In this document: positions 1 to 64,000 of the stretch, piece by piece | Position numbering within the stretch: the stretch's first letter is position 1 | How the letters are laid out: each line of letters opens with the position of its first letter | Source of the DNA: Laceyella sediminis | Lineage (GTDB): Bacteria; Bacillota; Bacilli; Thermoactinomycetales; Thermoactinomycetaceae | Assembly (NCBI RefSeq): GCF_003003125.1 | Contig: NZ_PVTZ01000002.1 | Location: 1-64,000 of the forward strand | Reading direction: 5' to 3' | Length of the DNA stretch: 64,000 bases | Program-made: the position numbers and the translations under genes | Notes under the pieces: generated by a model | Database searches by the model: none | Told to the model about the DNA's origin: nothing | The model's input: only the letters and a program-made list of their open reading frames with translations

Positions 1-388
1 CATTTGATTTTGACTTCAACCGTTCGAGTTTAGTTGAAAAAGGGTGAAAAAGCGAGCTTAAGATACACTCTGTCCAAAATTAAGGGGTTAATCCGCCCTT
101 TGATTTTTCCTGTCCCTACTGGTTACCTATTAATTATCTTCGCCCGTTCGCTGGTATATCATCATAACTATCTCTCCCAAAACTGACGAATGCATTATTT
201 TATTAATCCGTTGATGAATCTACTTATAAATATATAATGTGTATAGTTGTATGTAGAGCTAGTGAAAGAAGGAATTCTTGAGCAAAGGCTCGTTGATCAG
301 CAACTTAAACTATAATCCTGAAACGGAAATATCATATTTACTCGTTAGTAATATGTTGAATTGAGCGGTAAATTTGTCCGGTCAAAAT
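1..388. other. gene-free AT-rich stretch
   Basis: I see no open frame with a credible start, RNA gene or repeat here. It lies downstream of the minus-strand CYTH gene and its terminator, at the edge of the window, so a feature cut by the window end cannot be excluded. Confidence 0.5.
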
Positions 389-411
389 AAGCAACGGAAT
401 CTCCGTTGCTT
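389..411 (-). terminator. intrinsic terminator after CYTH gene
   Basis: The hairpin GCAACGGA/TCCGTTGC is followed on the minus strand by a T-rich run. It sits just after the stop of the CYTH gene at 418. Almost the same stem recurs at 9021-9042 in the neighbouring accessory segment. Confidence 0.7.
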
Positions 412-417
412 ATTGAT

Positions 418-960
418 TCAATCCTGATCTTGAAAGCGAAGCTCCTTAATACTATTCAGATCGATTCCATATCGAGCATAGGTCTTGATAGTGTTTTCTC
501 CCGTCAGTTGAACTTCATCGAAGCCAAGTAAGGATGCTACTTGTATCACATGATCACGAGAATCTCCTTCAATCTCTAGATACGGAGGAATCAGCGGCCA
601 TTGATCAATCTCAAGCCGAGCGCCATTGAGTGTAAAGCTGGTACGACGATTCTCCTGATAGCTCTTTGGTTGATAGCCCAATTGATTGAGTAGCTTATTT
701 GTCAATTCAAAGTCATCCACAGTAATCTCCACCTCATGAGTCCCATCAATTCCATCATGAACAATTTTCTTAACTGTGAGTGTAATTTCTTTCCCTGTAT
801 CACGTAGCCGAATCCATTTGCTCTTATCTCCCGGTACGATATCGTAAACATAACGCCGCATGAACGCCTCGCCAACCTTCCGTCCCCCACAAGCATTGAT
901 TTTCTCCACAATCTCATCTAAATCAACGTTAATAACTTTGGCTTCATACTCAATTGTCAT
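418..960 (-). CDS. CYTH-domain protein (class IV adenylate cyclase/triphosphatase-like)
   Basis: A 180-residue protein opening with the CYTH signature ExExK (E4, E6, K8), followed by the basic and acidic strands of the triphosphate tunnel metalloenzyme fold. CYTH proteins bind triphosphates in a tunnel and act as CyaB-type adenylate cyclases, thiamine triphosphatases or polyphosphatases; the sequence alone does not say which. It starts 23 bp after the stop of a radical SAM gene on the same strand and shares its promoter at about 2080-2120. It is followed by a terminator, so it is the last gene of a two- or three-gene operon. The pairing with a radical SAM enzyme suggests a biosynthetic or signalling role, but that is inference. 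Confidence 0.8.
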   Translation of the reverse strand: MTIEYEAKVINVDLDEIVEKINACGGRKVGEAFMRRYVYDIVPGDKSKWIRLRDTGKEITLTVKKIVHDGIDGTHEVEITVDDFELTNKLLNQLGYQPKSYQENRRTSFTLNGARLEIDQWPLIPPYLEIEGDSRDHVIQVASLLGFDEVQLTGENTIKTYARYGIDLNSIKELRFQDQD

Positions 961-983
961 GGTTGCTTCCTCCTTTATTTAGT

Positions 984-2099
984 TCATAAACCCTTAATAA
1001 GAGCATCATATTCCGCTTCACGAAGTTCTACGATTTCATTACACAGGTCACTGACAACAAAGTCTTCTACTGGCATACATAGATCCATACGTTGAATACA
1101 AACCCCAACCTGATACCTTCCGCTTTGATCCCGATAGAGTCTTACGCCATAATATCCTTCTTGACAGTCAATGTCATTATTAAAGCGACATCCAACACAA
1201 GTTTTGGGCAAACGTATGGGTCGTATTTGTTTGAAGAAGATCATACGTCCAGATGGTAATTGATATGCCATCTTACTCCCTGATACCCCGGATGTAATAT
1301 ACTCCGCAACAGGCACTGCCTTTAGCTCGGTTAGAATTTGGTGGATTGCATCAATGGAGCATTTACCCTCGTCTAGGGAGTTAAGTAAACGCACAGATAA
1401 CTCAGGTGCATATTCCTCCATGAGCCGTCGAACGCGTGGAGAGTGCTTATAATCGGGCACTACAATGTTTGCACTAACCTTTATCCCATGATTAATCGCA
1501 ACCTGAACTGACTTTTGTAATGCTTTAATTTTACGTTCAGCAAGCTGCCGATTTTGGTACTTCTTATGCTGAACCTGTACAAGTTCTTCAGGAGTCGTGC
1601 CAAAGATGGAAAAGTTTACCCGATCAAGTCCTGCATCTGCGCAAGCCGAAAGGACACGTTCTCCATTTTCACCGTTAGAAGTCATACATACGCGATATCC
1701 GCTTTCCGTAGCCATTCTAATGATCTCTGGCAACAGGGGGTGAAGAGTTGGTTCTCCTCCGGTAAGGTGTAACTCTTCTACATTTAGAGTCTCACGAAGC
1801 AAAGATATTGTTTGAGCAAATTCTTTATCAGGCAACACTGTAACTGGTAGAAACCTTACCCCATTTGTAGTCGAATAGATCGACACCCGACCCGATGAAC
1901 CTGCTTTTGTCCAATTGCCCACTTCACGGCTTAGATTATCAATCGTGACAGGTGTCCCCTCATTGTGGCAAAAGCTACAAGTCATTCCACAAGCATCAAT
2001 GATTTTAACACGCAGTGTACTAGTTTTATCCACATACACCGGAATGTAAGATTCTATTATGGGAATCCACCTCACTATATAATACAGATGGATGCACAT
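984..2099 (-). CDS. radical SAM protein, MoaA-like
   Basis: The open frame codes 371 residues. The [4Fe-4S]/SAM motif CGMTCSFC has Cys37, Cys41 and Cys44, followed by a GGEP motif near residue 117. The C-terminus carries further cysteines (CVGC, then one more before EGYYG, and one in GVCIQ), as in MoaA-type enzymes with an auxiliary cluster. The substrate is unknown. The start is doubtful: ATG at 2099 lies inside the spacer of a good sigma-A promoter (TTGAAT, 17 bp, TATTAT on the minus strand), so it would be upstream of the transcript. A ribosome binding site GAGGTGG at 2073-2067 points instead to ATA at 2060 (residue 14), giving 358 residues, or to GTG at 2075. It is followed by the CYTH gene and preceded by a zinc-finger gene. 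Confidence 0.8.
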   Translation of the reverse strand: MCIHLYYIVRWIPIIESYIPVYVDKTSTLRVKIIDACGMTCSFCHNEGTPVTIDNLSREVGNWTKAGSSGRVSIYSTTNGVRFLPVTVLPDKEFAQTISLLRETLNVEELHLTGGEPTLHPLLPEIIRMATESGYRVCMTSNGENGERVLSACADAGLDRVNFSIFGTTPEELVQVQHKKYQNRQLAERKIKALQKSVQVAINHGIKVSANIVVPDYKHSPRVRRLMEEYAPELSVRLLNSLDEGKCSIDAIHQILTELKAVPVAEYITSGVSGSKMAYQLPSGRMIFFKQIRPIRLPKTCVGCRFNNDIDCQEGYYGVRLYRDQSGRYQVGVCIQRMDLCMPVEDFVVSDLCNEIVELREAEYDALIKGL

Positions 2100-2140
2100 T
2101 TATTCAATTCTAAATTATCGGTATAATGATGATGCACATC
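2085..2140 (-). promoter_or_regulatory. promoter with two direct repeats before radical SAM gene
   Basis: On the minus strand TTGAAT and TATTAT are separated by 17 bp. The spacer contains ATGTGCATC (2099-2091), and the same nonamer recurs exactly 40 bp upstream (2139-2131) in the same orientation. This is the layout expected for a dimeric regulator binding across the promoter. The HTH-TPR regulator at 3767 is the nearest candidate; that link is inference. Confidence 0.55.
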
Positions 2141-2161
2141 CACCCGTTTGTTTACATTCTT

Positions 2162-2446
2162 CTAAACAAAATGGAATACCTTACGTTCACTTCCATCTTG
2201 CAATACAATGATCCGTATCTTATCAAGCAAACACTCTCCATTATCCACTGAAAATTCACAACCCAAGTTATCCACGTACCGTCCCAAACAATCTTGATAT
2301 GCTCTTGTTGCATCAAGTCCAAGAGTTACAAAGTCTTCGATAGACTGAAGGTGACCGCAATTGGGACATTCAAATGTTACCTTCTTCAAATTACGATACC
2401 TATCTAGCATCTCCCTGTACCATTCTTCATCAGTTTGTCTGATCAT
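2162..2446 (-). CDS. small zinc-finger-like protein, possibly VVA0879-like
   Basis: A 94-residue acidic protein. A CPNCGH motif near residue 27 and two later cysteines (DNLGCEF and GECLL) suggest one structural zinc site. The spacing CPxCG...QSxEDF...Y..C.GR resembles small phage-associated proteins of the VVA0879 type; I recognise this only by pattern. It precedes the radical SAM gene on the same strand, but the strong promoter at 2085-2140 separates the two, so co-transcription is optional. Confidence 0.6.
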   Translation of the reverse strand: MIRQTDEEWYREMLDRYRNLKKVTFECPNCGHLQSIEDFVTLGLDATRAYQDCLGRYVDNLGCEFSVDNGECLLDKIRIIVLQDGSERKVFHFV

Positions 2447-2472
2447 AAAACCACACCGCTTATCTTCAATGA

Positions 2473-2790
2473 TTATTGATTACTTCGTCGACTCCGTGTT
2501 GGAATCTTAAATCGATGTAACCACATAAAAATTGTTGTTGAGCTTGTCTCATAAATTTGGACAATCTTTCTCATACTTAATTGCCTGTCCTGCCGCGTAG
2601 CCTTTTTGGCATTCCTAATAGAACAAATATTCTTTGAACAGTGGATACACTAACATAAAAGCTCACTCGCAATTTGATTAAGCATCATTCTATCTTTCCA
2701 GTACCAATGATATAAGAGTTGATTTAAATCACCCTCTATTAAATGCCCTACAGCATGGTGAGTTTGCGCCCATTCAACTCGAGGTAATAT
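2473..2790 (-). pseudogene. decayed protein with two helix-turn-helix units
   Basis: Read on the minus strand, one frame gives a helix-turn-helix unit (…NQIASEL…, then in a shifted frame VSTVQRIFVLLGMPKR), and a second gives another (RKIVQIY…, WLHRFKIPTRSR). A frameshift and an internal stop separate the pieces. Proteins with two such units ending in 'G(I/M)P.R.R' are common in phage and mobile elements. No intact frame remains. Confidence 0.45.
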
Positions 2791-3130
2791 CCTTCATTGC
2801 ATTCACCCACACATTTCTTCGACAGAGAGAGATTGGATACTCGGCCTCTGTTCAAGTATCCAATCATGTGTTATACTGCTTTTCCGTTACCCCTTCACTT
2901 ACCTAACCACTTTCTTTTAAACAGTCCCAACCGATCGTCCCCACATTTTACCCTCTTACTATCGTCTCTTGTGACCTGATATACCTGTAAAAAGCGATAA
3001 ACTTTTTTTCTGCCTTTTATTTTTTTGTTGTTCCGCTCAGAATATGATCACATGTAACTGGTTTGTTAATTCATCGTGCCAATAGCGGATCGCTACTGCC
3101 TCCATTAATTAGGAACCCCTTTCTGGCAAT
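2791..3130. other. non-coding stretch
   Basis: A 60-codon plus-strand frame at 2797-2979 has no ribosome binding site and a low-complexity Pro/Leu/Ser composition, so I do not call it. Nothing else is recognisable here. Confidence 0.5.
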
Positions 3131-3134
3131 TCCA

Positions 3135-3196
3135 TTTATGCTATAATGGAGATAATCTACTTACTTGTGTGGGCCATTTTTATATGGCTCTTTTTT
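3135..3196 (+). promoter_or_regulatory. extended -10 promoter closely followed by a terminator hairpin
   Basis: TGCTATAAT (TGnTATAAT, extended -10) lies around 3140-3148. About 30 bp later comes the hairpin GGCCAT/ATGGCT followed by a run of seven T. As laid out, the transcript would be roughly 40-50 nt. It could be a small RNA, or the terminator may simply protect the convergent gene at 3180-3512. Confidence 0.35.
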
Positions 3197-3512
3197 TCTT
3201 GTCTGCAAAGATGTCGTATGATCTCCCTGTTATCAGCCGAATCCCATTCATCATATCAGCTTCGATAACATCAATAAGCGGAATCTGAATTTCCACTCCA
3301 TCCTGGCAAAGCAATTGGGCAATTCGCATTCGCCGCCGTGGATTTGGACTCCGGTCAACGTAGCAAGTGACAGAAACCTTGTCTTCCGGCTGAAGATCTG
3401 CGATAAAATTTTCGTATTTTTTAACAACAAGATCTGAGCGACGATCCAAATCTAGCAGGAATGGTTGAACTTGATTTGCGTTGCCTTCAACTTGGAGTTT
3501 CAACACTTCCAA
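3180..3512 (-). CDS. small unknown protein, paralogue of the one at 31209
   Basis: A 110-residue protein of unknown function. Its first 20 residues (LKLQVEGNANQVQPFLLDL) closely resemble those of the protein at 31209-31520 (LRLRVEGPANQVRTFIRDF), so the two islands carry members of one family. A central strand-rich part is followed by a basic tail. It is divergent from the HTH-TPR regulator at 3767, with about 255 bp of shared regulatory DNA, and the other copy also lies beside an HTH-TPR regulator. This fixed pairing suggests that the regulator controls it or that the two act together. Confidence 0.65.
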   Translation of the reverse strand: MEVLKLQVEGNANQVQPFLLDLDRRSDLVVKKYENFIADLQPEDKVSVTCYVDRSPNPRRRMRIAQLLCQDGVEIQIPLIDVIEADMMNGIRLITGRSYDIFADKKKRAI

Positions 3513-3607
3513 TCACCTCTTCGGGGTTATTTTTGGTTGTATACGCAGTATAAAACAAGGTAAAAAATCATGCAAATCAATAAATTTTAACTATTTTAAC
3601 CGTTTGC

Positions 3608-3669
3608 TTAGGTTAATTCTTCCCTTTAAATTCAGTTTAGACCAAACAATTCAGTTGAATTAAACCTAA
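3608..3669. promoter_or_regulatory. candidate operator between divergent genes
   Basis: An imperfect inverted repeat, TTAGGTTAATTC (3608-3619) and GAATTAAACCTAA (3657-3669), encloses two direct copies of AATTCAGTT (3629-3637 and 3648-3656, 19 bp apart). It lies between the small protein at 3180-3512 and the HTH-TPR regulator at 3767, as expected for an autoregulatory site. Confidence 0.45.
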
Positions 3670-3766
3670 ACCAAGAATAGTTTTACCAAAAAAGGCATCT
3701 TCTCCAGTGAGGCGAGTTGATAAATTCAGAAAAATAAATTATCATTTCGCTAATAGGAGGGTTGCT

Positions 3767-5164
3767 ATGTGGTATCTAGATGATCGAAAGCAGCTTGGTA
3801 AAATCCTTCGAGAACGAAGAATTGAGCTTGGACTTAAACAAAAAGACTTAGTTGACGATCTTTTAACATCTGCGACAATTAGCAATATCGAGCTAGGAAA
3901 GAAAAAAGTAGGGATACAAAAAATTTCCTACTACTGCCAAAAGCTAAACTGGAAACTAGAAAAAATTCCACAATACATAGAAGAAACTAAAAAGAAAGAA
4001 CTCGACTATATTTCCAAACTAAAGTTAAGCCTGAAGTCAATTGAAAATGACATTTTTTGTGTAAGCCCTGACTTTGCAATAAAAAGACTCAAGAAATTAG
4101 ACCTTCCAAACGATCCATATATCCATGCAACCGTCGAATATTTAAAGGGAAAATGCTTTTATAAAAAAGGGAGATGGGATAAGTCTAAAGAACATTACAA
4201 TGAGTGTATTCGCCTCTTTGATGAACATAAGGAGCTTTCCAAGTCTAATCTGAAATCAGCCTGCTTTTATGGACTAGCGAGAGTTTACTATCGCAAAAAC
4301 AATCTTGAGCAAGCGTTAAAACTTCTTCAAAAAGGACTAACTGCTCTTAAAGAAGAAGGAGAAAGAAATTACTACAAACATTACCTTCTCATAAGTGAAG
4401 CAATATATTTAAGTAAATTAGGCTTTACAAATGCCGCTATGAAAGCACTAGAAAGAATGTGGACTTACTTATCTGAGATGGACACTGAAACCCAATTAAC
4501 TATGTATAGTCTTCAAGCGATTCTTCACAACGAACTTAAGAATCATGATGAAGCAATATTATGTATCAATAAAGCTATTGATATGGCTCAACGTTCTAAA
4601 CACTTCGACCATTGTTTTGAGCTTTGGACGACACTTGGCGTTTCTTATAAGAACTTAGGCGATTTTGATTCAGCAAAAACCTGCTTCAACACAGCATACC
4701 GATTTAAAAATAAGCTTCGAGACAAGTATTTGCTACCAGCATATAACTACACAGAATTAGGGAAACTCTACAAACAGTTAAACAATATGGAACTTGCTGA
4801 AAAATACCTAACCTCTGCAGTTAAATTAAGTAAAAAAGTAAATAATGGACTTAAACAATTGGAGGCCCAAGTTGCTTTAGGTGAATGTTTTTTTCAGCAG
4901 AACAAAATAACTGAGGCTATTCAACAATTTGATGAAGCTGGTAAAATAGCCGAAAGGCATTTTACTAAAAAAGAAAAAGATATTATGCTAAAATTAGCAC
5001 AGTGCTATGAGAAAAGGGACACAGTAAAATACAACAAATATCTTTCCCGTTTTTATGAGCTCAGTATAAAATCCCAGAATGGAGGTGAATTAACTATGCA
5101 CCAAAGCTATTCCAATAATACACATGCTGAAAGGGAATTCCAGCCAGAGCCCCCCGATGACTAA
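3767..5164 (+). CDS. HTH-TPR transcriptional regulator, RRNPP-like
   Basis: A 465-residue protein. The start is ATG 3767, preceded by AGGAGG at 7 nt; an in-frame ATG at 3707 lacks such a site. Residues about 10-60 form an Xre-type helix-turn-helix (LGKILRERRIELGLKQKDL…ATISNIELGKK). The remainder is a chain of TPR-like helical pairs (SKEHYNECIRLF, LARVYYRKNNLEQALKLL, AEKYLTSAVKL). This is the architecture of RRNPP peptide-responsive regulators (PlcR, NprR, Rgg). A second member lies at 29434-30765. Unusually, a strong ribosome binding site (GGAGGTG) and ATG at 5096 lie in the same frame near the 3' end and could start a separate 22-residue acidic-tailed peptide. The peptide ligand is not identified. 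Confidence 0.8.
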   Translation: MWYLDDRKQLGKILRERRIELGLKQKDLVDDLLTSATISNIELGKKKVGIQKISYYCQKLNWKLEKIPQYIEETKKKELDYISKLKLSLKSIENDIFCVSPDFAIKRLKKLDLPNDPYIHATVEYLKGKCFYKKGRWDKSKEHYNECIRLFDEHKELSKSNLKSACFYGLARVYYRKNNLEQALKLLQKGLTALKEEGERNYYKHYLLISEAIYLSKLGFTNAAMKALERMWTYLSEMDTETQLTMYSLQAILHNELKNHDEAILCINKAIDMAQRSKHFDHCFELWTTLGVSYKNLGDFDSAKTCFNTAYRFKNKLRDKYLLPAYNYTELGKLYKQLNNMELAEKYLTSAVKLSKKVNNGLKQLEAQVALGECFFQQNKITEAIQQFDEAGKIAERHFTKKEKDIMLKLAQCYEKRDTVKYNKYLSRFYELSIKSQNGGELTMHQSYSNNTHAEREFQPEPPDD

Positions 5165-5189
5165 ATGCTATACACAATTATTTATGTAA

Positions 5190-5228
5190 AGAAGAACCCA
5201 TCTAAAAATAAATGGGTTCTTCTTTTTT
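5190..5228 (+). terminator. intrinsic terminator after HTH-TPR gene
   Basis: AAGAAGAACCCAT and ATGGGTTCTTCTT form a 13-bp stem around a 10-nt loop, followed by a run of T. Confidence 0.85.
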
Positions 5229-5364
5229 GGGAAAGTTGTTAAATCCGTTTGATGCTAACTTCTTTTCTGTTGTTTTTGACCGCCTTTTCAACTCTTCGCC
5301 ACATAAGCCGTATCAAAAAACTCCTTCCCAACCACCATCACTCTGTACATCGGCTTCGGCTTGT

Positions 5365-5935
5365 TCACTTTTTCTTAGCAAAAACTATTCCCTTAACGAT
5401 GGCCCATGCCAGCCCATCCAAGAATCGACGATCACGCAACATCTTGTTTTCCTTCAGATTGTCGATGAAAAGGTTCTCCAGCAAAACGGCACTCATTTTG
5501 GTATCCCGGAGAACCGCGATCCCGGAACGAGCTGCCTGACTATCAACTTTTGCCGGGTTCCCATGTGGCCCAAAGCCGTAGCCTTTGAGATAAAGCAGTA
5601 CCTTGTTAATTGCTTTTTGGATTTGCTTGATCCGAGCCGGTGCATTTTGGGCCACAAAGGACTAAAAGCCACCGCCACCTGCATTGCAATGCAGAAACAG
5701 GAAAAAATTAGAATTTTTATTATTCGCATAAGCGATCCGTTTGCGGAGTCCTTCAGGCGGCCCCGGATATGAGGATGAGGTATTTTTGTTACGCGGGAAT
5801 ATAACTGCCACCCCTTTATAGTCATTGAACTTTTCTCCAACTAATTCTGCCATTTGCAACGCTGCAAGCGGAGTTAATAACGCCCTCCCACAGTAGCCAC
5901 TCTTCAGGGCCAATATTGACGTGCAGCGCGTCTAA
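5365..5935 (-). pseudogene. N-acetylmuramoyl-L-alanine amidase, frameshifted
   Basis: Two minus-strand frames hold successive parts of an Amidase_3-type cell-wall hydrolase. The upstream frame (5913-5662) ends in HCNAGGGG, the usual zinc-site segment (SxHxNAx). The next (5655-5365) continues with helices typical of the C-terminal half (…QAARSGIAVLRDTKMSAVLLENLFIDN…; Glu in the LLENLFI segment is the expected catalytic/zinc neighbour). The frames do not join, and the N-terminal DAGH segment is not intact. Such amidases are common in phages and spore formers; here it is a decayed remnant. Confidence 0.65.
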
Positions 5936-5984
5936 AAATACCTTTACAAAAGCGAATAACAACCCATACCTTGGGGTCACGTAA

Positions 5985-6191
5985 TTTAGGTAACATGCGG
6001 TTCATCCTGAACAACTCATCACCTTATTTTTGAAGCATCAAAAAAAGCGCGGAAATCGCGCAACGGTTGAGCCATTCAGATACCCGGATCACAATGGAAA
6101 TTTATAGCCATGTACTTACCAACATGCAACAGGAAGCTGTGGATTGGTTTGAAAGAATAAGGACAATAAAATTAGTAAGTTATACCCCCTG
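5985..6191 (+). pseudogene. tyrosine integrase, C-terminal remnant
   Basis: The plus strand encodes LSHSDTRITMEIYSHVL… (from about 6068), the conserved C-terminal block of phage/ICE tyrosine recombinases, including the box-II His and the catalytic Tyr (IYSHV). It ends at a stop at 6189-6191. Upstream the frame is broken by stops and no N-terminal domain is present. It ends about 155 bp from the duplicated tRNA-Thr end (6345-6425), the usual place for an integrase, so it probably belonged to the element that occupied 1-6344. Confidence 0.75.
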
Positions 6192-6344
6192 AAACTAAGG
6201 GGGGCTACTTCGTCCGTTTCATTTTCAAGAAACTAATGTTAATCTATATCCTCTGATTTCAACAAAGAATATAAGAGTTGCTCGGCTAGATTTTTATAAT
6301 ATGGCTACGGTGCAACCCGCCATATTTCATGAGCAATTTCAAAC

Positions 6345-6425
6345 ACAAAAAAAGCCCGACATTTCGGGCTTTAGTTTGGTGCTGATGACAGGGTTCGAAC
6401 CTGCGACCCCTTCATTACGAGTGAA
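6345..6425 (-). repeat. att site: duplicate of tRNA-Thr 3' end and terminator
   Basis: This 81-bp stretch matches 10020-10100 with about four mismatches. It contains the 3' half of tRNA-Thr(CGU), from the anticodon loop to the CCA end, plus the following rho-independent terminator. It stops abruptly at the anticodon arm, so it is not a functional tRNA. Together with 10020-10100 it marks the ends of a 3.7 kb inserted segment. Confidence 0.85.
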
Positions 6426-6438
6426 AGGCATAGGGTAA

Positions 6439-6560
6439 ATTAGAAGCATTAGAAGCAAATAAACCCTAGTCATATCAAAGGTTCCGCCGATTTTAGTAAA
6501 CCGGATGAAACCCCAGAGTATGCCGCACATTAGAAGTTTCATTAGAAGATTTGTTAGAAG
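6439..6560 (+). repeat. five direct TTAGAAG repeats beside att site
   Basis: ATTAGAAG occurs at 6439, 6448, 6529 and 6541, and GTTAGAAG at 6553, all in the same orientation. The last three are spaced exactly 12 bp apart. Short direct repeats flanking a tRNA attachment site are typical integrase arm-binding or excisionase sites. Confidence 0.6.
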
Positions 6561-6684
6561 GCCAATTGAAGAGTAGGAGTGGACCTTATCATGCAAAATA
6601 AAGCAATCCTTATAGAATCAGACAAAAAATATTCAAAGTAAAAAGCCATTAGCTAAAAAACCGCTATAACATATTTCCTCGAAA

Positions 6685-7248
6685 TTATTCTTTCTCTGAA
6701 TCCCAAACTTCATTAAACTGAAATCCAACCAACCCATTAGACTCAACAGCTTCTTTAAACTCATTAGAAACAAACACCATCGAGCGAATCCGGTCATCTA
6801 AGAAAATACGAAAAATGTGTTCACCTTTAACCTTTTCCTTAATAAACGCATACTTTTCAAATCCTACTCTAAGCCCAGATCTCAATTGTCTGATAACTGC
6901 ACGATTGTAATCAATTGCATCAATTGCATTCATAACATGAATAGCAAAATAATTTTTTTCTGGATGGGCAAGTGGCAATACCTCTACTTTATCCTTCAAA
7001 AAATCTTGGGTTACATCAAGGGCTCTCTCACTGAAAACAGGTGCAGCTGAATGACCCCAAAACTTTGGACAATCGCTAGACTCCCCTTCTTCCAATGTAT
7101 ATATTTTAACTTCTTCCCAGACATCTTCTAAAGGAGTAATGGAATTAAACCTTTCCTTAAAATATTTTTCATAATCTTGATCGAAATTCACTAGCTGTAT
7201 TGTTTCAAAACGTTCATCCAAAGACGCCTTTAACTCCCATATTTTCAC
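6685..7248 (-). CDS. Imm11-like immunity protein
   Basis: A 187-residue protein starting MKIWELKAS. The order of motifs (…SAAPVFSERALD…, EVLPL, YFAIHVMNAIDAIDYNRA, a C-terminal FKEAVESNGLVGFQFNEVWD) resembles the Imm11 family of immunity proteins (DUF1629). It begins about 50 bp downstream of the polymorphic toxin at 7301-8932 on the same strand, the standard toxin-immunity order. It probably binds and neutralises the AHH nuclease domain in the producing cell. The family call is by pattern recognition only. Confidence 0.7.
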   Translation of the reverse strand: MKIWELKASLDERFETIQLVNFDQDYEKYFKERFNSITPLEDVWEEVKIYTLEEGESSDCPKFWGHSAAPVFSERALDVTQDFLKDKVEVLPLAHPEKNYFAIHVMNAIDAIDYNRAVIRQLRSGLRVGFEKYAFIKEKVKGEHIFRIFLDDRIRSMVFVSNEFKEAVESNGLVGFQFNEVWDSEKE

Positions 7249-7300
7249 GTTCGTTCCTCCATTACTAATGTTAAAAACAGTATAACACTTTTTTTGAACA

Positions 7301-8932
7301 TCAATTCAATGACAACGATCCATTTAAAAGCTTAGCCCGTATGTCATTCAACTCATCTACAGCATCAGCAGTTGTCCCACCAGTTTCTCTTACTTTTATC
7401 AAACGATTAGTGACATATTCAATATATGCGCCAGAGTGATTTCCTCGATGCAATGACTCGCTCCCAACATACTTTCCTTGTGGATGCTTACTGTCAACGT
7501 AAGGCAAAAACACTCCATTCGCTGCAGAGTTTTCGTTTATGCCGAATTCCCTCATCAGCTGTTGAGCTTCTCGCTCTCTCGGATCATTCCAAGGGATAAT
7601 ATGATGCGCGGCATTAGGATAAGGAGGAGTTTCGACACCTGCCTTCTTGAGCTCTTCACGCAATATAACGGATGCCTGTGTTCCTTCCTTATAATCCCCT
7701 GCTAACTGAGTACGGTTACTGACTAGGGTAGCATATCCCTGAGCTGAAGTTACTTTTGCTCCATTACTGCTTTTACTACTCCCCCCACCACTTCCTCGAT
7801 CCGCTTGTGCATACAAACACTCAATAAAGTTCCCATTGCCAAGTTTAATCAACGCAAAATATCGCGGAGTCTGCTGGTAACCTAAACATTTTCCTGCATT
7901 TTGAACAACCGGCTTTATCTTAGCCACAACCGGGCCAGCATGTTTTTCAATCGTAGCCGTCGTTTTGTTAAGCAGCGGTTGCACAAGCGGATACGTACCT
8001 GAAGCAAAACCAACTAATGTAGCTCCAGCCAACCCTGAGAGAATAGCTCGTTTCCAATTTAGCTCTTTCCCTCTTAACCAGTCATCTACGCCACTGGTGA
8101 TAGCCCCTTCTGTTGCCGCCATGGCACCCATTTTGCTAAAGAGTCCGCTGGCCATGCGTTGGACAAAAGCGGGAGCTTTACCAAGAATCTGCTTCCCACC
8201 ACTGATAATAGGACCTAGAAAACGCGATCCTGTTATAGCGGCTCCAAGCCCTGGCGCAAACTTTGCCAAACCGGAAAAGAGCGCACTCGCTGCTCCACCA
8301 CCAATGGCTCCAGCCGCTCCACCAATAGCCGCTCCCAACAGCACCGTCTTGTCTACTTGGCCGCCATTAAGTAACGCCCCGAAGCCAAGTGAAAGACCCC
8401 AGTTCGCCAATAGCATGAGCCCCAACGGCTCCAATCCCGGAATGAGTAAGAGCCCGACTCCAGCAATGATCACCCCAGCTGAAGCAACCACTTCTTTATT
8501 TTCCTTCACCCATTGCCATACGCTATCTAGAGCACTGGCAGTGTTATTCCATAAAGACTGGGCGACTTCCCCCAACTCGATGTTTTTTATATTTTCCCAG
8601 GTTTCAGATAATCCTTCTTTGAACTTGTTTTTTAATGCTTGATAACCAGATGCAAGATCGTTTATCCATTCTGGCCTTCTAAAAAAATCGTTTTTTCTTT
8701 CGTCAAATGATTGTTCTTTAGAGTCTTCATCCACTGAGACAACCATGTTTTGTCCTGTGATCACTTGCATGATCTTATCTTTCAGTGCTCCTTGCACCTC
8801 TGCAAAGGCCATCACTTGGTTTAACAATAAAGCCAGCGCAACTCCACAGGCGATGACCACCACATATTCCATTGTTGGCGACCCTTTGCGACTCTGCAGT
8901 ACCCTGGCCATTCTACTTACAAATTTTTTCAA
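7301..8932 (-). CDS. polymorphic toxin with prepilin-like N-terminus and AHH nuclease
   Basis: A 543-residue protein. Residues 1-45 look like a type IV prepilin/Flp signal: a short basic leader, Gly17-Ser18, Glu22 (position +5) and a hydrophobic helix. Residues about 140-290 are hydrophobic and glycine/alanine-rich with several possible membrane helices, as in pre-toxin regions. The C-terminal ~105 residues contain NAAHHIIPW (His443, His444) and LHRGNHSGAY (His495, His499), the AHH subgroup of the HNH/endonuclease VII superfamily, which cuts nucleic acid. An Imm11-like gene follows. A prepilin head would mean processing by a prepilin peptidase before export or display. Such a head on a nuclease toxin is unusual. 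Confidence 0.8.
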   Translation of the reverse strand: MKKFVSRMARVLQSRKGSPTMEYVVVIACGVALALLLNQVMAFAEVQGALKDKIMQVITGQNMVVSVDEDSKEQSFDERKNDFFRRPEWINDLASGYQALKNKFKEGLSETWENIKNIELGEVAQSLWNNTASALDSVWQWVKENKEVVASAGVIIAGVGLLLIPGLEPLGLMLLANWGLSLGFGALLNGGQVDKTVLLGAAIGGAAGAIGGGAASALFSGLAKFAPGLGAAITGSRFLGPIISGGKQILGKAPAFVQRMASGLFSKMGAMAATEGAITSGVDDWLRGKELNWKRAILSGLAGATLVGFASGTYPLVQPLLNKTTATIEKHAGPVVAKIKPVVQNAGKCLGYQQTPRYFALIKLGNGNFIECLYAQADRGSGGGSSKSSNGAKVTSAQGYATLVSNRTQLAGDYKEGTQASVILREELKKAGVETPPYPNAAHHIIPWNDPREREAQQLMREFGINENSAANGVFLPYVDSKHPQGKYVGSESLHRGNHSGAYIEYVTNRLIKVRETGGTTADAVDELNDIRAKLLNGSLSLN

Positions 8933-9020
8933 TAGGCGTTCACCTTCCGGTTATTTTTTGTTACAACCCTATTTTATGTCAACTGGAAATAGAAGGAAAT
9001 ATTTTAAGTTGAAAAGTAAA

Positions 9021-9042
9021 AAGCAACGGATATTCCGTTGCC
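9021..9042 (-). terminator. intrinsic terminator between Abi gene and toxin gene
   Basis: The stem GCAACGGA/TCCGTTGC is followed on the minus strand by a T run. It separates the Abi-type gene (ends 9197) from the toxin gene (starts 8932), so the two are transcribed independently. Confidence 0.7.
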
Positions 9043-9196
9043 TTCACTAATTGATTTAAAACAACATATTGCTCCTATCAATACTATCTAAATAAAGCAA
9101 TTATCTCTATTTATTTTTCTCTCATTACATATGCGTTAATACCATAATCGCAAAACTAGCATTTTTTCCTTCCTTAACTATGTTCTTCTTAGCCTA

Positions 9197-10009
9197 TTAA
9201 CTACTTCCATCTGATTTAGTTTTCACATAATATAGAACCGCTCTAGAAATATTAACTACAAACATTGCTTCTTCCGGTTTAAGTAATTTTTCGTTAGGAT
9301 GTGCCAAACTCGAGCGGTTTCGAATAGTATTTAATTTATCAAGAACATTAGAAATAGAATTTATGATTGCCTTAACATATTCATCTTTTTCTAACTCATT
9401 TAGAAATACTGGGTGCTCATTCTTTATTAATTTGAATAGATTAGTTATGGAATCATGCTTTTTACATTGTAAATTCGCATTTTTACATATTTCTTTAAGA
9501 TATCCATGCATTGCAGTATGAGTTCGATCTAAAGCGCTAGTTGCATCATGTTCTTTGATTAATGTCTCTGCTTCATCTAGCGCCCTTTCCACAAGATCAT
9601 TGTATTGTTTTAAGTCGAGAGGCTGTAAATAAACCTCATTCTCGAGATCTTTTATTACATCTTGGAACTCCTCATATATTTTTCTTTTCTCTTCTATTTC
9701 CTCCTTAGTATAGTTTTTTTGTTCAAAGTAACTTAAAGGGTACTTTTCAAATATTCCTCTAATTATTTTGGCTTGTGTTGAAGCATTACTACTCTTAAGT
9801 ATAGAAATAAAGCGTTCTTTTGTTGTACCTTCATATTCATATGGATCAATATCTAGATCACAATATAATGGATAAAATTCAGCATGAGTTTTATAAGAAA
9901 AATCACCTAAATAACCGCTATGGACTTCAATGTATTTATAAACTAATTTTTGGATATGAATGCCTGTTAGCATCAAATTCCCCCTTACAAACGAAAACAC
10001 CTCATCCAT
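9197..10009 (-). CDS. abortive infection family protein (Abi-C-like)
   Basis: A 270-residue protein. Its C-terminal half (ALDRTHTAMHGYLKEICKNA…, then LDKLNTIRNRSSLAHPNE and AMFVVNISRAVLYYV) matches the Abi-C domain found in abortive-infection proteins, with the conserved RNxxSLAHP segment that HEPN-like folds use for RNA cleavage. The N-terminal ~130 residues are unrecognised. It lies just inside the att repeat at tRNA-Thr, so it is cargo. A phage-defence role is inferred from the family; no partner gene is visible. Confidence 0.7.
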   Translation of the reverse strand: MDEVFSFVRGNLMLTGIHIQKLVYKYIEVHSGYLGDFSYKTHAEFYPLYCDLDIDPYEYEGTTKERFISILKSSNASTQAKIIRGIFEKYPLSYFEQKNYTKEEIEEKRKIYEEFQDVIKDLENEVYLQPLDLKQYNDLVERALDEAETLIKEHDATSALDRTHTAMHGYLKEICKNANLQCKKHDSITNLFKLIKNEHPVFLNELEKDEYVKAIINSISNVLDKLNTIRNRSSLAHPNEKLLKPEEAMFVVNISRAVLYYVKTKSDGSS

Positions 10010-10019
10010 TCTTAACTAT

Positions 10020-10100
10020 ACAAAAAAAGCCCGACATCTCGGGCTTAGGTTTGGTGCTGATGACAGGATTCGAACCTGCGACCCCTTCATTACGAGTGAA
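10020..10100 (-). repeat. att site overlapping tRNA-Thr 3' end
   Basis: The partner of the 81-bp repeat at 6345-6425. This copy contributes the 3' half of the intact tRNA-Thr gene plus its terminator (AAGCCCGA/TCGGGCTT then T run on the minus strand). Confidence 0.85.
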
Positions 10101-10127
10101 GTGCTCTACCAGCTGAGCTACATCAGC
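10052..10127 (-). tRNA. tRNA-Thr (anticodon CGU)
   Basis: A 76-nt cloverleaf on the minus strand: acceptor GCTGATG/CATCAGC, D-arm GCTCAGCTGGTAGAGC, anticodon stem CTTCA/TGAAG with loop CTCGTAA, T-loop GGTTCGAATCC, and encoded CCA. It lies 13 nt downstream of ssrA. Its 3' end served as an integration target (see the 81-bp repeats). Confidence 0.95.
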
Positions 10128-10140
10128 ATATTGTATTGGT

Positions 10141-10504
10141 TGGTGGAGGCGAGCGGAGTCGAACCGCTGTCCGAAGACATCGCCACGCCAGCTTCTCCGA
10201 GCGCAGTCACTGTATTGAGTGTTCGCCTCGATAACTGCCCAGTGACAGGCGTTTATAGAGACTAGCCACTTGAGATTCGCTTTCTGACCAGTGGCCGATC
10301 AGGCAGCTAGCCCACTAAGGTATGAGACCCGACAGCTCCACATGGGCGATGGAGAAGCGGATCCTGGTCGCTTAATTAAGCAGCCAGAGCAAAGTTTTCG
10401 TTTTTGCCAGTTACATTTGGCATTTGCGTGTTTAACGAGAGACGCAACCCCTCGGCTCGCTACTGACGCTCGAACTATCCCCGTCGAATCCCAAGAACGC
10501 CCCC
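10141..10504 (-). ncRNA. ssrA: tmRNA
   Basis: On the minus strand the RNA starts GGGGGCGTTC and ends in the tRNA-like GGTTCGACTCC T-arm with encoded CCA, about 364 nt. The tag frame (10408-10376) ends GKNENFALAA followed by TAA; the ALAA end is the standard degradation signal for ClpXP. It is downstream of smpB and rnr, its usual trans-translation partners. Confidence 0.95.
10376..10408 (-). other. tmRNA proteolysis-tag reading frame
   Basis: Ten codons, GKNENFALAA, then TAA. The exact resume codon is one or two codons upstream and cannot be fixed by eye. The tag is shorter than that of B. subtilis (GKTNSFNQNVALAA). Confidence 0.8.
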
Positions 10505-10595
10505 GGAATTCAACTGTTTGTCGAACGAATATGTCGATCACAGTTTTAGATTATAGCAGGGTTCCATGCATTATGCAAGGGGTTATTTCATTTTT

Positions 10596-11063
10596 TTATC
10601 GCATGTTTTGTTCTTTCAAGCGCCGTTGAATCATCCGATCCGTTTCGCGCTTCGCTTCGGTCGCCCGCTTGTCATAGAGCTTCTTCCCGCGCGCCAGTCC
10701 AAGCTGGATTTTGGCGAAACCGTTTTTCAGGTGCACGTCGAGCGGAACCAAGGTCAACCCTTTGATCTTGGTGATACCCAGCAGTTTGTCAATCTCACGC
10801 TTGTGCATGAGCAATTTGCGGGTGCGGGTAGGGTCGACGTTGAAGCGGTTGCCTTTGTCGAAGGGGCTGATATGCATGCCAACGATAAAGACTTCCCCTT
10901 TGTCGATCCGGGCGTAACTGTCTTTGAGTTGCACTTTGCCTTGGCGGATCGATTTGATCTCCGTCCCGGTGAGAACGATGCCGGCTTCGAATTGTTCTTC
11001 GATATGGTAATCATGAAATGCCTTTTTATTCTTGGCAATGATTTTAGATGATTTGCTTCCCAT
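10596..11063 (-). CDS. smpB: SsrA-binding protein SmpB
   Basis: A 155-residue basic protein. It binds the tRNA-like domain of tmRNA and delivers it to stalled ribosomes. Diagnostic segments: [28 protein letters not shown] near the start, MHISPFDKG, and the basic C-terminal tail ([11 protein letters not shown]…). Start ATG 11063 follows GAGGTG; the ATG seven codons upstream does not. It is directly downstream of rnr and upstream of ssrA, the conserved Bacillota order. Confidence 0.95.
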
Positions 11064-11165
11064 CGTTTTCACCTCAGCCCTCAAAAGTCGTGTAACCTAT
11101 ATTTTATCAAAAAGTTTGGGAAAGAGTCAATGCTTGATGGCCATGGCAAAGCACAGCGGGAAAAG

Positions 11166-11198
11166 GAAAAAGCCCGCAAGCCTGGCTTTTTCCTTATT
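11166..11198. terminator. terminator between rnr and smpB
   Basis: AAAAAGCC…GGCTTTTT hairpin about 70 bp upstream of smpB, immediately after the rnr stop. It suggests smpB also has its own promoter. Confidence 0.65.
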
Positions 11199-11202
11199 GT
11201 TG

Positions 11203-13542
11203 TCATTTCTTCTTGCTCTTGTTGCGATAGGTTTTCTTCTTTTTCTTTTTCCCTTTTTTCTTGCTGTCTCCGTTTTTCTTGACAGCAGTATCTTCCCATT
11301 TTACTTCATAGAATTTGCCTTTTTTACCTTTGGTGGCACGAGCGGCGTCAGCATCTTTGTTGCGCTTAAATTTTTTCTTCTTTCCTTTGGCTGGTCGTTC
11401 AAAGCGCTCATCAGAGAAGTGCTCCAAGAGTTCGAAGTCCACTTTTCGTTCGTCGATGTTAACACCGCTGACCTTGATGCGCACGCGATCCCCAATCCGG
11501 AAGATGCGGCCAGTCCGCTCCCCGATCAGGCAGTAATGGGATTCATCGTAACGGTAATAATCGTCTGTCAGGAAGCTGACATGGATCAATCCTTCAATCG
11601 TGTTCTCCAACTCCACGAAAATCCCAAACGAGGTGACGCTGGAGATGATGCCTTCATACTCTTCCCCGATTTTATCCATCATGAACTCAGCCGCTTTAAG
11701 ATCGTTGGTCTCCCGCTCGGCGTCAACGGCGACCCGCTCACGGATGGAAGATTGTTGGGCCGCATCGGTCAAATAGGCGTTTAATTCGTCGATCCGCTCG
11801 ACGGTTAACGCCCCTTTCTCCACGATTTCGCGGATGACGCGATGAATCAACAGGTCGGGATAACGGCGGATGGGCGACGTGAAGTGCGAATAGAAGGGCG
11901 CCGCCAGGCCAAAGTGTCCCACGTTTTCCGTCGCATACTTGGCTTGCTTCATCGAACGCAACAATACGGTACTGATCACATGCTCTTCTGGCTTTCCGGA
12001 TATTTTTTCCAGCAAGCTCTGCAAGGCATGCGGGCGGACCTGATCCGGTTTGCCTTTTACCGAGTAACCGAAGCTGGTGATAAACTCATAGAAATTCTTT
12101 AATTTCTCAGCATCGGGATTCTCATGAATCCGATAGACAAACGGCACTTGCAGATTGAAATAATGTTCCGCCACTGTCTCATTGGCTTTGAGCATGAACT
12201 CTTCAATCAGTTGCTCGGCAATGGTGCGGGGCCGTTTCACCACATCTACCGGCTTCCCTTTTTCATCGACAATGATTTTAGCTTCGGTGAAATTAAAGTC
12301 AATCGCTCCCCGGCTAAGGCGCCGCTTGCGCAGAAGCATCGCCAGGTCAGCCATCAGGCGGAAATCATCAACAAGCGGCCGGTAGCGCTCGATCAATTCC
12401 GGATCTTCGTCGACGACAATCTTTTTAACGTCGGAATAAGTCATCCGCTCGTTGGTTTTGATGACGCTGGGGTAGATTTCGTAGTCGACCACATCGCCTG
12501 TGGGGTCAATTTCCATGTCACAGGTCATGGTCAGGCGATCCACTTGTGGGTTCAAACTACAGATGCCGTTGGAAAGGCGCTTAGGCAACATCGGAATCAC
12601 CCGGTCGACGAGGTAGACACTACATCCCCGCTCATATGCTTCCCGATCCAGCGCAGACCCTTCCTGGACATAGTAGCTGACATCGGCGATATGGACGCCT
12701 AAACGCACATTGCCGTTGGGCAACCGCTCCACTGACACAGCATCGTCCAAATCTTTGGCGTCTTCGCCGTCAATTGTCACCATGTTTCGCCCGCGCAGGT
12801 CGCGCCGTCCCTTCAGGTCTTCTTCGCTGATCGTTTCCGGTATGGCCTCCGCTTCGGCGATCACCGCTTCCGGGAATGCTTCCGGCAATCCGTGCTTGCG
12901 GATGATGGACACAATGTCAACGCCGGGATCATTGCGGTGACCCAAAATTTCGATGATCTCCCCCTCGGCCGAATGACGTCCGGTGATATGGTGTAGTTTC
13001 ACCACGACTTTCTGGCCATCACGGGCATCCATCTGCAATTCGGGAGCAATGAAGATATCAGCGGCAATGCGTTTGTCGTCCGGAATCACGAAGCCGAAGT
13101 GCGAGGACAACCGGGAAAACGTCCCAACGATTTTGTCCCGTTTTCGCTTCAGGACACGGATGATCTCCCCTTCTGGACGGCGGCTCTCTGTCTTGCTCTT
13201 GTGAATTCGCGCCAAAACCAAATCGCCGTCCATCGCGCCGTTCATATCATTGAGATGGATATAAATATCCTGTTTGCCGGGCGTATCCGGGATGACAAAG
13301 CCAAATCCCTTGGAACTGCCCTGCAAGGTGCCGCGGATCAGGTTAAACCGCTCCGGCACGCCGTACCGCTGCGTGCGCGTGCGAACGATTTTCCCATCCG
13401 CCTCCATGGTCTCTAAGAGCTCGGCAAACGCCTCCCGCTCCTCTTCCGCCACCTGGAATTGATCGATCAATTCAGCCAGGGTGAGCGGTTTGTACGCTTG
13501 TTCCAGCATAAACTGCCGAATCTGCTGTTCAGTCAACATCAC
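11203..13542 (-). CDS. rnr: ribonuclease R
   Basis: A 779-residue processive 3'-5' exoribonuclease that degrades structured RNA and, with tmRNA/SmpB, faulty mRNA. Order: N-terminal winged helix, cold-shock domains (GSSKGFGFVIPD, SHFGFVIPDDKRI), the RNB catalytic domain with the acidic motif DGEDAKDLDDAV near residue 265, an S1 domain (…YEGIISSVTSFGIFVELENTIEGLIHVS), and a very lysine-rich tail. Start is GTG 13542 or the adjacent ATG 13539. Confidence 0.95.
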   Translation of the reverse strand: MMLTEQQIRQFMLEQAYKPLTLAELIDQFQVAEEEREAFAELLETMEADGKIVRTRTQRYGVPERFNLIRGTLQGSSKGFGFVIPDTPGKQDIYIHLNDMNGAMDGDLVLARIHKSKTESRRPEGEIIRVLKRKRDKIVGTFSRLSSHFGFVIPDDKRIAADIFIAPELQMDARDGQKVVVKLHHITGRHSAEGEIIEILGHRNDPGVDIVSIIRKHGLPEAFPEAVIAEAEAIPETISEEDLKGRRDLRGRNMVTIDGEDAKDLDDAVSVERLPNGNVRLGVHIADVSYYVQEGSALDREAYERGCSVYLVDRVIPMLPKRLSNGICSLNPQVDRLTMTCDMEIDPTGDVVDYEIYPSVIKTNERMTYSDVKKIVVDEDPELIERYRPLVDDFRLMADLAMLLRKRRLSRGAIDFNFTEAKIIVDEKGKPVDVVKRPRTIAEQLIEEFMLKANETVAEHYFNLQVPFVYRIHENPDAEKLKNFYEFITSFGYSVKGKPDQVRPHALQSLLEKISGKPEEHVISTVLLRSMKQAKYATENVGHFGLAAPFYSHFTSPIRRYPDLLIHRVIREIVEKGALTVERIDELNAYLTDAAQQSSIRERVAVDAERETNDLKAAEFMMDKIGEEYEGIISSVTSFGIFVELENTIEGLIHVSFLTDDYYRYDESHYCLIGERTGRIFRIGDRVRIKVSGVNIDERKVDFELLEHFSDERFERPAKGKKKKFKRNKDADAARATKGKKGKFYEVKWEDTAVKKNGDSKKKGKKKKKKTYRNKSKKK

Positions 13543-13600
13543 TTCATCCGCCCCCGGGGCCTACCAAGGCCCCAAAGGCAGACTGCCACCTCACTTTCGT

Positions 13601-14347
13601 CTAGGACGATCGTTCCAAGATAAATTGCTCTATTTCTTTAAACAACTCATTGCGCTCGCGATCCACGGTGATGATGTGTGTGGATCTCTCATACCACGAA
13701 ATCTCTTTATCCGTTGATGAGATATGCTCGTAGATGTAATCGGCGCTTTTCTCCAGAATGAGTTCATCCTTGCCGGCCTGCACGATCAGCGCTGGCACCT
13801 TCACTTCCGCCAACTGGCTTTTGACATGGCGGATCAACCGCGTCAGTTCGGCCACGCATCTCACCGGCGTCCGGTCATATGGGCACAGATGCGCCTCAAT
13901 ATGTGGGTCGCGATGAGTGGACCGTTTTTTATAACGATAAAAAGGAGCCACCACCCGAGCCAAGAACGCACGCCGATCCCGGATATAGATAGGGGCACAC
14001 ATCGGAATCACGCCGTCTACTGGTTTTTGCGCCGCCAACGCCAACGACAGGCAACCACCCATCGATAATCCAGCCACATACAATTTCTCAAGCGGCTCCG
14101 CACGCATCCTGTCATACGCGTCTACAGCACTTTGCCACCAATCGCGCCAACCGGTCCGCTCCATCTCCTCCGGACTGGTGCCATGGCCAGCCAAAAGCGG
14201 CGCATGGACAGTGTAACCCCGGTCTTTAAAGTATTGCCCCATCGGTCTCAATTCTGAGGGAGTTCCGGTAAACCCATGTAACAGTAGAATGCCCGTTTTT
14301 CCTCCTGGATAAAAAAAAGGTTCTGGAGATCTTTGTACAGTCTTCAT
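13601..14347 (-). CDS. est: carboxylesterase, alpha/beta hydrolase
   Basis: A 248-residue hydrolase of the Geobacillus Est30 type. The oxyanion segment is LLHGFTG, the nucleophile Ser95 is in GLSMGG, the acid is in AGKDEL and the histidine in ERSTHIITVD. It cleaves short-chain esters. The upstream ATG at 14374 also exists; I prefer 14347 (MKTVQ) because homologues begin there and a purine-rich GGTGGGG precedes it. The est-rnr-smpB order matches Bacillus. Confidence 0.85.
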   Translation of the reverse strand: MKTVQRSPEPFFYPGGKTGILLLHGFTGTPSELRPMGQYFKDRGYTVHAPLLAGHGTSPEEMERTGWRDWWQSAVDAYDRMRAEPLEKLYVAGLSMGGCLSLALAAQKPVDGVIPMCAPIYIRDRRAFLARVVAPFYRYKKRSTHRDPHIEAHLCPYDRTPVRCVAELTRLIRHVKSQLAEVKVPALIVQAGKDELILEKSADYIYEHISSTDKEISWYERSTHIITVDRERNELFKEIEQFILERSS

Positions 14348-14562
14348 TGACGTTCCCCACCGTTCGATTTGCATGAATGTTTCTAGATCATCTTAACGAT
14401 AGCACACCGCCGCCAATTTGCAACACTACGTTTCCCGTTTACGGTTACGGGCACGTCCTCATTATAAAAATTACCCATTTTTCGCAGGGAATAACGGTTC
14501 ATTCCCATTTCTCCCGGGTGATCCCTCCCATTCGGCCCAAACACCAAGCTGTTGCCAAAACA

Positions 14563-14604
14563 AAAAAAGCTTCAGGGCCAATCACAGCACCCTGAAGCTT
14601 TGGT
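14563..14604. terminator. bidirectional terminator after 5S rRNA
   Basis: AAAGCTTCAGGG/CCCTGAAGCTTT, a 12-bp stem flanked by A and T runs. A second hairpin (AAAAAAGCCACT…AGCGGCTTT, 14622-14648) lies between it and the 5S gene. Confidence 0.75.
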
Positions 14605-14653
14605 CCAGTTATAAAAAATAAAAAAGCCACTCACACTGAGCGGCTTTCTGTGG

Positions 14654-14767
14654 CCTGGCAACGACCTACTCTCCCAGGGCTCATGCCCAAGTACCATCGG
14701 CGCTGGAGGGCTTAACTTCCGTGTTCGGTATGGGAACGGGTGGATCCCCTCCGCCATCATCACCAGA
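14654..14767 (-). rRNA. rrf: 5S ribosomal RNA, isolated copy
   Basis: The minus strand carries the 5S signature: ACCCGTTCCCATACCGAAC, CACGGAAGTTAAGC and CGCCGATGGTA, with paired ends CTGG/CCAG. No 23S or 16S sequence lies on either side; the next gene upstream is secG. The ends are accurate to about 2 nt. Confidence 0.9.
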
Positions 14768-14844
14768 CATCTTACATTGATTATAATAACAAGCATCTAC
14801 GAAAAATGCAAGAGGTTTTTATAAAAATTTCTCCCCAAAACAAA

Positions 14845-14870
14845 CAGCCGACCAAAAACATCGGCTGTAT
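14845..14870. terminator. secG terminator
   Basis: CAGCCGA/TCGGCTG hairpin just after the secG stop, with T-rich sequence on the minus strand. Confidence 0.6.
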
Positions 14871-14874
14871 TGCT

Positions 14875-15108
14875 TCATTTTACGAAATATCCAACCACCA
14901 GCGCCATCACCATGAACAGGAAAGCCAGCACAGCCGTCGCTTTGCCGAGGAAAGCATCAAAACCGCGCGCTTTCGCTTTTCCCATCACATGTTCCGCCCC
15001 ACCGGCAATGGTTCCGGACAATCCCGCGCTCTTACCCGATTGGAGCAATACAGCAATGATGAGAATCACACTGATGACTGCAAGGACAATTTTTGCTGCG
15101 AGTTCCAC
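14875..15108 (-). CDS. secG: preprotein translocase subunit SecG
   Basis: A 77-residue membrane protein with two hydrophobic helices (KIVLAVISVILIIAVLLQ and TAVLAFLFMVMALVVGYF) separated by the conserved GTIAGGAEHVMGK loop. It helps SecYEG export proteins. Start is GTG 15108 with GGAGGG upstream. In Bacillus secG also lies between eno and est/rnr. Confidence 0.93.
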   Translation of the reverse strand: MELAAKIVLAVISVILIIAVLLQSGKSAGLSGTIAGGAEHVMGKAKARGFDAFLGKATAVLAFLFMVMALVVGYFVK

Positions 15109-15218
15109 AAGCGTCCCTCCTTGCTTCTATTCCACTGCATTGACTTTAACACATTTGACGCTTGTTTTCAATGAAAAACAAACGGTACCCATCCATCCAA
15201 TCGCCGCTTTTAAAAAAG

Positions 15219-15258
15219 AGAAGGTTCTCGTCGCAATGTACGATGAGAACCTTCTCCC
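15219..15258 (-). terminator. terminator of the glycolytic operon
   Basis: AGAAGGTTCTC and GAGAACCTTCT form a long stem about 35 bp after the eno stop. Confidence 0.8.
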
Positions 15259-15291
15259 TTATCTCGATCTGCCAAACGGCGTCTCTTCTTA

Positions 15292-16596
<1,305 letters not shown>

Positions 16597-16620
16597 TCAA
16601 AATGTGATTGAATCGTTGTC

Positions 16621-18162
16621 TTACGAACGGCTGAGCAACGTGTTACCAGTCATTTCTTCAGGTTTCTCCAACCCCAGCAAGTCAAGCATGGTCGGCGCAA
16701 TGTCCGCCAAGATGCCGCCTTCTCTTAACGTGACGCCTTGCTTGGTCACGATGAACGGTACCGGGAAGGTGGTGTGTGCCGTATGCGGACGACCATTCTC
16801 ATCGATGACCATATCCGCGTTGCCGTGGTCAGCGGTTATTACGGCGACGCCACCTTTAGAAATCACCAGGTCAACAATGCGACCCAAGCACTCATCCACT
16901 GCTTCTACTGCTTTAATGGTAGGTTCCAACTTACCCGAATGGCCGACCATATCCGGGTTGGCGAAGTTGAGGATGATGGTGTCATACTTTTCAGCTTCGA
17001 TTTCTTTGAGAAGCGCTTCCGTCACTTCGTAGGCGCTCATCTCCGGTTTGAGGTCATAGGTAGCCACTTTGGGGGAGTTGATCAGGATGCGCTCTTCCCC
17101 TGGAAACTTCTCTTCCCGCCCGCCGTTGAAAAAGAAGGTGACGTGAGGGTATTTTTCCGTTTCAGCGATGCGCAGTTGCTTCAATCCTTGTTGCGACACG
17201 ACTTCCCCAAAGGTGTTGTCCAAGTCGGTAGGCTTGTACGCCACATAACCGTCCACCGTCTCGCTAAATTTGGTCAAGCAGACATAATACAGATGTTGCG
17301 GCCGTTTCGGCCCCCGGTCGAATCCGCGGAAATCATCGTTGGTAAAGGCCAGCGAGATCTGGATCGCCCGGTCGGGACGGAAGTTGTAAAAAATGACAGC
17401 ATCATTGTCTGTGATCGTACCCACCGGTTGATTGTGCTCATCGACAATCACCGTCGGCATCACAAATTCATCATAGATTGACTGCTCATAAGAGGCTTGC
17501 ACCGCCTCCACAGGATCGCGATATGTAGGCCCTTCGCCGTAAACCATCGCCCGGTAGGACTTTTCCGTGCGCTCCCAGCGCTTGTCGCGGTCCATCGCAT
17601 AATAACGGCCTTGAACGGTAGCGATTTGGCCAACGCCCACTTCATCCAGTTTAGCCTGCAGTTGTTTGATGTAGGTAACGGCACTGTCCGGTGCTACGTC
17701 ACGCCCGTCCAAGAAGGCATGGACGTAAACGCGCTCCACTTGTTCTTTCGCCGCTAAATCCAGCAAGGCGAACAAATGGCGGATATGGCTGTGCACGCCA
17801 CCATCAGACAACAGCCCATAAAGATGGAGGGCGGAACCATGTTCTTTGACATGCTTTATCGCACCTAAGAAGGTTTCGTTCTGAAAGAACTCTCCATCTT
17901 CAATAGATTTGGTCACGCGGGTAAGGTCTTGATAAACCACCCGACCGGCCCCGATGTTAAGATGTCCCACTTCTGAATTCCCCATTTGCCCTTCCGGCAA
18001 GCCCACCGCGTTTCCACTGGCGGTCAGCGTCGTGTGGGGATACGTATTCCAATATCGGTCAAAGTTGGGCTTGTTCGCTTGGGCAACGGCATTTCCTTCC
18101 GTTTCCCCACGCAGGGCAAACCCGTCCAAGATGCACAACAGAACTGGTTTTGGTCTGCTCAT
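16621..18162 (-). CDS. gpmI: 2,3-bisphosphoglycerate-independent phosphoglycerate mutase
   Basis: A 513-residue Mn-dependent enzyme that interconverts 3- and 2-phosphoglycerate. Metal ligands are visible in ILDGFALR, the phosphoserine in [12 protein letters not shown], and ADHGNADMV near the C-terminus. The first codon lies two bases from the tpiA stop, with GGTGA of tpiA's last codons as ribosome binding site. Confidence 0.97.
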
Positions 18163-18164
18163 CT

Positions 18165-18926
18165 TTATTCACCTGCACTTGCTGCTTGTACGAGCTGAAT
18201 GAACGAATCCGCTTTGAGGGCGGCTCCGCCCACCAACGCGCCGTCGATGTTGGGCTCTGCCATGAAGGAGCGGATATTTTCCGGTTTCACGCTGCCCCCG
18301 TATTGAATCCGCACTTCATTAGCCACCTGTTGATCATAAAGGTCAGCCACGGTTTTACGGATGTAAGCACACACTTCTTCCGCATCTGCCGCTGTTGACG
18401 CTTTGCCTGTGCCAATGGCCCAGACGGGTTCATAGGCGATGATCGTCCGCTTCATCTCCGCCGACGACAGCCCCGCGCAAGCCGCTTTCACCTGCGTTTG
18501 CACCACTTCTTTGGTTTTATCAGCTTCGCGCTCGGCAAGCGTCTCACCCACGCACACGATAGGGGTCAACCCGCCGTCCAGTGCCGCCCGCGTCTTTTTG
18601 TTTACTGTCTCATCCGTTTCCGCGAAATAGGCGCGCCGTTCGGAGTGACCGATAATCACATATTGGACACCGGCCGCTTTTAGCATCGGCACGCTCACTT
18701 CACCGGTGTATGCCCCTTGCTCTTCCCAATGGACATTTTGCGCTCCAATGCCGATATCTGTCCCTTGGGTCGCTTCGGCCAATGCCGGAAGAGCGAGATA
18801 AGAAGCACACAGCACCGCTTCCACATCAGCTGGCAACGTGGTCCGTTTCACTTCTTCAACAAAGGAAAGGGCCTCCGCCGCCGTCTTGTGCATTTTCCAG
18901 TTACCCGCAATGACAGGAGTACGCAT
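18165..18926 (-). CDS. tpiA: triosephosphate isomerase
   Basis: A 253-residue TIM barrel. GNWKMHK at the start, catalytic His in [10 protein letters not shown], catalytic Glu in [11 protein letters not shown], and the phosphate loop YGGSVKPEN. Start ATG 18926 follows GAGGAGG. Confidence 0.97.
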
Positions 18927-18942
18927 GCGGTTTCCTCCTCAC

Positions 18943-20127
18943 TTATTTATCATCCAAAGCCGCTACACCCGGCAGCACTTTGCCCTCCAGGAATTCCAGC
19001 GAAGCCCCACCGCCAGTGGAGATATGATCCACCCGGTCGGCCATGCCCGCTTGGGCGATTGCTGCCGCGGAATCCCCGCCACCAATGATCGTGTACGCCG
19101 TGGATTCGGCCAACGCTTGAGCGACTGCATTCGTCCCTTTAGCAAACTGTTCAAATTCAAACACGCCCATCGGTCCATTCCAAATCACCAATTGGGACGC
19201 TTTCACCACATCAGCAAACAATTCCCTGGTTTTCGGCCCGATATCTACCGCTTCCAAATCCTCTGGGATTTGATCGATGGACACGGTTTTCACAATGGAA
19301 GGATTGGGACCGAACTCGTCGATGACGACGGCATCGATTGGCAAATACAACCGAACGCCTTTCTGTTCAGCCTGCGCAATGAACTGCTTTGCCAACTCCA
19401 CTTTGTCCTCTTCCAACAGGGATTTGCCGATCCCGTGGCCTTGCGCGTGGATAAAGGTGTAAGACAATCCGCCACCAATGATCAAATTGTCCACTTTGTC
19501 GAGCAAGTTTTCAATCACGCCGATTTTGTCCTTCACTTTCGCCCCACCGATGATAGCAGTGAAGGGACGTTTTGGATTGGCAAGCGCCGTTCCGAGAGCT
19601 TCCAGCTCTTTTTGCAACAGCAGACCGGCAACGGCCGGAAGATGCTCTGCGATGCCTGCCGTGGATGCATGCGCGCGGTGAGCAGCACCAAACGCGTCAT
19701 TCACGTACAGATCAGCCAGGTTGGAAAATGCTTTTGCCAGCTCGGGATCGTTCTTTTCTTCACCCGGTTCGAAACGGACGTTTTCCAGCAACAACACTTC
19801 GCCGTCAGCAAGCTCGGACACACGGGCTTCCATCTCGGCTCCAACCACTTCATCCACTTTGGCCACTGGTTTTCCCAATAGCTCTGACAGGCGTGTCGCC
19901 ACCGGCGTGAGCCGCATTTCTTCAACCACTTTTCCTTTGGGACGCCCCAAATGGCTAGCCAAGATGACTTTAGCCCCTTGCTCCACCAATGTTTGGATGG
20001 TGGGCAATGCGGCGCGAATCCGCGTATCGTCAGTGATTTGCCCATTCTCCATCGGCACATTGAAATCAACCCGACAAAACACGCGTTTACCGCGAACATC
20101 AACATCTTTGACCGACTTTTTATGCAT
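18943..20127 (-). CDS. pgk: phosphoglycerate kinase
   Basis: A 394-residue enzyme making ATP and 3-phosphoglycerate. [19 protein letters not shown] and the [10 protein letters not shown] substrate motif lie in the N-domain; the C-terminal GGGDSAAA loop binds nucleotide. AAGGAGGAAG precedes ATG 20127. A terminator-like hairpin (20192-20218) lies between gap and pgk, so gap transcripts may partly stop there. Confidence 0.97.
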
Positions 20128-20191
20128 GGCCCTTCCTCCTTATGTTCAGCACAGGCGGTTCATCTCATCAACCCGCGCCTGTGAGCATGAG

Positions 20192-20218
20192 AAAGAGGAG
20201 AAAAGCTCTCCTCTTTTA
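20192..20218 (-). terminator. hairpin between gap and pgk
   Basis: AAAGAGGAG/CTCCTCTTT with T residues following on the minus strand; a possible partial terminator or processing site separating the gap message from the rest of the operon. Confidence 0.6.
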
Positions 20219-20269
20219 TACTCATGGTTACCCGAGAAATAGGATAACACATTTTACATTAGTATAACA

Positions 20270-22373
<2,104 letters not shown>

Positions 22374-22390
22374 CGGATCCCCCATCGTAG

Positions 22391-22426
22391 GACACATTAT
22401 GTCCCGCATAAGACAAAAGTGTCCCG
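22391..22426 (-). promoter_or_regulatory. CggR operator
   Basis: On the minus strand two tandem half-sites, CGGGAC-N5-TGTC and CGGGAC-N6-TGTC, lie between the promoter and cggR. They match the B. subtilis CggR operator (two CGGGAC/TGTC units), so the operon is autoregulated. Confidence 0.9.
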
Positions 22427-22460
22427 ATCCGTTCAAAAAAAATCCCCGTATCGGGATCAC

Positions 22461-22500
22461 TTTCATTTTAGCCTAAATAAAGTTTCTTTGACAAGTTCGT
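22461..22500 (-). promoter_or_regulatory. sigma-A promoter of cggR-gap operon
   Basis: TTGTCA and TAAAAT separated by 18 bp on the minus strand, upstream of the CggR operator, so the operator lies in the early transcribed region and acts as a roadblock. Confidence 0.65.
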
Positions 22501-22520
22501 CGGCCCGTTTTATTGAAAAT

Positions 22521-23876
22521 TCACAGAAAACGCTTACGTCCCGTTGAAGAGGCAATCCCCAGCTCTTCGCGATATTTGGCGATGGTCCTTCTGGAGATGC
22601 GGATTCCTTCCATTTTCAACAAATCGGCTATTTTCTGGTCGGACAGCGGTTGTTTCTTATCTTCCCCTTCTACTAAGATCTTAATCTTTTTCTGTACCGT
22701 TTTTTGTGACATGCCTTCACCCGAATGCGTGGAAAGGCCTGACGGGAAGAAGAAGCGAAAAGGATACAACCCCCGGGGGGTCTGAATGTATTTATGTTGG
22801 GTCGCCCGACTGACCGTCGATTCATGTAACCCTACATCCTCAGCAATCTGCTTTAACGTCAGCGGCCGCAGATAATCCACCCCGTGATCCAAAAAGGCCT
22901 TTTGTTTTGACACGATGGCTTCCGCGACCCGTATGATGGTGTCCCGGCGCTGTTCAATCCCTTTAATCAGCCACATGGCTGACTGCACCCAATTTTTCAG
23001 GTATTGGGCCACATCTTCATCCAACCGTTCCCGTTGTTTGATCAACCGCTGATAGGCGGCGTTGATAGTCAAGCGGGGAGCCTCTCCTTCTTCAAGTAGC
23101 ACCACATACTCGCCATCCACTTTCTCCACCACCACATCGGGAGCCACATATCGCGGTGGTTCCGATGCGTATGCTGCCCCCGGGCGCGGGTGGCAGGATT
23201 TGATTTCATCTACCGCCGCCTGTACGGTAGGCACATCCACCCCCAAAGCTTGGGCGATTTTGCGCCATTTGCCGTCCGCCACGTCTTCTAAATGGCTTCG
23301 AGCAATGCGAATCGCTAGTTCATTAGGCGTGTCACGGTGGCGAAGTTGAATTTCGAGGCACTCTCCCAAATTTCTGGCCCCCACACCGATCGGGTCCATT
23401 CCCTGAATGATGGATAAACATTTCACCGCCAATTTCTCATTTATCTGAAAGCGCTTACATATCTCTACTAGCTCCAGATCGAGATAGCCTCTTTCGTCCA
23501 AACTGTATATCATGTATTCGCAAATGCTCCGTTCTTGCCTGGGAAGACGCATCTCTCGCAACTGCATAATCAGCTCATCGGCAAGCGTTCCGGTTTGGGC
23601 CCGCGCATAATCCCTCGCATCTGCCCGTTCTTCTCGGCTGTAACCCTTACGCCTGGGCTCTGGATGCTCCGTCAGACGCTTCAGCCACTTCTCCAATTCG
23701 GCAAATGCGGCATCCTCCAGTTCCAGAACCGGATTCTCTGCAAACTGTTCTTCCAAGTACGTCTGCAAATCCGCCGCGGAATATTGCAACAGCTGAATGA
23801 CTTGGCGCAATTCCGGCGTCATCACCAATTTCATCCGTTGCTCTTGCACCAAGCTAAAACCCATTTGTAAAGCCAT
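22521..23876 (-). CDS. rpoN: RNA polymerase sigma-54 factor
   Basis: A 451-residue protein. Region I (MGFSLVQEQRMKLVMTPELRQVIQLLQYS) is the glutamine-rich activator-interaction segment. A central core-binding part follows, then the HTH (LKQIAEDVGLHESTVSRATQHKYIQTPRG) and the RpoN box (ISRRTIAKYREELGI). Start ATG 23876 has GGGAGGGG upstream; the longer frame to 24029 is not supported. Sigma-54 promoters need an AAA+ activator; none is encoded in this window. Confidence 0.95.
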   Translation of the reverse strand: MALQMGFSLVQEQRMKLVMTPELRQVIQLLQYSAADLQTYLEEQFAENPVLELEDAAFAELEKWLKRLTEHPEPRRKGYSREERADARDYARAQTGTLADELIMQLREMRLPRQERSICEYMIYSLDERGYLDLELVEICKRFQINEKLAVKCLSIIQGMDPIGVGARNLGECLEIQLRHRDTPNELAIRIARSHLEDVADGKWRKIAQALGVDVPTVQAAVDEIKSCHPRPGAAYASEPPRYVAPDVVVEKVDGEYVVLLEEGEAPRLTINAAYQRLIKQRERLDEDVAQYLKNWVQSAMWLIKGIEQRRDTIIRVAEAIVSKQKAFLDHGVDYLRPLTLKQIAEDVGLHESTVSRATQHKYIQTPRGLYPFRFFFPSGLSTHSGEGMSQKTVQKKIKILVEGEDKKQPLSDQKIADLLKMEGIRISRRTIAKYREELGIASSTGRKRFL

Positions 23877-24093
23877 TCTCCCCTCCCACCTCCGCTGCCG
23901 TGTAAGATCAGGGCAAGTGTGAACCTCCATGTCAGTTCTTATTAATTTCATTTTATCACAATCCCTGTGCCAGCTTTGGATTCTTTTTTTTCCAACAACT
24001 TTCCCACTTGAGAATCGCATATTTTTCACTTTTTACTTGCACACGGATATTGAACATGCTATAATCTTTTTTGTCGGATTGCTATATTGACTT

Positions 24094-24168
24094 GCGCCTA
24101 TAGCTCAGGGGATAGAGCACTGGTCTCCGGAACCAGGTGCCCAGGTTCGAATCCTGGTAGGCGCGCCA
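24094..24168 (+). tRNA. tRNA-Arg (anticodon CCG)
   Basis: A 75-nt cloverleaf with acceptor GCGCCTA/TAGGCGC, anticodon stem CTGGT/ACCAG around loop CTCCGGA, T-loop GGTTCGAATCC and encoded CCA. Its 3' portion is repeated at 38768-38819, so it is the integration site of the following 14.6 kb element. Confidence 0.95.
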
Positions 24169-24173
24169 AAACC
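24122..24173 (+). repeat. attL in tRNA-Arg
   Basis: 43 bp (24122-24164) identical to 38768-38810, then one mismatch (the discriminator base) and eight more identical bases. It starts in the anticodon stem, typical for tyrosine-integrase elements using a tRNA 3' end. Confidence 0.9.
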
Positions 24174-24320
24174 TAATAAATGCCGATATTATCAAGCGAT
24201 TGTCTGATCGTCAGGCTAACCGATAGCACACGGTTTCTGCTCGATAATAAAGGCGACCGGGAGACGTCTTCTAACGTGTTTTTGCGCTTAGCGATGACAC
24301 GAAAGGAGGCGTCTTTTGTT

Positions 24321-25334
24321 ATGTCCAGAAAAGGAAAGCGTATCGTAACTAGACGCAGAGAGTTTATTGAACCAACATCGACGGATTCCGATATGACGAT
24401 TCAAGAGGCATTTGATTATTTCGTTAATTTAAAGAAAACCGAAGGAGTAAAACAGCGTACAATTAACGATTATTACATGTTAATGGGTTATTTTACCGAG
24501 TGGCTAAACGAACAACACCCTTCTATCGAAAGAATCGAAAACATCAACACAGGAACGATCCGGGAATACATAATCTATTTGAGCGAAGAAAGATTTAACG
24601 AGCAGACAGGGGAATATGGACTATCACCTTACACGGTTAACGTTCGCATCAGATTCTTAAAAGCATTCTTTAATGCGCTTTACCGTGAGGAAATCATTCG
24701 TAGAAATCCGTGTGAGGGAGTAAGCCTAATGCGGGTGAATGAGGACACATTCGAGCCATTAACGGACGATGAAATTGAAAGGTTACTTGGCGCACCAAAT
24801 ACCCGCGAATATGCCCAATTCCGTGATTTGGTCATCATGTATTTGATGTTGGACACAGGTATGCGCATTTCCGAAGTGTGCAATTTAGAGGTTTCCGAGA
24901 TCGATTTTAAAACAAGGGCAATTATCCTTCCATCACATAAAAACAAAAATCGCAAACCAAGGATACTCCCTTTGTCTAATCACGTTTTAAAGCTCCTAAT
25001 GGAGTTAGTCACAGAGAATAAAACTCATTTTGATACCAATTTCGTATTTGTCTCCAACTGTGGAACTCGGTACAATCCAAATTCATTTCGTAAACGATTG
25101 CTGATTTATAAAAAGAACGCAGGAATCACAAAGAGGGTCAGCCCTCATTTATTCCGTCATATGTTTTGTCGGAATTACATTTTAAATGGTGGAGATGTGT
25201 TCACATTACAACGAATTGCAGGACATGCCGATATATCAACCACTCGCAAATATGTTCAAATGGACGACAAAGCAATCAAGGATCAACATGCACAGTTTAG
25301 TCCTGTATTAAGGATTAGAAAAAAATTCAAGTAG
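24321..25334 (+). CDS. int: tyrosine recombinase/integrase
   Basis: A 337-residue integrase. An N-terminal SAM-like core-binding domain (residues 25-125) precedes the catalytic domain with Arg182 (GMRISEV), Lys near 207, His276-x-x-Arg279 (HLFRHMF), His302 (GHADIST) and nucleophile Tyr311 (RKYVQM). Start ATG 24321 has AAAGGAGG upstream. It lies about 150 bp inside attL at tRNA-Arg and is the obvious enzyme for integration of the 24169-38767 element. A decayed homologue follows the downstream att copy at 38940-39690. Confidence 0.93.
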   Translation: MSRKGKRIVTRRREFIEPTSTDSDMTIQEAFDYFVNLKKTEGVKQRTINDYYMLMGYFTEWLNEQHPSIERIENINTGTIREYIIYLSEERFNEQTGEYGLSPYTVNVRIRFLKAFFNALYREEIIRRNPCEGVSLMRVNEDTFEPLTDDEIERLLGAPNTREYAQFRDLVIMYLMLDTGMRISEVCNLEVSEIDFKTRAIILPSHKNKNRKPRILPLSNHVLKLLMELVTENKTHFDTNFVFVSNCGTRYNPNSFRKRLLIYKKNAGITKRVSPHLFRHMFCRNYILNGGDVFTLQRIAGHADISTTRKYVQMDDKAIKDQHAQFSPVLRIRKKFK

Positions 25335-25518
25335 TTAACGGAAAAAGAAAAGGCATACCCTCGAAGGAACTCCGCTTGGAAGTCCGCCTCTAAGGTACAC
25401 CCTTACCCAAAACCATCGTACCCAAAAAAAGGCGGACATGCAAGCCTTAGTTCGTTATCGAAGCAAATAGAACGTGCGTTCCTTCGGGGTGTGTCTTTAT
25501 AAAGAGGAGATTCGCATC
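25335..25518. other. intergenic leader with imperfect inverted repeat
   Basis: CTCGAAGGAAC (about 25359) and GTTCCTTCGGGG (about 25478) are imperfectly complementary across 110 bp. They could form a long leader hairpin before the replication-like gene, but the match is short. Confidence 0.3.
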
Positions 25519-26484
25519 ATGGAAAAGGTCATCTATGCAGGGGACAAAACCGCAATGAAGGAACTTTCTTTATTCGAAAGCATCGATCAGTTTAACAAAT
25601 ACTATCGTCGTCTAAAACTAACGATTATCAGTGAATTACGCCCGACATGGGTTCGCATTCTGGACAAACTATTCCAATGTTCGGCGGAACTGATCGGCGT
25701 AACCTTTTTTCGTCGAATGGAACTTGCAACCAGAGCCGAATGCGGCAAAACGAGCCTTGACGACTTTCTTCGTTATGCCAGAAAACGGGGATTCCTTCGC
25801 ACTGTACGCGCTCAATCGCCTAAAGGCGGTAAAAAGAAGTCAGGCGGAGACGCCCATCTCATTTTTGTCTTCGTTCCTATGGATGATCTATTAGAGCTAC
25901 CAGGCAAAAATAAACGGCAGGGAACAAATAACGAATCTAAACGGGAACCGCATCGGGAACCGTCTTTCGGGAGCCGTCAGCAAGTCGAAAACCCTTGCGA
26001 ATCAAAAGACGATGCAACAAAAAGCGCGTCCCTATCAAGTTCTTTTTTTAGCAGGGAATCTATTAATTTAAAAACAGATATTAACGTAGACGGCGACCTA
26101 GACGAAACTTACGCAGACAATACGATTCCGAAAGAAGTGATTCGGGCATTAGTTCCCATTAGCCGCAAAGCTAACGTTATTAATCGGATATGGTCTAAAA
26201 TTCGGTTAGCGTTCAAAAACAGCCACATCGAGAATAAGGACGTGTATAGCCTAGACCATATCTTAGCTCATAACGAATACATACTCGATCAATTAGTTCG
26301 CAGGATTAAAGCAGTTGTTAATGCCGAGAAGACGGGTAAGGCTCGTGATTTCTTTGCATTGTTATATTGGCATGTTTCGCAAGTATTCCAAGCAGTTGCG
26401 GAAGAACAGGCGGCTGCGGTTAGAAGATCAATTGCGCAATCTTATGGGTTTGGCAACTTTCCCATGAGACGTGTATTTAGTTAG
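25519..26484 (+). CDS. unknown element backbone protein
   Basis: A 321-residue basic protein. Start ATG 25519 follows AAGAGGAG. Residues about 30-110 look like a winged helix (WVRILDKLFQCSAELIGVTFFRRMELATRAECGKTSLDDFLRYARKRGFL), followed by a charged Lys/Gly linker and a C-terminal helical part. This resembles helix-turn-helix proteins of Bacillus plasmids and integrative elements, often near replication functions, but I do not recognise the family. A role in replication or element control is only a guess. Confidence 0.55.
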   Translation: MEKVIYAGDKTAMKELSLFESIDQFNKYYRRLKLTIISELRPTWVRILDKLFQCSAELIGVTFFRRMELATRAECGKTSLDDFLRYARKRGFLRTVRAQSPKGGKKKSGGDAHLIFVFVPMDDLLELPGKNKRQGTNNESKREPHREPSFGSRQQVENPCESKDDATKSASLSSSFFSRESINLKTDINVDGDLDETYADNTIPKEVIRALVPISRKANVINRIWSKIRLAFKNSHIENKDVYSLDHILAHNEYILDQLVRRIKAVVNAEKTGKARDFFALLYWHVSQVFQAVAEEQAAAVRRSIAQSYGFGNFPMRRVFS

Positions 26485-26489
26485 AGATG

Positions 26490-27173
26490 TTACAAACAAA
26501 AATATTCTTTTCGAATTCTTGCTGATGTTATTTTTCCAGCCTCAGCAAAAACATCTAAGAGTTCTTCGTAGGTATTAGGATCGTTGCCAAGTTTATTCCA
26601 AAGTTTGGAACCAATTAAAACGAATCTATCGTCTTCCATATCGAACCACGGATCAGGAACTGTCCAGCTTTTTCTATATGGCTTTCCTTCTCCTGATGGA
26701 TTATAGGGAAGCGCAAAAAAGGCCTCACAATTCGGATCGGTAGAGCGTAAATACAAGAGGTTTCTTTTTGCCTCTTTGGTTTGGTCTTTATTTGGCTTTA
26801 CTGTTTTGAATGAATAATACTCTTCATGACCATCTGGGCGACGGACATAAAGGTCGGAGATCACCTTAACCTGCTGGTATTTGTCAATATCAAGACTAAT
26901 GATCTTATCCAATTCTGCCTGCAAGTCAGGAAATTCTTTTCTTCTGCCTTGAGTCCTTTTGGGGTTATTGACTAATCTTTCTATTTCATCAATACGCCAA
27001 GAATTGATAGTTAGTTCGGTTTTATATTGATTCTTTGCATATGCACCACTACCTTCTGCAATAATTCTTCCGATTTGTTCAAAAACCGCCGATCCTAAGC
27101 TACTCGAGAAAGAACGTTCAAATGTCGATCCTTTCCAAACTTCAATAGGTGCTAATCGATAGCCGAACTTCAA
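26490..27173 (-). CDS. TdeIII-family restriction endonuclease, N-terminally truncated
   Basis: The 227-codon frame opens at TTG 27173. It contains the TdeIII family blocks IWKGS/VWKGSTFERSFSSSLG, the catalytic core SDLYVRRPDGHEEYYSFKTVKPNKDQTKEAKRNLLYL (D…Y/E…K arrangement) and FALPYNPSGEGKPY. Family members usually have some 30 further residues before VWKGS; here homology ends exactly where the divergent integrase fragment begins (about 27170), so the gene has lost its 5' end. No cognate cytosine or adenine methylase lies beside it, consistent with an inactive remnant. It is convergent with the gene at 25519. Confidence 0.7.
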   Translation of the reverse strand: MKFGYRLAPIEVWKGSTFERSFSSSLGSAVFEQIGRIIAEGSGAYAKNQYKTELTINSWRIDEIERLVNNPKRTQGRRKEFPDLQAELDKIISLDIDKYQQVKVISDLYVRRPDGHEEYYSFKTVKPNKDQTKEAKRNLLYLRSTDPNCEAFFALPYNPSGEGKPYRKSWTVPDPWFDMEDDRFVLIGSKLWNKLGNDPNTYEELLDVFAEAGKITSARIRKEYFCL

Positions 27174-27698
27174 CCTATCCGCGACCTCGAGAAAATCGAA
27201 AACATGAAATGGGCATTAAAAAAGTTCTGTAGTCAAAGGGATTACATTCTGTTTTTAATCGGGATAAATACGGGACTACGAGTTGGAGACTTGCTAAAGC
27301 TGAAAGTATCGGATGTTAGACGAAAAAAGCGAATCGTTATTAAAGAGGGTAAAACCGGGAAACCTCGAACAATCAGTCTCGTTAACATATACGATGAAAT
27401 CCAAGAGTACATAAAAACAATCGATTCCGTCTGGTTGTTTCCGTCTCGCAAGGGAAACAAAGCGATCACCACAACGCAAGCATACCGCCAACTGCAAAAA
27501 GCGGCAGACATGGCGGAAGTTGATTCGATCGGAACGCACACGATGAGAAAGACGTTCGGATATTGGTTTTATAAACAGACAAAGGACGTAGCAAAACTCC
27601 AGGAAATCCTAAATCATTGGCATCCGTCCATAACGCTTAGATATATCGGGATCACCGCGGAGGAAATCGAAAACTCACTCGTTAACTTCAAACTATAA
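27171..27698 (+). pseudogene. small tyrosine recombinase, 5' end lost
   Basis: A short XerC-like integrase of the type beginning 'M…QPIRD' (about 180 residues). QPIRDLEKIENMKW is readable from 27171, but the native first codons are replaced by antisense of the TdeIII gene. Catalytic residues remain: Arg in GLRVGDLL, HTMRKTFG, HWHPSITLRYIG. Translation could begin at ATG 27204 (164 residues) or, less likely, at an upstream in-frame ATA (27159). It may be inactive. Confidence 0.65.
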
Positions 27699-27735
27699 GG
27701 CGGCAGACATACGGTCTACCGCTTTTTTATTGGCC
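27699..27735 (+). terminator. terminator after integrase fragment
   Basis: GCGG-AGAC/GTCT-CCGC hairpin followed by six T, immediately after the stop codon. Confidence 0.65.
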
Positions 27736-28465
27736 GATACCCTAACATACCGGAACATACTCCCACAGTGTAACGTCTATAGGGATTCTTATCATCCCCA
27801 CCCGTCTACATAGTCTTACGCCTATTCTATGAAGAGAGCATGGCTAATTGTTCTATTCTTTCTTAGAAGATTGATAGCGGGAGATGGTCGTATACTCTTT
27901 GACTTAACAGAATCAGACTGACGAACCAATAGCGAATAGATACGATCTAACGGCTATGGCTTTAATTGTTTCGTTCTTCTCATTCTCAATGTTTTCGTTA
28001 TTCATTAATTGTTGCATGAAAAGAATACAAAGGAGATAACAAGGAACCGTTTTTCTTTTTTGTTTTGGTCAACAAAATTAAAAGGATAAACGTTAGGAAC
28101 GCATCTCAGTGCCATTTATTCGCGCTCTGTAGGGTTTTAACTTGTTCTTATGATAATTTCCCTTCTCTGAAATTTAACCGTCTTAAAATGAGAATAAGCG
28201 GCTCCTGTTATGAGTTTTCGGATAATTACACCCCCCAAAGGGGGTATTGATTATGGCTTCGGCTGGCTGTCAAAGATCACGCATACCATTTTCAAACCGA
28301 GGGGTTAATCGTTTTAAAGATTCCGATTACTATTCATGCATGCTATCGGGAAAATGATTCCGACTTTTATTTTTGTGTCCTTTTTTGGTTACTCCTATGC
28401 GCTTTTGTAAAAGACGAGTGTTACCCCGTCAAAGATTACTGAAGTACAATCAGGAGGAAATCGGA
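27736..28465. other. 730-bp non-coding region of the element
   Basis: No credible gene: the 61-codon frame at 28065 lacks a ribosome binding site. A hairpin ACCCCC/GGGGGT lies at about 28230. Its place between replication-like genes would suit an origin, but I see no iterons or nick-site motif to support that. Confidence 0.35.
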
Positions 28466-29020
28466 ATGGCAAATGAAACCGTAGGAAATCGCATAAAAGA
28501 ACGACTAAACGGACGGTCAATTCCGAAACAACGCGTCTATGACAAGACGAAAGAAAAAGAATCGATCTTTTTCCGACTACCCAAAGAGATCGAACACTAT
28601 GTCTATATCCCTGAATTTCGTCCCGAAATGATTTATTTGTATGCGTTGATTTCCGATTACTACAACAGTGAAGAAGGTTATGCTTTCCCTTCGGTTGGAA
28701 CGCTTTCTATTCGCTATGGAAGAAATGAGGGAACAACCCGGCAACATTTAAAGGTACTTCAAGCTGTTGGACTTTTAGAAATCACACATAGGGAAGGATA
28801 TTCAAGCATTTATCGCCCGCTTTATCCACTAAAGGAAGCCGATTTTTACGGAGTTTTTCCCGAAGCAATGGAAGAACGGAAGAAAGCCGAAACCCAAGTC
28901 GAGAAAGAACGGCAGCGATCCAAGGCAAAAAGAAAGTTTAGGAGTGTAGATAATCAAGAAAGTGTAGTTAACCAAGAACAACAGCCTATGACACTAAAGG
29001 AAATGTTGGACTGGCTTTAG
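28466..29020 (+). CDS. winged-helix protein, replication-initiator-like
   Basis: A 184-residue protein. Start ATG 28466 is preceded by AGGAGG; the frame upstream is not needed. Residues about 40-120 (IPEFRPEMIYLYALISDYYNSEEGYAFPSVGTLSIRYGRNEGTTRQHLKVLQAVGLLEITHREG) form a helix-turn-helix as in the N-terminus of RepA/DnaD-type replication proteins ('YAFPS…' pattern). A charged coiled segment and a C-terminal TLKEMLDWL follow. Probably part of the element backbone, directly before the 196-bp repeat that begins the cargo cassette. Confidence 0.6.
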   Translation: MANETVGNRIKERLNGRSIPKQRVYDKTKEKESIFFRLPKEIEHYVYIPEFRPEMIYLYALISDYYNSEEGYAFPSVGTLSIRYGRNEGTTRQHLKVLQAVGLLEITHREGYSSIYRPLYPLKEADFYGVFPEAMEERKKAETQVEKERQRSKAKRKFRSVDNQESVVNQEQQPMTLKEMLDWL

Positions 29021-29037
29021 GGTTCAGCATTTTTTAT

Positions 29038-29233
29038 AAAAGAGGAGTGCAAAAATCGTAAAGAGGGATAGTCAATTATTGACGGTAAACTAGAATTACT
29101 AAACAAGAATTAAAGAACAAGAATTAATGATTACAAGCCCAGTCTTGCGACTGTACTTGTTAGCGGCATTTATATCTATCTAATTACGATTACTTTTTAT
29201 TCGGAATAAGGGATAAGGTTACTGCCGTTAAAA
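29038..29233 (+). repeat. 196-bp direct repeat, left copy
   Basis: Identical to 35757-35952 at 195 of 196 positions, offset 6719 bp; weaker similarity (TTAGGGTTC) extends left to 29017. The two copies enclose the regulator/RiPP/methyltransferase cassette. No open frame or att-like core is evident inside the repeat. Confidence 0.95.
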
Positions 29234-29296
29234 CAAAGTAAAGGACGATAAAGAGATAACATATTTTAAAGACCGTAAATAATCCGATTTAAATTA

Positions 29297-29331
29297 AAAA
29301 GGCTTTCGGAATGCCCGAAAGCTCTTTTTTA
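29297..29331. terminator. terminator downstream of the HTH-TPR gene
   Basis: GGCTTTCGG/CCGAAAGC hairpin with A run before and T run after, so it can act in both directions. Confidence 0.75.
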
Positions 29332-29390
29332 TTACCAATCATTAAAATCTTATTATTACTGTGATACCATCCGGACGATTACTTTACTTG

Positions 29391-29444
29391 CTAATCGTCA
29401 TCACTATCGTCATCACCCAACCGGATAGATAAACTAAAAATCAT
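29391..29444 (-). CDS. 17-residue ORF overlapping the regulator 3' end
   Basis: ATG 29444 is placed 7 nt after GAGGAGG, overlaps the HTH-TPR stop by 11 nt in another frame, and reads MIFSLSIRLGDDDSDDD then TAG. The good ribosome binding site and coupling to an RRNPP-like receptor are what one expects for a cognate signalling peptide gene, but the peptide is short and has no secretion signal. Coding status is uncertain. Confidence 0.35.
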   Translation of the reverse strand: MIFSLSIRLGDDDSDDD

Positions 29445-30765
29445 AAAGCTCCTCCTCGCTTTGCAAGTCGATGTCGCCTTGGATTTTAAGCAACTCTTTA
29501 TAACATCGAACCAAGTCATCGTTTTTATCCATCTTATCAAAACAATGAGATAACATCAATAAAGCCGTACTAAGCCTTTGTTTAAAGCCGTGTGTTCGCA
29601 GTAGTTCCGCAGCTTCTTCGTAAAAGGGAACCGCCTTATTATATTGTCCTTGATAAAAGAAATAATTCCCTCGAACAATTAAAGCCTTCGCCAACCGGTA
29701 AGAATCCCCAACTTCTCGCCCCATCCTGATAGCTTCGTCCAGATGTACATCAGCCTGTTTCCAATCGGCTAACTGGATGAAAAGAGTCCCAAGATTACTT
29801 AGAGAATCAATGTTTCTACGGGGATAATTGCTACCTGCGTCCATCCAAAGGACAATTTGAAAGCATTTTCGGGCTTTTTCATATCTATTTTGTTTTAGAT
29901 AAACTGTCCCTAATATATTTAACAAATCAAGGTGACGGTTTTTAATGTCATTTCTTACAGCAATTTCGATTCCTTCTTGACAGACTTTAATCGCTTCTTC
30001 ATAATCCCCTCTTCCCCTTAAGATAGCAGCACGAAAACGATATATGTTGAGAACAACACGAATATTTTCGATTTCCGAAAGATGTTGCCAGAGGTCATTA
30101 AGGATTTGAGCAGCGTGATCAGACTGCCCCATTTTCAAAAGATATTGTATTTTATTGCTTTGTAAACGTTGCTTAACCTCTTTTCTTCCTTTATTTTCAT
30201 CAAATACCTCTAATCCCTTATTCACATAGTGAAGAGCATTGGTTAAATCATTTTTCAGAAACGAATTATTGCCCAGTTCTTTATAACAATAGGCCAAAAC
30301 ATTGGTTGGCGGGTCTATGTTGTTTTTTTCGGCAAGCCTAATTACATTGATGAATATATCATTGGCTTTTTTTAAATCATCTTTAAGGCGGTAGTATCTT
30401 CCCTCCAAATAACGAATGGACAGCGCAAGTGGATGAAAGTTTTCAATCTCAATATTTTTTAGCTGTTCCATCGCTATCTCTTCGTTCCCTTTCTCCATAA
30501 TCGCTTCAATACTTTTAAGAGTAAGATTTAAGTCCTCCATTTTCTCTCTTTCTTTTTTTACCTCTTGATGCAGTTTTTCAACAGGATAAAGGTTAATCTG
30601 TTTCAAAAAGTGAATGAAAGTATCATCTGTGACTGGGATTTTTCCATTTTCAATATTACTTACCGTAGCAGTTGATATGCCAGCAATATCTTCTTGACGA
30701 AGTCCGTGCGCTTTTCTCATTTTTTTAACGACATACCGAACTAAAACTTCATCTCGATTGTTCAT
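29434..30765 (-). CDS. HTH-TPR transcriptional regulator, RRNPP-like
   Basis: A 443-residue protein. Start ATG 30765 (MNNRDE) follows GAAGGTGG; the ATG five codons upstream is less well placed. Residues 8-65 form an Xre helix-turn-helix (VKKMRKAHGLRQEDIAGISTATVSNIENGKIPV). About nine TPR-like helical repeats follow (FINVIRLAEKNN, CYKELGNNSFLKNDLTNALHYVNKGLE, GTLFIQLADWKQADVHLDEAIRM). It shares architecture with the regulator at 3767 in the other island. It is divergent from the small Cys protein at 31027 and is the first gene of the repeat-flanked cassette. Likely controls the cassette; ligand unknown. Confidence 0.8.
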   Translation of the reverse strand: MNNRDEVLVRYVVKKMRKAHGLRQEDIAGISTATVSNIENGKIPVTDDTFIHFLKQINLYPVEKLHQEVKKEREKMEDLNLTLKSIEAIMEKGNEEIAMEQLKNIEIENFHPLALSIRYLEGRYYRLKDDLKKANDIFINVIRLAEKNNIDPPTNVLAYCYKELGNNSFLKNDLTNALHYVNKGLEVFDENKGRKEVKQRLQSNKIQYLLKMGQSDHAAQILNDLWQHLSEIENIRVVLNIYRFRAAILRGRGDYEEAIKVCQEGIEIAVRNDIKNRHLDLLNILGTVYLKQNRYEKARKCFQIVLWMDAGSNYPRRNIDSLSNLGTLFIQLADWKQADVHLDEAIRMGREVGDSYRLAKALIVRGNYFFYQGQYNKAVPFYEEAAELLRTHGFKQRLSTALLMLSHCFDKMDKNDDLVRCYKELLKIQGDIDLQSEEELYDF

Positions 30766-31026
30766 TTTATCCACCTTCATTCAATTCTGATAATTATATT
30801 ATGGCATAAAGTCTAATGACCATAGACACATATTTAGCTTAAGGCCGAATTTTAAAGTTTATGTGATTAGAAGATGACAAAAACAGCATAAACGAGTGTT
30901 TCAGTATTTTACTGGGTCCGATTTCAATTCAAACATTAAACAAAGCTAAAAAATGGAAGGTTATAATTTAATTATCAAGGAATTCCGATCAATCAAAATC
31001 TACTGCTTTGGAGAAGGAGGAATGGC

Positions 31027-31215
31027 ATGAACGTGGCAGTGTGTTGTTGCGGAAACAAAATTGATCTGAAAGTATCTGCTTATCGATGCCCAGACTGCTT
31101 AAAACTTTTGCCTACCGTAGCGACATCTGATGCAGGAAAGACAAAATCAGTCAATGAAACTTGGAGAAAGTTAAAAATGGCACTTGGTGAACTTGAGGAG
31201 GTTAGCAAATGCTAA
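31027..31215 (+). CDS. small cysteine-rich protein
   Basis: A 62-residue protein with CCCGNK near the start and YRCPDC at about residue 20, a likely zinc ribbon. AAGGAGG precedes ATG 31027 at 7 nt. It overlaps the next gene (31209) by 7 bp, so the two are translationally coupled. Unknown function. Confidence 0.65.
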   Translation: MNVAVCCCGNKIDLKVSAYRCPDCLKLLPTVATSDAGKTKSVNETWRKLKMALGELEEVSKC

Positions 31216-31520
31216 GACTTCGAGTAGAAGGGCCAGCTAATCAGGTAAGGACATTCATTCGCGATTTTTCGGTTCTTCCACAACATAATGTGAAAGCTAC
31301 GTCAAAACCGTACCAGGATGAGCATTTGGAAAACGGTGATGTGAGATCGTTTTGTCACTTCGAATATTATCCGTTAAACGTGATTCATCAGCCGATCACT
31401 GTTACATTTGGAACTCCCGATGGAAAAGATTTAACATTTGCATTGTTGCGGGGAAGTGTCCTTAGAATCGGTGATGTTATTTCTGTTTCGGGTAAAGTAA
31501 CACCAAGGCTTTTAAAGTAG
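31209..31520 (+). CDS. small unknown protein, paralogue of the one at 3180
   Basis: A 103-residue protein whose N-terminus (LRLRVEGPANQVRTFIRDF) matches that of the protein at 3180-3512. Ribosome binding site GAGGAGG is inside the preceding gene. In both islands this family neighbours an HTH-TPR regulator and a radical SAM enzyme. Function unknown. Confidence 0.65.
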   Translation: MLRLRVEGPANQVRTFIRDFSVLPQHNVKATSKPYQDEHLENGDVRSFCHFEYYPLNVIHQPITVTFGTPDGKDLTFALLRGSVLRIGDVISVSGKVTPRLLK

Positions 31521-31526
31521 TAGACG

Positions 31527-31560
31527 AAAAAAAGAGCCGATATTATTCGGCTCATAAATG
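31527..31560 (-). terminator. terminator between convergent genes
   Basis: GAGCCGA/TCGGCTC hairpin, T run on the minus strand; it serves the methyltransferase gene at 31594 and lies between convergent transcripts. Confidence 0.65.
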
Positions 31561-31593
31561 AAGATGTTTTTGTTGTCAACCCTTTTTCTGATT

Positions 31594-32202
31594 TCATTTA
31601 CCTGCCAAAAAGATATAAAATGAAAGCTCCGGGTATTTATTATCCATGTACACTTTCTCAATAGTGTATTTGGATTCATAAATGTAATTTTCGAATTGTC
31701 TTGGATGGTGGTATCTTACAAAGTCCATATAAAGGATGCGACCATCCTTTTTAACCAAATTGAAACACTGGTTTAGTATATCGTCATATGCTCCAGATTC
31801 TTTCACTGTTGACCCAATAACAGTAACAATATCAAACTGCGCATTGTCTAAACTTGTGAATAATACATCTTCGCAAATAACTTTCGATGGATTGGGATGG
31901 TTTTCTTTGGATTGTCTATAACGAAATATGTCACAAATATCTTTGTTTTTATCTATACTCGTGAGTTGACCCATTCCATTTAGCCAAAAACCCAAAAAAT
32001 CGTCCCATTCCCCCGATCCGATTCCCACATTGCAAACTTGGATTCCTGGAAATAAATTAAGATGCTTTTGCACAAAATCTCGAATTGTTGATTCGATGTA
32101 AAGATTTTGCGGGGAAATGTTCCATTCGTATGCTTCGGGTTGTCTTGAATCCAGATAATATTTGAGAAGTTTTTCGTCAGTGATTTGTTCGTTAACTATC
32201 AT
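31594..32202 (-). CDS. class I SAM-dependent methyltransferase
   Basis: A 202-residue protein. Motif I is VCNVGIGSGEWDDFL near residue 57, followed by an acidic residue after the next strand (SIDKNKD), and a motif-IV-like FDIVTVIGST. The substrate is unknown. It is divergent from the radical SAM gene (starts 32362) within the repeat-flanked cassette, so it may modify the peptide product or a small molecule. Alternatively it is unrelated cargo. Confidence 0.75.
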   Translation of the reverse strand: MIVNEQITDEKLLKYYLDSRQPEAYEWNISPQNLYIESTIRDFVQKHLNLFPGIQVCNVGIGSGEWDDFLGFWLNGMGQLTSIDKNKDICDIFRYRQSKENHPNPSKVICEDVLFTSLDNAQFDIVTVIGSTVKESGAYDDILNQCFNLVKKDGRILYMDFVRYHHPRQFENYIYESKYTIEKVYMDNKYPELSFYIFLAGK

Positions 32203-32295
32203 TGTGTTCTCCCCTGCTTATTCGGCTCCTGTTGCTTGTTATTATTTCTTGAAAAAGTGAATGAAATACTGAAAAAACAATGCGAATGAAAACAA

Positions 32296-32343
32296 CTATA
32301 AGGTATAATGAATTATGAAAATTTATTTATTTTTACCTTATAG
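32296..32343 (+). promoter_or_regulatory. 10-bp perfect inverted repeat over radical SAM promoter
   Basis: CTATAAGGTA (32296-32305) and TACCTTATAG (32334-32343) are perfect inverted copies 38 bp apart. The left arm overlaps the -10 box TATAAT (32304-32309), and the right arm lies just before the radical SAM start. This is a good operator candidate for the cassette regulator; as RNA the right arm could also form a leader hairpin. Confidence 0.6.
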
Positions 32344-32361
32344 ACGGAAATGAGGGGTAAA

Positions 32362-33522
32362 ATGCAAGAGCAAGTCCCACAAGACGTGCATATTGCTAAG
32401 AAGATCCGTCAACAACTGATTCCAATGATTGTTCAATGGGAAATCACTCAACGCTGTAACTGGAACTGTAGATTTTGCTACCAGGATGAGCATATCACAG
32501 AAGTATTAAGTACAGAAGAAATTCAGCGTGTTATTGATGATTTTAGTGAATTGGGAACTCTCAAACTTATCTTAACAGGCGGTGAGCCTTTAGTAAGAAA
32601 AGATTTATTTCAGATTGCTGAGTATGCGAAGAAAAAGGGAATAGTTCTTTGCCTGTACTCCAACGGTGAAAAACTAGCTGATCCAGAAATAGCAGAAAAA
32701 GTATCACGGATGTTTGCAGAAGTGGAGATCAGCATATTAGCTGGCGATTCAGAAATTCATGATGAACTCTCCCGAAAAAAAGGCTCCTTCTATAAGACAC
32801 TCCAAGGAATCAAGAATATCCACGCCAATGGTACGAAAGTCCTTGTAAAAACCCCGGTTACAAGAAAAGCACTTCCTTCTTTGAAAAAATTAGAATCCCT
32901 CCTGCAAGAACTTAGCCTTGAATGGAATGTAGATGTCGATATTACACCCACTTACGAAGGTTCCTTTGTTCCAACTGATGATTTTTCTCTCACCTATGAG
33001 GACATGAAGCAGTTCTGGGTCGATTTTCCGCAATATTCAAGTCTCCTAATGTTCCCTCCAGATTATGCAAACCTCGACCCGAATCCTGATTCAGATGGAC
33101 TATGCCGCGCAGGTCGTAACTTCTGTTTTATTGATGCCAAAGGAAATGTATATCCTTGTCTCCAATTCAAAATTGGAATGGGTGAAGAAAGTAGTAGCTC
33201 TACATCATGGGCCGGCAATGGACCATCCGCAAACTGTGGAAATATCAAAGAAAAATCCTTTAAAGAGATTTGGAATCAATCTCCAATGTTTCAAAAAATC
33301 CGTTCGATTACAGCACGAGACTTAACAATCTGTACGACATGCGATGCCTTTAAGGACTGTCCGAAATGTATGGCTAATAATTACCGTGCTTGGGGAGTGA
33401 TCGATATTGCCGGTCCATCAACTTGCAACAAGACAGCAACAAGCATGAAGTTAAGAAACGAGAATTTCGAACCTGCCGGAATAAGGAGAACGAGAAACCT
33501 AGGATTGAAGCCACGAATGTGA
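32362..33522 (+). CDS. radical SAM/SPASM peptide-modifying enzyme
   Basis: A 386-residue enzyme. Start ATG 32362 follows GAGGGG; an in-frame ATG lies 12 bp upstream. The SAM cluster motif is CNWNCRFC (Cys32, Cys36, Cys39), with LTGGEPL near residue 75. The C-terminal ~150 residues hold a SPASM-like set of cysteines (GLCRAG…FCFIDAKGNVYPC, then NCGN, ICTTC, CPKC and STCNK) that would bind auxiliary Fe-S clusters. Enzymes of this build make thioether or C-C crosslinks in ribosomal peptides. The next gene, 11 bp away, encodes a Cys-rich precursor-like peptide and the one after it a PqqD-like protein, which supports that role. Confidence 0.88.
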   Translation: MQEQVPQDVHIAKKIRQQLIPMIVQWEITQRCNWNCRFCYQDEHITEVLSTEEIQRVIDDFSELGTLKLILTGGEPLVRKDLFQIAEYAKKKGIVLCLYSNGEKLADPEIAEKVSRMFAEVEISILAGDSEIHDELSRKKGSFYKTLQGIKNIHANGTKVLVKTPVTRKALPSLKKLESLLQELSLEWNVDVDITPTYEGSFVPTDDFSLTYEDMKQFWVDFPQYSSLLMFPPDYANLDPNPDSDGLCRAGRNFCFIDAKGNVYPCLQFKIGMGEESSSSTSWAGNGPSANCGNIKEKSFKEIWNQSPMFQKIRSITARDLTICTTCDAFKDCPKCMANNYRAWGVIDIAGPSTCNKTATSMKLRNENFEPAGIRRTRNLGLKPRM

Positions 33523-33541
33523 TTGAAGGGAGGTGATTCCG

Positions 33542-33673
33542 ATAAAAGCGAACAAAACGACCGCGACGGTCAAACGTCCATATGTGAAACCCGTTATTCG
33601 CCCTTATGGTGTTGTGGAAGCAGTGGCGTTCACTGGGAAGTCTTCGAATAGTTGCAGAACTTGCTGTGTATAG
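33542..33673 (+). CDS. RiPP precursor peptide, apparent ATA start
   Basis: A 43-codon frame. The leader contains YVKPVIRPYGVVEAVAFTG, closely matching the YxxPxLxxxGxxxxxTx motif that PqqD-like (RRE) proteins bind in lasso-type leaders. The last 11 residues, KSSNSCRTCCV, give a core with Cys38, Cys41 and Cys42. A near-consensus ribosome binding site GGGAGGTGATT (33528-33538) leaves 8 nt before ATA 33542, with no ATG or TTG available; GTG 33533 lies inside the ribosome binding site and GTG at 33584 would cut off the leader motif. It sits between the radical SAM enzyme and the PqqD-like gene and is followed by a terminator. No lasso cyclase, peptidase or exporter is nearby. Confidence 0.72.
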   Translation: MKANKTTATVKRPYVKPVIRPYGVVEAVAFTGKSSNSCRTCCV

Positions 33674-33687
33674 CTTATTCGCTGATA

Positions 33688-33721
33688 CCCTAGGGGGATT
33701 AAAAATCCCCCGCCTTTTTTA
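33688..33721 (+). terminator. terminator between precursor and PqqD-like gene
   Basis: AGGGGGATT/AATCCCCC with six to seven T following. Placed inside the operon, it would favour precursor message over the downstream genes. Confidence 0.8.
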
Positions 33722-33736
33722 GAAAGGAGAAAGAAT

Positions 33737-34012
33737 ATGCGCATTCAAGTGAATTTGGCTAAAGTGGGATGGACTAGAATTGATGGGCAGTTGGTCATTT
33801 ATCGCCCAGAAAACGAAAAATATTTCGTTTGCAATGAAACAAGCGAATTTATTTGGCAAATATTAATTGAAAAGGCTGTAACAGTTCAGGAACTTATCCA
33901 GTCATTTCAAAAATACTATGATTGTGAGCCGGATTTGGTTGAAGCAGATATATTGCAAGTCATTGAACTGTTAAAAGAGGAAAGCATTATACTTGTGGAA
34001 GAAACTGCATAA
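33737..34012 (+). CDS. PqqD-like RiPP recognition protein
   Basis: A 91-residue protein with the PqqD fold pattern: three N-terminal strands (LVIYRPENEKYFVCNETSEFIWQILIE), then helices (VQELIQSFQKYYDCEPDLVEADILQVIELLKEESIILVEE). Such RREs bind leader peptides and present them to the modifying enzyme. AGAAAGGAG precedes ATG 33737. Its order after radical SAM and precursor is standard for RiPP clusters. Confidence 0.85.
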   Translation: MRIQVNLAKVGWTRIDGQLVIYRPENEKYFVCNETSEFIWQILIEKAVTVQELIQSFQKYYDCEPDLVEADILQVIELLKEESIILVEETA

Positions 34013-34066
34013 TTCCGCTATAATATATTCTAATATTACTGAAAGTATAGAATTGTGGTGTCTGTG

Positions 34067-34903
34067 ATGAAAAAGGAACGTTTGGATGTTTTGCTTGTTC
34101 AAAAAGGCCTATGCGCTACTCTAGACATTGCTCAACGAATGATTTTATCGGGTTATGTCTTTGTTAATCAGGAAAGAATGCAACATGTAGGGACTAAAAT
34201 CAAAATCGACAGCTCTATAGAGTTAAAACTTAAAAATCTAAAGTATGTGAGTAGGGGAGGCCTTAAGCTAGAAGAAGCACTTCGGGTCTTTCCCGTACAT
34301 ATGGAAGATCGCGTAATGTTAGACATTGGTGCATCTACGGGCGGGTTTACGGATTGCGCTTTGCAACGTGGAGCTAAGCGGGTCTATTCCATTGATGTAG
34401 GATACGGACAGCTAGCGTGGAAACTGAGACAAGACCCCCGAGTTATCGTGATGGAACGGACAAATTTCCGCTATCTAAAAAAAGAAGACCTCACAGGTGA
34501 GCCGCCAAACTTAGCGACAATCGATGTTTCCTTTATTTCTCTGTCCCTTATCTTCCCAAAACTACGAGAATTGTTACTTCCTAATGGAGAAGTGGTTTCA
34601 CTTGTGAAACCACAATTCGAAGCTGAACGACATCAAGTAGGAAATCGCGGGATTGTTCGAGACAAGCATATTCATCAGCAAGTCTTGGAACGTTTTGTTC
34701 AGATAGTTCAATCAAATGGTTTTACTGCTTTTCAACTTGCTCCTTCTCCAATTCAAGGTAATGAAGGGAATATTGAATTCCTTGCCTACTGTAAATTTCA
34801 GTATGAAAAAGAACAGATTGATTTACACATTGAAGAAATCGTTCAACAAGCACATGAACGATTTAGTTTAAAACATAGCGAGGAGATTGATTATGGCTGC
34901 TAA
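34067..34903 (+). CDS. TlyA-type rRNA 2'-O-methyltransferase, copy 1
   Basis: A 278-residue protein with an N-terminal S4 RNA-binding domain (RLDVLLVQKGLCATLDIAQRMILSGYVFVN) and an FtsJ-type methyltransferase domain (LDIGASTGGFTDC SAM loop). Residues Lys68, Asp153, Lys181 and Glu237 correspond to the catalytic K-D-K-E set of TlyA, so it looks active. TlyA methylates ribose 2'-OH groups in 16S and 23S rRNA. Start is ATG 34067; the frame begins at 34055. TlyA is normally a single chromosomal gene near xseA/dxs, so a mobile pair is notable. It overlaps copy 2 by 11 bp. It could protect ribosomes against the cassette's peptide; that is inference. Confidence 0.85.
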   Translation: MKKERLDVLLVQKGLCATLDIAQRMILSGYVFVNQERMQHVGTKIKIDSSIELKLKNLKYVSRGGLKLEEALRVFPVHMEDRVMLDIGASTGGFTDCALQRGAKRVYSIDVGYGQLAWKLRQDPRVIVMERTNFRYLKKEDLTGEPPNLATIDVSFISLSLIFPKLRELLLPNGEVVSLVKPQFEAERHQVGNRGIVRDKHIHQQVLERFVQIVQSNGFTAFQLAPSPIQGNEGNIEFLAYCKFQYEKEQIDLHIEEIVQQAHERFSLKHSEEIDYGC

Positions 34904-35720
34904 AAAGAAGCAACCTCTCTGGGAAGCGCTAATTGATAGAGGTTTCTTTGAAGATCGGAAAACTGCTACAAGTTGGATTATGATGGGTAAAGTTCTTGTC
35001 AACCAACAACGTGCTTCTAATGCTGGTGAAATGGTCAAAGAAGATGCAAATATCCAAGTTAAAGGAATTGACCTGAAATATGTTGGTAAAGGTGGACTTA
35101 AATTAGAAGGCGCAATCGCTCAATTTGGCATTGATGTAAATGGACGGGTTTGCTTGGACACAGGAGCATCTACGGGCGGGTTTACGGATTGCCTCATACA
35201 GCATGGAGCCAGCCGTACATATGCAATTGATGTGGGATTTGGTCAACTGGCTGGAAAACTACGACAGGATGAACGAGTTGTAAACATGGAAAAAACCAAT
35301 ATTGGTGATGTTAAGGTTGAACATCTAACTCCGCGTCCATCTCTGGCTACAGTTGACTTGTCTTATCTCTCCTTGAAAAAGGCGATACCAATTATTAGTG
35401 AACTGTTAGATGAAAATGGAGAAATGTTATGTTTAGTAAAACCGTTATTCGAAATTGAGGACTCCAAAGTTAGAAGAACTGGAGAAATTGAAAGTCCAGA
35501 CCAATATAAGGCAGTATTAGAAGACCTCGTGGAATTTTCCGATGAGTTTGGTTTAAATACTTTAGGTGTTACTCATAGTCCAGTTACCGGTAATAAAGGA
35601 ACACATGAATTTTTTCTATGGACATCTTTAGATAAGTCAAAAGAGAGACGGAATTTAGACGAAGATATTAGAACTGCAATAGACAGAGTAATGAAACTTC
35701 AACCATACAAAAATAATTAG
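34893..35720 (+). CDS. TlyA-type rRNA 2'-O-methyltransferase, copy 2
   Basis: A 275-residue paralogue of the preceding gene with the same S4 plus FtsJ build. GGLK70, TVD155, LVK183 and HE239F match the catalytic set. A GAGGAG site precedes ATG 34893 inside copy 1, giving translational coupling. A 27-nt block around the SAM motif (34331-34357 and 35166-35192) is identical in the two copies although the rest has diverged, hinting at gene conversion. Two copies may target different rRNA sites. Confidence 0.85.
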   Translation: MAAKKKQPLWEALIDRGFFEDRKTATSWIMMGKVLVNQQRASNAGEMVKEDANIQVKGIDLKYVGKGGLKLEGAIAQFGIDVNGRVCLDTGASTGGFTDCLIQHGASRTYAIDVGFGQLAGKLRQDERVVNMEKTNIGDVKVEHLTPRPSLATVDLSYLSLKKAIPIISELLDENGEMLCLVKPLFEIEDSKVRRTGEIESPDQYKAVLEDLVEFSDEFGLNTLGVTHSPVTGNKGTHEFFLWTSLDKSKERRNLDEDIRTAIDRVMKLQPYKNN

Positions 35721-35756
35721 AAAGAGCTAATGGTATTAGGGTTCTGTGATTTTTAA

Positions 35757-35952
35757 AAAAGAGGAGTGCAAAAATCGTAAAGAGGGATAGTCAATTATTG
35801 ACGGTAAACTAGAATTACTAAACAAGAATTAAAGAACAAGAATTAATGATTACAAGCCCAGTCTTGCGACTGTACTTGTTAGCGGCATTTATATCTATCT
35901 AATTACGATTACTTTTTATTCGGAATAAGGGATAAGGTCACTGCCGTTAAAA
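35757..35952 (+). repeat. 196-bp direct repeat, right copy
   Basis: The partner of 29038-29233 (one mismatch). It follows the second TlyA gene by 36 bp and ends the cassette; the element backbone resumes with genes from 36291. Confidence 0.95.
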
Positions 35953-36290
35953 GTAAAGGCCGTTAAAAGACAATAATAAAAGACCACCGCCGCCAGTCAT
36001 AATACCGTTCCGCCCGATAGAGATTAGTAATCGACTTGTGGAGCGTGGTCTTAATAAACTTTACATCCGAAACTATTATTATTCCGGTGATTAGTGTTGT
36101 AGAAAATACAAAAATCAGACTCTCAGCTATTAATTATGAATGAGGGGACGATGATTAGCGATCTTGTCCTTTCGTTAAACTTCTTGGTTTACTTCCTGTT
36201 TGCTCTTCTAAACTTCTCCTTTCCGCTTTTGGCCGTCCAATGCTGGGCGGTCTTTTTGTTTGTATCTAATTTCGCAAAGGGGGTTGTACG
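35953..36290. other. intergenic region with inverted repeat and terminator
   Basis: AAGACCAC (about 35976) and GTGGTCTT (about 36045) are inverted. GGCCGTCC…GGGCGGTC followed by a T run (about 36230-36258) looks like a terminator. No gene is seen. Confidence 0.45.
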
Positions 36291-36518
36291 ATGGAATTAA
36301 CCGGTAAGGACTTACAGATATACCGATTTGCCCATGGTCTTACACGCCAAGACCTTGCCGACCGTCTCGAAATCAGTTACCCATATGTGGCGCTTATTGA
36401 AAGGGATGAATGCCGAATCCCGAAAGATCGTGAAACCGACATACGGAATCGGTTAGGGCTCAGTGACTACCGACTGGCAAAGTTGCGCAAGATCATGGAG
36501 CAATTGCGGAGTGTCTAA
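36291..36518 (+). CDS. Xre-family helix-turn-helix protein
   Basis: A 75-residue DNA-binding protein: LQIYRFAHGLTRQDLADRLEISYPYVALIERDECRIP is a standard Cro/C1-type HTH. AAAGGGGG precedes ATG 36291. It begins a run of five tightly packed small genes (36291-37924) of the element backbone and probably regulates it. Confidence 0.8.
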   Translation: MELTGKDLQIYRFAHGLTRQDLADRLEISYPYVALIERDECRIPKDRETDIRNRLGLSDYRLAKLRKIMEQLRSV

Positions 36519-36519
36519 T

Positions 36520-36915
36520 ATGGACATTATCGAAGCGATCACGACAGAGTTACAAGGAAAAAAGTTCATTGCCACTCATGTTTTCAAAGACGGAAGGCAT
36601 ATCGACACCAACGTTCGGGAAATCCAAGCAGATTCGTCTATTCTTGATTTGTTGGTTGACCTGATCGTACAACACGATTTATCGAAATCCTGCGAGATCA
36701 GAACAGACAGCGAGGAAGTGTATAAAACAGCATTGCCGATAGTCGGATTACACGCTCACTTTCTCCCCTGTAACGAGTTTGAACGGCTGTATAAGTTGTT
36801 TGATCCCGCGACAAGGGAGTTCGAAGCTATACAGTCTTTGTTTCTTGTAACGAAGGAAACGGAGCATTTAACGAGATGGGAGAGATTTTGGTTATGGGTG
36901 AGTTCAAAGTTCTAA
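36520..36915 (+). CDS. unknown element protein
   Basis: A 131-residue protein, one base after the HTH gene stop. The acidic alpha/beta composition shows no family I recognise. It overlaps the next gene by 22 bp, so it belongs to the same operon. Confidence 0.55.
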   Translation: MDIIEAITTELQGKKFIATHVFKDGRHIDTNVREIQADSSILDLLVDLIVQHDLSKSCEIRTDSEEVYKTALPIVGLHAHFLPCNEFERLYKLFDPATREFEAIQSLFLVTKETEHLTRWERFWLWVSSKF

Positions 36916-37526
36916 GATGGAAACTTATGGAGGAATTTGAAAAAGAGCAATCTAAATTAGCTCGCGCATCTTCACGGTTTAATGAGAAGGTGCAGGAAAC
37001 CCAAGACGAATTATCCTGCCTTCATAACGAATTAAAAGCGGTCATTTATCGGGAAGTGACTGAGGAAGTAGATTTATCCGGTGAAAAGGAAAAACTTAGA
37101 GCCGAAATTAAAAAGACCGAAGAAGCCGTTAATCATGCAATCGAAGAACGCGACCAGGCAAATTCGGTCATTAGCCAATCCAAAAAAGCCGAAATAACGA
37201 GGCTTAATCTAATCCGTTCCTGGCATGGTGAGTATGCCGAAAGTGTTCGAAAGCAAGCCGAACCTATTTTAAAACGAATTGAAGAAGCACGATCTGAATA
37301 TTACAATTCACTTCTCGATTTGTTGAAGATGATTGACCTTTACGATGAGAAATACAAAGAAGTCAAAGACAAAATAGGTGACGTGAGAAATGAAGAAGGC
37401 TCATGGGTTGTTATGGGCCCAGTTCTGTCATTGGGATTAGCCAAACTAATCACCGATGAGGAATTACAAATGATTGAACGCGGTCAATTGCCAAGCGATG
37501 TTAAACGAAAGCCAACAGTATTATAA
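36894..37526 (+). CDS. coiled-coil protein
   Basis: A 210-residue protein, start ATG 36894 (an in-frame ATG at 36876 is possible). Residues about 10-150 are a long charged heptad-like coiled coil, with a short C-terminal part (WVVMGPVLSLGLAKLITDEEL). Function unknown; possibly structural or partition-related. Confidence 0.6.
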   Translation: MGEFKVLRWKLMEEFEKEQSKLARASSRFNEKVQETQDELSCLHNELKAVIYREVTEEVDLSGEKEKLRAEIKKTEEAVNHAIEERDQANSVISQSKKAEITRLNLIRSWHGEYAESVRKQAEPILKRIEEARSEYYNSLLDLLKMIDLYDEKYKEVKDKIGDVRNEEGSWVVMGPVLSLGLAKLITDEELQMIERGQLPSDVKRKPTVL

Positions 37527-37541
37527 TAGGGGGAATCGTTA

Positions 37542-37727
37542 ATGAATATCAGAGCGGTATATGCAGAAGCGAAGGAAGCAGTTAATAACGGAAAAGTGAC
37601 GAAAGAACTGAAAGACAGGTTATATGATGCAGCTAGCCGATCCGGTGGCAATTTAGATTATCGCGTACTTTACGGCAGGGTTAAACGTCTGCTGGAAATT
37701 CAAGAAAGCGGAGAAGAAGGAAAATGA
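37542..37727 (+). CDS. small unknown protein
   Basis: A 61-residue helical protein, with AGGGGGAA before ATG 37542. Its stop overlaps the ATG of the next gene by 4 bp. Not recognised. Confidence 0.55.
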   Translation: MNIRAVYAEAKEAVNNGKVTKELKDRLYDAASRSGGNLDYRVLYGRVKRLLEIQESGEEGK

Positions 37728-37924
37728 TTGCGTTACCTCGTGTGTTGCGAATCGAAATAGACGGAATCATTCGGTATGGGAAATACTGTTCCCGATGCGG
37801 TACGGTTAAAACACTCGACCAATTTACGAAGTATACCAAGGGAAAGTGCATCCATTGTAGCCGGTTGGTTGATCGGGAAAGACGCGAAAGACAAAGACAA
37901 AAGAACGAATTAGGGGCGGAATAA
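37724..37924 (+). CDS. small zinc-ribbon protein
   Basis: A 66-residue protein with YCSRCGTVKTLDQFTKYTKGKCIHCSR, a CxxC…CxxC zinc ribbon like those in phage HNH-associated proteins, and a basic C-terminal helix. The ATGA overlap with the preceding gene shows coupling. Confidence 0.6.
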   Translation: MIALPRVLRIEIDGIIRYGKYCSRCGTVKTLDQFTKYTKGKCIHCSRLVDRERRERQRQKNELGAE

Positions 37925-37949
37925 AAACCGCCCCACTTTTTTTATGTTG
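37912..37949 (+). terminator. terminator of element backbone operon
   Basis: GGGGCGG/CCGCCCC hairpin followed by a T run, overlapping the end of the zinc-ribbon gene. Confidence 0.8.
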
Positions 37950-38136
37950 TTGAATGTAAGAATGTCCTTTTTAAGAAAGTGGCTGCGCTAATATAAGTGA
38001 TTAACTTAGGGTGACACAACAAAAAAATTTTTATCTCTTGTGTCCCTGTCTCTAAGGTGCTTGCGCTTAGAAAACAGATACTGATCAAGGAACAAATGAT
38101 GTTCCTAATAATAAAAAGCAAAACGGAGGTATTGCT

Positions 38137-38568
38137 ATGGTAAAAGATAAAGACGGTATCATTGACTATTCCAAATATCGAGAGATCGATGAATCAACAA
38201 ACGGTATTATCGAAGCTATTAATGAGTATGTTGGCAAAACAATATTCAGTTCTCCGGTTGTTGGGCCTTGGGATGTTAAAATTAAATTTTCCGTGCTTGG
38301 TGAAGGGACATTCCATAAAACAGAACTATTTCTTCGGCTGTTCAAACATCTCAAGAAAAGTTTTGATGACAAGATTAAGTGTGCTATTTATTTTAATCAG
38401 TATAGCAACTTGGAGAGAAATGCTCGAGAAAAGGGAGATGTTCGATTGGATTATGTTTTAACGGTAGACTATGCTACACCACGGTTTTTAGATCGCATAC
38501 AGTCTGAGGTACGAAAACTTAAAGATGACCGCGACACCCTGACGATTATCGCTTCTCAAACAGAATAA
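38137..38568 (+). CDS. unknown protein near the right att end
   Basis: A 143-residue protein with ACGGAGG upstream of ATG 38137. Alternating strands and helices; no motif recognised. It is the last gene before the att copy at 38768, a common cargo or excision-control position. Confidence 0.5.
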   Translation: MVKDKDGIIDYSKYREIDESTNGIIEAINEYVGKTIFSSPVVGPWDVKIKFSVLGEGTFHKTELFLRLFKHLKKSFDDKIKCAIYFNQYSNLERNAREKGDVRLDYVLTVDYATPRFLDRIQSEVRKLKDDRDTLTIIASQTE

Positions 38569-38767
38569 AATTATTTCAAAAGAAGGCTTTCCTAGATATT
38601 GCGCTAAAGGGCTGTAAGAGATTATAATTTAACCGACAATATCGCTAAGCACAAGACCGTTAGACGGAATGAAAACGTGTGCTGTCTACGGTAAAGGCTT
38701 CGATTAGCACAACGACTGATATTTCGGCATTTGATCGCCTGATATAGCGCATTTTGGGGACTCGTTA

Positions 38768-38819
38768 GGTCTCCGGAACCAGGTGCCCAGGTTCGAATCC
38801 TGGTAGGCGCACCAAAACC
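38768..38819 (+). repeat. attR: duplicate of tRNA-Arg 3' end
   Basis: 43 bp identical to 24122-24164, then A instead of G at the discriminator, then CCAAAACC. The 5' half of the tRNA is absent. Homology to the 24174-24330 region (including the integrase leader) continues after it, showing a second related element inserted in tandem. Confidence 0.9.
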
Positions 38820-38939
38820 AGATATCACCGCAATTTATGAGCGCTTGTCTAATACCGCAAATAAACTGCCGGTTTGCACAACACCTTCTAGCGTGTTTCT
38901 GTATCTTAGCGGATCAGAACATGCTGGGAGGTGTTTTTC

Positions 38940-39690
38940 ATGTCTAAAAAGGTAAGCACATTATAACCAGACGCAGAGACTTCACGAAACTATCCCCCAT
39001 TATTGACCTTCCTATAATAGACCTTTAACCACTTCATTAACTTGAAGAAAACGAAGGCGTCCGCGAGCATACAAGCGATTACCACATGCTTATGGGCAAT
39101 TTCCTCAACGGCTTAACGAAACTTACCCCGATATTAAAACCATAAACCAATTAATGCCGCCATACTTCGCGCCTACACCATTTACCTAAGCAATTATCGC
39201 TATAACGAGCAAGCAGACGCGAAAAAGGGCTTTCTATTTACCACCGTTAACAAATACCAGAGAATAAGCGCAATTCAGGGACTTGGTAATTATGTACCTG
39301 ATACTGGACACAGGCATGCGTATTTCCGATATCTGCAACCTAGAGCTACAAGACATTGATTTTAAAACACGAGCTTTTATTCTGCCCGCACACAAGAACA
39401 AGAACCGAAAGCTACGAATCATAACATTATCTATCCACGTAGTAAAGCTGCTGTTAGAGCCTGTAACCTAAAACAAGGCGCACTTTGATACAAAATATGT
39501 CTTCCTGTCTAACTGCAGCACTCAATATAACCCTAATTCATTTAGACGCCGCCTGCTCATTTATAATGAAAAAGCAGGCATCGAAAAACGAGTAAGCTCG
39601 CATTTATTCCGCCATATGTTCTAAACGGTGGCGATATATTCACGTAACAACGTATTGCAGAACATGCTGAAATATCCACTGGTCTGAGGG
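38940..39690 (+). pseudogene. decayed tyrosine integrase of a second element
   Basis: Fragments homologous to the integrase at 24321 occur in order: an MSKKGKHIITRRR-like start near 38941, DTGMRISDICNLELQDIDFKTRAFILPAHKNKN (39283-39471), NPNSFRRRLLIYNEKAGIEKRVSSHLFRHMF (to about 39620), then broken AEISTG… Stops and frameshifts interrupt every domain, and the C-terminal Tyr block is lost. Confidence 0.85.
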
Positions 39691-40008
39691 GTTCAGTATA
39701 GAATATGTAACTTAGGAAATTGCTATGGAAAATTAAGGGACAGCAGACGGAAATTTTGCCTGATATAAGGGTGTTTCCTGCGCCGCGGAATTTCTTTGTA
39801 TCCGTTTTGCATTAAATCTAATTCAAATGACTGTAGAATATAACAATGCAAAAGATTGAAGTCTTATCATCTTCTATGTGAATAATATTATTTATAAGTA
39901 TTATAAGACTGGTAAACTTTATATGTATCGCAGATTCTTAATGCCGCTTTTATTTTAACGGAAGGTCAGATAAACTTATAAAGCAAAGAGGAAAAACTAG
40001 GTGATAAA
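39691..40008. other. gene-free stretch before the R-M system
   Basis: No open frame or hairpin that I can support. It probably contains the promoter of the R-M genes (TTATAA-like boxes near 39970). Confidence 0.4.
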
Positions 40009-40227
40009 ATGGCATATACCTCCTCAGAAGCAGGTAAAAGATTGGCGGAAATAGTCGGACGTGACAAGCCATACTCAAAGCAATATATCCATAAACTATG
40101 TAGTACCGGTGCTCTAAGGCACATGAAAGTAGGAACTAATAACTTACTTATTATAACAGAGGAAGACCTACATGATTACGTAAGAACTAGCTACAATCCT
40201 AAAGTGGGTAGACCTAAAAATAGTTGA
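40009..40227 (+). CDS. small HTH protein of the R-M locus
   Basis: A 72-residue protein of the excisionase/HTH_17 type (YTSSEAGKRLAEIVGRD…YIHKLCSTGALRHMKVGTNNLLIITEEDLHDYV). Such proteins bind DNA as controllers or excisionases. It is 70 bp before the methylase gene, so a controller role for the R-M system is plausible but not proven. Confidence 0.6.
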   Translation: MAYTSSEAGKRLAEIVGRDKPYSKQYIHKLCSTGALRHMKVGTNNLLIITEEDLHDYVRTSYNPKVGRPKNS

Positions 40228-40296
40228 CGCTCGTCAACAATAATGGTAGCCTTTATTATAGGCTTTAATCACCTTAAGCCGTGAGGATGTGTGAAA

Positions 40297-41514
40297 ATGA
40301 CTGCTACAAATAAGTTAGACTTAAGTAGCTATTACCGTTTAAACTATGACGAGGATGTACCACACATTATTAAGTATATGGGGTCAAAGCGAAACTTAAT
40401 GGGCTTTGTAGTTGAGGGCATTTCAGAAGTATATAAGGGTGGAGTAGTTTGCGACTTGTTTGCAGGCTCTAGCGTCTTAGCAGGCGCTCTAAGAGATCAG
40501 GTTCCTATACTGTCTAACGATATTCAGGAGTATTCTGCGGTATTGGCTAAGACATACCTAGGAGATTATAAGTGGAGCGACAATACAACACTAATTGAGG
40601 ATGTTGTGAGTAAAGCATCTGAGATTGTAAAGCAGTTTAAGCAAAGTTACCCGTATTTATACTTTGATTATGATCGCCCTTTTACATTAGATGAGTTTAT
40701 TAAGCTAGAAGAAGAGCAGCGCCAGCTGGTAAATGAGGACTTTTCTAAGTTCCCTTATCACCTTTTCACAAAAAACTATTCAGGAAGGTATTGGTCTTAC
40801 GACCAATGTGTATGGATCGATTCTATTAGAGCGGTAGCTGATGATTACAAAGGTACACCTTATTATTATGCTATTATCTCTAGCCTAATGTTTGCTATGT
40901 CGTACAATTCTCAAAGTACAGGGCATTATGCGCAATATAGAGATGCTACGTCCGTTGCGTCAATGAACGACATTCTAATTTATCGTAGGAAAGAAATACT
41001 TCCATTCTTTATACGTAAAATGGAAGAATTTAAGCAAAAGTTCGGGCGGAATCAGCTAAAGCATGTAATAGTTTCGATGGATTACAGAGACTGCCTAGAT
41101 ATTCTTCCATCTGGAGCAACTGTCTATGCTGACCCACCCTACTGTTTTGTACATTATTCCCGCTTCTATCATGCAATTGAGACACTTGTAAAATACGACT
41201 ATCCAGAGGTCAAGTATAAAGGCAGATACAGAACTGATCGACACCAGTCCCCTTTCTGCATTCGTACTCAGGTAGCAGGCGCATTTGAAGCCATGTTTAG
41301 TAAGATTAAGCAAAAAGAGGCTAACTTAGTGCTCAGTTACAGTAACACAGGCATGATTGATTTAGAAAAATTGTTAAAGTTATCCCAAAAAATTCTAGGT
41401 TCTGCTTATCAAATCGATGTAAGGCTACTTGACTACCAACATAGTACGATGGGGCGCAGAGAAGATAAAAGCAGAGACGTGAAAGAGTGTCTAGTGATAG
41501 CTAAAACCCAATGA
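40297..41514 (+). CDS. D12-class N6-adenine DNA methyltransferase
   Basis: A 405-residue enzyme. PHIIKYMGSKRNL at the start and VCDLFAGSSVLAGAL (SAM-binding motif I) are followed by YADPPYCFVHYSRFYH (DPPY, motif IV), with a large recognition insert between, the D12 order (Dam, DpnM). Start ATG 40297 has GAGG 10 nt upstream. It is convergent with the restriction gene at 41516, whose stop lies one base away. D12 enzymes often methylate GATC-containing sites, which fits the BglII/BstYI-like endonuclease. Confidence 0.88.
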   Translation: MTATNKLDLSSYYRLNYDEDVPHIIKYMGSKRNLMGFVVEGISEVYKGGVVCDLFAGSSVLAGALRDQVPILSNDIQEYSAVLAKTYLGDYKWSDNTTLIEDVVSKASEIVKQFKQSYPYLYFDYDRPFTLDEFIKLEEEQRQLVNEDFSKFPYHLFTKNYSGRYWSYDQCVWIDSIRAVADDYKGTPYYYAIISSLMFAMSYNSQSTGHYAQYRDATSVASMNDILIYRRKEILPFFIRKMEEFKQKFGRNQLKHVIVSMDYRDCLDILPSGATVYADPPYCFVHYSRFYHAIETLVKYDYPEVKYKGRYRTDRHQSPFCIRTQVAGAFEAMFSKIKQKEANLVLSYSNTGMIDLEKLLKLSQKILGSAYQIDVRLLDYQHSTMGRREDKSRDVKECLVIAKTQ

Positions 41515-41515
41515 C

Positions 41516-42175
41516 TTAATTATCTTCTACATAGAGCTCTTTAGAGATGCCAAATACTAATAATGGACAACCTCCGCCCCCTCCACCCTGGATGCGGGGC
41601 AATAATTTTGACATGTGTGTAGTAGAAGTGCCATACTTACTTCCTTTTCCAAGTTTATTAAATAATTCTTGTAAGTGGTCGCATCTAGTTATAATAATAC
41701 CAACACTTATTGCTTGTAACTCAAACAACAAACGGAAATTATTTAAATCACGATCAAAAAAAGGGTCTTTATTGTTCCACTCAATTTCTAAGGCTATCTT
41801 ATTCTTATAACAATCAACCTTATGTGTTGGTGAATCAAAAGCATTGTCGTCTATAACTACTTGTGTTTTAAAAGACCTCTCTTCCCAACCAAGGCTATAA
41901 AAGTGTTTATCAATCATATTGGAAACTTTAGACTTTCTGCCCCCTCCATCTACTATACTACTTTTTGGTAATCGAAAATTTTCTAGAACAGTAAGAATAT
42001 CGTCCCATTCGTTTGGAAAATCATTTTTTAATATTGCGCAAGCATGGCGCCATTCATGTACTTCATACAAATCAGTAATATGTTTAGGTAGTAGTTCAAT
42101 GCCCACGTTATAAACACCCTCTTTAGAACATTTTTTATATAAAGAAATATTTTTAATACTACACATATTATACAT
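41516..42175 (-). CDS. BglII/BstYI-like type II restriction endonuclease
   Basis: A 219-residue protein. A PD-(D/E)xK-like core is visible in HKVDCYKNKIALEIEWNNKDPFFDRDLNNF (Asp…Glu-x-Glu) followed by LQAISVGIIITRCDHLQ. An unusual run of six glycines precedes CPLLVFGIS at the C-terminus. This resembles the BglII/BstYI family, whose members cut around GATC. It pairs tail-to-tail with the D12 methylase. The specificity AGATCT or RGATCY is a prediction from family only. Confidence 0.72.
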   Translation of the reverse strand: MYNMCSIKNISLYKKCSKEGVYNVGIELLPKHITDLYEVHEWRHACAILKNDFPNEWDDILTVLENFRLPKSSIVDGGGRKSKVSNMIDKHFYSLGWEERSFKTQVVIDDNAFDSPTHKVDCYKNKIALEIEWNNKDPFFDRDLNNFRLLFELQAISVGIIITRCDHLQELFNKLGKGSKYGTSTTHMSKLLPRIQGGGGGGCPLLVFGISKELYVEDN

Positions 42176-42342
42176 ACACTTAAGCAGTTTTACGAGAATC
42201 CATAAGAATCTAATAAATATAGGAGGCCTTACCTTTAGATGTCCTTTCTTTTATGAAGATGCTTTTAGCATCCACAAGCGTGTCAGAGAATTTACGCCAG
42301 CTGCTCATACATGAGTTGCACTATTGCTGATGATATGAAAAA

Positions 42343-42729
42343 GTGAACGCCCTAGCAGAAGTGCTTGTATGTGAAGACACAGCGAAGGTACGGGGCGCGT
42401 TATTGAAGCCAGGCAAAAATACGCAGAAATTGAAACGTATTATATATCCCTTACGGGAAATTGAAGCACAAGGAAAAGCCTCGAAGGACTATGAACACAA
42501 AGCGCTACAGCTTGCTCATAAACTCAAGCGCGATTACCAGCGCATTGTGAAAGACATTCAGAAGCAGGCCGAGGACGTGCTATTTTCGCCTGTCGATCCG
42601 CCAAGCGAACACGAACGCCGACTAAATAACATGCAGAAAAAATTGGAAAATGTCGTACTGTTTGTGGTTAGCGCTTAGCAGGCGCAGGACGCGTTGGGAA
42701 AATTAGCGGAGCAATCCGCTAAAAATCAC
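42343..42729 (+). pseudogene. helical protein with premature amber stop
   Basis: From GTG 42343, 111 charged helical codons run to TAG 42676. The same frame then continues 17 codons (QAQDALGKLAEQSAKNH) to TAA. There is no ribosome binding site at the GTG and an upstream in-frame stop, so both ends look damaged. Not recognised. Confidence 0.45.
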
Positions 42730-42756
42730 TAATTAGGCGCATTATATTGCGCGTTT

Positions 42757-42798
42757 GAAAACCGTTCCTCTTGTGAGGGACGGTTTTTTCGTTTTATT
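42757..42798 (+). terminator. intrinsic terminator
   Basis: AACCGTTCCTC/GAGGGACGGTT followed by TTTTTT, separating the remnant from the core protease gene. Confidence 0.8.
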
Positions 42799-42910
42799 GC
42801 CATGTTTCCTTACATTTCATATATCTATTTTTAATATATAATGATCTCGTTCATGCTGATGAACACTAACTTTCCTGTTAAATATAACAAACCACCTACG
42901 GGAGGTACAC

Positions 42911-44116
42911 ATGAAACCCATTTTAGGCTTCGTTGCCCTAACCGTCGCACTGACAGTGGCTTCGTGGTCCACGGTTGCTAGCGCGGCGCCAACGCTCACT
43001 CCCGACAAAGCGACGGAAGAAATCATTGTAAAATTCAAACCACACACCTCCAAGAAAAAAATGGCCGCCATCCACGCCGAGATCCGTTCGGAGGTGGAAG
43101 AAACTTCTACTCTTGGCCACCAAGTGGTGAAGGTGAAACGCAGTTCGTTGGCTACGTTGTTACGGAAATACAAGCAACATCCCGATGTAGCCTATGCGGA
43201 GCCCAACTATGTCTACCGCGCCAGCGTCCTACCCTCCGCGCGGCATATCCGCTCATGGCAAACCCGGTTCTCTATCACGCCTAATGACCCTTACTTTTGG
43301 AACAAACAATGGGGCCCCAAGCGCGTGCAGGCTCACTTGGCTTGGCAAACGGCTCCGATTGGCAAAACCGTAAAAATCGCGGTTGTCGATACGGGCATCC
43401 AACCCAATCATCCTGATTTGCGGGGCAAGGTGCTAAGGGGCTGGGATTTTGTAGATGACGATAATACCCAACAGGATCTCAACGGGCATGGCACCCACTG
43501 CGCCGGCATCATCGCCGCGACATCCAACAACGGAATTGGAATCGCTGGCCTAGCTCCCAACGCCAAGTTGCTTCCCGTACGCGTGTTAGATGAGCAAGGC
43601 GAAGGAACTGCCGCCGACATCGCTGACGGAATCAAGTACGCCGCCGACCAGGGAGCTCAAGTGATCAATCTAAGCCTGGGCGGGCCGGAGAACAGCCTCA
43701 CCATTAAAAATGCAATAGATTACGCTTGGAACAAAGGGGCGATCGTCGTGGTCGCCGCCGGCAATGAAAGCACCGATCAACCCAGCTATCCGGCTTATTA
43801 CAGTCGGGCACTGGCTGTCGCCTCCACCGATTCTGACGATCAGCGCTCTTGGTTTTCCAATTATGGACATTGGGTGGATGTGGCCGCACCTGGAGGCAAC
43901 ATCTACTCAACCGTAACTGGAGGTGGGTACGCATACGACAGCGGCACCTCGATGGCCGCCCCCCACGTATCAGGTATTGCCGGGTTGTTAGCTGGCCAAG
44001 GCCGGACGAACGCCCAAATCCGTGCTGCGATTGAAAACACTGCCGATAAAGTGCCCGGCACAGGCACCGACTGGACACATGGGCGTGTCAATGCCTATCG
44101 CGCGATATCTTATTAA
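42911..44116 (+). CDS. thermitase-like subtilisin protease
   Basis: A 401-residue secreted serine protease. A signal peptide (residues 1-26, ending VASA) and an inhibitor-like propeptide (about 27-120, with EEIIVKFKPHTSKKK and AYAEPNYVY) precede the mature enzyme beginning near SITPNDPYFW. Catalytic Asp160 (VVDTG), His193 (GHGTHC), oxyanion Asn285 and Ser347 (GTSMAAPH) are present, as is the free cysteine after the His that marks thermitase/proteinase K-type subtilases. Much of the mature part matches Thermoactinomyces thermitase (WDFVD, NGHGTHCAGI, RAAIENTADK). GGGAGG precedes ATG 42911. Confidence 0.95.
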   Translation: MKPILGFVALTVALTVASWSTVASAAPTLTPDKATEEIIVKFKPHTSKKKMAAIHAEIRSEVEETSTLGHQVVKVKRSSLATLLRKYKQHPDVAYAEPNYVYRASVLPSARHIRSWQTRFSITPNDPYFWNKQWGPKRVQAHLAWQTAPIGKTVKIAVVDTGIQPNHPDLRGKVLRGWDFVDDDNTQQDLNGHGTHCAGIIAATSNNGIGIAGLAPNAKLLPVRVLDEQGEGTAADIADGIKYAADQGAQVINLSLGGPENSLTIKNAIDYAWNKGAIVVVAAGNESTDQPSYPAYYSRALAVASTDSDDQRSWFSNYGHWVDVAAPGGNIYSTVTGGGYAYDSGTSMAAPHVSGIAGLLAGQGRTNAQIRAAIENTADKVPGTGTDWTHGRVNAYRAISY

Positions 44117-44285
44117 CATCCCGTACAGGGCAACCATGCCGACTGGCGCCACAAAAATGGCCAGTCGGCTTTTTCATTGTCCGCGCAGAAATCTTCCGTT
44201 TCATCGTCGCTGACAAAGGGTAACTGTTTTCAAACCGGAAAACCTCGCTCCTGGTTGCTCAATCATCGAAGCAAAGGAGGGTTTT

Positions 44286-45098
44286 ATGTTTCGCAACTGT
44301 TTCATCTATTTTTTTCTGACGTGTTTCTGTTTCATTCCCATCGGCTGTTCCCCCGCCAAGCCTGCCGATCAATTGACGCTGGAAAAGGGAACCTTCTCCT
44401 TTGCGATGAGCGGCTTGTACAAACCGTTCAGTTACAGAGACTTTCAGCAAAACGGGAAAATCAGCGGGTTTGACGTGGAGATTGGCTATGCGTTGGCCAA
44501 AGAAATGGGTATGAAACCACGCCCCGTCACCACGCCTTGGGAAACCATCATCGCCGGGCTGGAGGCACGCAAATACGATGCGATTTTAGGTAGCATGGCG
44601 ATCACAAAAAAGCGCGACCAAGCGGTGGACTTCACGGACCCTTACTACCGGTCGGGAGCGCAGGTCTTCGTGAAAAAAGAGAATCGCACTATCACGTCAA
44701 TCAAAGATCTGAAAAACAAGACCATCGGCGTGGTGAAAGCGAGCACCTTCAAAGATGTGGCGTTGACTCACTCCCCATCGATCGTGGAATACACCAGCGA
44801 CATCACGGCTTTGCAAGACTTGCCGACGGGACGCATCGATGCCGTCATCACCGATCAAGCGGTGGGGCTGTACGCCATGAAGCAAATGAAATTCCCTATT
44901 CAAACGGTTGGAGAGCCTCTGACGCTAGACAACATGGCCATTGCCGTGCACTCTGGAGACGAACGCTTGCGACAAAGGCTGAACCAAGCACTAGCTCAGA
45001 TCATTGCAGATGGAACATATGAAAAAATCAGCCGCAAGTATTTTAATCGAAATATTTTGTCATCTAATGCCGAAAAGGAGGCCATTTCTAAACCATGA
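44286..45098 (+). CDS. amino-acid ABC transporter substrate-binding lipoprotein
   Basis: A 270-residue protein with a lipobox IPIGC (Cys21) and the family-3 binding fold (FSFAMSGLYKPFSYRD…GFDVEIGYALAKEMG…YDAILGSMAITKKRDQAVDFTDPYY). It captures a polar amino acid (cystine or glutamine-like; not decidable) outside the membrane. AGGAGGG precedes ATG. Its stop overlaps the permease ATG (ATGA). Confidence 0.9.
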   Translation: MFRNCFIYFFLTCFCFIPIGCSPAKPADQLTLEKGTFSFAMSGLYKPFSYRDFQQNGKISGFDVEIGYALAKEMGMKPRPVTTPWETIIAGLEARKYDAILGSMAITKKRDQAVDFTDPYYRSGAQVFVKKENRTITSIKDLKNKTIGVVKASTFKDVALTHSPSIVEYTSDITALQDLPTGRIDAVITDQAVGLYAMKQMKFPIQTVGEPLTLDNMAIAVHSGDERLRQRLNQALAQIIADGTYEKISRKYFNRNILSSNAEKEAISKP

Positions 45099-45760
45099 CT
45101 TTGTTGGAGATTTTCCAAACCACCTTCATCGGCTTTAGCAAGGCCGCTTGGCAAACGGTATTGCTCACTTTTTGGTCGTTGCTGGTCGGAACGGCGATCG
45201 GCCTTGTGTTCGCTTTTTGCAAAATATCAAGCAACAAGTTATTAAACGGCCTCGCCCAATTGTACATCACCGTGATTCGCGGCACTCCCCTAATCGTCCA
45301 GATTTTTGCCATCTACTTCGGGCTGGCCGAGTTTATTGTCTTGGACTCTTTTACCGCAGGGGTCTTCGCGTTGGCCATCCACGCTGGCGCCTACATCGCT
45401 GAGATTTTTCGCGGCGCCATCCAAGCTGTTGACAGCGGCCAAATGGAAGCGGCCCGCTCTCTCGGCATGAGTTACTCGCTGGCCATGCGCCTCATCATTT
45501 TGCCCCAAGCTTTCCGACGATCCATTCCCCCCTTAGGCAATCAGTTTATCATCGGCTTGAAGGACTCCTCACTCGTTGCTTATATCGGCGGCACCGAACT
45601 ATGGTCAGCCGGTCTGGGAGCTGCTGCCGACAATTTCAAGCAATTTGAGACGTACTTTATTAACGGCTTGTATTATTTAGCACTCATCCTGCTGTTCACT
45701 GGTCTGCTACGGCAACTAGAGCGGCGCCTTCAGGTGGAGAAAAGGGGGACACAAGGATGA
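45095..45760 (+). CDS. amino-acid ABC transporter permease
   Basis: A 221-residue membrane protein with about five helices and the EAA loop ([38 protein letters not shown]), typical of the HisMQ/TcyB type. Coupled by ATGA overlaps to both neighbours. Confidence 0.93.
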
Positions 45761-46482
45761 TTTCCATCAAAGGATTGGACAAATGGTATAACTCCCTGCA
45801 CGTCTTGCGTGATATCAACTTGCAGGTGGATGAAGGAGAAGTGGTCGTCTTGATCGGCGCCAGCGGATCGGGTAAAAGCACCCTGCTCAGGTGTCTCAAT
45901 CGCTTAGAGCGCGCCGATCGGGGGGAGATTCACATCCTGGGCCGGGAGATCAACCAGACAGACAAAGACTTGGACCAGCTACGGCAACAAGTCGGCATGG
46001 TGTTTCAACATTTTCATTTGTTTCCGCACATGACGGTGATCGAAAATGTGATAGAAGCCCCCATCCACGTGAAGAAGATGAACCGGCGCGCGGCGGAGCG
46101 CTTGGCGACAGAGCTCTTGCAGAAAGTAGGACTGGCTGATAAAATGCACAGCTATCCCCATTCACTGTCTGGTGGACAAAAACAACGGGTGGCCATCGCC
46201 CGCGCCTTAGCTATGCAACCACGGGTCATGCTGTTTGACGAGCCTACTTCCGCTTTGGACCCCGAGTTGGTGGGTGAAGTGCTTTCCGTCATGAAAGAGC
46301 TAGCTCAAGACGGAATGACGATGGTTGTGGTCACGCATGAAATGGGCTTCGCTCGCGAAGTGGCCGATAAAGTGGTTTATATGGACGAAGGGCGCATCAT
46401 TGAACAAGGCACACCAGAACAGATATTTGGCGCGCCCCAAGAAGAACGAACCCAGCGCTTCGTGAGCCAGATCTACAATTGA
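45757..46482 (+). CDS. amino-acid ABC transporter ATPase
   Basis: A 241-residue ATPase of the GlnQ/TcyC type: Walker [11 protein letters not shown]-loop [11 protein letters not shown], signature [15 protein letters not shown], Walker [14 protein letters not shown], switch His in VTHEMGFA. It powers the preceding permease and lipoprotein. Confidence 0.95.
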
Positions 46483-46710
46483 GAAAGCCTGTAAGCCATC
46501 TGCCGCACCATTGCAAATGGGTTACAGACTTTTTCCCTTTTACCTGCACCAAGGAGAGATAACGAGAAGAACACGCCACATTTCGGATGAGGCCGCTTTC
46601 ACAAATCGTCCGCACAATTGAACAATGGTGTTCAAATATCATTTACAACCAATATGATAGAATATCTCAATGTATCCAACAAAAATCATATCATCAGGAG
46701 AGAATCATCA

Positions 46711-46818
46711 ATGGCAAGTTGGATAAAAAAATTTGGTTTGGCCTGTGCGGCCTTATTATTGCTCATCCCGATCGGCGTGTCGATAGAATGGTATTTTATC
46801 TCGTTATTTTTGCCTTAA
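46711..46818 (+). CDS. 35-residue membrane peptide
   Basis: ATG 46711 preceded by AGGAGAG; MASWIKKFGLACAALLLLIP… is one hydrophobic helix with a positive N-terminus, followed by EWYFISLFLP. A terminator follows at 46865. Function unknown. Confidence 0.5.
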   Translation: MASWIKKFGLACAALLLLIPIGVSIEWYFISLFLP

Positions 46819-46864
46819 TCATCCAATTATCTCCATAAAAAATACAATCAAAGATTCATTATTG

Positions 46865-46907
46865 AAAGAGCGGATGCTCCCTTGCTGGGAGGCAATCCGC
46901 TTTTTTA
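46865..46907 (+). terminator. terminator upstream of clpP
   Basis: AGCGGATGCTCCC…GGGAGGCAATCCGCT with a following T run. Confidence 0.75.
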
Positions 46908-46967
46908 TGCGTGTGGTACCCACTCCTCTCGCGGGGATGGCGCCATGTATAATCTGGCCCTCTCTCA

Positions 46968-46984
46968 TTTGACCTTTTTTGACC
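46968..46984 (+). promoter_or_regulatory. CtsR operator of clpP
   Basis: TTTGACC-N3-TTTGACC is the reverse complement of the CtsR heptad repeat (GGTCAAA-N3-GGTCAAA). It overlaps the -35 box, so CtsR would block polymerase until heat or protein stress. Confidence 0.92.
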
Positions 46985-46997
46985 AATAGAGTATGAT
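46969..46997 (+). promoter_or_regulatory. sigma-A promoter of clpP
   Basis: TTGACC and TATGAT with a 17-bp spacer. Confidence 0.8.
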
Positions 46998-47068
46998 AAG
47001 GTTACACACCAATTTGCGAAAGAAAGGGGGAAGGGGGCTGTTCTGCTAAAACAGTCACCCAACAACAA

Positions 47069-47659
47069 ATGAACCTAGTCCCTATTGTAGTAGAGCAATC
47101 CAATCGTGGTGAACGTTCATATGATATTTACTCCCGCTTGCTCAAAGACCGGATCATCCTCCTCGGCAGCCCTGTAACCGATGATGTGGCTAACCTGATT
47201 GTGGCCCAATTGCTGTTTTTGGCTGCCGAAGACCCGGAGAAAGATATTTCCCTGTACATCAATTCGCCGGGTGGTTCCATTACAGCCGGGATGGCCATTT
47301 ATGATACCATGCAACTCATCCAACCTGACGTCTCCACCATCTGCGTCGGTATGGCAGCTTCCATGGGCGCTTTCTTGTTAGCTGCCGGTGCCAAAGGCAA
47401 GCGGTTCGCACTGCCCAACAGCGAAGTAATGATCCATCAACCGCTCGGCGGAGCAGAAGGGCAGGCTTCGGATATTGAGATCCGCGCTAAACGCATCATC
47501 CGCATGCGTGACAATCTCAACCGCCAACTGGCCGAATTCACAGGCCAACCATTGGAGAAAATCGAGCGCGACACAGACCGTGACAACTTCATGAGTGCGC
47601 AAGAAGCGCTCGAATATGGATTGGTTGACAAAATCTTGACTTCTACCAACCAACGGTAA
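47069..47659 (+). CDS. clpP: ATP-dependent Clp protease proteolytic subunit
   Basis: A 196-residue serine protease subunit with Ser98 (GMAASMG), His123 and Asp172. It forms a tetradecamer that degrades proteins delivered by ClpX or ClpC, including tmRNA-tagged ones. The start [10 protein letters not shown] matches Bacillus ClpP, but the purine-rich GAAAGGGGGAAGGGGG lies about 30 nt upstream, separated from ATG by a small hairpin (CTGTT/AACAG), an odd initiation region. Confidence 0.97.
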
Positions 47660-47740
47660 AAAGTGCCTGTGGGGATTCTCCTCCCCCGGGCCTTTTTTCG
47701 TTTATCATAGAGTGGACACCAAATGAAAGGGAGATGCCTG

Positions 47741-47833
47741 ATGCAAAACCGTCATGACCGTGCTTTATTCTGGGTATGCATGGCGATCGCCGCCATTATG
47801 GGCTTGTCCTTCCTCAGCAAGCTTTTCCACTGA
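47741..47833 (+). CDS. 30-residue membrane peptide
   Basis: ATG 47741 follows AAAGGGAG at 6 nt. It reads MQNRHDRALFWVCMAIAAIM… with one hydrophobic helix and ends SKLFH. Between clpP and the YhcN-like gene. Codon use and spacing look genuine; function unknown. Confidence 0.5.
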   Translation: MQNRHDRALFWVCMAIAAIMGLSFLSKLFH

Positions 47834-47849
47834 TTGATACAATCAGCCC

Positions 47850-47892
47850 AAAAAAGCACCTGATTCCCGAGAGAGATCAGGTGTTGATTTTC
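47850..47892. terminator. bidirectional terminator
   Basis: AGCACCTGAT/ATCAGGTGTT hairpin with T-rich flanks between convergent transcripts. Confidence 0.75.
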
Positions 47893-47896
47893 TTTG

Positions 47897-48253
47897 TCAC
47901 GGGGTTTGTATCCAATTTTCCGGGGCGATGACTTTCACATGGACAGGGGTGACCGGTGAACCCATGTTCACCTTGTGGTAAACCCGATTCGCCAATATTC
48001 GGTATTGTTCCGGACGCCATCCCTTCTCCGGCAAAACCATCAAGATCACTTTGCGTCCATCGTACTCCATGCGCACATCGCGAACGCCCGGCACGTTCAT
48101 CGCGATTTGCTTGAATTTGCTTTCTTGGAAACTGACGTAGCTGTATGAGTGGCTATCTTTATCAAGTCCAGTGCGCTCCGTCGGCTTTTCAAACCGTTGG
48201 CATCCTGTCAGCACCAGCACAACCATGCACAAAAAGATCCAACCTTTCCTCAT
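47897..48253 (-). CDS. YhcN/YlaJ-like sporulation lipoprotein
   Basis: A 118-residue protein. The lipobox is VLTGC (Cys18). The body, IAMNVPGVRDVRMEYDGRKVILMV…RILANRVYHKVNM, follows the YhcN/YlaJ pattern of forespore or germination lipoproteins. Start ATG 48253 has GGAGGTG; the longer upstream frame is a shadow. Function uncertain. Confidence 0.75.
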   Translation of the reverse strand: MRKGWIFLCMVVLVLTGCQRFEKPTERTGLDKDSHSYSYVSFQESKFKQIAMNVPGVRDVRMEYDGRKVILMVLPEKGWRPEQYRILANRVYHKVNMGSPVTPVHVKVIAPENWIQTP

Positions 48254-48330
48254 GTGCTCACCTCCAGCCTTAGTGTTTGACTTGGTGAGCCGTTTATGCA
48301 AAAAAAGCCGCAGCTTTGCGCCGCGACTTT

Positions 48331-48999
48331 CTACACCCGGTTGATTGGACCATAATCCTCTGGCAGTAGCATTTGTTCCGTTAGTACGAGCACCCAGATG
48401 AAAATGAATACGAACACCGCCGACAGCGCCGGTTGGCCGAGCAAAACTGCACCGCCCCCTCCGATCATGACTAACAACAGTCCGATCAATAGCACGGGCC
48501 ATCGCAGTTTGCGCCATACCAATATCCCCGATATGAGAAGCGGTACCAGCACCAATGCGCTTGCGCACGGAATTTGGGGTTGCACCGGCGCATAACGCAA
48601 CAAGCCGCGTTCAACCACCGGCTCCATGTCAACCCACAAGATCTCCATAAAGATGCCCATCACCGTCACCACAAAGGTATATAAGTGATACAGCACCTGT
48701 ACGAGCAGACTCTCTGTCCACTCCAGCCGCAAACGGCGCACAATATCTAACGCAACAAACACCAATGTTGGTGTGAGCAAGACATGGAACAAGGAACGAA
48801 CCAAACTCAGGCCTTCCAACATATCACCTTCGCCAATCCAATTGCCGAGCGCCAAGATGGCGTTATCGTAGATCATCGCCAGTGTGATAAACATCAGCCA
48901 GTAGGTTCCCCAATAGGCCGACTCGCGAATAAAACGAAAACTCCAAATAAAAAGTGCAATATAGGCAACCGTAAGAATCGGATACAGAAAAACGTCCAT
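48331..48999 (-). CDS. membrane protein, unknown
   Basis: A 222-residue protein with about seven hydrophobic helices (FLYPILTVAYIALFIWSF, YWLMFITLAMIYDNAILAL, LVLVPLLISGILVW, VLLIGLLLVMIGGGGAVLL, AVFVFIFIWVLVLTEQ). Start ATG 48999 has GGAGGAA. Not recognised. Confidence 0.7.
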   Translation of the reverse strand: MDVFLYPILTVAYIALFIWSFRFIRESAYWGTYWLMFITLAMIYDNAILALGNWIGEGDMLEGLSLVRSLFHVLLTPTLVFVALDIVRRLRLEWTESLLVQVLYHLYTFVVTVMGIFMEILWVDMEPVVERGLLRYAPVQPQIPCASALVLVPLLISGILVWRKLRWPVLLIGLLLVMIGGGGAVLLGQPALSAVFVFIFIWVLVLTEQMLLPEDYGPINRV

Positions 49000-49346
49000 A
49001 ATTTCCTCCAATGGAACGTACATTCTCAAATTGTACTTTTTTCCTCTTCTGTTACTTCCATCTTATAAAAAAAGGCTCCCCCGTGACCGCGCCAATTGTG
49101 ACATGATTGATACGGTTTGGGCATAGGCGTGTCTGTCTTTATCGGCCCAATCGGAAGAAAAGAGCCAATCATCGGCTCTTCAAGGCGCTACAGGCAAAGC
49201 AAAGCGGCCCATTGCTTCGTTGCTATCCGCTCATCCGCTTTGTCGGACGTCGCAACGGGCCTCTTCATTCACAGGTCGTCCCCACCGGCATGTGCGGACG
49301 ACCTTTCAAGCATGGATGGCGCTCCCTTTGGAAGGCACGTACGTGT
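49000..49346. other. intergenic region
   Basis: Small hairpins AAGAGCC/GGCTCTT (about 49157-49178) and AAAAAAAGGCTCCCCC (49070) may be terminators. No gene found. Confidence 0.4.
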
Positions 49347-49604
49347 TCACTCTGACTTGCCGACCATTTCTGCCAGCACTTTCACCGCTTCTTCCTCATC
49401 GGAACCGTCCGCGATGATCGTGATTTCCGTGCCCCGGGACACCGCCAAGCTCATGATACCCATAATGCTCTTCGCATTCACTTTCTTCGTGCCTTTCACC
49501 ACGAATACATCGGAGGCAAATTTGTTCGCTTCTTGCACAAACAGCGCCGCAGGGCGGGCGTGTAATCCCGTTTCCAATTGCACTACTACTTTTTTCTCTA
49601 CCAT
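49347..49604 (-). CDS. HPr-family phosphocarrier, at the crh locus but with His15
   Basis: An 85-residue protein. Ser46 (VNAKSIMG) can be phosphorylated by HPr kinase. In Bacillus this locus encodes Crh, which has Gln15 and cannot carry PTS phosphate; here TGLHARPA has His15, so the protein could act as a full HPr. It lies just downstream of whiA. AGGAGGAA-type site precedes ATG 49604. Confidence 0.9.
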   Translation of the reverse strand: MVEKKVVVQLETGLHARPAALFVQEANKFASDVFVVKGTKKVNAKSIMGIMSLAVSRGTEITIIADGSDEEEAVKVLAEMVGKSE

Positions 49605-49626
49605 CACACATTCCTCCTATGGTTAC

Positions 49627-50565
49627 TCATTCCGCCTCGCGCAATTTGTGAGCCAGTTCATCCAACTTGCGCAAACGGTGGTTGATCGCTGATTTGCTCA
49701 CTTTCCCACTCGGAAGAAGCTGCCCCAATTCAGCCAAGTTCACATCGGGATACTTCAACCTCGTCTCCGCCACTTCCTTCAAACGGTCGGGCAAATGATC
49801 CAGTCCCAGTACCTCTTCAATCAGGCGGATATTCTCGATCTGACGCATGGCCGCTTGAATCGTTTTGTTGAGATTGGCGGTCTCACAATTGACTAAGCGA
49901 TTGACTGAGTTCCGCATATCCTTCAAAATCCTTGCGTCTTCAAAACGCAAGAGTGACGGGTGGGCTCCAATAATATTAAGGAATTCCCCAATCTTGTCCC
50001 CTTCTTTGATATAAACGACAAAACCTTTTTTTCGCTCAATGGTTTTGGCGTGCAACTGGAAATCATTCATCAACTGGCATAACGCTTCACTATGATCATA
50101 ATACGTGGACACAATCTCCAGATGGTACGAGGCGCTGTCCGGATTGTTTACCGAACCTGCCGCCAAAAAAGCCCCCCGCAAATACGCCCGCTTGCAACAA
50201 GGTTCCGTGAACAGGTCCGGTGAAATCCCCGTCACCCGCTCCCACGATCCTTGTTTGAAAATGCAGAGATCAGCCAAAATCTCTTCTGTACGGGTCGATA
50301 AGCGAATCAGATACACATTGTTCTTTTTGAGGCGCACTTTTTTGCGGACGAGCACTTCGGGCTGCAACTGATACAATTTTTTGATCAAAGAGAAGACATA
50401 TCTCGCTGTCGATGGGTTCTCAGTGATGAGATCAAGCACCAACGCTTTCTGCTTGACGTGCACGGAACCGTTCATTCTGATTAAGGCTGACAGCTCGGCA
50501 CGCTTACAGCAATCATCTGATTCCAGTTGAGTCAATTCCTTTTTTATGGTGGAAGTAAACGACAT
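49627..50565 (-). CDS. whiA: WhiA family DNA-binding protein
   Basis: A 312-residue protein with an N-terminal LAGLIDADG-like domain ([19 protein letters not shown]…[17 protein letters not shown]) and a C-terminal HTH ([26 protein letters not shown]). In Bacillus it binds DNA near the chromosome and affects division. Third gene of the conserved rapZ-yvcK-whiA-HPr set. Confidence 0.95.
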
Positions 50566-50579
50566 ACAGCATCCCTTCT

Positions 50580-51584
50580 TTATCCGCTTTGCCGCTGAGC
50601 CATGCGTTCGCGAATCAAACGAAGGATATGAGCACTGATTCGGTCTGCATCATGACGCAAAACAGACTGGTATAAAAGTAGATTATCGGCGACGGCATGG
50701 CAACCCAATTTGTTGATCCGTTCGATATCGGGTATCACCATGCGCTGTTTCTTTTTGGCGTACTGCCGTTGAATCTTGAGTGGCGGCACCTCGTTGTTGA
50801 TGATGGCAACATCAAACAAGCGCTCGCCGACATGATCATAAATTGCCCGCAAATGATCGCTGGCCATAAAGCCATCCGTTTCCCCTGGTTGGGTCATGAC
50901 ATTGCACACATACACCTTGCACGCTTGGGAAGCGCGGATCGCTTCGCTCACATCCTTTACCAAGAGGTTGGGCAATATGCTGGTGTAAAGGCTTCCCGGC
51001 CCTGCGATGATGCCATCCGCCTCTTCGATCGCCCGCAACACGCCGTCCGAAGGTTTGGGGTCCTGCGGATTTAAAAACACCCGGCGTATACGTTTACCCG
51101 TTTTGGGAATTTGCGACTCGCCTTCAACAATCGTTCCATCCGTCATCTCCGCCATCAGGACAACATCCTGCTCGCTAGCCGGCAACACTTGTCCCCGCAC
51201 GGCCAACACGCGACTCATCGCATTGACCGCTTTAGTGAAGTCACCAGTGATCTCGGTCATCGCCGCCAACATCAAATTCCCCAGTGCGTGCCCTTTTAAT
51301 CCTTCTCCATTTTCAAACCGGTATTGCAACACGCTTTCCAAAAGAGGTTCCGTCTGGGCCAGGGCGACGAGCACATTCCGAATGTCGCCGGGAGGGGGCA
51401 TCTGCAAATCGTTGCGCAAACGCCCGGAACTCCCCCCATCATCAGCGACCGTCACCACGGCAGTGATATCGATGGGCAATTTCTTCAAACCTCGCAAGAT
51501 GACAGAGAGGCCCGTTCCCCCTCCAATGCATACGACTTTGGGGCGGGTGAACGATTCCCCATTGAAATTCTGTTTGCTCGCCAC
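50580..51584 (-). CDS. yvcK: YvcK gluconeogenesis/cell-shape factor
   Basis: A 334-residue CofD-like protein: [30 protein letters not shown], and [15 protein letters not shown]. It binds UDP-sugars and is needed on gluconeogenic carbon. Start is GTG 51584, 2 bp after the rapZ stop, with AAAGGCGG as ribosome binding site; the frame to 51626 would overlap rapZ. Confidence 0.93.
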
Positions 51585-51586
51585 GC

Positions 51587-52462
51587 TTATCCGCCTTTCT
51601 CGATGTCTCGATGGGCTACCCGGCAATGAACTTGCTCTTTAAATTTCCCGCAGAACGCTTCAGCCAATGCCACAGATCGGTGCTTCCCTCCTGTACAACC
51701 GATCCCAACAACCAATTGTTGCTTGCCTTCACGTTGGTACTGCGGAATCAAAAACTGAAACAAATCCTCCATTTTCTCCATGAATTGCTTGGTTTCAGCC
51801 CACTTCATGACGTATTCTGCCACAGCGGCGTCCTTGCCGGTTTGTGGACGCAATGCATCCACATAGTGGGGGTTGGGGAGAAAACGCACATCAAACACCA
51901 AATCGGCGTCGATCGGTATACCATGCTTAAAACCGAACGACATAAAGGTGACCGCCATGTTGTTGGATTCCATGTGCAACAGGCGTCTCGCAATCTTTTC
52001 TTTTAATTCGGCCGGTTTGAGCCGGCTGGTGTCTATGATCTGATGCGCCCTGCCCTTCAGCTCTTCCAACAGCTTGCGCTCCTGGAGAATGCCTTCAAGG
52101 GGCGTGCCGTTGTGCGAGAGCGGATGGCGGCGCCTCGTCTCCTTATACCTTCGCACCAAAGTCTGGTCATCCGCATCCAAAAACAAGATTTGATGCTGAA
52201 TGCCATGCCATTGTTCAAGTTGGTTCAACGCTTCAAACAAGGAGGAGAAGAATTCCCTCCCTCTTAAATCGATCACCAAGGCCACCCGGTTCAAATTCCC
52301 TTGGGACTGCTCCAACAACTCCGCAAACTTGGGTAATAAGACAGGCGGCAGATTGTCAACGCAGAAAAACCCATTATCCTCTAAACTTTGCATCGCGACG
52401 GATTTACCCGCCCCGGACATCCCGGTGATGACAACAAGCTTTCCTTCTTTGCTTTTATTCAC
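51587..52462 (-). CDS. rapZ: RNase adapter/nucleotide-binding protein RapZ (YvcJ)
   Basis: A 291-residue P-loop protein: GMSGAGKSVA (Walker A), VDNLPP, VIDLRGREFF, and the C-terminal FGFKHGIPIDADLVFDVRFLPNPHY and GIGCTGGKHRSV motifs. I choose GTG 52462, which has AGAGGTG 8 nt upstream; ATG 52468 abuts that site and ATG 52483 is further out. Confidence 0.93.
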   Translation of the reverse strand: MNKSKEGKLVVITGMSGAGKSVAMQSLEDNGFFCVDNLPPVLLPKFAELLEQSQGNLNRVALVIDLRGREFFSSLFEALNQLEQWHGIQHQILFLDADDQTLVRRYKETRRRHPLSHNGTPLEGILQERKLLEELKGRAHQIIDTSRLKPAELKEKIARRLLHMESNNMAVTFMSFGFKHGIPIDADLVFDVRFLPNPHYVDALRPQTGKDAAVAEYVMKWAETKQFMEKMEDLFQFLIPQYQREGKQQLVVGIGCTGGKHRSVALAEAFCGKFKEQVHCRVAHRDIEKGG

Positions 52463-52509
52463 AGCCATCACCTCTAATTCCATCTCAACTGGTTATCATC
52501 TATTATACC

Positions 52510-53460
52510 TTATTTTCGCTCGCGTGCTAAAAGTCCGGCGGCCCCAATGTAACCGGCCCGGTTCCCCAACTGAGCCAACACCACATCCACCCCTTGTCGG
52601 GCATTGGGCTGCGTCCGCTTAGCATACGCTTCGCGAAGCGGCTGTATCAGCGCTTCTCCGGCATAGGAAACCCCGCCTCCGATGATGAAACGCGCCGGGT
52701 TTAACACCACGGACAAGGCTGACATCGCCTGCGCCAAAGCATCAATCGCTCGTTTCTTCACTTCCAGCGCCACCGCATCCCCGGCTGCCGCCGCCGCAAA
52801 AATCTCTTTGGTTCCGACTTTCTCCACATCCGCCAACACCGTGCTCCGTCCGGCTACAATCGCTTCATTGGCCATGCGTACCATCCCCGTGGCGGAAGAG
52901 AAGGTTTCCAAGCATCCCCGCATGCCGCAGTTGCACGGATGGCCTTCAGGGTCGATGGTCATGTGCCCCACTTCCCCTGCAAAGCCGTATCTGCCATGCA
53001 ACAATTGGCCATCCAGAATAAGGCCGCCACCTACTCCGGTTCCCAAGGTAATGCACACCACATCATCCACGCCGGCACCGGCTCCACACCAAGCTTCACC
53101 CAGAGCGGCCACATTGGCGTCATTGTCAATTTTGACCGGAATTTGCCAGGCTTCTTCGAGCAACCGGCGAATCGGCACTTCTTCATGCCAACCAAGATTG
53201 GTCAGCTGTTTGACAACACCCGCCTTCACATCCAAAAATCCAGGCAGGCCAACACCCACTCCCGCTACATCAGCCCAGCGGAGTCCCGCTTCCTTAGCCA
53301 ATTCGCGCGCATGGGAAACCATCCGGCCGATGACGCCGTCAACGCCCTCTTGCGCAAGCGTGGGTTTTTCCATTTCCAACACCGTGTTGCCGTGACTGTC
53401 CACCAGCCCCAGTTTCATGCTTGTCCCACCGAGGTCAATGCCAATCCATCGTTTTCCCAT
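52510..53460 (-). CDS. glk: ROK-family glucokinase
   Basis: A 316-residue kinase: phosphate motif IGIDLGGTSMKLG, DNDANVAALGEAW, glucose-site GEVGHM, and ROK zinc motif CNCGMRGCLE. It phosphorylates glucose for glycolysis. Start ATG 53460 follows GAGGTG. Confidence 0.9.
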   Translation of the reverse strand: MGKRWIGIDLGGTSMKLGLVDSHGNTVLEMEKPTLAQEGVDGVIGRMVSHARELAKEAGLRWADVAGVGVGLPGFLDVKAGVVKQLTNLGWHEEVPIRRLLEEAWQIPVKIDNDANVAALGEAWCGAGAGVDDVVCITLGTGVGGGLILDGQLLHGRYGFAGEVGHMTIDPEGHPCNCGMRGCLETFSSATGMVRMANEAIVAGRSTVLADVEKVGTKEIFAAAAAGDAVALEVKKRAIDALAQAMSALSVVLNPARFIIGGGVSYAGEALIQPLREAYAKRTQPNARQGVDVVLAQLGNRAGYIGAAGLLARERK

Positions 53461-53602
53461 TGCTGACACCTCAATTGTTGTTCGAAAATAATCTATTTTA
53501 ACATTGATTCCGTGATTTCTCAACAAAAATTGAATCCGTTTACACCTTTAACGATAAGAATAACACAAAAATCGGGGAGCCGCACCCGCGGACTTCTCGA
53601 CA

Positions 53603-53637
53603 CAAAAAAAGCCGCTGACATCGCCCAGGTCAACGGC
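53603..53637. terminator. terminator between trx and glucokinase genes
   Basis: AAGCCGCTGAC/GTCAACGGCTT hairpin with an A run on the plus strand. Confidence 0.6.
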
Positions 53638-53740
53638 TTCAACGCAGTGATCCCTTTATATTCAAGGGGGCTTTTTGCTCTTTTAGCTTAATGCTTGCAT
53701 TTGTGTTCTGTGTGTTTGTTTATTTAATAATTGGTTAAAA

Positions 53741-54064
53741 TTATTTTCCATCGATATAGTCTTGCAAGAAAGCATCGATTTGTTCTTTCGTTTTGGCAAA
53801 GCGACTCGGCAACCGCCCCACTTCTTTGCCTCCCTCAAACACGATGAAAGTCGGAATGCCTTTCACGCCGTATTCTTCAGCAACCTCGCGCGCTTCATCC
53901 ACATCGATTTCGGCAAAAGTCATGTGGTCGGCAAATTTCTGTGCCAATTCGGGCATGTCCGGCGCAACCCGCTTGCAATCCACGCACCAGTCTGCACTAA
54001 ACTCAACCACTTTCTTGCCTTCCGTGATAAAGTCAGCAAAGCTTTCTTGATTTAATTTTTGCAT
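53741..54064 (-). CDS. thioredoxin-like protein with CVDC motif
   Basis: A 107-residue thioredoxin fold. The active site is WCVDC (Cys27, Cys30) rather than the usual CGPC, which would shift its redox potential. The cis-proline is in GIPTF. Start ATG 54064 has AAGGAGGA. It is adjacent to the TPR gene; trx-related genes also neighbour yvcD in Bacillus. Confidence 0.88.
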   Translation of the reverse strand: MQKLNQESFADFITEGKKVVEFSADWCVDCKRVAPDMPELAQKFADHMTFAEIDVDEAREVAEEYGVKGIPTFIVFEGGKEVGRLPSRFAKTKEQIDAFLQDYIDGK

Positions 54065-54077
54065 CCCATGTTCCTCC

Positions 54078-55709
54078 TTAATCAAAGCAGCGTTGCGACA
54101 ATGGACCCAGCAACTTCACGTAACGGGACACGGATGAAAGCGAGACTTGATACTTCTCAGCCACTTCTTTCTGCGTGATCCGAACGCCCAAGTGCTTAGA
54201 CACCAAGTACTCCAGCGCAGCAGCCCAACCTTCGGCTTTTCGCAACTGCCGCCATTGCCCTTCATGTTCATCCCGCACCAGCATCCACAATCGTTCCACA
54301 GCTTGTTTCATCTCTGCAGATGCATCGGACATGTGGGACAAGCAGCATGCTAAGATCTGCCGACCCGCCTCTGCTCGCGGGGGCACGTCCCCTTTTAGCC
54401 GCAACAAAATCGCCTCCGCCAACTTCTTCAGCTCTGGCTCTAGGCCTTCTTGTCGTATGAACTGCTCCAACAAGCGCGACACTTCTTCGTCGGCGATCCA
54501 ACCAAGCAGATTCAGCACCTGGCGTTTGGTTTCAAAGTCGCCACGACTCAAGGCCCAGAAAAAAGAAGAGCGGATCAGCGGGTTCCCTTTCCACTGCTCC
54601 AGCAACGCTTGATCAGAAGCTAAGTCTTGCAAGCGCAAGTACTGCTCCTCAAACGGCAGTTGATAATGATATTGGAGTTTGGGCAACGGCTCCTGATCAA
54701 TCAACTCTTGGGCATGGATAAGATGAAAAGCAGGAACATCCTCTTCTGGGGCCAGCTTAACCGCGCGACGCCAGTAACTTAAAGCCCGCGTCGGGTTCCC
54801 GTTGTTCCAGGCAGCCACCGCGGCATAATGGTACAAGCTGACTGTCTGCGCGTCATCATATTTCACCAAGCGCGCAAACAGTTCGTAAGCCACGGCGTGT
54901 TCGCCCAAAATCCCCAGCGTGGTCGCCAGCTTGCAGGCGTGTTCTTGATTCAGGGGAATCAGCTTCTTCAACATGTCGATGATCAACGTACTGATTTCCG
55001 TCTCCCCCATATGTTGGGACAAGACCGCCAAATTACATAGGGCGTGCAAATTGTTGGGATCCATCTCCAGCACTTCGCTGATGGCCGCCAAGGCCTGCTC
55101 CATCTCCCCGATATAATAATACGCGAGAGCCAAGTTGTTGCGGGCCGCCAAGAAATCAGGATACTCCTCTAACATATCCTCCATCATTTGAATCGCCTGC
55201 AAAAAGCGACCCTGTTCTAGATGTTGGCGGGCTTCTTCATGTTGTTGCACATGAATCGGCTGATGGGGTGGCAACGGCTCCCGGGGTGGACGCCCCAATT
55301 CCTGCGCCAACATCACCAGCATTTCTTCCGCCTCCTCCGCAAATTCCCCATCGGGATCATGCTGGAGGTATTCGAGCAAATAATCTTCGGCCAACTCCAG
55401 ATCTCCCATGTTGGCCGCATTATTCGCCATATAAAACAGGCATTCATGCAGGTCAGGCGCAACCGTGTTAAGGACATGCTCCAACACTTCATTCGACTCT
55501 TCAAAGCGGCCCAACTCTGACAAAATCCCCGCCAAATTGCAGTGGTTAATCGGATTGTCCGGTTCTTTCTCCATCGCCAGACGGAAATACTTGACCGCGC
55601 GATCGTACCGGTGGCGATCCAACGAACGCACCGCCCGCTCAAAAAAGAATCCGGCATCCATATTCAAACGAACAACTTTTTTATTTAAGCCAACTTGTGT
55701 TTTTTTCAT
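54078..55709 (-). CDS. TPR-repeat protein (YvcD-like) with C-terminal HTH
   Basis: A 543-residue protein, start ATG 55709 with GGAGGG. At least six TPR units lie in residues 15-300 (YDRAVKYFRLAMEKEPDNPINHCNLAGILSELGRFEES is the first). The end has a helix-turn-helix (ITQKEVAEKYQVSLSSVSRYVKLLG). It probably acts as a scaffold; role unknown. Confidence 0.8.
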   Translation of the reverse strand: MKKTQVGLNKKVVRLNMDAGFFFERAVRSLDRHRYDRAVKYFRLAMEKEPDNPINHCNLAGILSELGRFEESNEVLEHVLNTVAPDLHECLFYMANNAANMGDLELAEDYLLEYLQHDPDGEFAEEAEEMLVMLAQELGRPPREPLPPHQPIHVQQHEEARQHLEQGRFLQAIQMMEDMLEEYPDFLAARNNLALAYYYIGEMEQALAAISEVLEMDPNNLHALCNLAVLSQHMGETEISTLIIDMLKKLIPLNQEHACKLATTLGILGEHAVAYELFARLVKYDDAQTVSLYHYAAVAAWNNGNPTRALSYWRRAVKLAPEEDVPAFHLIHAQELIDQEPLPKLQYHYQLPFEEQYLRLQDLASDQALLEQWKGNPLIRSSFFWALSRGDFETKRQVLNLLGWIADEEVSRLLEQFIRQEGLEPELKKLAEAILLRLKGDVPPRAEAGRQILACCLSHMSDASAEMKQAVERLWMLVRDEHEGQWRQLRKAEGWAAALEYLVSKHLGVRITQKEVAEKYQVSLSSVSRYVKLLGPLSQRCFD

Positions 55710-56080
55710 ATTTTCCCTCCAACCAGCACTTCTGTCAAAGCTGGTGGTCTGACGCCTGCGCCAGAGCATCGTTATTTGGCGCAAAACGGGTGCGCCGGGA
55801 CAATCTCTTGGGTTCAGGAACATTATAACCCAAGTCGACGGCAAATACGACGGGAACGTTCCCCCTTCGCCAAAGAACCCCGTTTGGTCGGTGTTTGGCG
55901 TTACATTTCGAACCACTTCTCGCCCTACGTCTGGACATGATGAACCCAAGCTCTTTTTAGCGCGGAAAACATGTTAGCGGCTCCAAAACCATCCCTCTTT
56001 TGCTTCGCTTGCCTCTTAGCGCCCATCAGGAAAGGTTTTTTCGCCGCTTCGATCGGTCAGCTTGATACATCAAAAATCCT
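55710..56080. other. intergenic region upstream of the TPR gene
   Basis: GC-rich, no supported gene. On the minus strand TTATAAT (about 55829) may be a -10 box for the TPR-trx operon, but I see no good -35. Confidence 0.4.
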
Positions 56081-56665
56081 TTACTCATCTTTCACCACTT
56101 TGACCACATTGTCAGCGTTTTCAGGCTTGTATCCTTTAATTCGGCCCACCTGCTCCCACACTCTCATCCCCACATACTCCCCATCATCAAACCATTGCCC
56201 CAACAGGTTCAAGGTATACGGTGTGTAGAGAGAATCGCGGAAAATGACGCGTAAGTAAAAGCCGCTTTTGTCATTTAGTCCATAATCTTTGAGCATCAGT
56301 ACCAAATCAGTCAATGAAATTTTACAAATGAGGAAATTTCCCGGCGGCAAGGATTGCGGAATGTCACTTTCCATAAATGTCTGCGGCAAAGGCACACGAA
56401 TGGAACCATGATCATTCTCAAAAATGATCAGACTGTGCACATTCATGACGTAGATGGAGATCGGCTTCTGATTGACCGCCCGCACCACAAGGTACTCCTT
56501 CTCTTCTTCGATCAAGGTCCAAACTAATTCTAATGAAGGCCTAATCGCATCACGCGCTTCTCTGGTTTGTTGCAACGCCACCCATACAGCCGCCACGGTG
56601 GCTATCGCACCAGCCCATTGCCCGATTGCTCCCCACATTTCCCAATTGAGATACCACGGTTCCAT
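56081..56665 (-). CDS. unknown membrane-anchored protein
   Basis: A 194-residue protein with one N-terminal helix (GAIGQWAGAIATVAAVWVAL) followed by a soluble beta-rich part. Short N-terminal TM plus 'QQTREARD' resembles generic bacterial membrane-anchored hypothetical proteins. Not recognised. Confidence 0.55.
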   Translation of the reverse strand: MEPWYLNWEMWGAIGQWAGAIATVAAVWVALQQTREARDAIRPSLELVWTLIEEEKEYLVVRAVNQKPISIYVMNVHSLIIFENDHGSIRVPLPQTFMESDIPQSLPPGNFLICKISLTDLVLMLKDYGLNDKSGFYLRVIFRDSLYTPYTLNLLGQWFDDGEYVGMRVWEQVGRIKGYKPENADNVVKVVKDE

Positions 56666-56816
56666 CCCTAGCCCCCCTCACATCCCATTAATAAATTATA
56701 AAAAAAACATTATTCATAAAATTATTTTATCACATATTTCATCCCACTTGGTCTTTTTGTCACATCCTGTTCACATCCCTCGCCTTTTTTTGGCAAACTC
56801 TGCGGTTGATTTCATA

Positions 56817-56852
56817 AAAAAAGCCACTCCTTGCATAGAGTGGCAATCCATT
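56817..56852 (-). terminator. his operon terminator
   Basis: GCCACTC/GAGTGGC with T run on the minus strand, just after hisI. Confidence 0.8.
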
Positions 56853-56877
56853 CATAAACGATCAGCGCCGCCAGGCC

Positions 56878-57498
56878 TCATTTTCCGTGCCGTTCACGCA
56901 ATTCCGCCAGAACATCGCCAAACGGCAAATCTTTTTCTCGCAACAAAACAAGCAAATGATACAGCAAGTCGGCGGCTTCATATCGCAACTCTGCCTGCCC
57001 TTCATTCTTGGCGGCAATGATCACCTCCGCCGCCTCCTCACCCACTTTTTTCAGAATTTTATCGATCCCTTTATCAAACAAATAAGTCGTATAAGAGCCT
57101 TCCGGACGTTCCAGCTGGCGCTCGGCGATCACTGTTTCCAACTGGGTGAGAATCGATTCGGGCTCCGGCTTGTCCGCTTCTCCTCCGAAACAACTGGCGC
57201 TTCCCGTGTGGCAGGCCGGTCCATGCGGTTCAACTTGAACCAACAGCGCATCCTGATCGCAATCGCTACTTACCGCGATCACTTTTTGCGTATGTCCGGA
57301 TGTGGCGCCTTTATGCCATAGCGCTTGCCGCGATCGGCTGAAGAACCATGTTTCCCCGGTCTCAAGCGTCTTGTCTAACGATTCCCTGTTCATATAAGCC
57401 AAGGTGAGCACCTGCTTGGTGCGCCCATCCTGCACGATCGCCGGAATTAATCCGTCCGTGCCAAATTTTAACTCGCTCGGATCCACATTGACTAACAC
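56878..57498 (-). CDS. hisI: bifunctional phosphoribosyl-AMP cyclohydrolase/phosphoribosyl-ATP pyrophosphatase
   Basis: A 206-residue HisI-HisE fusion. The HisI part has [23 protein letters not shown] and the zinc site SSDCDQD…HGPACHTG; the HisE part begins near residue 110 ([12 protein letters not shown]…[15 protein letters not shown]…[11 protein letters not shown]). Steps 2 and 3 of histidine synthesis. Start is GTG 57498, overlapping the end of hisF; GTG 57486 is an alternative. Confidence 0.93.
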
Positions 57499-58253
57499 CG
57501 CACCTCCACCCCTTTCTCCACAAGCGCCTGTTTCACTTCGCAAATTGTAAGTTCCCGGAAGTGGAAGACGGAAGCAGCCAATGCCGCCGCTGCATCGGTT
57601 TTGACAAACACTTCCACGAAATGCGCGGTTTCCCCCGCTCCTCCGGATGCGATCACGGGAACGTTGACCGATTGGCAAATTTGATCCAACAGGGGCACGT
57701 CAAACCCGTTTTTATGCCCATCCCGATCCATGCTTGTAAGCAGGATTTCCCCTGCCCCGCGGGCAACCGCTTCTTGAGCCCAATCCACCGCGCGCATGTC
57801 GGTCTTCTGTCTCCCACCGTGGGTGTATACCACCCAATCCCGCCACTCGTCATCATATTTGGCGTCGATCGCCACGACGATGCACTGGTTTCCAAAGCGA
57901 GCTGCCCCTTCGGTAATCAAATCTGGGTTTAAGACAGCGGACGTATTGATGGACACCTTGTCCGCGCCGGCCCGCAACAGGGCCGTCATCTCTTCCACGC
58001 TACTGATCCCGCCCCCAACGGTGAACGGGATCGTCAATTCTGCCGCCGCCCGTTCAACCACATGGAGCATCGTCTTGCGTCCTTCAACGGTGGCAGAGAT
58101 ATCGAGAAACACCAATTCATCAGCCTGTTCCCGATCATACTGTGCCGCCAACGCTACCGGATCCCCCGCATCCCGCAGATGATTGAAGGAAACCCCTTTG
58201 ACCACACGGCCGTCTTTCACGTCCAAACATGGAATGATCCGTTTCGTCAGCAT
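57492..58253 (-). CDS. hisF: imidazole glycerol phosphate synthase cyclase subunit
   Basis: A 253-residue TIM barrel: [16 protein letters not shown], catalytic Asp11 in CLD and Asp in [13 protein letters not shown]. It partners HisH. Start ATG 58253 overlaps the hisA stop. Confidence 0.97.
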
Positions 58254-58996
58254 CTTCGCCTTACCCCCCCTCGTGTCACGCGGAACGCCTCCGCCAATGG
58301 GATTGCCCCCGTATAAATCGCTTTGCCGACGATCGCTCCGGTAACCCCTTCCGCTTCGCACTCTCTCAATTCGTTCAGCTCCGCCAATGAGCGAACGCCA
58401 CCAGAAGCAATGACCGCTTTGCCTGTGGCCCGAGCCAATTCTCGCACCGCAGTGAGATTGGTGCCCGACAGCATGCCATCCCGTTCAATGTCTGTAAAGA
58501 TGAACGTCTCCGCTCCATGCTCTGCCATCTCTTGCGCCAATTCGGCCGCTGTCACCGTCTGGGTTCGCAGCCAACCATGGGTGGCGATCATGCCACCGCG
58601 TGCGTCCAACCCAACAGCAATTTTGGAACCCATGCGCCGCAGAGAGGCTTTGACAAACGCCGGTTGCTCGATCGCCGCCGATCCGATCACCACCCGGGCG
58701 ACCCCAGCTGCGAGCAAACGCTCCAGACTGGCTTCATCCCGAATGCCACCGCCCACTTGCACTGGGATGGGGGATTGCTTTACCAACTCGTGAATGAGCG
58801 GAAAGTTGACCAATTCTCCGGTTCTGGCCGCATCGAGATCAACCACGTGTACCCACGTTGCCCCCGCGTCGACAAAGCGCTTCAGCACATCCAGCGGATC
58901 ATGCCCATATACGGTTTCTTGCGCGTAATCCCCTTGAATCAGGCGGACGCATTTCCCGCCCCGAATGTCGATGGCTGGATAGATGGTAAAAGTCAT
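58247..58996 (-). CDS. hisA: phosphoribosyl isomerase HisA
   Basis: A 249-residue barrel: [46 protein letters not shown]. It isomerises ProFAR. ATG immediately follows the hisH stop. Confidence 0.97.
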
Positions 58997-59617
58997 TTAC
59001 ACATGCACCCCCTGATTGGCGATCCGGGCGAACCGATCCAACAGCCCCAACCCAAGCTTGCCGCTTTTCTCCGGATGAAACTGCATACCGTAAATCTGGT
59101 TGCGGTTAATGATCGCCGTGACGGGTTGGTGATAATCGGTAGTGGCGATCACATCCTCCGGGTTGGCCGCCTTGACGTGGAAGGAGTGGACAAAATACAC
59201 ATGCCCTTCTTCCAATCCGCGGAACAGGGGATGGGGAAACTTAAACGACAGCCAGTTCCAGCCCATGTGAGGAATCCGATAATCACCGGTGAACTTAACC
59301 ACATGACCCGGCAACAAATTTAACCCTTGATGCAAGCCATGCTCATCACTGCTTGTGAACAACAGTTGCATGCCGAGGCAAATCCCCAGCAATGGCTTGC
59401 CCCCCAACGCCGCTTTTTTTATGGCGGCAACTAAGCCGCGCGCCTCCAATTCGCGCATCGCATCACCAAACGCGCCCACTCCGGGCAAAATGACGCCGGA
59501 TGCGCATTCGATTTCATCTGGATCGGAGGTGATGATGCAGGTATGCCCCAGCCGCTCCAATGCCTTGGACACACTATGCAAATTTCCCATCCCGTAATCA
59601 ATGATGGCAATCATCAT
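58997..59617 (-). CDS. hisH: imidazole glycerol phosphate synthase glutaminase subunit
   Basis: A 206-residue class I amidotransferase: [10 protein letters not shown], nucleophile Cys in [12 protein letters not shown], and His/Glu in [10 protein letters not shown]. It feeds ammonia to HisF. Start ATG 59617 overlaps the hisB stop; ATG 59614 is also possible. Confidence 0.97.
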
Positions 59618-60213
59618 AAAACCCCTTTCGTCGATGGCACCCCCTGGACGCGCGGATCGTAGCTGGACGCTTCATCCAAGGCCCGGCCAAACGCCTTGAA
59701 GCACGCTTCGATCATATGGTGCGTGTTCCGGCCGTAGTGAACGATCACATGCAGCGTCATCCGCGCTTCCAGTGCCAACTTCCAAAAAAACTCATGCACC
59801 AATTCGGTGTCAAACTCCCCTACGCGCGGTTGTGGGAATTCCCCACGAAAAACGAAGTGCGGGCGGTCGGACAAATCAAGCACCACTTGCGCCAAGGCTT
59901 CGTCCATTGGCACATACGCCGCACCGTAGCGCTTGATTCCACGCTTATCAGCGAGCGCTTCCCTGATTGCCCGCCCTAAGCAAATGCCGATGTCTTCGAC
60001 CGTGTGATGGGCGTCGATTTCCAAATCACCGCGCGCTTTCACTTCCAAGTCCATTTGCCCATGTTTGGCGAGCAACGTCAACATGTGTTCTAAAAATGGA
60101 ACTCCTGTATCCAGTTTGACATGTCCCTGACCGTCTAGGTTGCATGTCAGGGCAATGTCCGTCTCAGCCGTTGTCCGGGTGACCGTTGCCGCCCGCGCTT
60201 GCCGTTCACTCAT
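59614..60213 (-). CDS. hisB: imidazoleglycerol-phosphate dehydratase
   Basis: A 199-residue Mn-dependent dehydratase with [25 protein letters not shown] and the second HH motif [21 protein letters not shown] overlap with hisD. Confidence 0.97.
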
Positions 60214-61496
60214 CTGCCTTTCGCCCCTTCCCGTTCCAACCTCACTCGGATCGCCGCGGCATGGGCTCCCAACCCTTCCGCTTCAGCCAATGCCATTGCC
60301 TGCGGGCCGTCCCGCAGAAGCGCCTCTTTGCCATAACAGAGCAAACTGGATTTCTTGAGGAAGTGATCCACGCCCAGCGGGGAGAAGAAACGAGCCGTAC
60401 CCGCCGTCGGTAACACATGATTGGGCCCAGCCACATAATCCCCGAGCGGTTCAGTGCTGTAAGGGCCGAGGAAAACCGCTCCGGCATGCCGAATCCGCCC
60501 CAATAGACCCCATGGGTCAGCGACCATCAACTCCAGATGCTCTGGAGCCAGCTGGTTGCTTAGTTCGGTCGCTTCCTGCAAGTCGCCGACAACAGTGATC
60601 GCCCCATACTTCTCCAGTGCCGTTTGCGCAATCCGGCCCCGTTCCAACCGCTTGCATTGACGCGCCACCTCGGTTTGCACGTTGGTAGCCAAATCAGCAG
60701 AAGTGGTTATCAAAATAGCGGAGGAATCCTCCCCATGCTCCGCTTGCGACAGCAGATCGGCCGCTACAAACACAGGGTCTGCCGTCTCATCGGTAATCAC
60801 CACGATCTCACTTGGCCCGGCGACGCTGTCGATGTCCACTTCCCCAAAGACCAGTTGCTTAGCCAGTGCGACAAAGCGGTTGCCCGGCCCCACGATCTTA
60901 TCCACTTTTGGTACCGATGCCGTTCCGTAGGCCAAAGCGGCCACGGCTTGAGCCCCACCCACTTTCACAACCTGGTTCACACCGGCAACCGTGGCTGCGG
61001 CCAATGTGGCTGCTGGTATCGAGCCATCCGGTTGCGGCGGAGTCACCATAACTACTTCCTTCACTCCCGCAACCACGGCCGGAATCACATTCATCAGCAC
61101 CGTGGAGGGGTAAACCGCCCGGCCGCCTGGCACATAGACACCCACGCGTTCTAGTGGGTGAACCCGTTGCCCCAATATCGTGCCATCTGCTTCTTCCATG
61201 ATCCACGAGGCAGTCAGCTGTTTCTCATGAAAACGGCGAATCCGCTCTGCGGCGTGGCGAAGCGCGGTCATCAGCTTCGGCTCCACCGCCTGTACAGCCT
61301 CGGCAAGCTCTGCTTCTTCTACATGAAGCGAATCCAACTCCACCCCGTCAAATTGTTTGGTGAACGCCACCAGTGCCTGATCCCCTTCTTCCTTGACGCT
61401 GGTGATGATCTTCCGCACCGTTGCAACCTCTTCATCGCTAAATTCCGCCCGCTTCCGCTTTCTTAAAAGCGCCTCGCGCCCCACTATTTCTATCAT
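60210..61496 (-). CDS. hisD: histidinol dehydrogenase
   Basis: A 428-residue zinc enzyme: [46 protein letters not shown], and [20 protein letters not shown]. The last steps to histidine. ATGA overlap with hisG. Confidence 0.97.
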
Positions 61497-62125
61497 GCAG
61501 ACACCTCCCCTTCCACAGCTTTGCCCAACCGCTCAGCCAACGTCTGAATAGCTTCCCGCTTCAAACGGTAGCTCACTTGATTGGCGATTAGCCGCGCCGT
61601 AACCTCCGTAATTCGCTCCAGCTCAACCAAGCCATTCTCCCTCAAGGTTTTGCCCGTCGACACGATATCGACGATCCGCTCTGCCAACCCCGTCAGCGGC
61701 GCTAATTCGACCGAACCATTGAGGAAGATCACCTCTACCTGTTGCCCCCGCTCTTTGAAATAACGTTCGGCAATGCGGGGGTATTTCGTCGCCACCCGTG
61801 GGTAAAGCGCCGGTTCGGCACCTGGTTTGCCCGCAACCGCCAATCGGCAGGGGCTGATGCGCAAATCGAGGAGTTCATACACTTCCCGGGCAGCTTCGAG
61901 CAAAACATCCTTTCCCACGATCCCCAAGTCGGCCACACCGTATTCCACATAAGTCGGCACATCCATCGGTTTGGCTAAGAAAAGGGTGAACCCCTGTTCA
62001 GGCAAGGCAAATACCAACTTGCGTGAAGATGTGAACCATTCGCTTGGAAACACATAGCCCCCTCTCGCAAACAGCGGAATCAATTCTTCTAACACCCGCC
62101 CTTTAGGCAGAGCAATCGTCAACAC
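61493..62125 (-). CDS. hisG: ATP phosphoribosyltransferase, short form
   Basis: A 210-residue short HisG ([13 protein letters not shown]…, [29 protein letters not shown]), lacking the regulatory domain; it therefore needs HisZ. Start GTG 62125 has AAGGGGGG 8 nt upstream, inside hisZ. Confidence 0.95.
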
Positions 62126-63299
62126 GTCGCACGCCCCCCTTCTCATCCAATAGCAGGACTTGCTTCGCTTTCCGCCGCATCCGTGCCTCGTCCCGCTCGC
62201 TTCGCCACACCTCGGCGATCACCCGGTTTCCTTCGTTGCGCAATTTTTCCGCAAGGGCCATAGCCGGGCGCATCGCGGCGGGAGGATACAAAACGCCCAC
62301 GCACCTCGTTTCAGGAACTTCCAACTTGCCGCTGGCCATCAATCGGTCCAACGTGATGGCGAATCCCGTCGCGGGCATCGGCTTGGAAAAACGCTCATAC
62401 AATCTGTCATACCGACCGCCGCTAAACAACGGAAACGCCTGTCCGCTCCCCATGCCCTCAAAATAAACGCCGGAATAATACCCCAAGTTCCCAACCAAGC
62501 AAGGGTCAAACACCAAATACTCGCCAAACCCGTAGGCTTCCAGACATGCGCGGCACGCTTCCAGGTAAGCGACTGCTTGCAAAACTGTTTCGCTTCGGGT
62601 TCGTTTCGCCAGTTCCTTCATCCCCTCGGAACCTTTATCCACATGCAGAAGAAAAAGGACTTCCTGCTTAGCCTGTTGCGGAAGTGGACTGTTGTTCACA
62701 ATTTCCTGAAACCCGACTAAGTCCCGCTCCCCCAACTTTTCTTTCAATTGTTCCAATACCGACTCGTCAGATATCCGCTCCCGCAAGAAACCGTCCAGCA
62801 GGGCAGTGTGACCGAACGCCAATTGGAAATCTTCCACTTCGCATGCCCGCATACAATCGAGGGCCAGCGCCATCACCTCGGCATCGGCTGCCGGCCCTTC
62901 CAAACCTACCAACTCCACGCCCGATTGAAACCACTCCGCTTGCCGTCCGGCTTCCACTTCTTGGGCTCGGAACACGCGGGCATGGTAACACAAGCGCAGG
63001 GGCAATGGCTCATCTTTAAGCAAGCTGGCCGCCATCCGAGCGATGGGAGCAGTCTGGTCAGGACACAGCACCAATGCATGGCCTTCCCGATCCAAACATT
63101 TGAACATGCGCGATTCCGAAATCGCACTCGCGCGGCCGACCGTCTCAAAAAACTCCAGTGTCGGGGTGCATACTTCCTCATAACCCCATGCGGAAAACCG
63201 GGCGTGCACTCGTTCTTCAAACCGCCGCTTCCGCGCTGCCAGCTTCGGCGGCAAGTCCCGGAATCCCATGGGCTTTTCAAACTCTCGCGGTTTTTCCAT
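62103..63299 (-). CDS. hisZ: ATP phosphoribosyltransferase regulatory subunit
   Basis: A 398-residue HisRS-like paralogue ([14 protein letters not shown], class II motif 2 [32 protein letters not shown]) without an anticodon-binding domain; the octameric HisZ-HisG complex starts histidine synthesis. First gene of the his operon. Confidence 0.95.
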
Positions 63300-63393
63300 C
63301 GGTCTCTCCTTCGCGCTTCATCTTATTATCACGTTACCAAACTAAAGTGTTTTCGTTATTATAACATGAAGGTGAATGTCTGACCACTGTTAT

Positions 63394-63957
63394 TTACGGT
63401 AATTTTTTCAACCACTCCGCCATCTTTTCCATCGCCTTGCGCCGATAAGAATAGCGGAGCCGCTCTTCCAATGGCACGTCATGTAACACTCGCGTATCCC
63501 CGTCAGGGATGAAGATGCGGTCAAACGGAATGGCCCGGTTGGGTATCATCTCATCATCAATCTGATCACAGATCCGCCCGTGCGTCTTGGCCGTGAATAT
63601 GGCCGTCTGCCCCTTGCAAGCGACGGCGACCGCCCCTTCAAACCAAGCATCCCGTACTTCCCCTTCCAAAAGCTTGCGGATTCCTTTATAACCGATGCGG
63701 TCAAACACGCGCTTGGTCAACACGCCTGGAAACGAATCGAACGCGGCGAAGAAGATGCCCGCATCATCTACCATCACCGTGTCATATCCCTGCTCCAACA
63801 CCTGCTTCAACTTGATTTCCGCCACCTCCGCCATCGACCCCACATCCGGTTCGTGCAGGACGATTGGCAGGCTTTCCACTTCGATCCCCATGGGCGCCAA
63901 AACATCCATCGCTTCTTTTAATTTGGCTTCGTTCTGTGTCGCGAATAAAATTTTCAA
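63394..63957 (-). CDS. RdgB/HAM1-like non-canonical purine NTP pyrophosphatase
   Basis: A 187-residue protein: LFATQNEAKLKEA at the start, VDDAGIFFAAFDSFPGVLTK in the middle, and a C-terminal PFDRIFIPDGD. It removes ITP/XTP from nucleotide pools. TTG start 63957 with AGGGGGAA 8 nt upstream. Confidence 0.85.
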   Translation of the reverse strand: MKILFATQNEAKLKEAMDVLAPMGIEVESLPIVLHEPDVGSMAEVAEIKLKQVLEQGYDTVMVDDAGIFFAAFDSFPGVLTKRVFDRIGYKGIRKLLEGEVRDAWFEGAVAVACKGQTAIFTAKTHGRICDQIDDEMIPNRAIPFDRIFIPDGDTRVLHDVPLEERLRYSYRRKAMEKMAEWLKKLP

Positions 63958-64000
63958 GGTCGTTCCCCCTAGCTGCTATCTCTTGAAGAGTCCTTGTTGA

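Follow-up and report, generated by a model that had tools for sequence, protein, structure and literature searches.

What does a short mobile cassette in Laceyella sediminis encode, and why does it carry two genes for rRNA methyltransferase-like proteins beside a peptide pathway? We addressed this question in a 64,000-nt stretch of contig NZ_PVTZ01000002.1 (the window). The explanation we favor, with moderate confidence, is that the cassette is mobile cargo encoding a radical-SAM RiPP with a lasso-type leader, that this leader would be cut in trans, and that its two TlyA proteins have altered target recognition.

A repeat-bounded cassette inside an integrative element

The 6.7-kb cassette lies inside a 14.6-kb integrative element that occupies a tRNA-Arg gene (Table 1). 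Genome comparison with a sister species found the site empty there, with tRNA-Arg uninterrupted by the element, and the element genes have a GC content of 35-48% versus about 52% in the flanking chromosome. The cassette is bounded by direct repeats matching over 222 nt at 96% or 217 bp at 97.2% identity in two comparisons, spaced 6719 bp from repeat to repeat and present in two copies in this genome. A sequence-only reading of this DNA had reported 196-bp repeats from 29038; the repeats are real, but that length and start fall slightly short of the actual 217-222 bp from 29012. The idea that the repeat is structured was rejected (DNA-fold z-score -1.17, no Rfam match on the repeat), and a 28-mer from it had no match in viral contigs. 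The enclosing element and its 57-nt tRNA-Arg repeat were absent from the sequence-only reading.

Between the repeats, open reading frames and domain searches agree with the gene content proposed earlier: an HTH-TPR regulator, a SAM methyltransferase, a SPASM radical SAM enzyme, a peptide ORF, a PqqD-like protein and two TlyA proteins. Its HTH-TPR architecture makes the regulator, earlier called peptide-responsive, a candidate of that type. The class I SAM methyltransferase is a possible tailoring enzyme. Terminator-like hairpins number 10 in the region versus a mean of 4.9 in shuffles; the one between the precursor and RRE genes and the two small ORFs are additions to the earlier description. 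A relative of the 103-aa small protein precedes the host lasso cluster on contig C31 (BLASTP E 2e-06 over 29 aa).

Table 1. Features of the cassette and its enclosing element, in window coordinates
Feature	Position	Strand	Evidence or remark
tRNA-Arg (CCG)	24094..24168	+	integration site of enclosing element
Left attachment repeat (tRNA 3' end), 57 nt	24122..24178	+	95% over 57 nt; 98% over 52 bp
Tyrosine integrase of element	24180..25334	+	phrog_1 integrase, E 1.4e-61
Replication-initiator/DnaD-like HTH protein, just upstream of left cassette repeat	28463..29020	+	DnaD-like helicase loader, E 2.1e-07
Left cassette direct repeat	29012..29233	+	sequence self-comparison
HTH-TPR regulator, RRNPP-like architecture	29434..30780	-	domain searches
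62-aa Cys-containing ORF	31027..31215	+	no family match
103-aa small protein	31209..31520	+	no family model over cut-off
Class I SAM methyltransferase	31594..32202	-	domain searches
SPASM radical SAM peptide maturase	32350..33522	+	domain searches
Precursor peptide, leader YVKPVI...FTG, core KSSNSCRTCCV	33533..33673	+	ORF list, G511 comparison
Terminator-like hairpin between precursor and RRE gene	33693..33711	+	
PqqD-like RRE protein, lasso B1 type	33737..34012	+	Pfam PqqD over cut-off; lasso models under curated cut-off
TlyA1, canonical-lineage TlyA-family methyltransferase	34064..34903 (GTG 34064 or ATG 34067)	+	domain searches, tree
TlyA2, divergent B-type TlyA	34893..35720	+	domain searches, tree
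Right cassette direct repeat	35731..35952	+	sequence self-comparison
Right attachment repeat	38768..38824	+	tRNA-Arg repeat match

A lasso-type leader beside a radical SAM maturase

The precursor gene adjoins the maturase and RRE genes, the gene arrangement of a radical SAM class RiPP. A YxxPxL motif and a penultimate Thr are features of lasso leaders (PMC10368454). A second Bacillota genome, G511, encodes a radical SAM enzyme 40% identical to that of the window (E 4.5e-77), an RRE with 30% identity over 77 aa and, beside the radical SAM gene, the peptide MSKKIYVKPEIIEIGNLETVVLSGGRSSSRCRTWCR, which has a YVKPxI leader and a CRTxC core as in the window. This partial conservation of the gene set is more than chance, and it upholds the proposal that a regulator of the HTH-TPR type stands beside a mobile RiPP locus. 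The leaders agree at 9 of 19 aligned residues and the cores at 6 of 11, a value reached by 369 of 200000 shuffles; these figures rest on one other genome and on an alignment register chosen by the analyst.

In lasso pathways with split B1/B2 proteins (paeninodin type), the YxxPxL/I leader and a discrete PqqD-like RRE are likewise found, and G511 additionally has a B2 protease and an HprK-like kinase. Unlike those pathways, both clusters have a radical SAM/SPASM enzyme where the asparagine-synthase-like cyclase would stand; no such cyclase was found among the cassette proteins scanned or recognized by eye in the G511 neighborhood, and KSSNSCRTCCV and (G)RSSSRCRTWCR both lack an Asp/Glu ring acceptor at core positions 7-9. 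The radical SAM enzyme may replace the cyclase while leader recognition stays lasso-style. The PqqD-like RRE would bind the leader at YVKPVI and bring the short core with its cysteines to the radical SAM enzyme. This enzyme may then form at least one radical cross-link, with thioethers derived from Cys the most likely type. If so, the cassette shows in compact form how lasso-type leader recognition can serve a radical SAM enzyme rather than a lasso cyclase. A survey with RRE-Finder reported about 300 discrete lasso-type RREs co-occurring with radical SAM enzymes (PMC7470986); the available parts of that survey name no CRTxC core, tandem TlyA pair or mobile setting, and the G511 cluster is not described in those of PMC4289311.

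The motifs CX3CX2C, CX12GX4C and CX2CX5CX2C are present in both the window and G511 radical SAM proteins, and the closest solved structure to the window enzyme is SkfB (E 3.1e-11). The start of the window enzyme is better placed, by eye, at ATG 32362. An AlphaFold model (mean pLDDT 49.7) was too poor for use. To our knowledge, viperins lack a SPASM domain. Bacterial viperin, a PADLOC match (E 8.2e-24), was rejected because the NCBIfam viperin score of 68.3 bits is far under the cut-off of 180 and a SPASM domain is present.

It is somewhat unlikely, but conceivable, that the enzyme performs chemistry other than thioether formation, such as a C-C or C-N cross-link or an oxidation, and that the cysteines serve as disulfides or metal ligands. 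The NCBIfam matches of the window enzyme, among them AhbD, NirJ, MftC and StsB, are far below cut-off, and no curated family model naming the chemistry of the window or G511 maturase was exceeded. The window peptide has three cysteines and the G511 peptide two. Against this, both CRTxC cysteines are common to the two distant cores, and StsB (sactipeptide) and PapB (ranthipeptide) maturases match both radical SAM proteins, although in the window enzyme neither cut-off is reached (StsB 122.7 bits against 625, PapB 72.1 against 340). The cassette resembles sactipeptide and ranthipeptide systems (StsB, PapB, SkfB) in its SPASM radical SAM enzyme and Cys-containing core, and differs from them in these low scores, its separate lasso-type RRE and its lasso-like leader.

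Precursor translation, leader removal and relatives

The precursor has a strong Shine-Dalgarno sequence but no well-placed canonical start codon, which makes decay a live rival. There is no in-frame ATG; the Shine-Dalgarno GGGAGGTG at 33528-33535 overlaps GTG 33533, and ATA 33542 lies at good spacing. This non-canonical start was not part of the earlier description. A decaying relic, with protease, kinase and exporter lost and the precursor no longer well translated, would also fit the absence from the cassette of the B2, kinase and ABC genes of G511. We consider this unlikely: the maturation and TlyA reading frames are uninterrupted and preserve the residues for catalysis or cluster binding, the Shine-Dalgarno, leader and core are intact, and the protease could come in trans.

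The earlier statement that exporter and leader peptidase are lacking is true of the cassette, where neither was found among the proteins scanned, but it does not extend to the genome, which encodes one lasso B2 protease (over cut-off) beside a lasso-cyclase-like gene (under cut-off) on another contig. The host's own lasso cluster could thus supply the absent peptidase in trans, and its B2 protease would probably cut the leader after Thr-Gly. In the cassette precursor, the stretch between the leader-motif Pro and Thr-Gly is two residues longer, by eye, than in the host's lasso-precursor-like ORF, and host B2 may therefore not accept this precursor. In the G511 cluster, a lasso B2 protease exceeds the NCBIfam cut-off and an HprK-like kinase falls short of its own; two ABC transporters there are, as read from their translations, predicted exporters. 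This complete cluster can guide reconstitution.

The family is tiny in the searched data. Radical SAM searches covered 200 relatives, 42 genomes of the order, 398 of the phylum, 37 of G511's class and 398 of the window's class, sets that overlap and of which the large ones are samples; beyond the window itself, only G511, as one other complete cluster, and G034, with a truncated, 80%-identical gene, stood out clearly against the background that other radical SAM proteins form. No relative was found in 13 genomes of G263's class or in a single-sequence scan of genome contigs. A three-row alignment search returned an apparent truncated G034 contig and two distant radical SAM genes (26-27% identity) with no matching precursor seen nearby. 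A leader-like pattern was sought in 47 loci, drawn from part of the matches and mostly with short flanks; among noisy hits, only the window and G511 gave precursors plausible by eye. By tblastn, all matches of the proteins were under 60% identity: the radical SAM protein had 465 plasmid and 36 phage records, TlyA1 had 16 from phages and TlyA2 had 36 from plasmids. DNA 33530-35720 matched three plasmid records in short pieces at 60-80%. Viral contigs queried with TlyA2, A2, A3 and TlyA1 held no relatives.

The TlyA pair

The TlyA genes, of two lineages, close the row of genes on its 3' side. Both proteins have S4 and FtsJ domains and exceed the TIGR00478 cut-off of 185.8 (TlyA1 281.5, TlyA2 209.5 bits). 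The K-D-K-E tetrad is intact in each, and its Lys-Asp-Lys residues we take to be catalytic. The other member, Glu238, is named as a catalytic-tetrad residue (PMC9403184). In mycobacterial TlyA, substitution of Arg6 or Arg20 reportedly abolishes C1920 methylation (PMC9403184). Neither cassette protein has both the Arg6 and the Arg20 expected for 23S C1920 methylation: TlyA1 has Leu at the Arg20 equivalent, and TlyA2 has Pro at the Arg6 equivalent and Tyr at the Phe157 equivalent. The missing arginine is in each case an N-terminal position near-invariant in canonical TlyA; a further difference from canonical TlyA is that two paralogue types here lie in tandem on a mobile element. TlyA1 and TlyA2 probably function as RNA 2'-O-methyltransferases whose recognition of the target is altered.

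In a tree, TlyA1 nests among the TlyAs of the host order and TlyA2 falls in a separate clade. A recent local duplication was rejected, as the two are 43% identical and belong to different clades, with the caveat that TlyA2 is flagged as a long branch. On the strand of the RRE gene, a gap of 51-54 bp separates that gene from the start of TlyA1, which overlaps TlyA2 by 11 bp; these features suggest co-transcription of the pair with the RRE gene. This layout speaks against the TlyA genes being unrelated passengers of the element that ended up beside the RiPP genes by accident. We nevertheless regard that reading as quite plausible, if short of an even chance: the two are of different lineages, no TlyA lies near the G511 cluster (none in the 19 kb read, the only one found in that genome being about 335 kb away), and a TATAAT hexamer (34019-34024) shortly before TlyA1 is a possible separate promoter, with no good -35 box and absent from the promoter/terminator scan hits.

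Tsr and NosR belong to a methyltransferase family other than TlyA. What thiopeptide self-resistance by Tsr/NosR has in common with the cassette is the idea of rRNA 2'-O-methylation, and no thiopeptide genes were recognized in the cassette. The sequence-only reading had proposed immunity. In such a dedicated self-protection role, the mature peptide would bind close to helix 69/helix 44 of the ribosome, and 2'-O-methylation of rRNA by the two enzymes would block binding. Co-location, the gene overlap and the intact tetrads make immunity a possible reading, and since a TlyA of the host's own is already present (three copies in this genome, exactly one in 40 of 41 other genomes of the order), the extra copies suggest a special role. 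The immunity claim is nonetheless unsupported, and we judge it unlikely. The pair is of separate lineages, each lacks one of the two arginines reported as required for C1920 methylation, and published work describes TlyA methylation as a requirement for the best binding of tuberactinomycin peptides, so that it raises rather than lowers the susceptibility of ribosomes (PMC9403184). Linkage of methyltransferase and RiPP is also absent in the one other complete cluster, a single case and thus a weak test.

Because each TlyA has lost a different helix 69-recognizing arginine, the pair may cooperate or have a new site of action. That they are retuned to a new RNA target and remodel the ribosome to match the lasso-leader radical-SAM RiPP is improbable on present evidence; if true, rRNA methylation and a radical-SAM RiPP would here be partners, a pairing absent from the literature searched. 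Whether ribosome methyltransferases with retuned specificity can travel on a mobile element in connection with a peptide product can now be tested. The analysis also brought to light the B-type TlyA paralogue, which coexists with a second, canonical-looking TlyA in all eight genomes tested.

Gene content of the repeat-bounded cassette

The cassette is bounded by direct repeats of 222 nt with 96% identity (217 bp and 97.2% by BLAST), which occur as two copies in the host genome. The sequence-only reading had described these repeats, and they are present; the length of 196 bp and the start at 29038 that it gave were slightly off. Its gene list was correct, and all of the listed genes were recovered between the repeats. 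The reading preferred here is that the cassette is mobile and specifies a radical-SAM RiPP with a lasso-type leader, accompanied by two TlyA-family enzymes in an accessory role and with putatively altered specificity. A 17-codon ORF, MIFSLSIRLGDDDSDDD, extends into the end of the cassette HTH-TPR gene and, by eye, might be a candidate signal peptide of that regulator. A second HTH-TPR regulator elsewhere in the window is 26% identical to the cassette regulator.

Coordinates of the cassette genes and of other features in the window
Feature	Position	Strand	Location
Direct repeat, two copies	29012-29233 and 35731-35952		cassette ends
17-codon ORF	29391-29444	minus	overlaps end of HTH-TPR gene
HTH-TPR regulator	29434-30780	minus	within cassette
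Two small ORFs	31027-31215 and 31209-31520		within cassette
Class I SAM methyltransferase	31594-32202	minus	within cassette
SPASM radical SAM protein	32350-33522		within cassette
Cys-rich peptide ORF (precursor)	ends 33673		within cassette
PqqD-like protein	33737-34012		within cassette
Two TlyA-family genes (TlyA1, TlyA2)	34064-34903, 34893-35720		within cassette
57-nt piece with tRNA-Arg 3' end, two copies	24122-24178 and 38768-38824
TdeIII-like type II restriction endonuclease	26490-27173		on element
Dam-type adenine methyltransferase	40291-41514		tandem remnant
Adjoining gene, no assigned identity	41516-42175		tandem remnant
Second HTH-TPR regulator	3707-5164
Further island	6345-10100
Small neighbour of large protein	6685-7248		further island
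Large protein	7301-8932		further island

The radical SAM enzyme, its precursor and related clusters

The radical SAM protein contains CX3CX2C and both SPASM cysteine signatures, and it fell far under the cut-offs of the listed NCBIfam matches, with AhbD, NirJ, MftC and StsB among the top. Relatives were sought in partly overlapping genome sets: 200 relatives, 42 order members, 398 phylum members, 37 members of the class of G511 (a second Bacillota genome), 398 class members and 13 of another class. All sets together yielded two close relatives. One, in genome G034, is 80% identical and cut off by the contig end (apparently contig JAJYSD010000313.1); the other, in G511, is 40% identical (E 4.5e-77). 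Matches in further genomes past the threshold of 1e-30 or 1e-35 (one in the phylum set, five in G511's class and 13 in the class set) had E-values of about 1e-34 to 1e-44 and were treated as other radical SAM families. At E 1e-3 the query matched 175 of the 200 relatives, so distant radical SAM relatives are very common.

In G511 the radical SAM gene has as neighbours genes for a peptide of 36 residues, MSKKIYVKPEIIEIGNLETVVLSGGRSSSRCRTWCR, for a PqqD-like RRE and for two proteins with NCBIfam matches: a lasso B2 protease, which exceeds its cut-off, and an HprK-like kinase, which stays under it. Two ABC transporters were recognised there by reading of the translations, as was a nucleotidyltransferase-like protein that had no NCBIfam match. 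The window precursor ends in ...YVKPVIRPYGVVEAVAFTGKSSNSCRTCCV. Between the two peptides, 9 of 19 aligned leader residues and 6 of 11 core residues are identical, the core score being equalled in 369 of 200000 shuffles in an alignment register chosen by the analyst. Reported lasso leader features include YxxPxL and a penultimate Thr (PMC10368454). Because the CRTxC end and the YVKPxI leader are common to the window and G511, a genuine RiPP family is likely; this reading draws on two relatives, one of them incomplete. The general arrangement is already known, since another paper counts about 300 lasso-type discrete RREs co-occurring with radical SAM enzymes (PMC7470986).

No protease or exporter is among the cassette proteins, and the earlier statement that the cluster has no exporter or leader peptidase thus holds for the cassette itself. 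A single PF13471 match occurs in the host genome, on contig C31. There the B2 gene is flanked on one side by a short lasso-precursor-like ORF, called by eye and without a family match, and on the other by a lasso-cyclase-like gene extending to near the contig end (Pfam asparagine synthase match; lasso cyclase model under cut-off). The presence of this protease in the same genome makes it conceivable that it could act in trans on the cassette precursor. This lasso-like cluster occupies 88-3887 of C31 (G000, L103). Upstream of it lie an HTH-TPR-like fragment, seen by eye, and a relative of the window 31209 protein (29 aa aligned by BLASTP, E 2e-06), which gives the impression of a common regulator/small-protein module standing before two different RiPP clusters in the host.

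The precursor ORF lacks an in-frame ATG. Its GTG at 33533 falls within a strong SD (33528-33535), and the well-spaced codon at 33542 is ATA; either translation begins at an unusual start codon or the gene is poorly expressed. The peptide and PqqD genes are separated by a terminator-like hairpin, through which the precursor could be expressed more strongly than the genes downstream. Promoter predictions were no better than shuffles (18 found, mean 20.3).

The TlyA pair

The host carries three TlyA genes. Among the 41 other genomes of the order, 40 have a single copy and G034 (67% complete) has none. TlyA1 and TlyA2 are 43% identical. In a tree of 51 rows, 19 of which come from outside the order as best matches to TlyA2, so that the sample leans to TlyA2, TlyA1 fell inside the TlyAs of the host order (31-row clade, support 100/97), its placement near part of the host family supported only at 80/71. 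TlyA2, on a branch flagged as long by the program, grouped with genes from other families in a distinct clade (100/100). Eight genomes with a TlyA2-like gene all have a second TlyA as well; they were selected for the TlyA2-like gene, and only the presence of the second is informative. The loci are L079-L085 and L092 (G285, G570, G247, G319, G374, G398, G310 and G275), the G310 copy being just under the family cut-off, and five of the eight have a neighbour resembling pheS by eye.

Residues were compared in 68 aligned rows, comprising the two window proteins, 18 rows of B-type (TlyA2-like) paralogues from 10 genes, eight of which appear twice, and 48 others taken as canonical, with numbering after the mycobacterial enzyme. 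The catalytic tetrad of Lys, Asp, Lys and Glu, its first three residues being K69/D154/K182, is conserved in 68/68 rows, and both window proteins look catalytically able. Arg6 and Arg20 are nearly invariant in canonical TlyA (47/48 and 48/48 rows), whereas TlyA2 has Pro in place of Arg6 and TlyA1 has Leu in place of Arg20. B-type rows keep Arg6 in 18/18 and Arg20 in 8/18, so such arginine losses also occur outside the window, and all 18 have Tyr at the Phe157 position. According to a review, substitution of either arginine abolishes C1920 methylation, which supports tuberactinomycin binding; E. coli laboratory strains are described there as lacking TlyA (PMC9403184). Target recognition by TlyA1 and TlyA2 may differ from that of the textbook enzyme, whose canonical rRNA sites are C1920 and C1409.

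The sequence-only reading had proposed that the TlyA pair gives immunity to the RiPP product. This is possible but unsupported: no TlyA occurs within the 19 kb read around the sole other complete cluster, that of G511, and the single TlyA found elsewhere in the G511 genome is ~335 kb distant. Of the gene set for which the sequence-only reading suggested a co-occurrence search, the cluster in G511 has the radical SAM enzyme, CRTxC peptide and RRE. A literature search, with most subscription journals outside it, found nothing linking TlyA or rRNA-methyltransferase self-resistance with RiPPs. Our reading of the pair remains that of accessory enzymes with probably altered specificity.

The integrated element and its surroundings

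The cassette sits inside a larger integrated element. The tRNA-Arg 3' end lies within a 57-nt piece found twice, with an integrase gene directly after the first copy, and element genes have a GC of 35-48% vs ~52% in the flanking chromosome. The site is unoccupied in the sister species (G001), whose DNA matches as far as the counterpart of window 24168 and resumes 4 bases later at that of 42758, so 38825-42757 is likewise missing there. This segment contains an integrase-like stretch, which shares 71% identity with 24796-25165, and no ORF of at least 130 aa before 40291, and is thus probably another element, now decayed, that stands in tandem with the one carrying the cassette. The remnant encodes a Dam-type adenine methyltransferase, which, among the scanned proteins, is the DNA methyltransferase nearest to the TdeIII-like endonuclease carried on the element.

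A further island, of which 6426-10019 is missing from G001, has at its ends an 81-bp direct repeat (95%) that overlaps tRNA-Thr. By eye, the C-terminus of its large protein is AHH-like; this protein and its small neighbour are possibly an interbacterial toxin-immunity pair.
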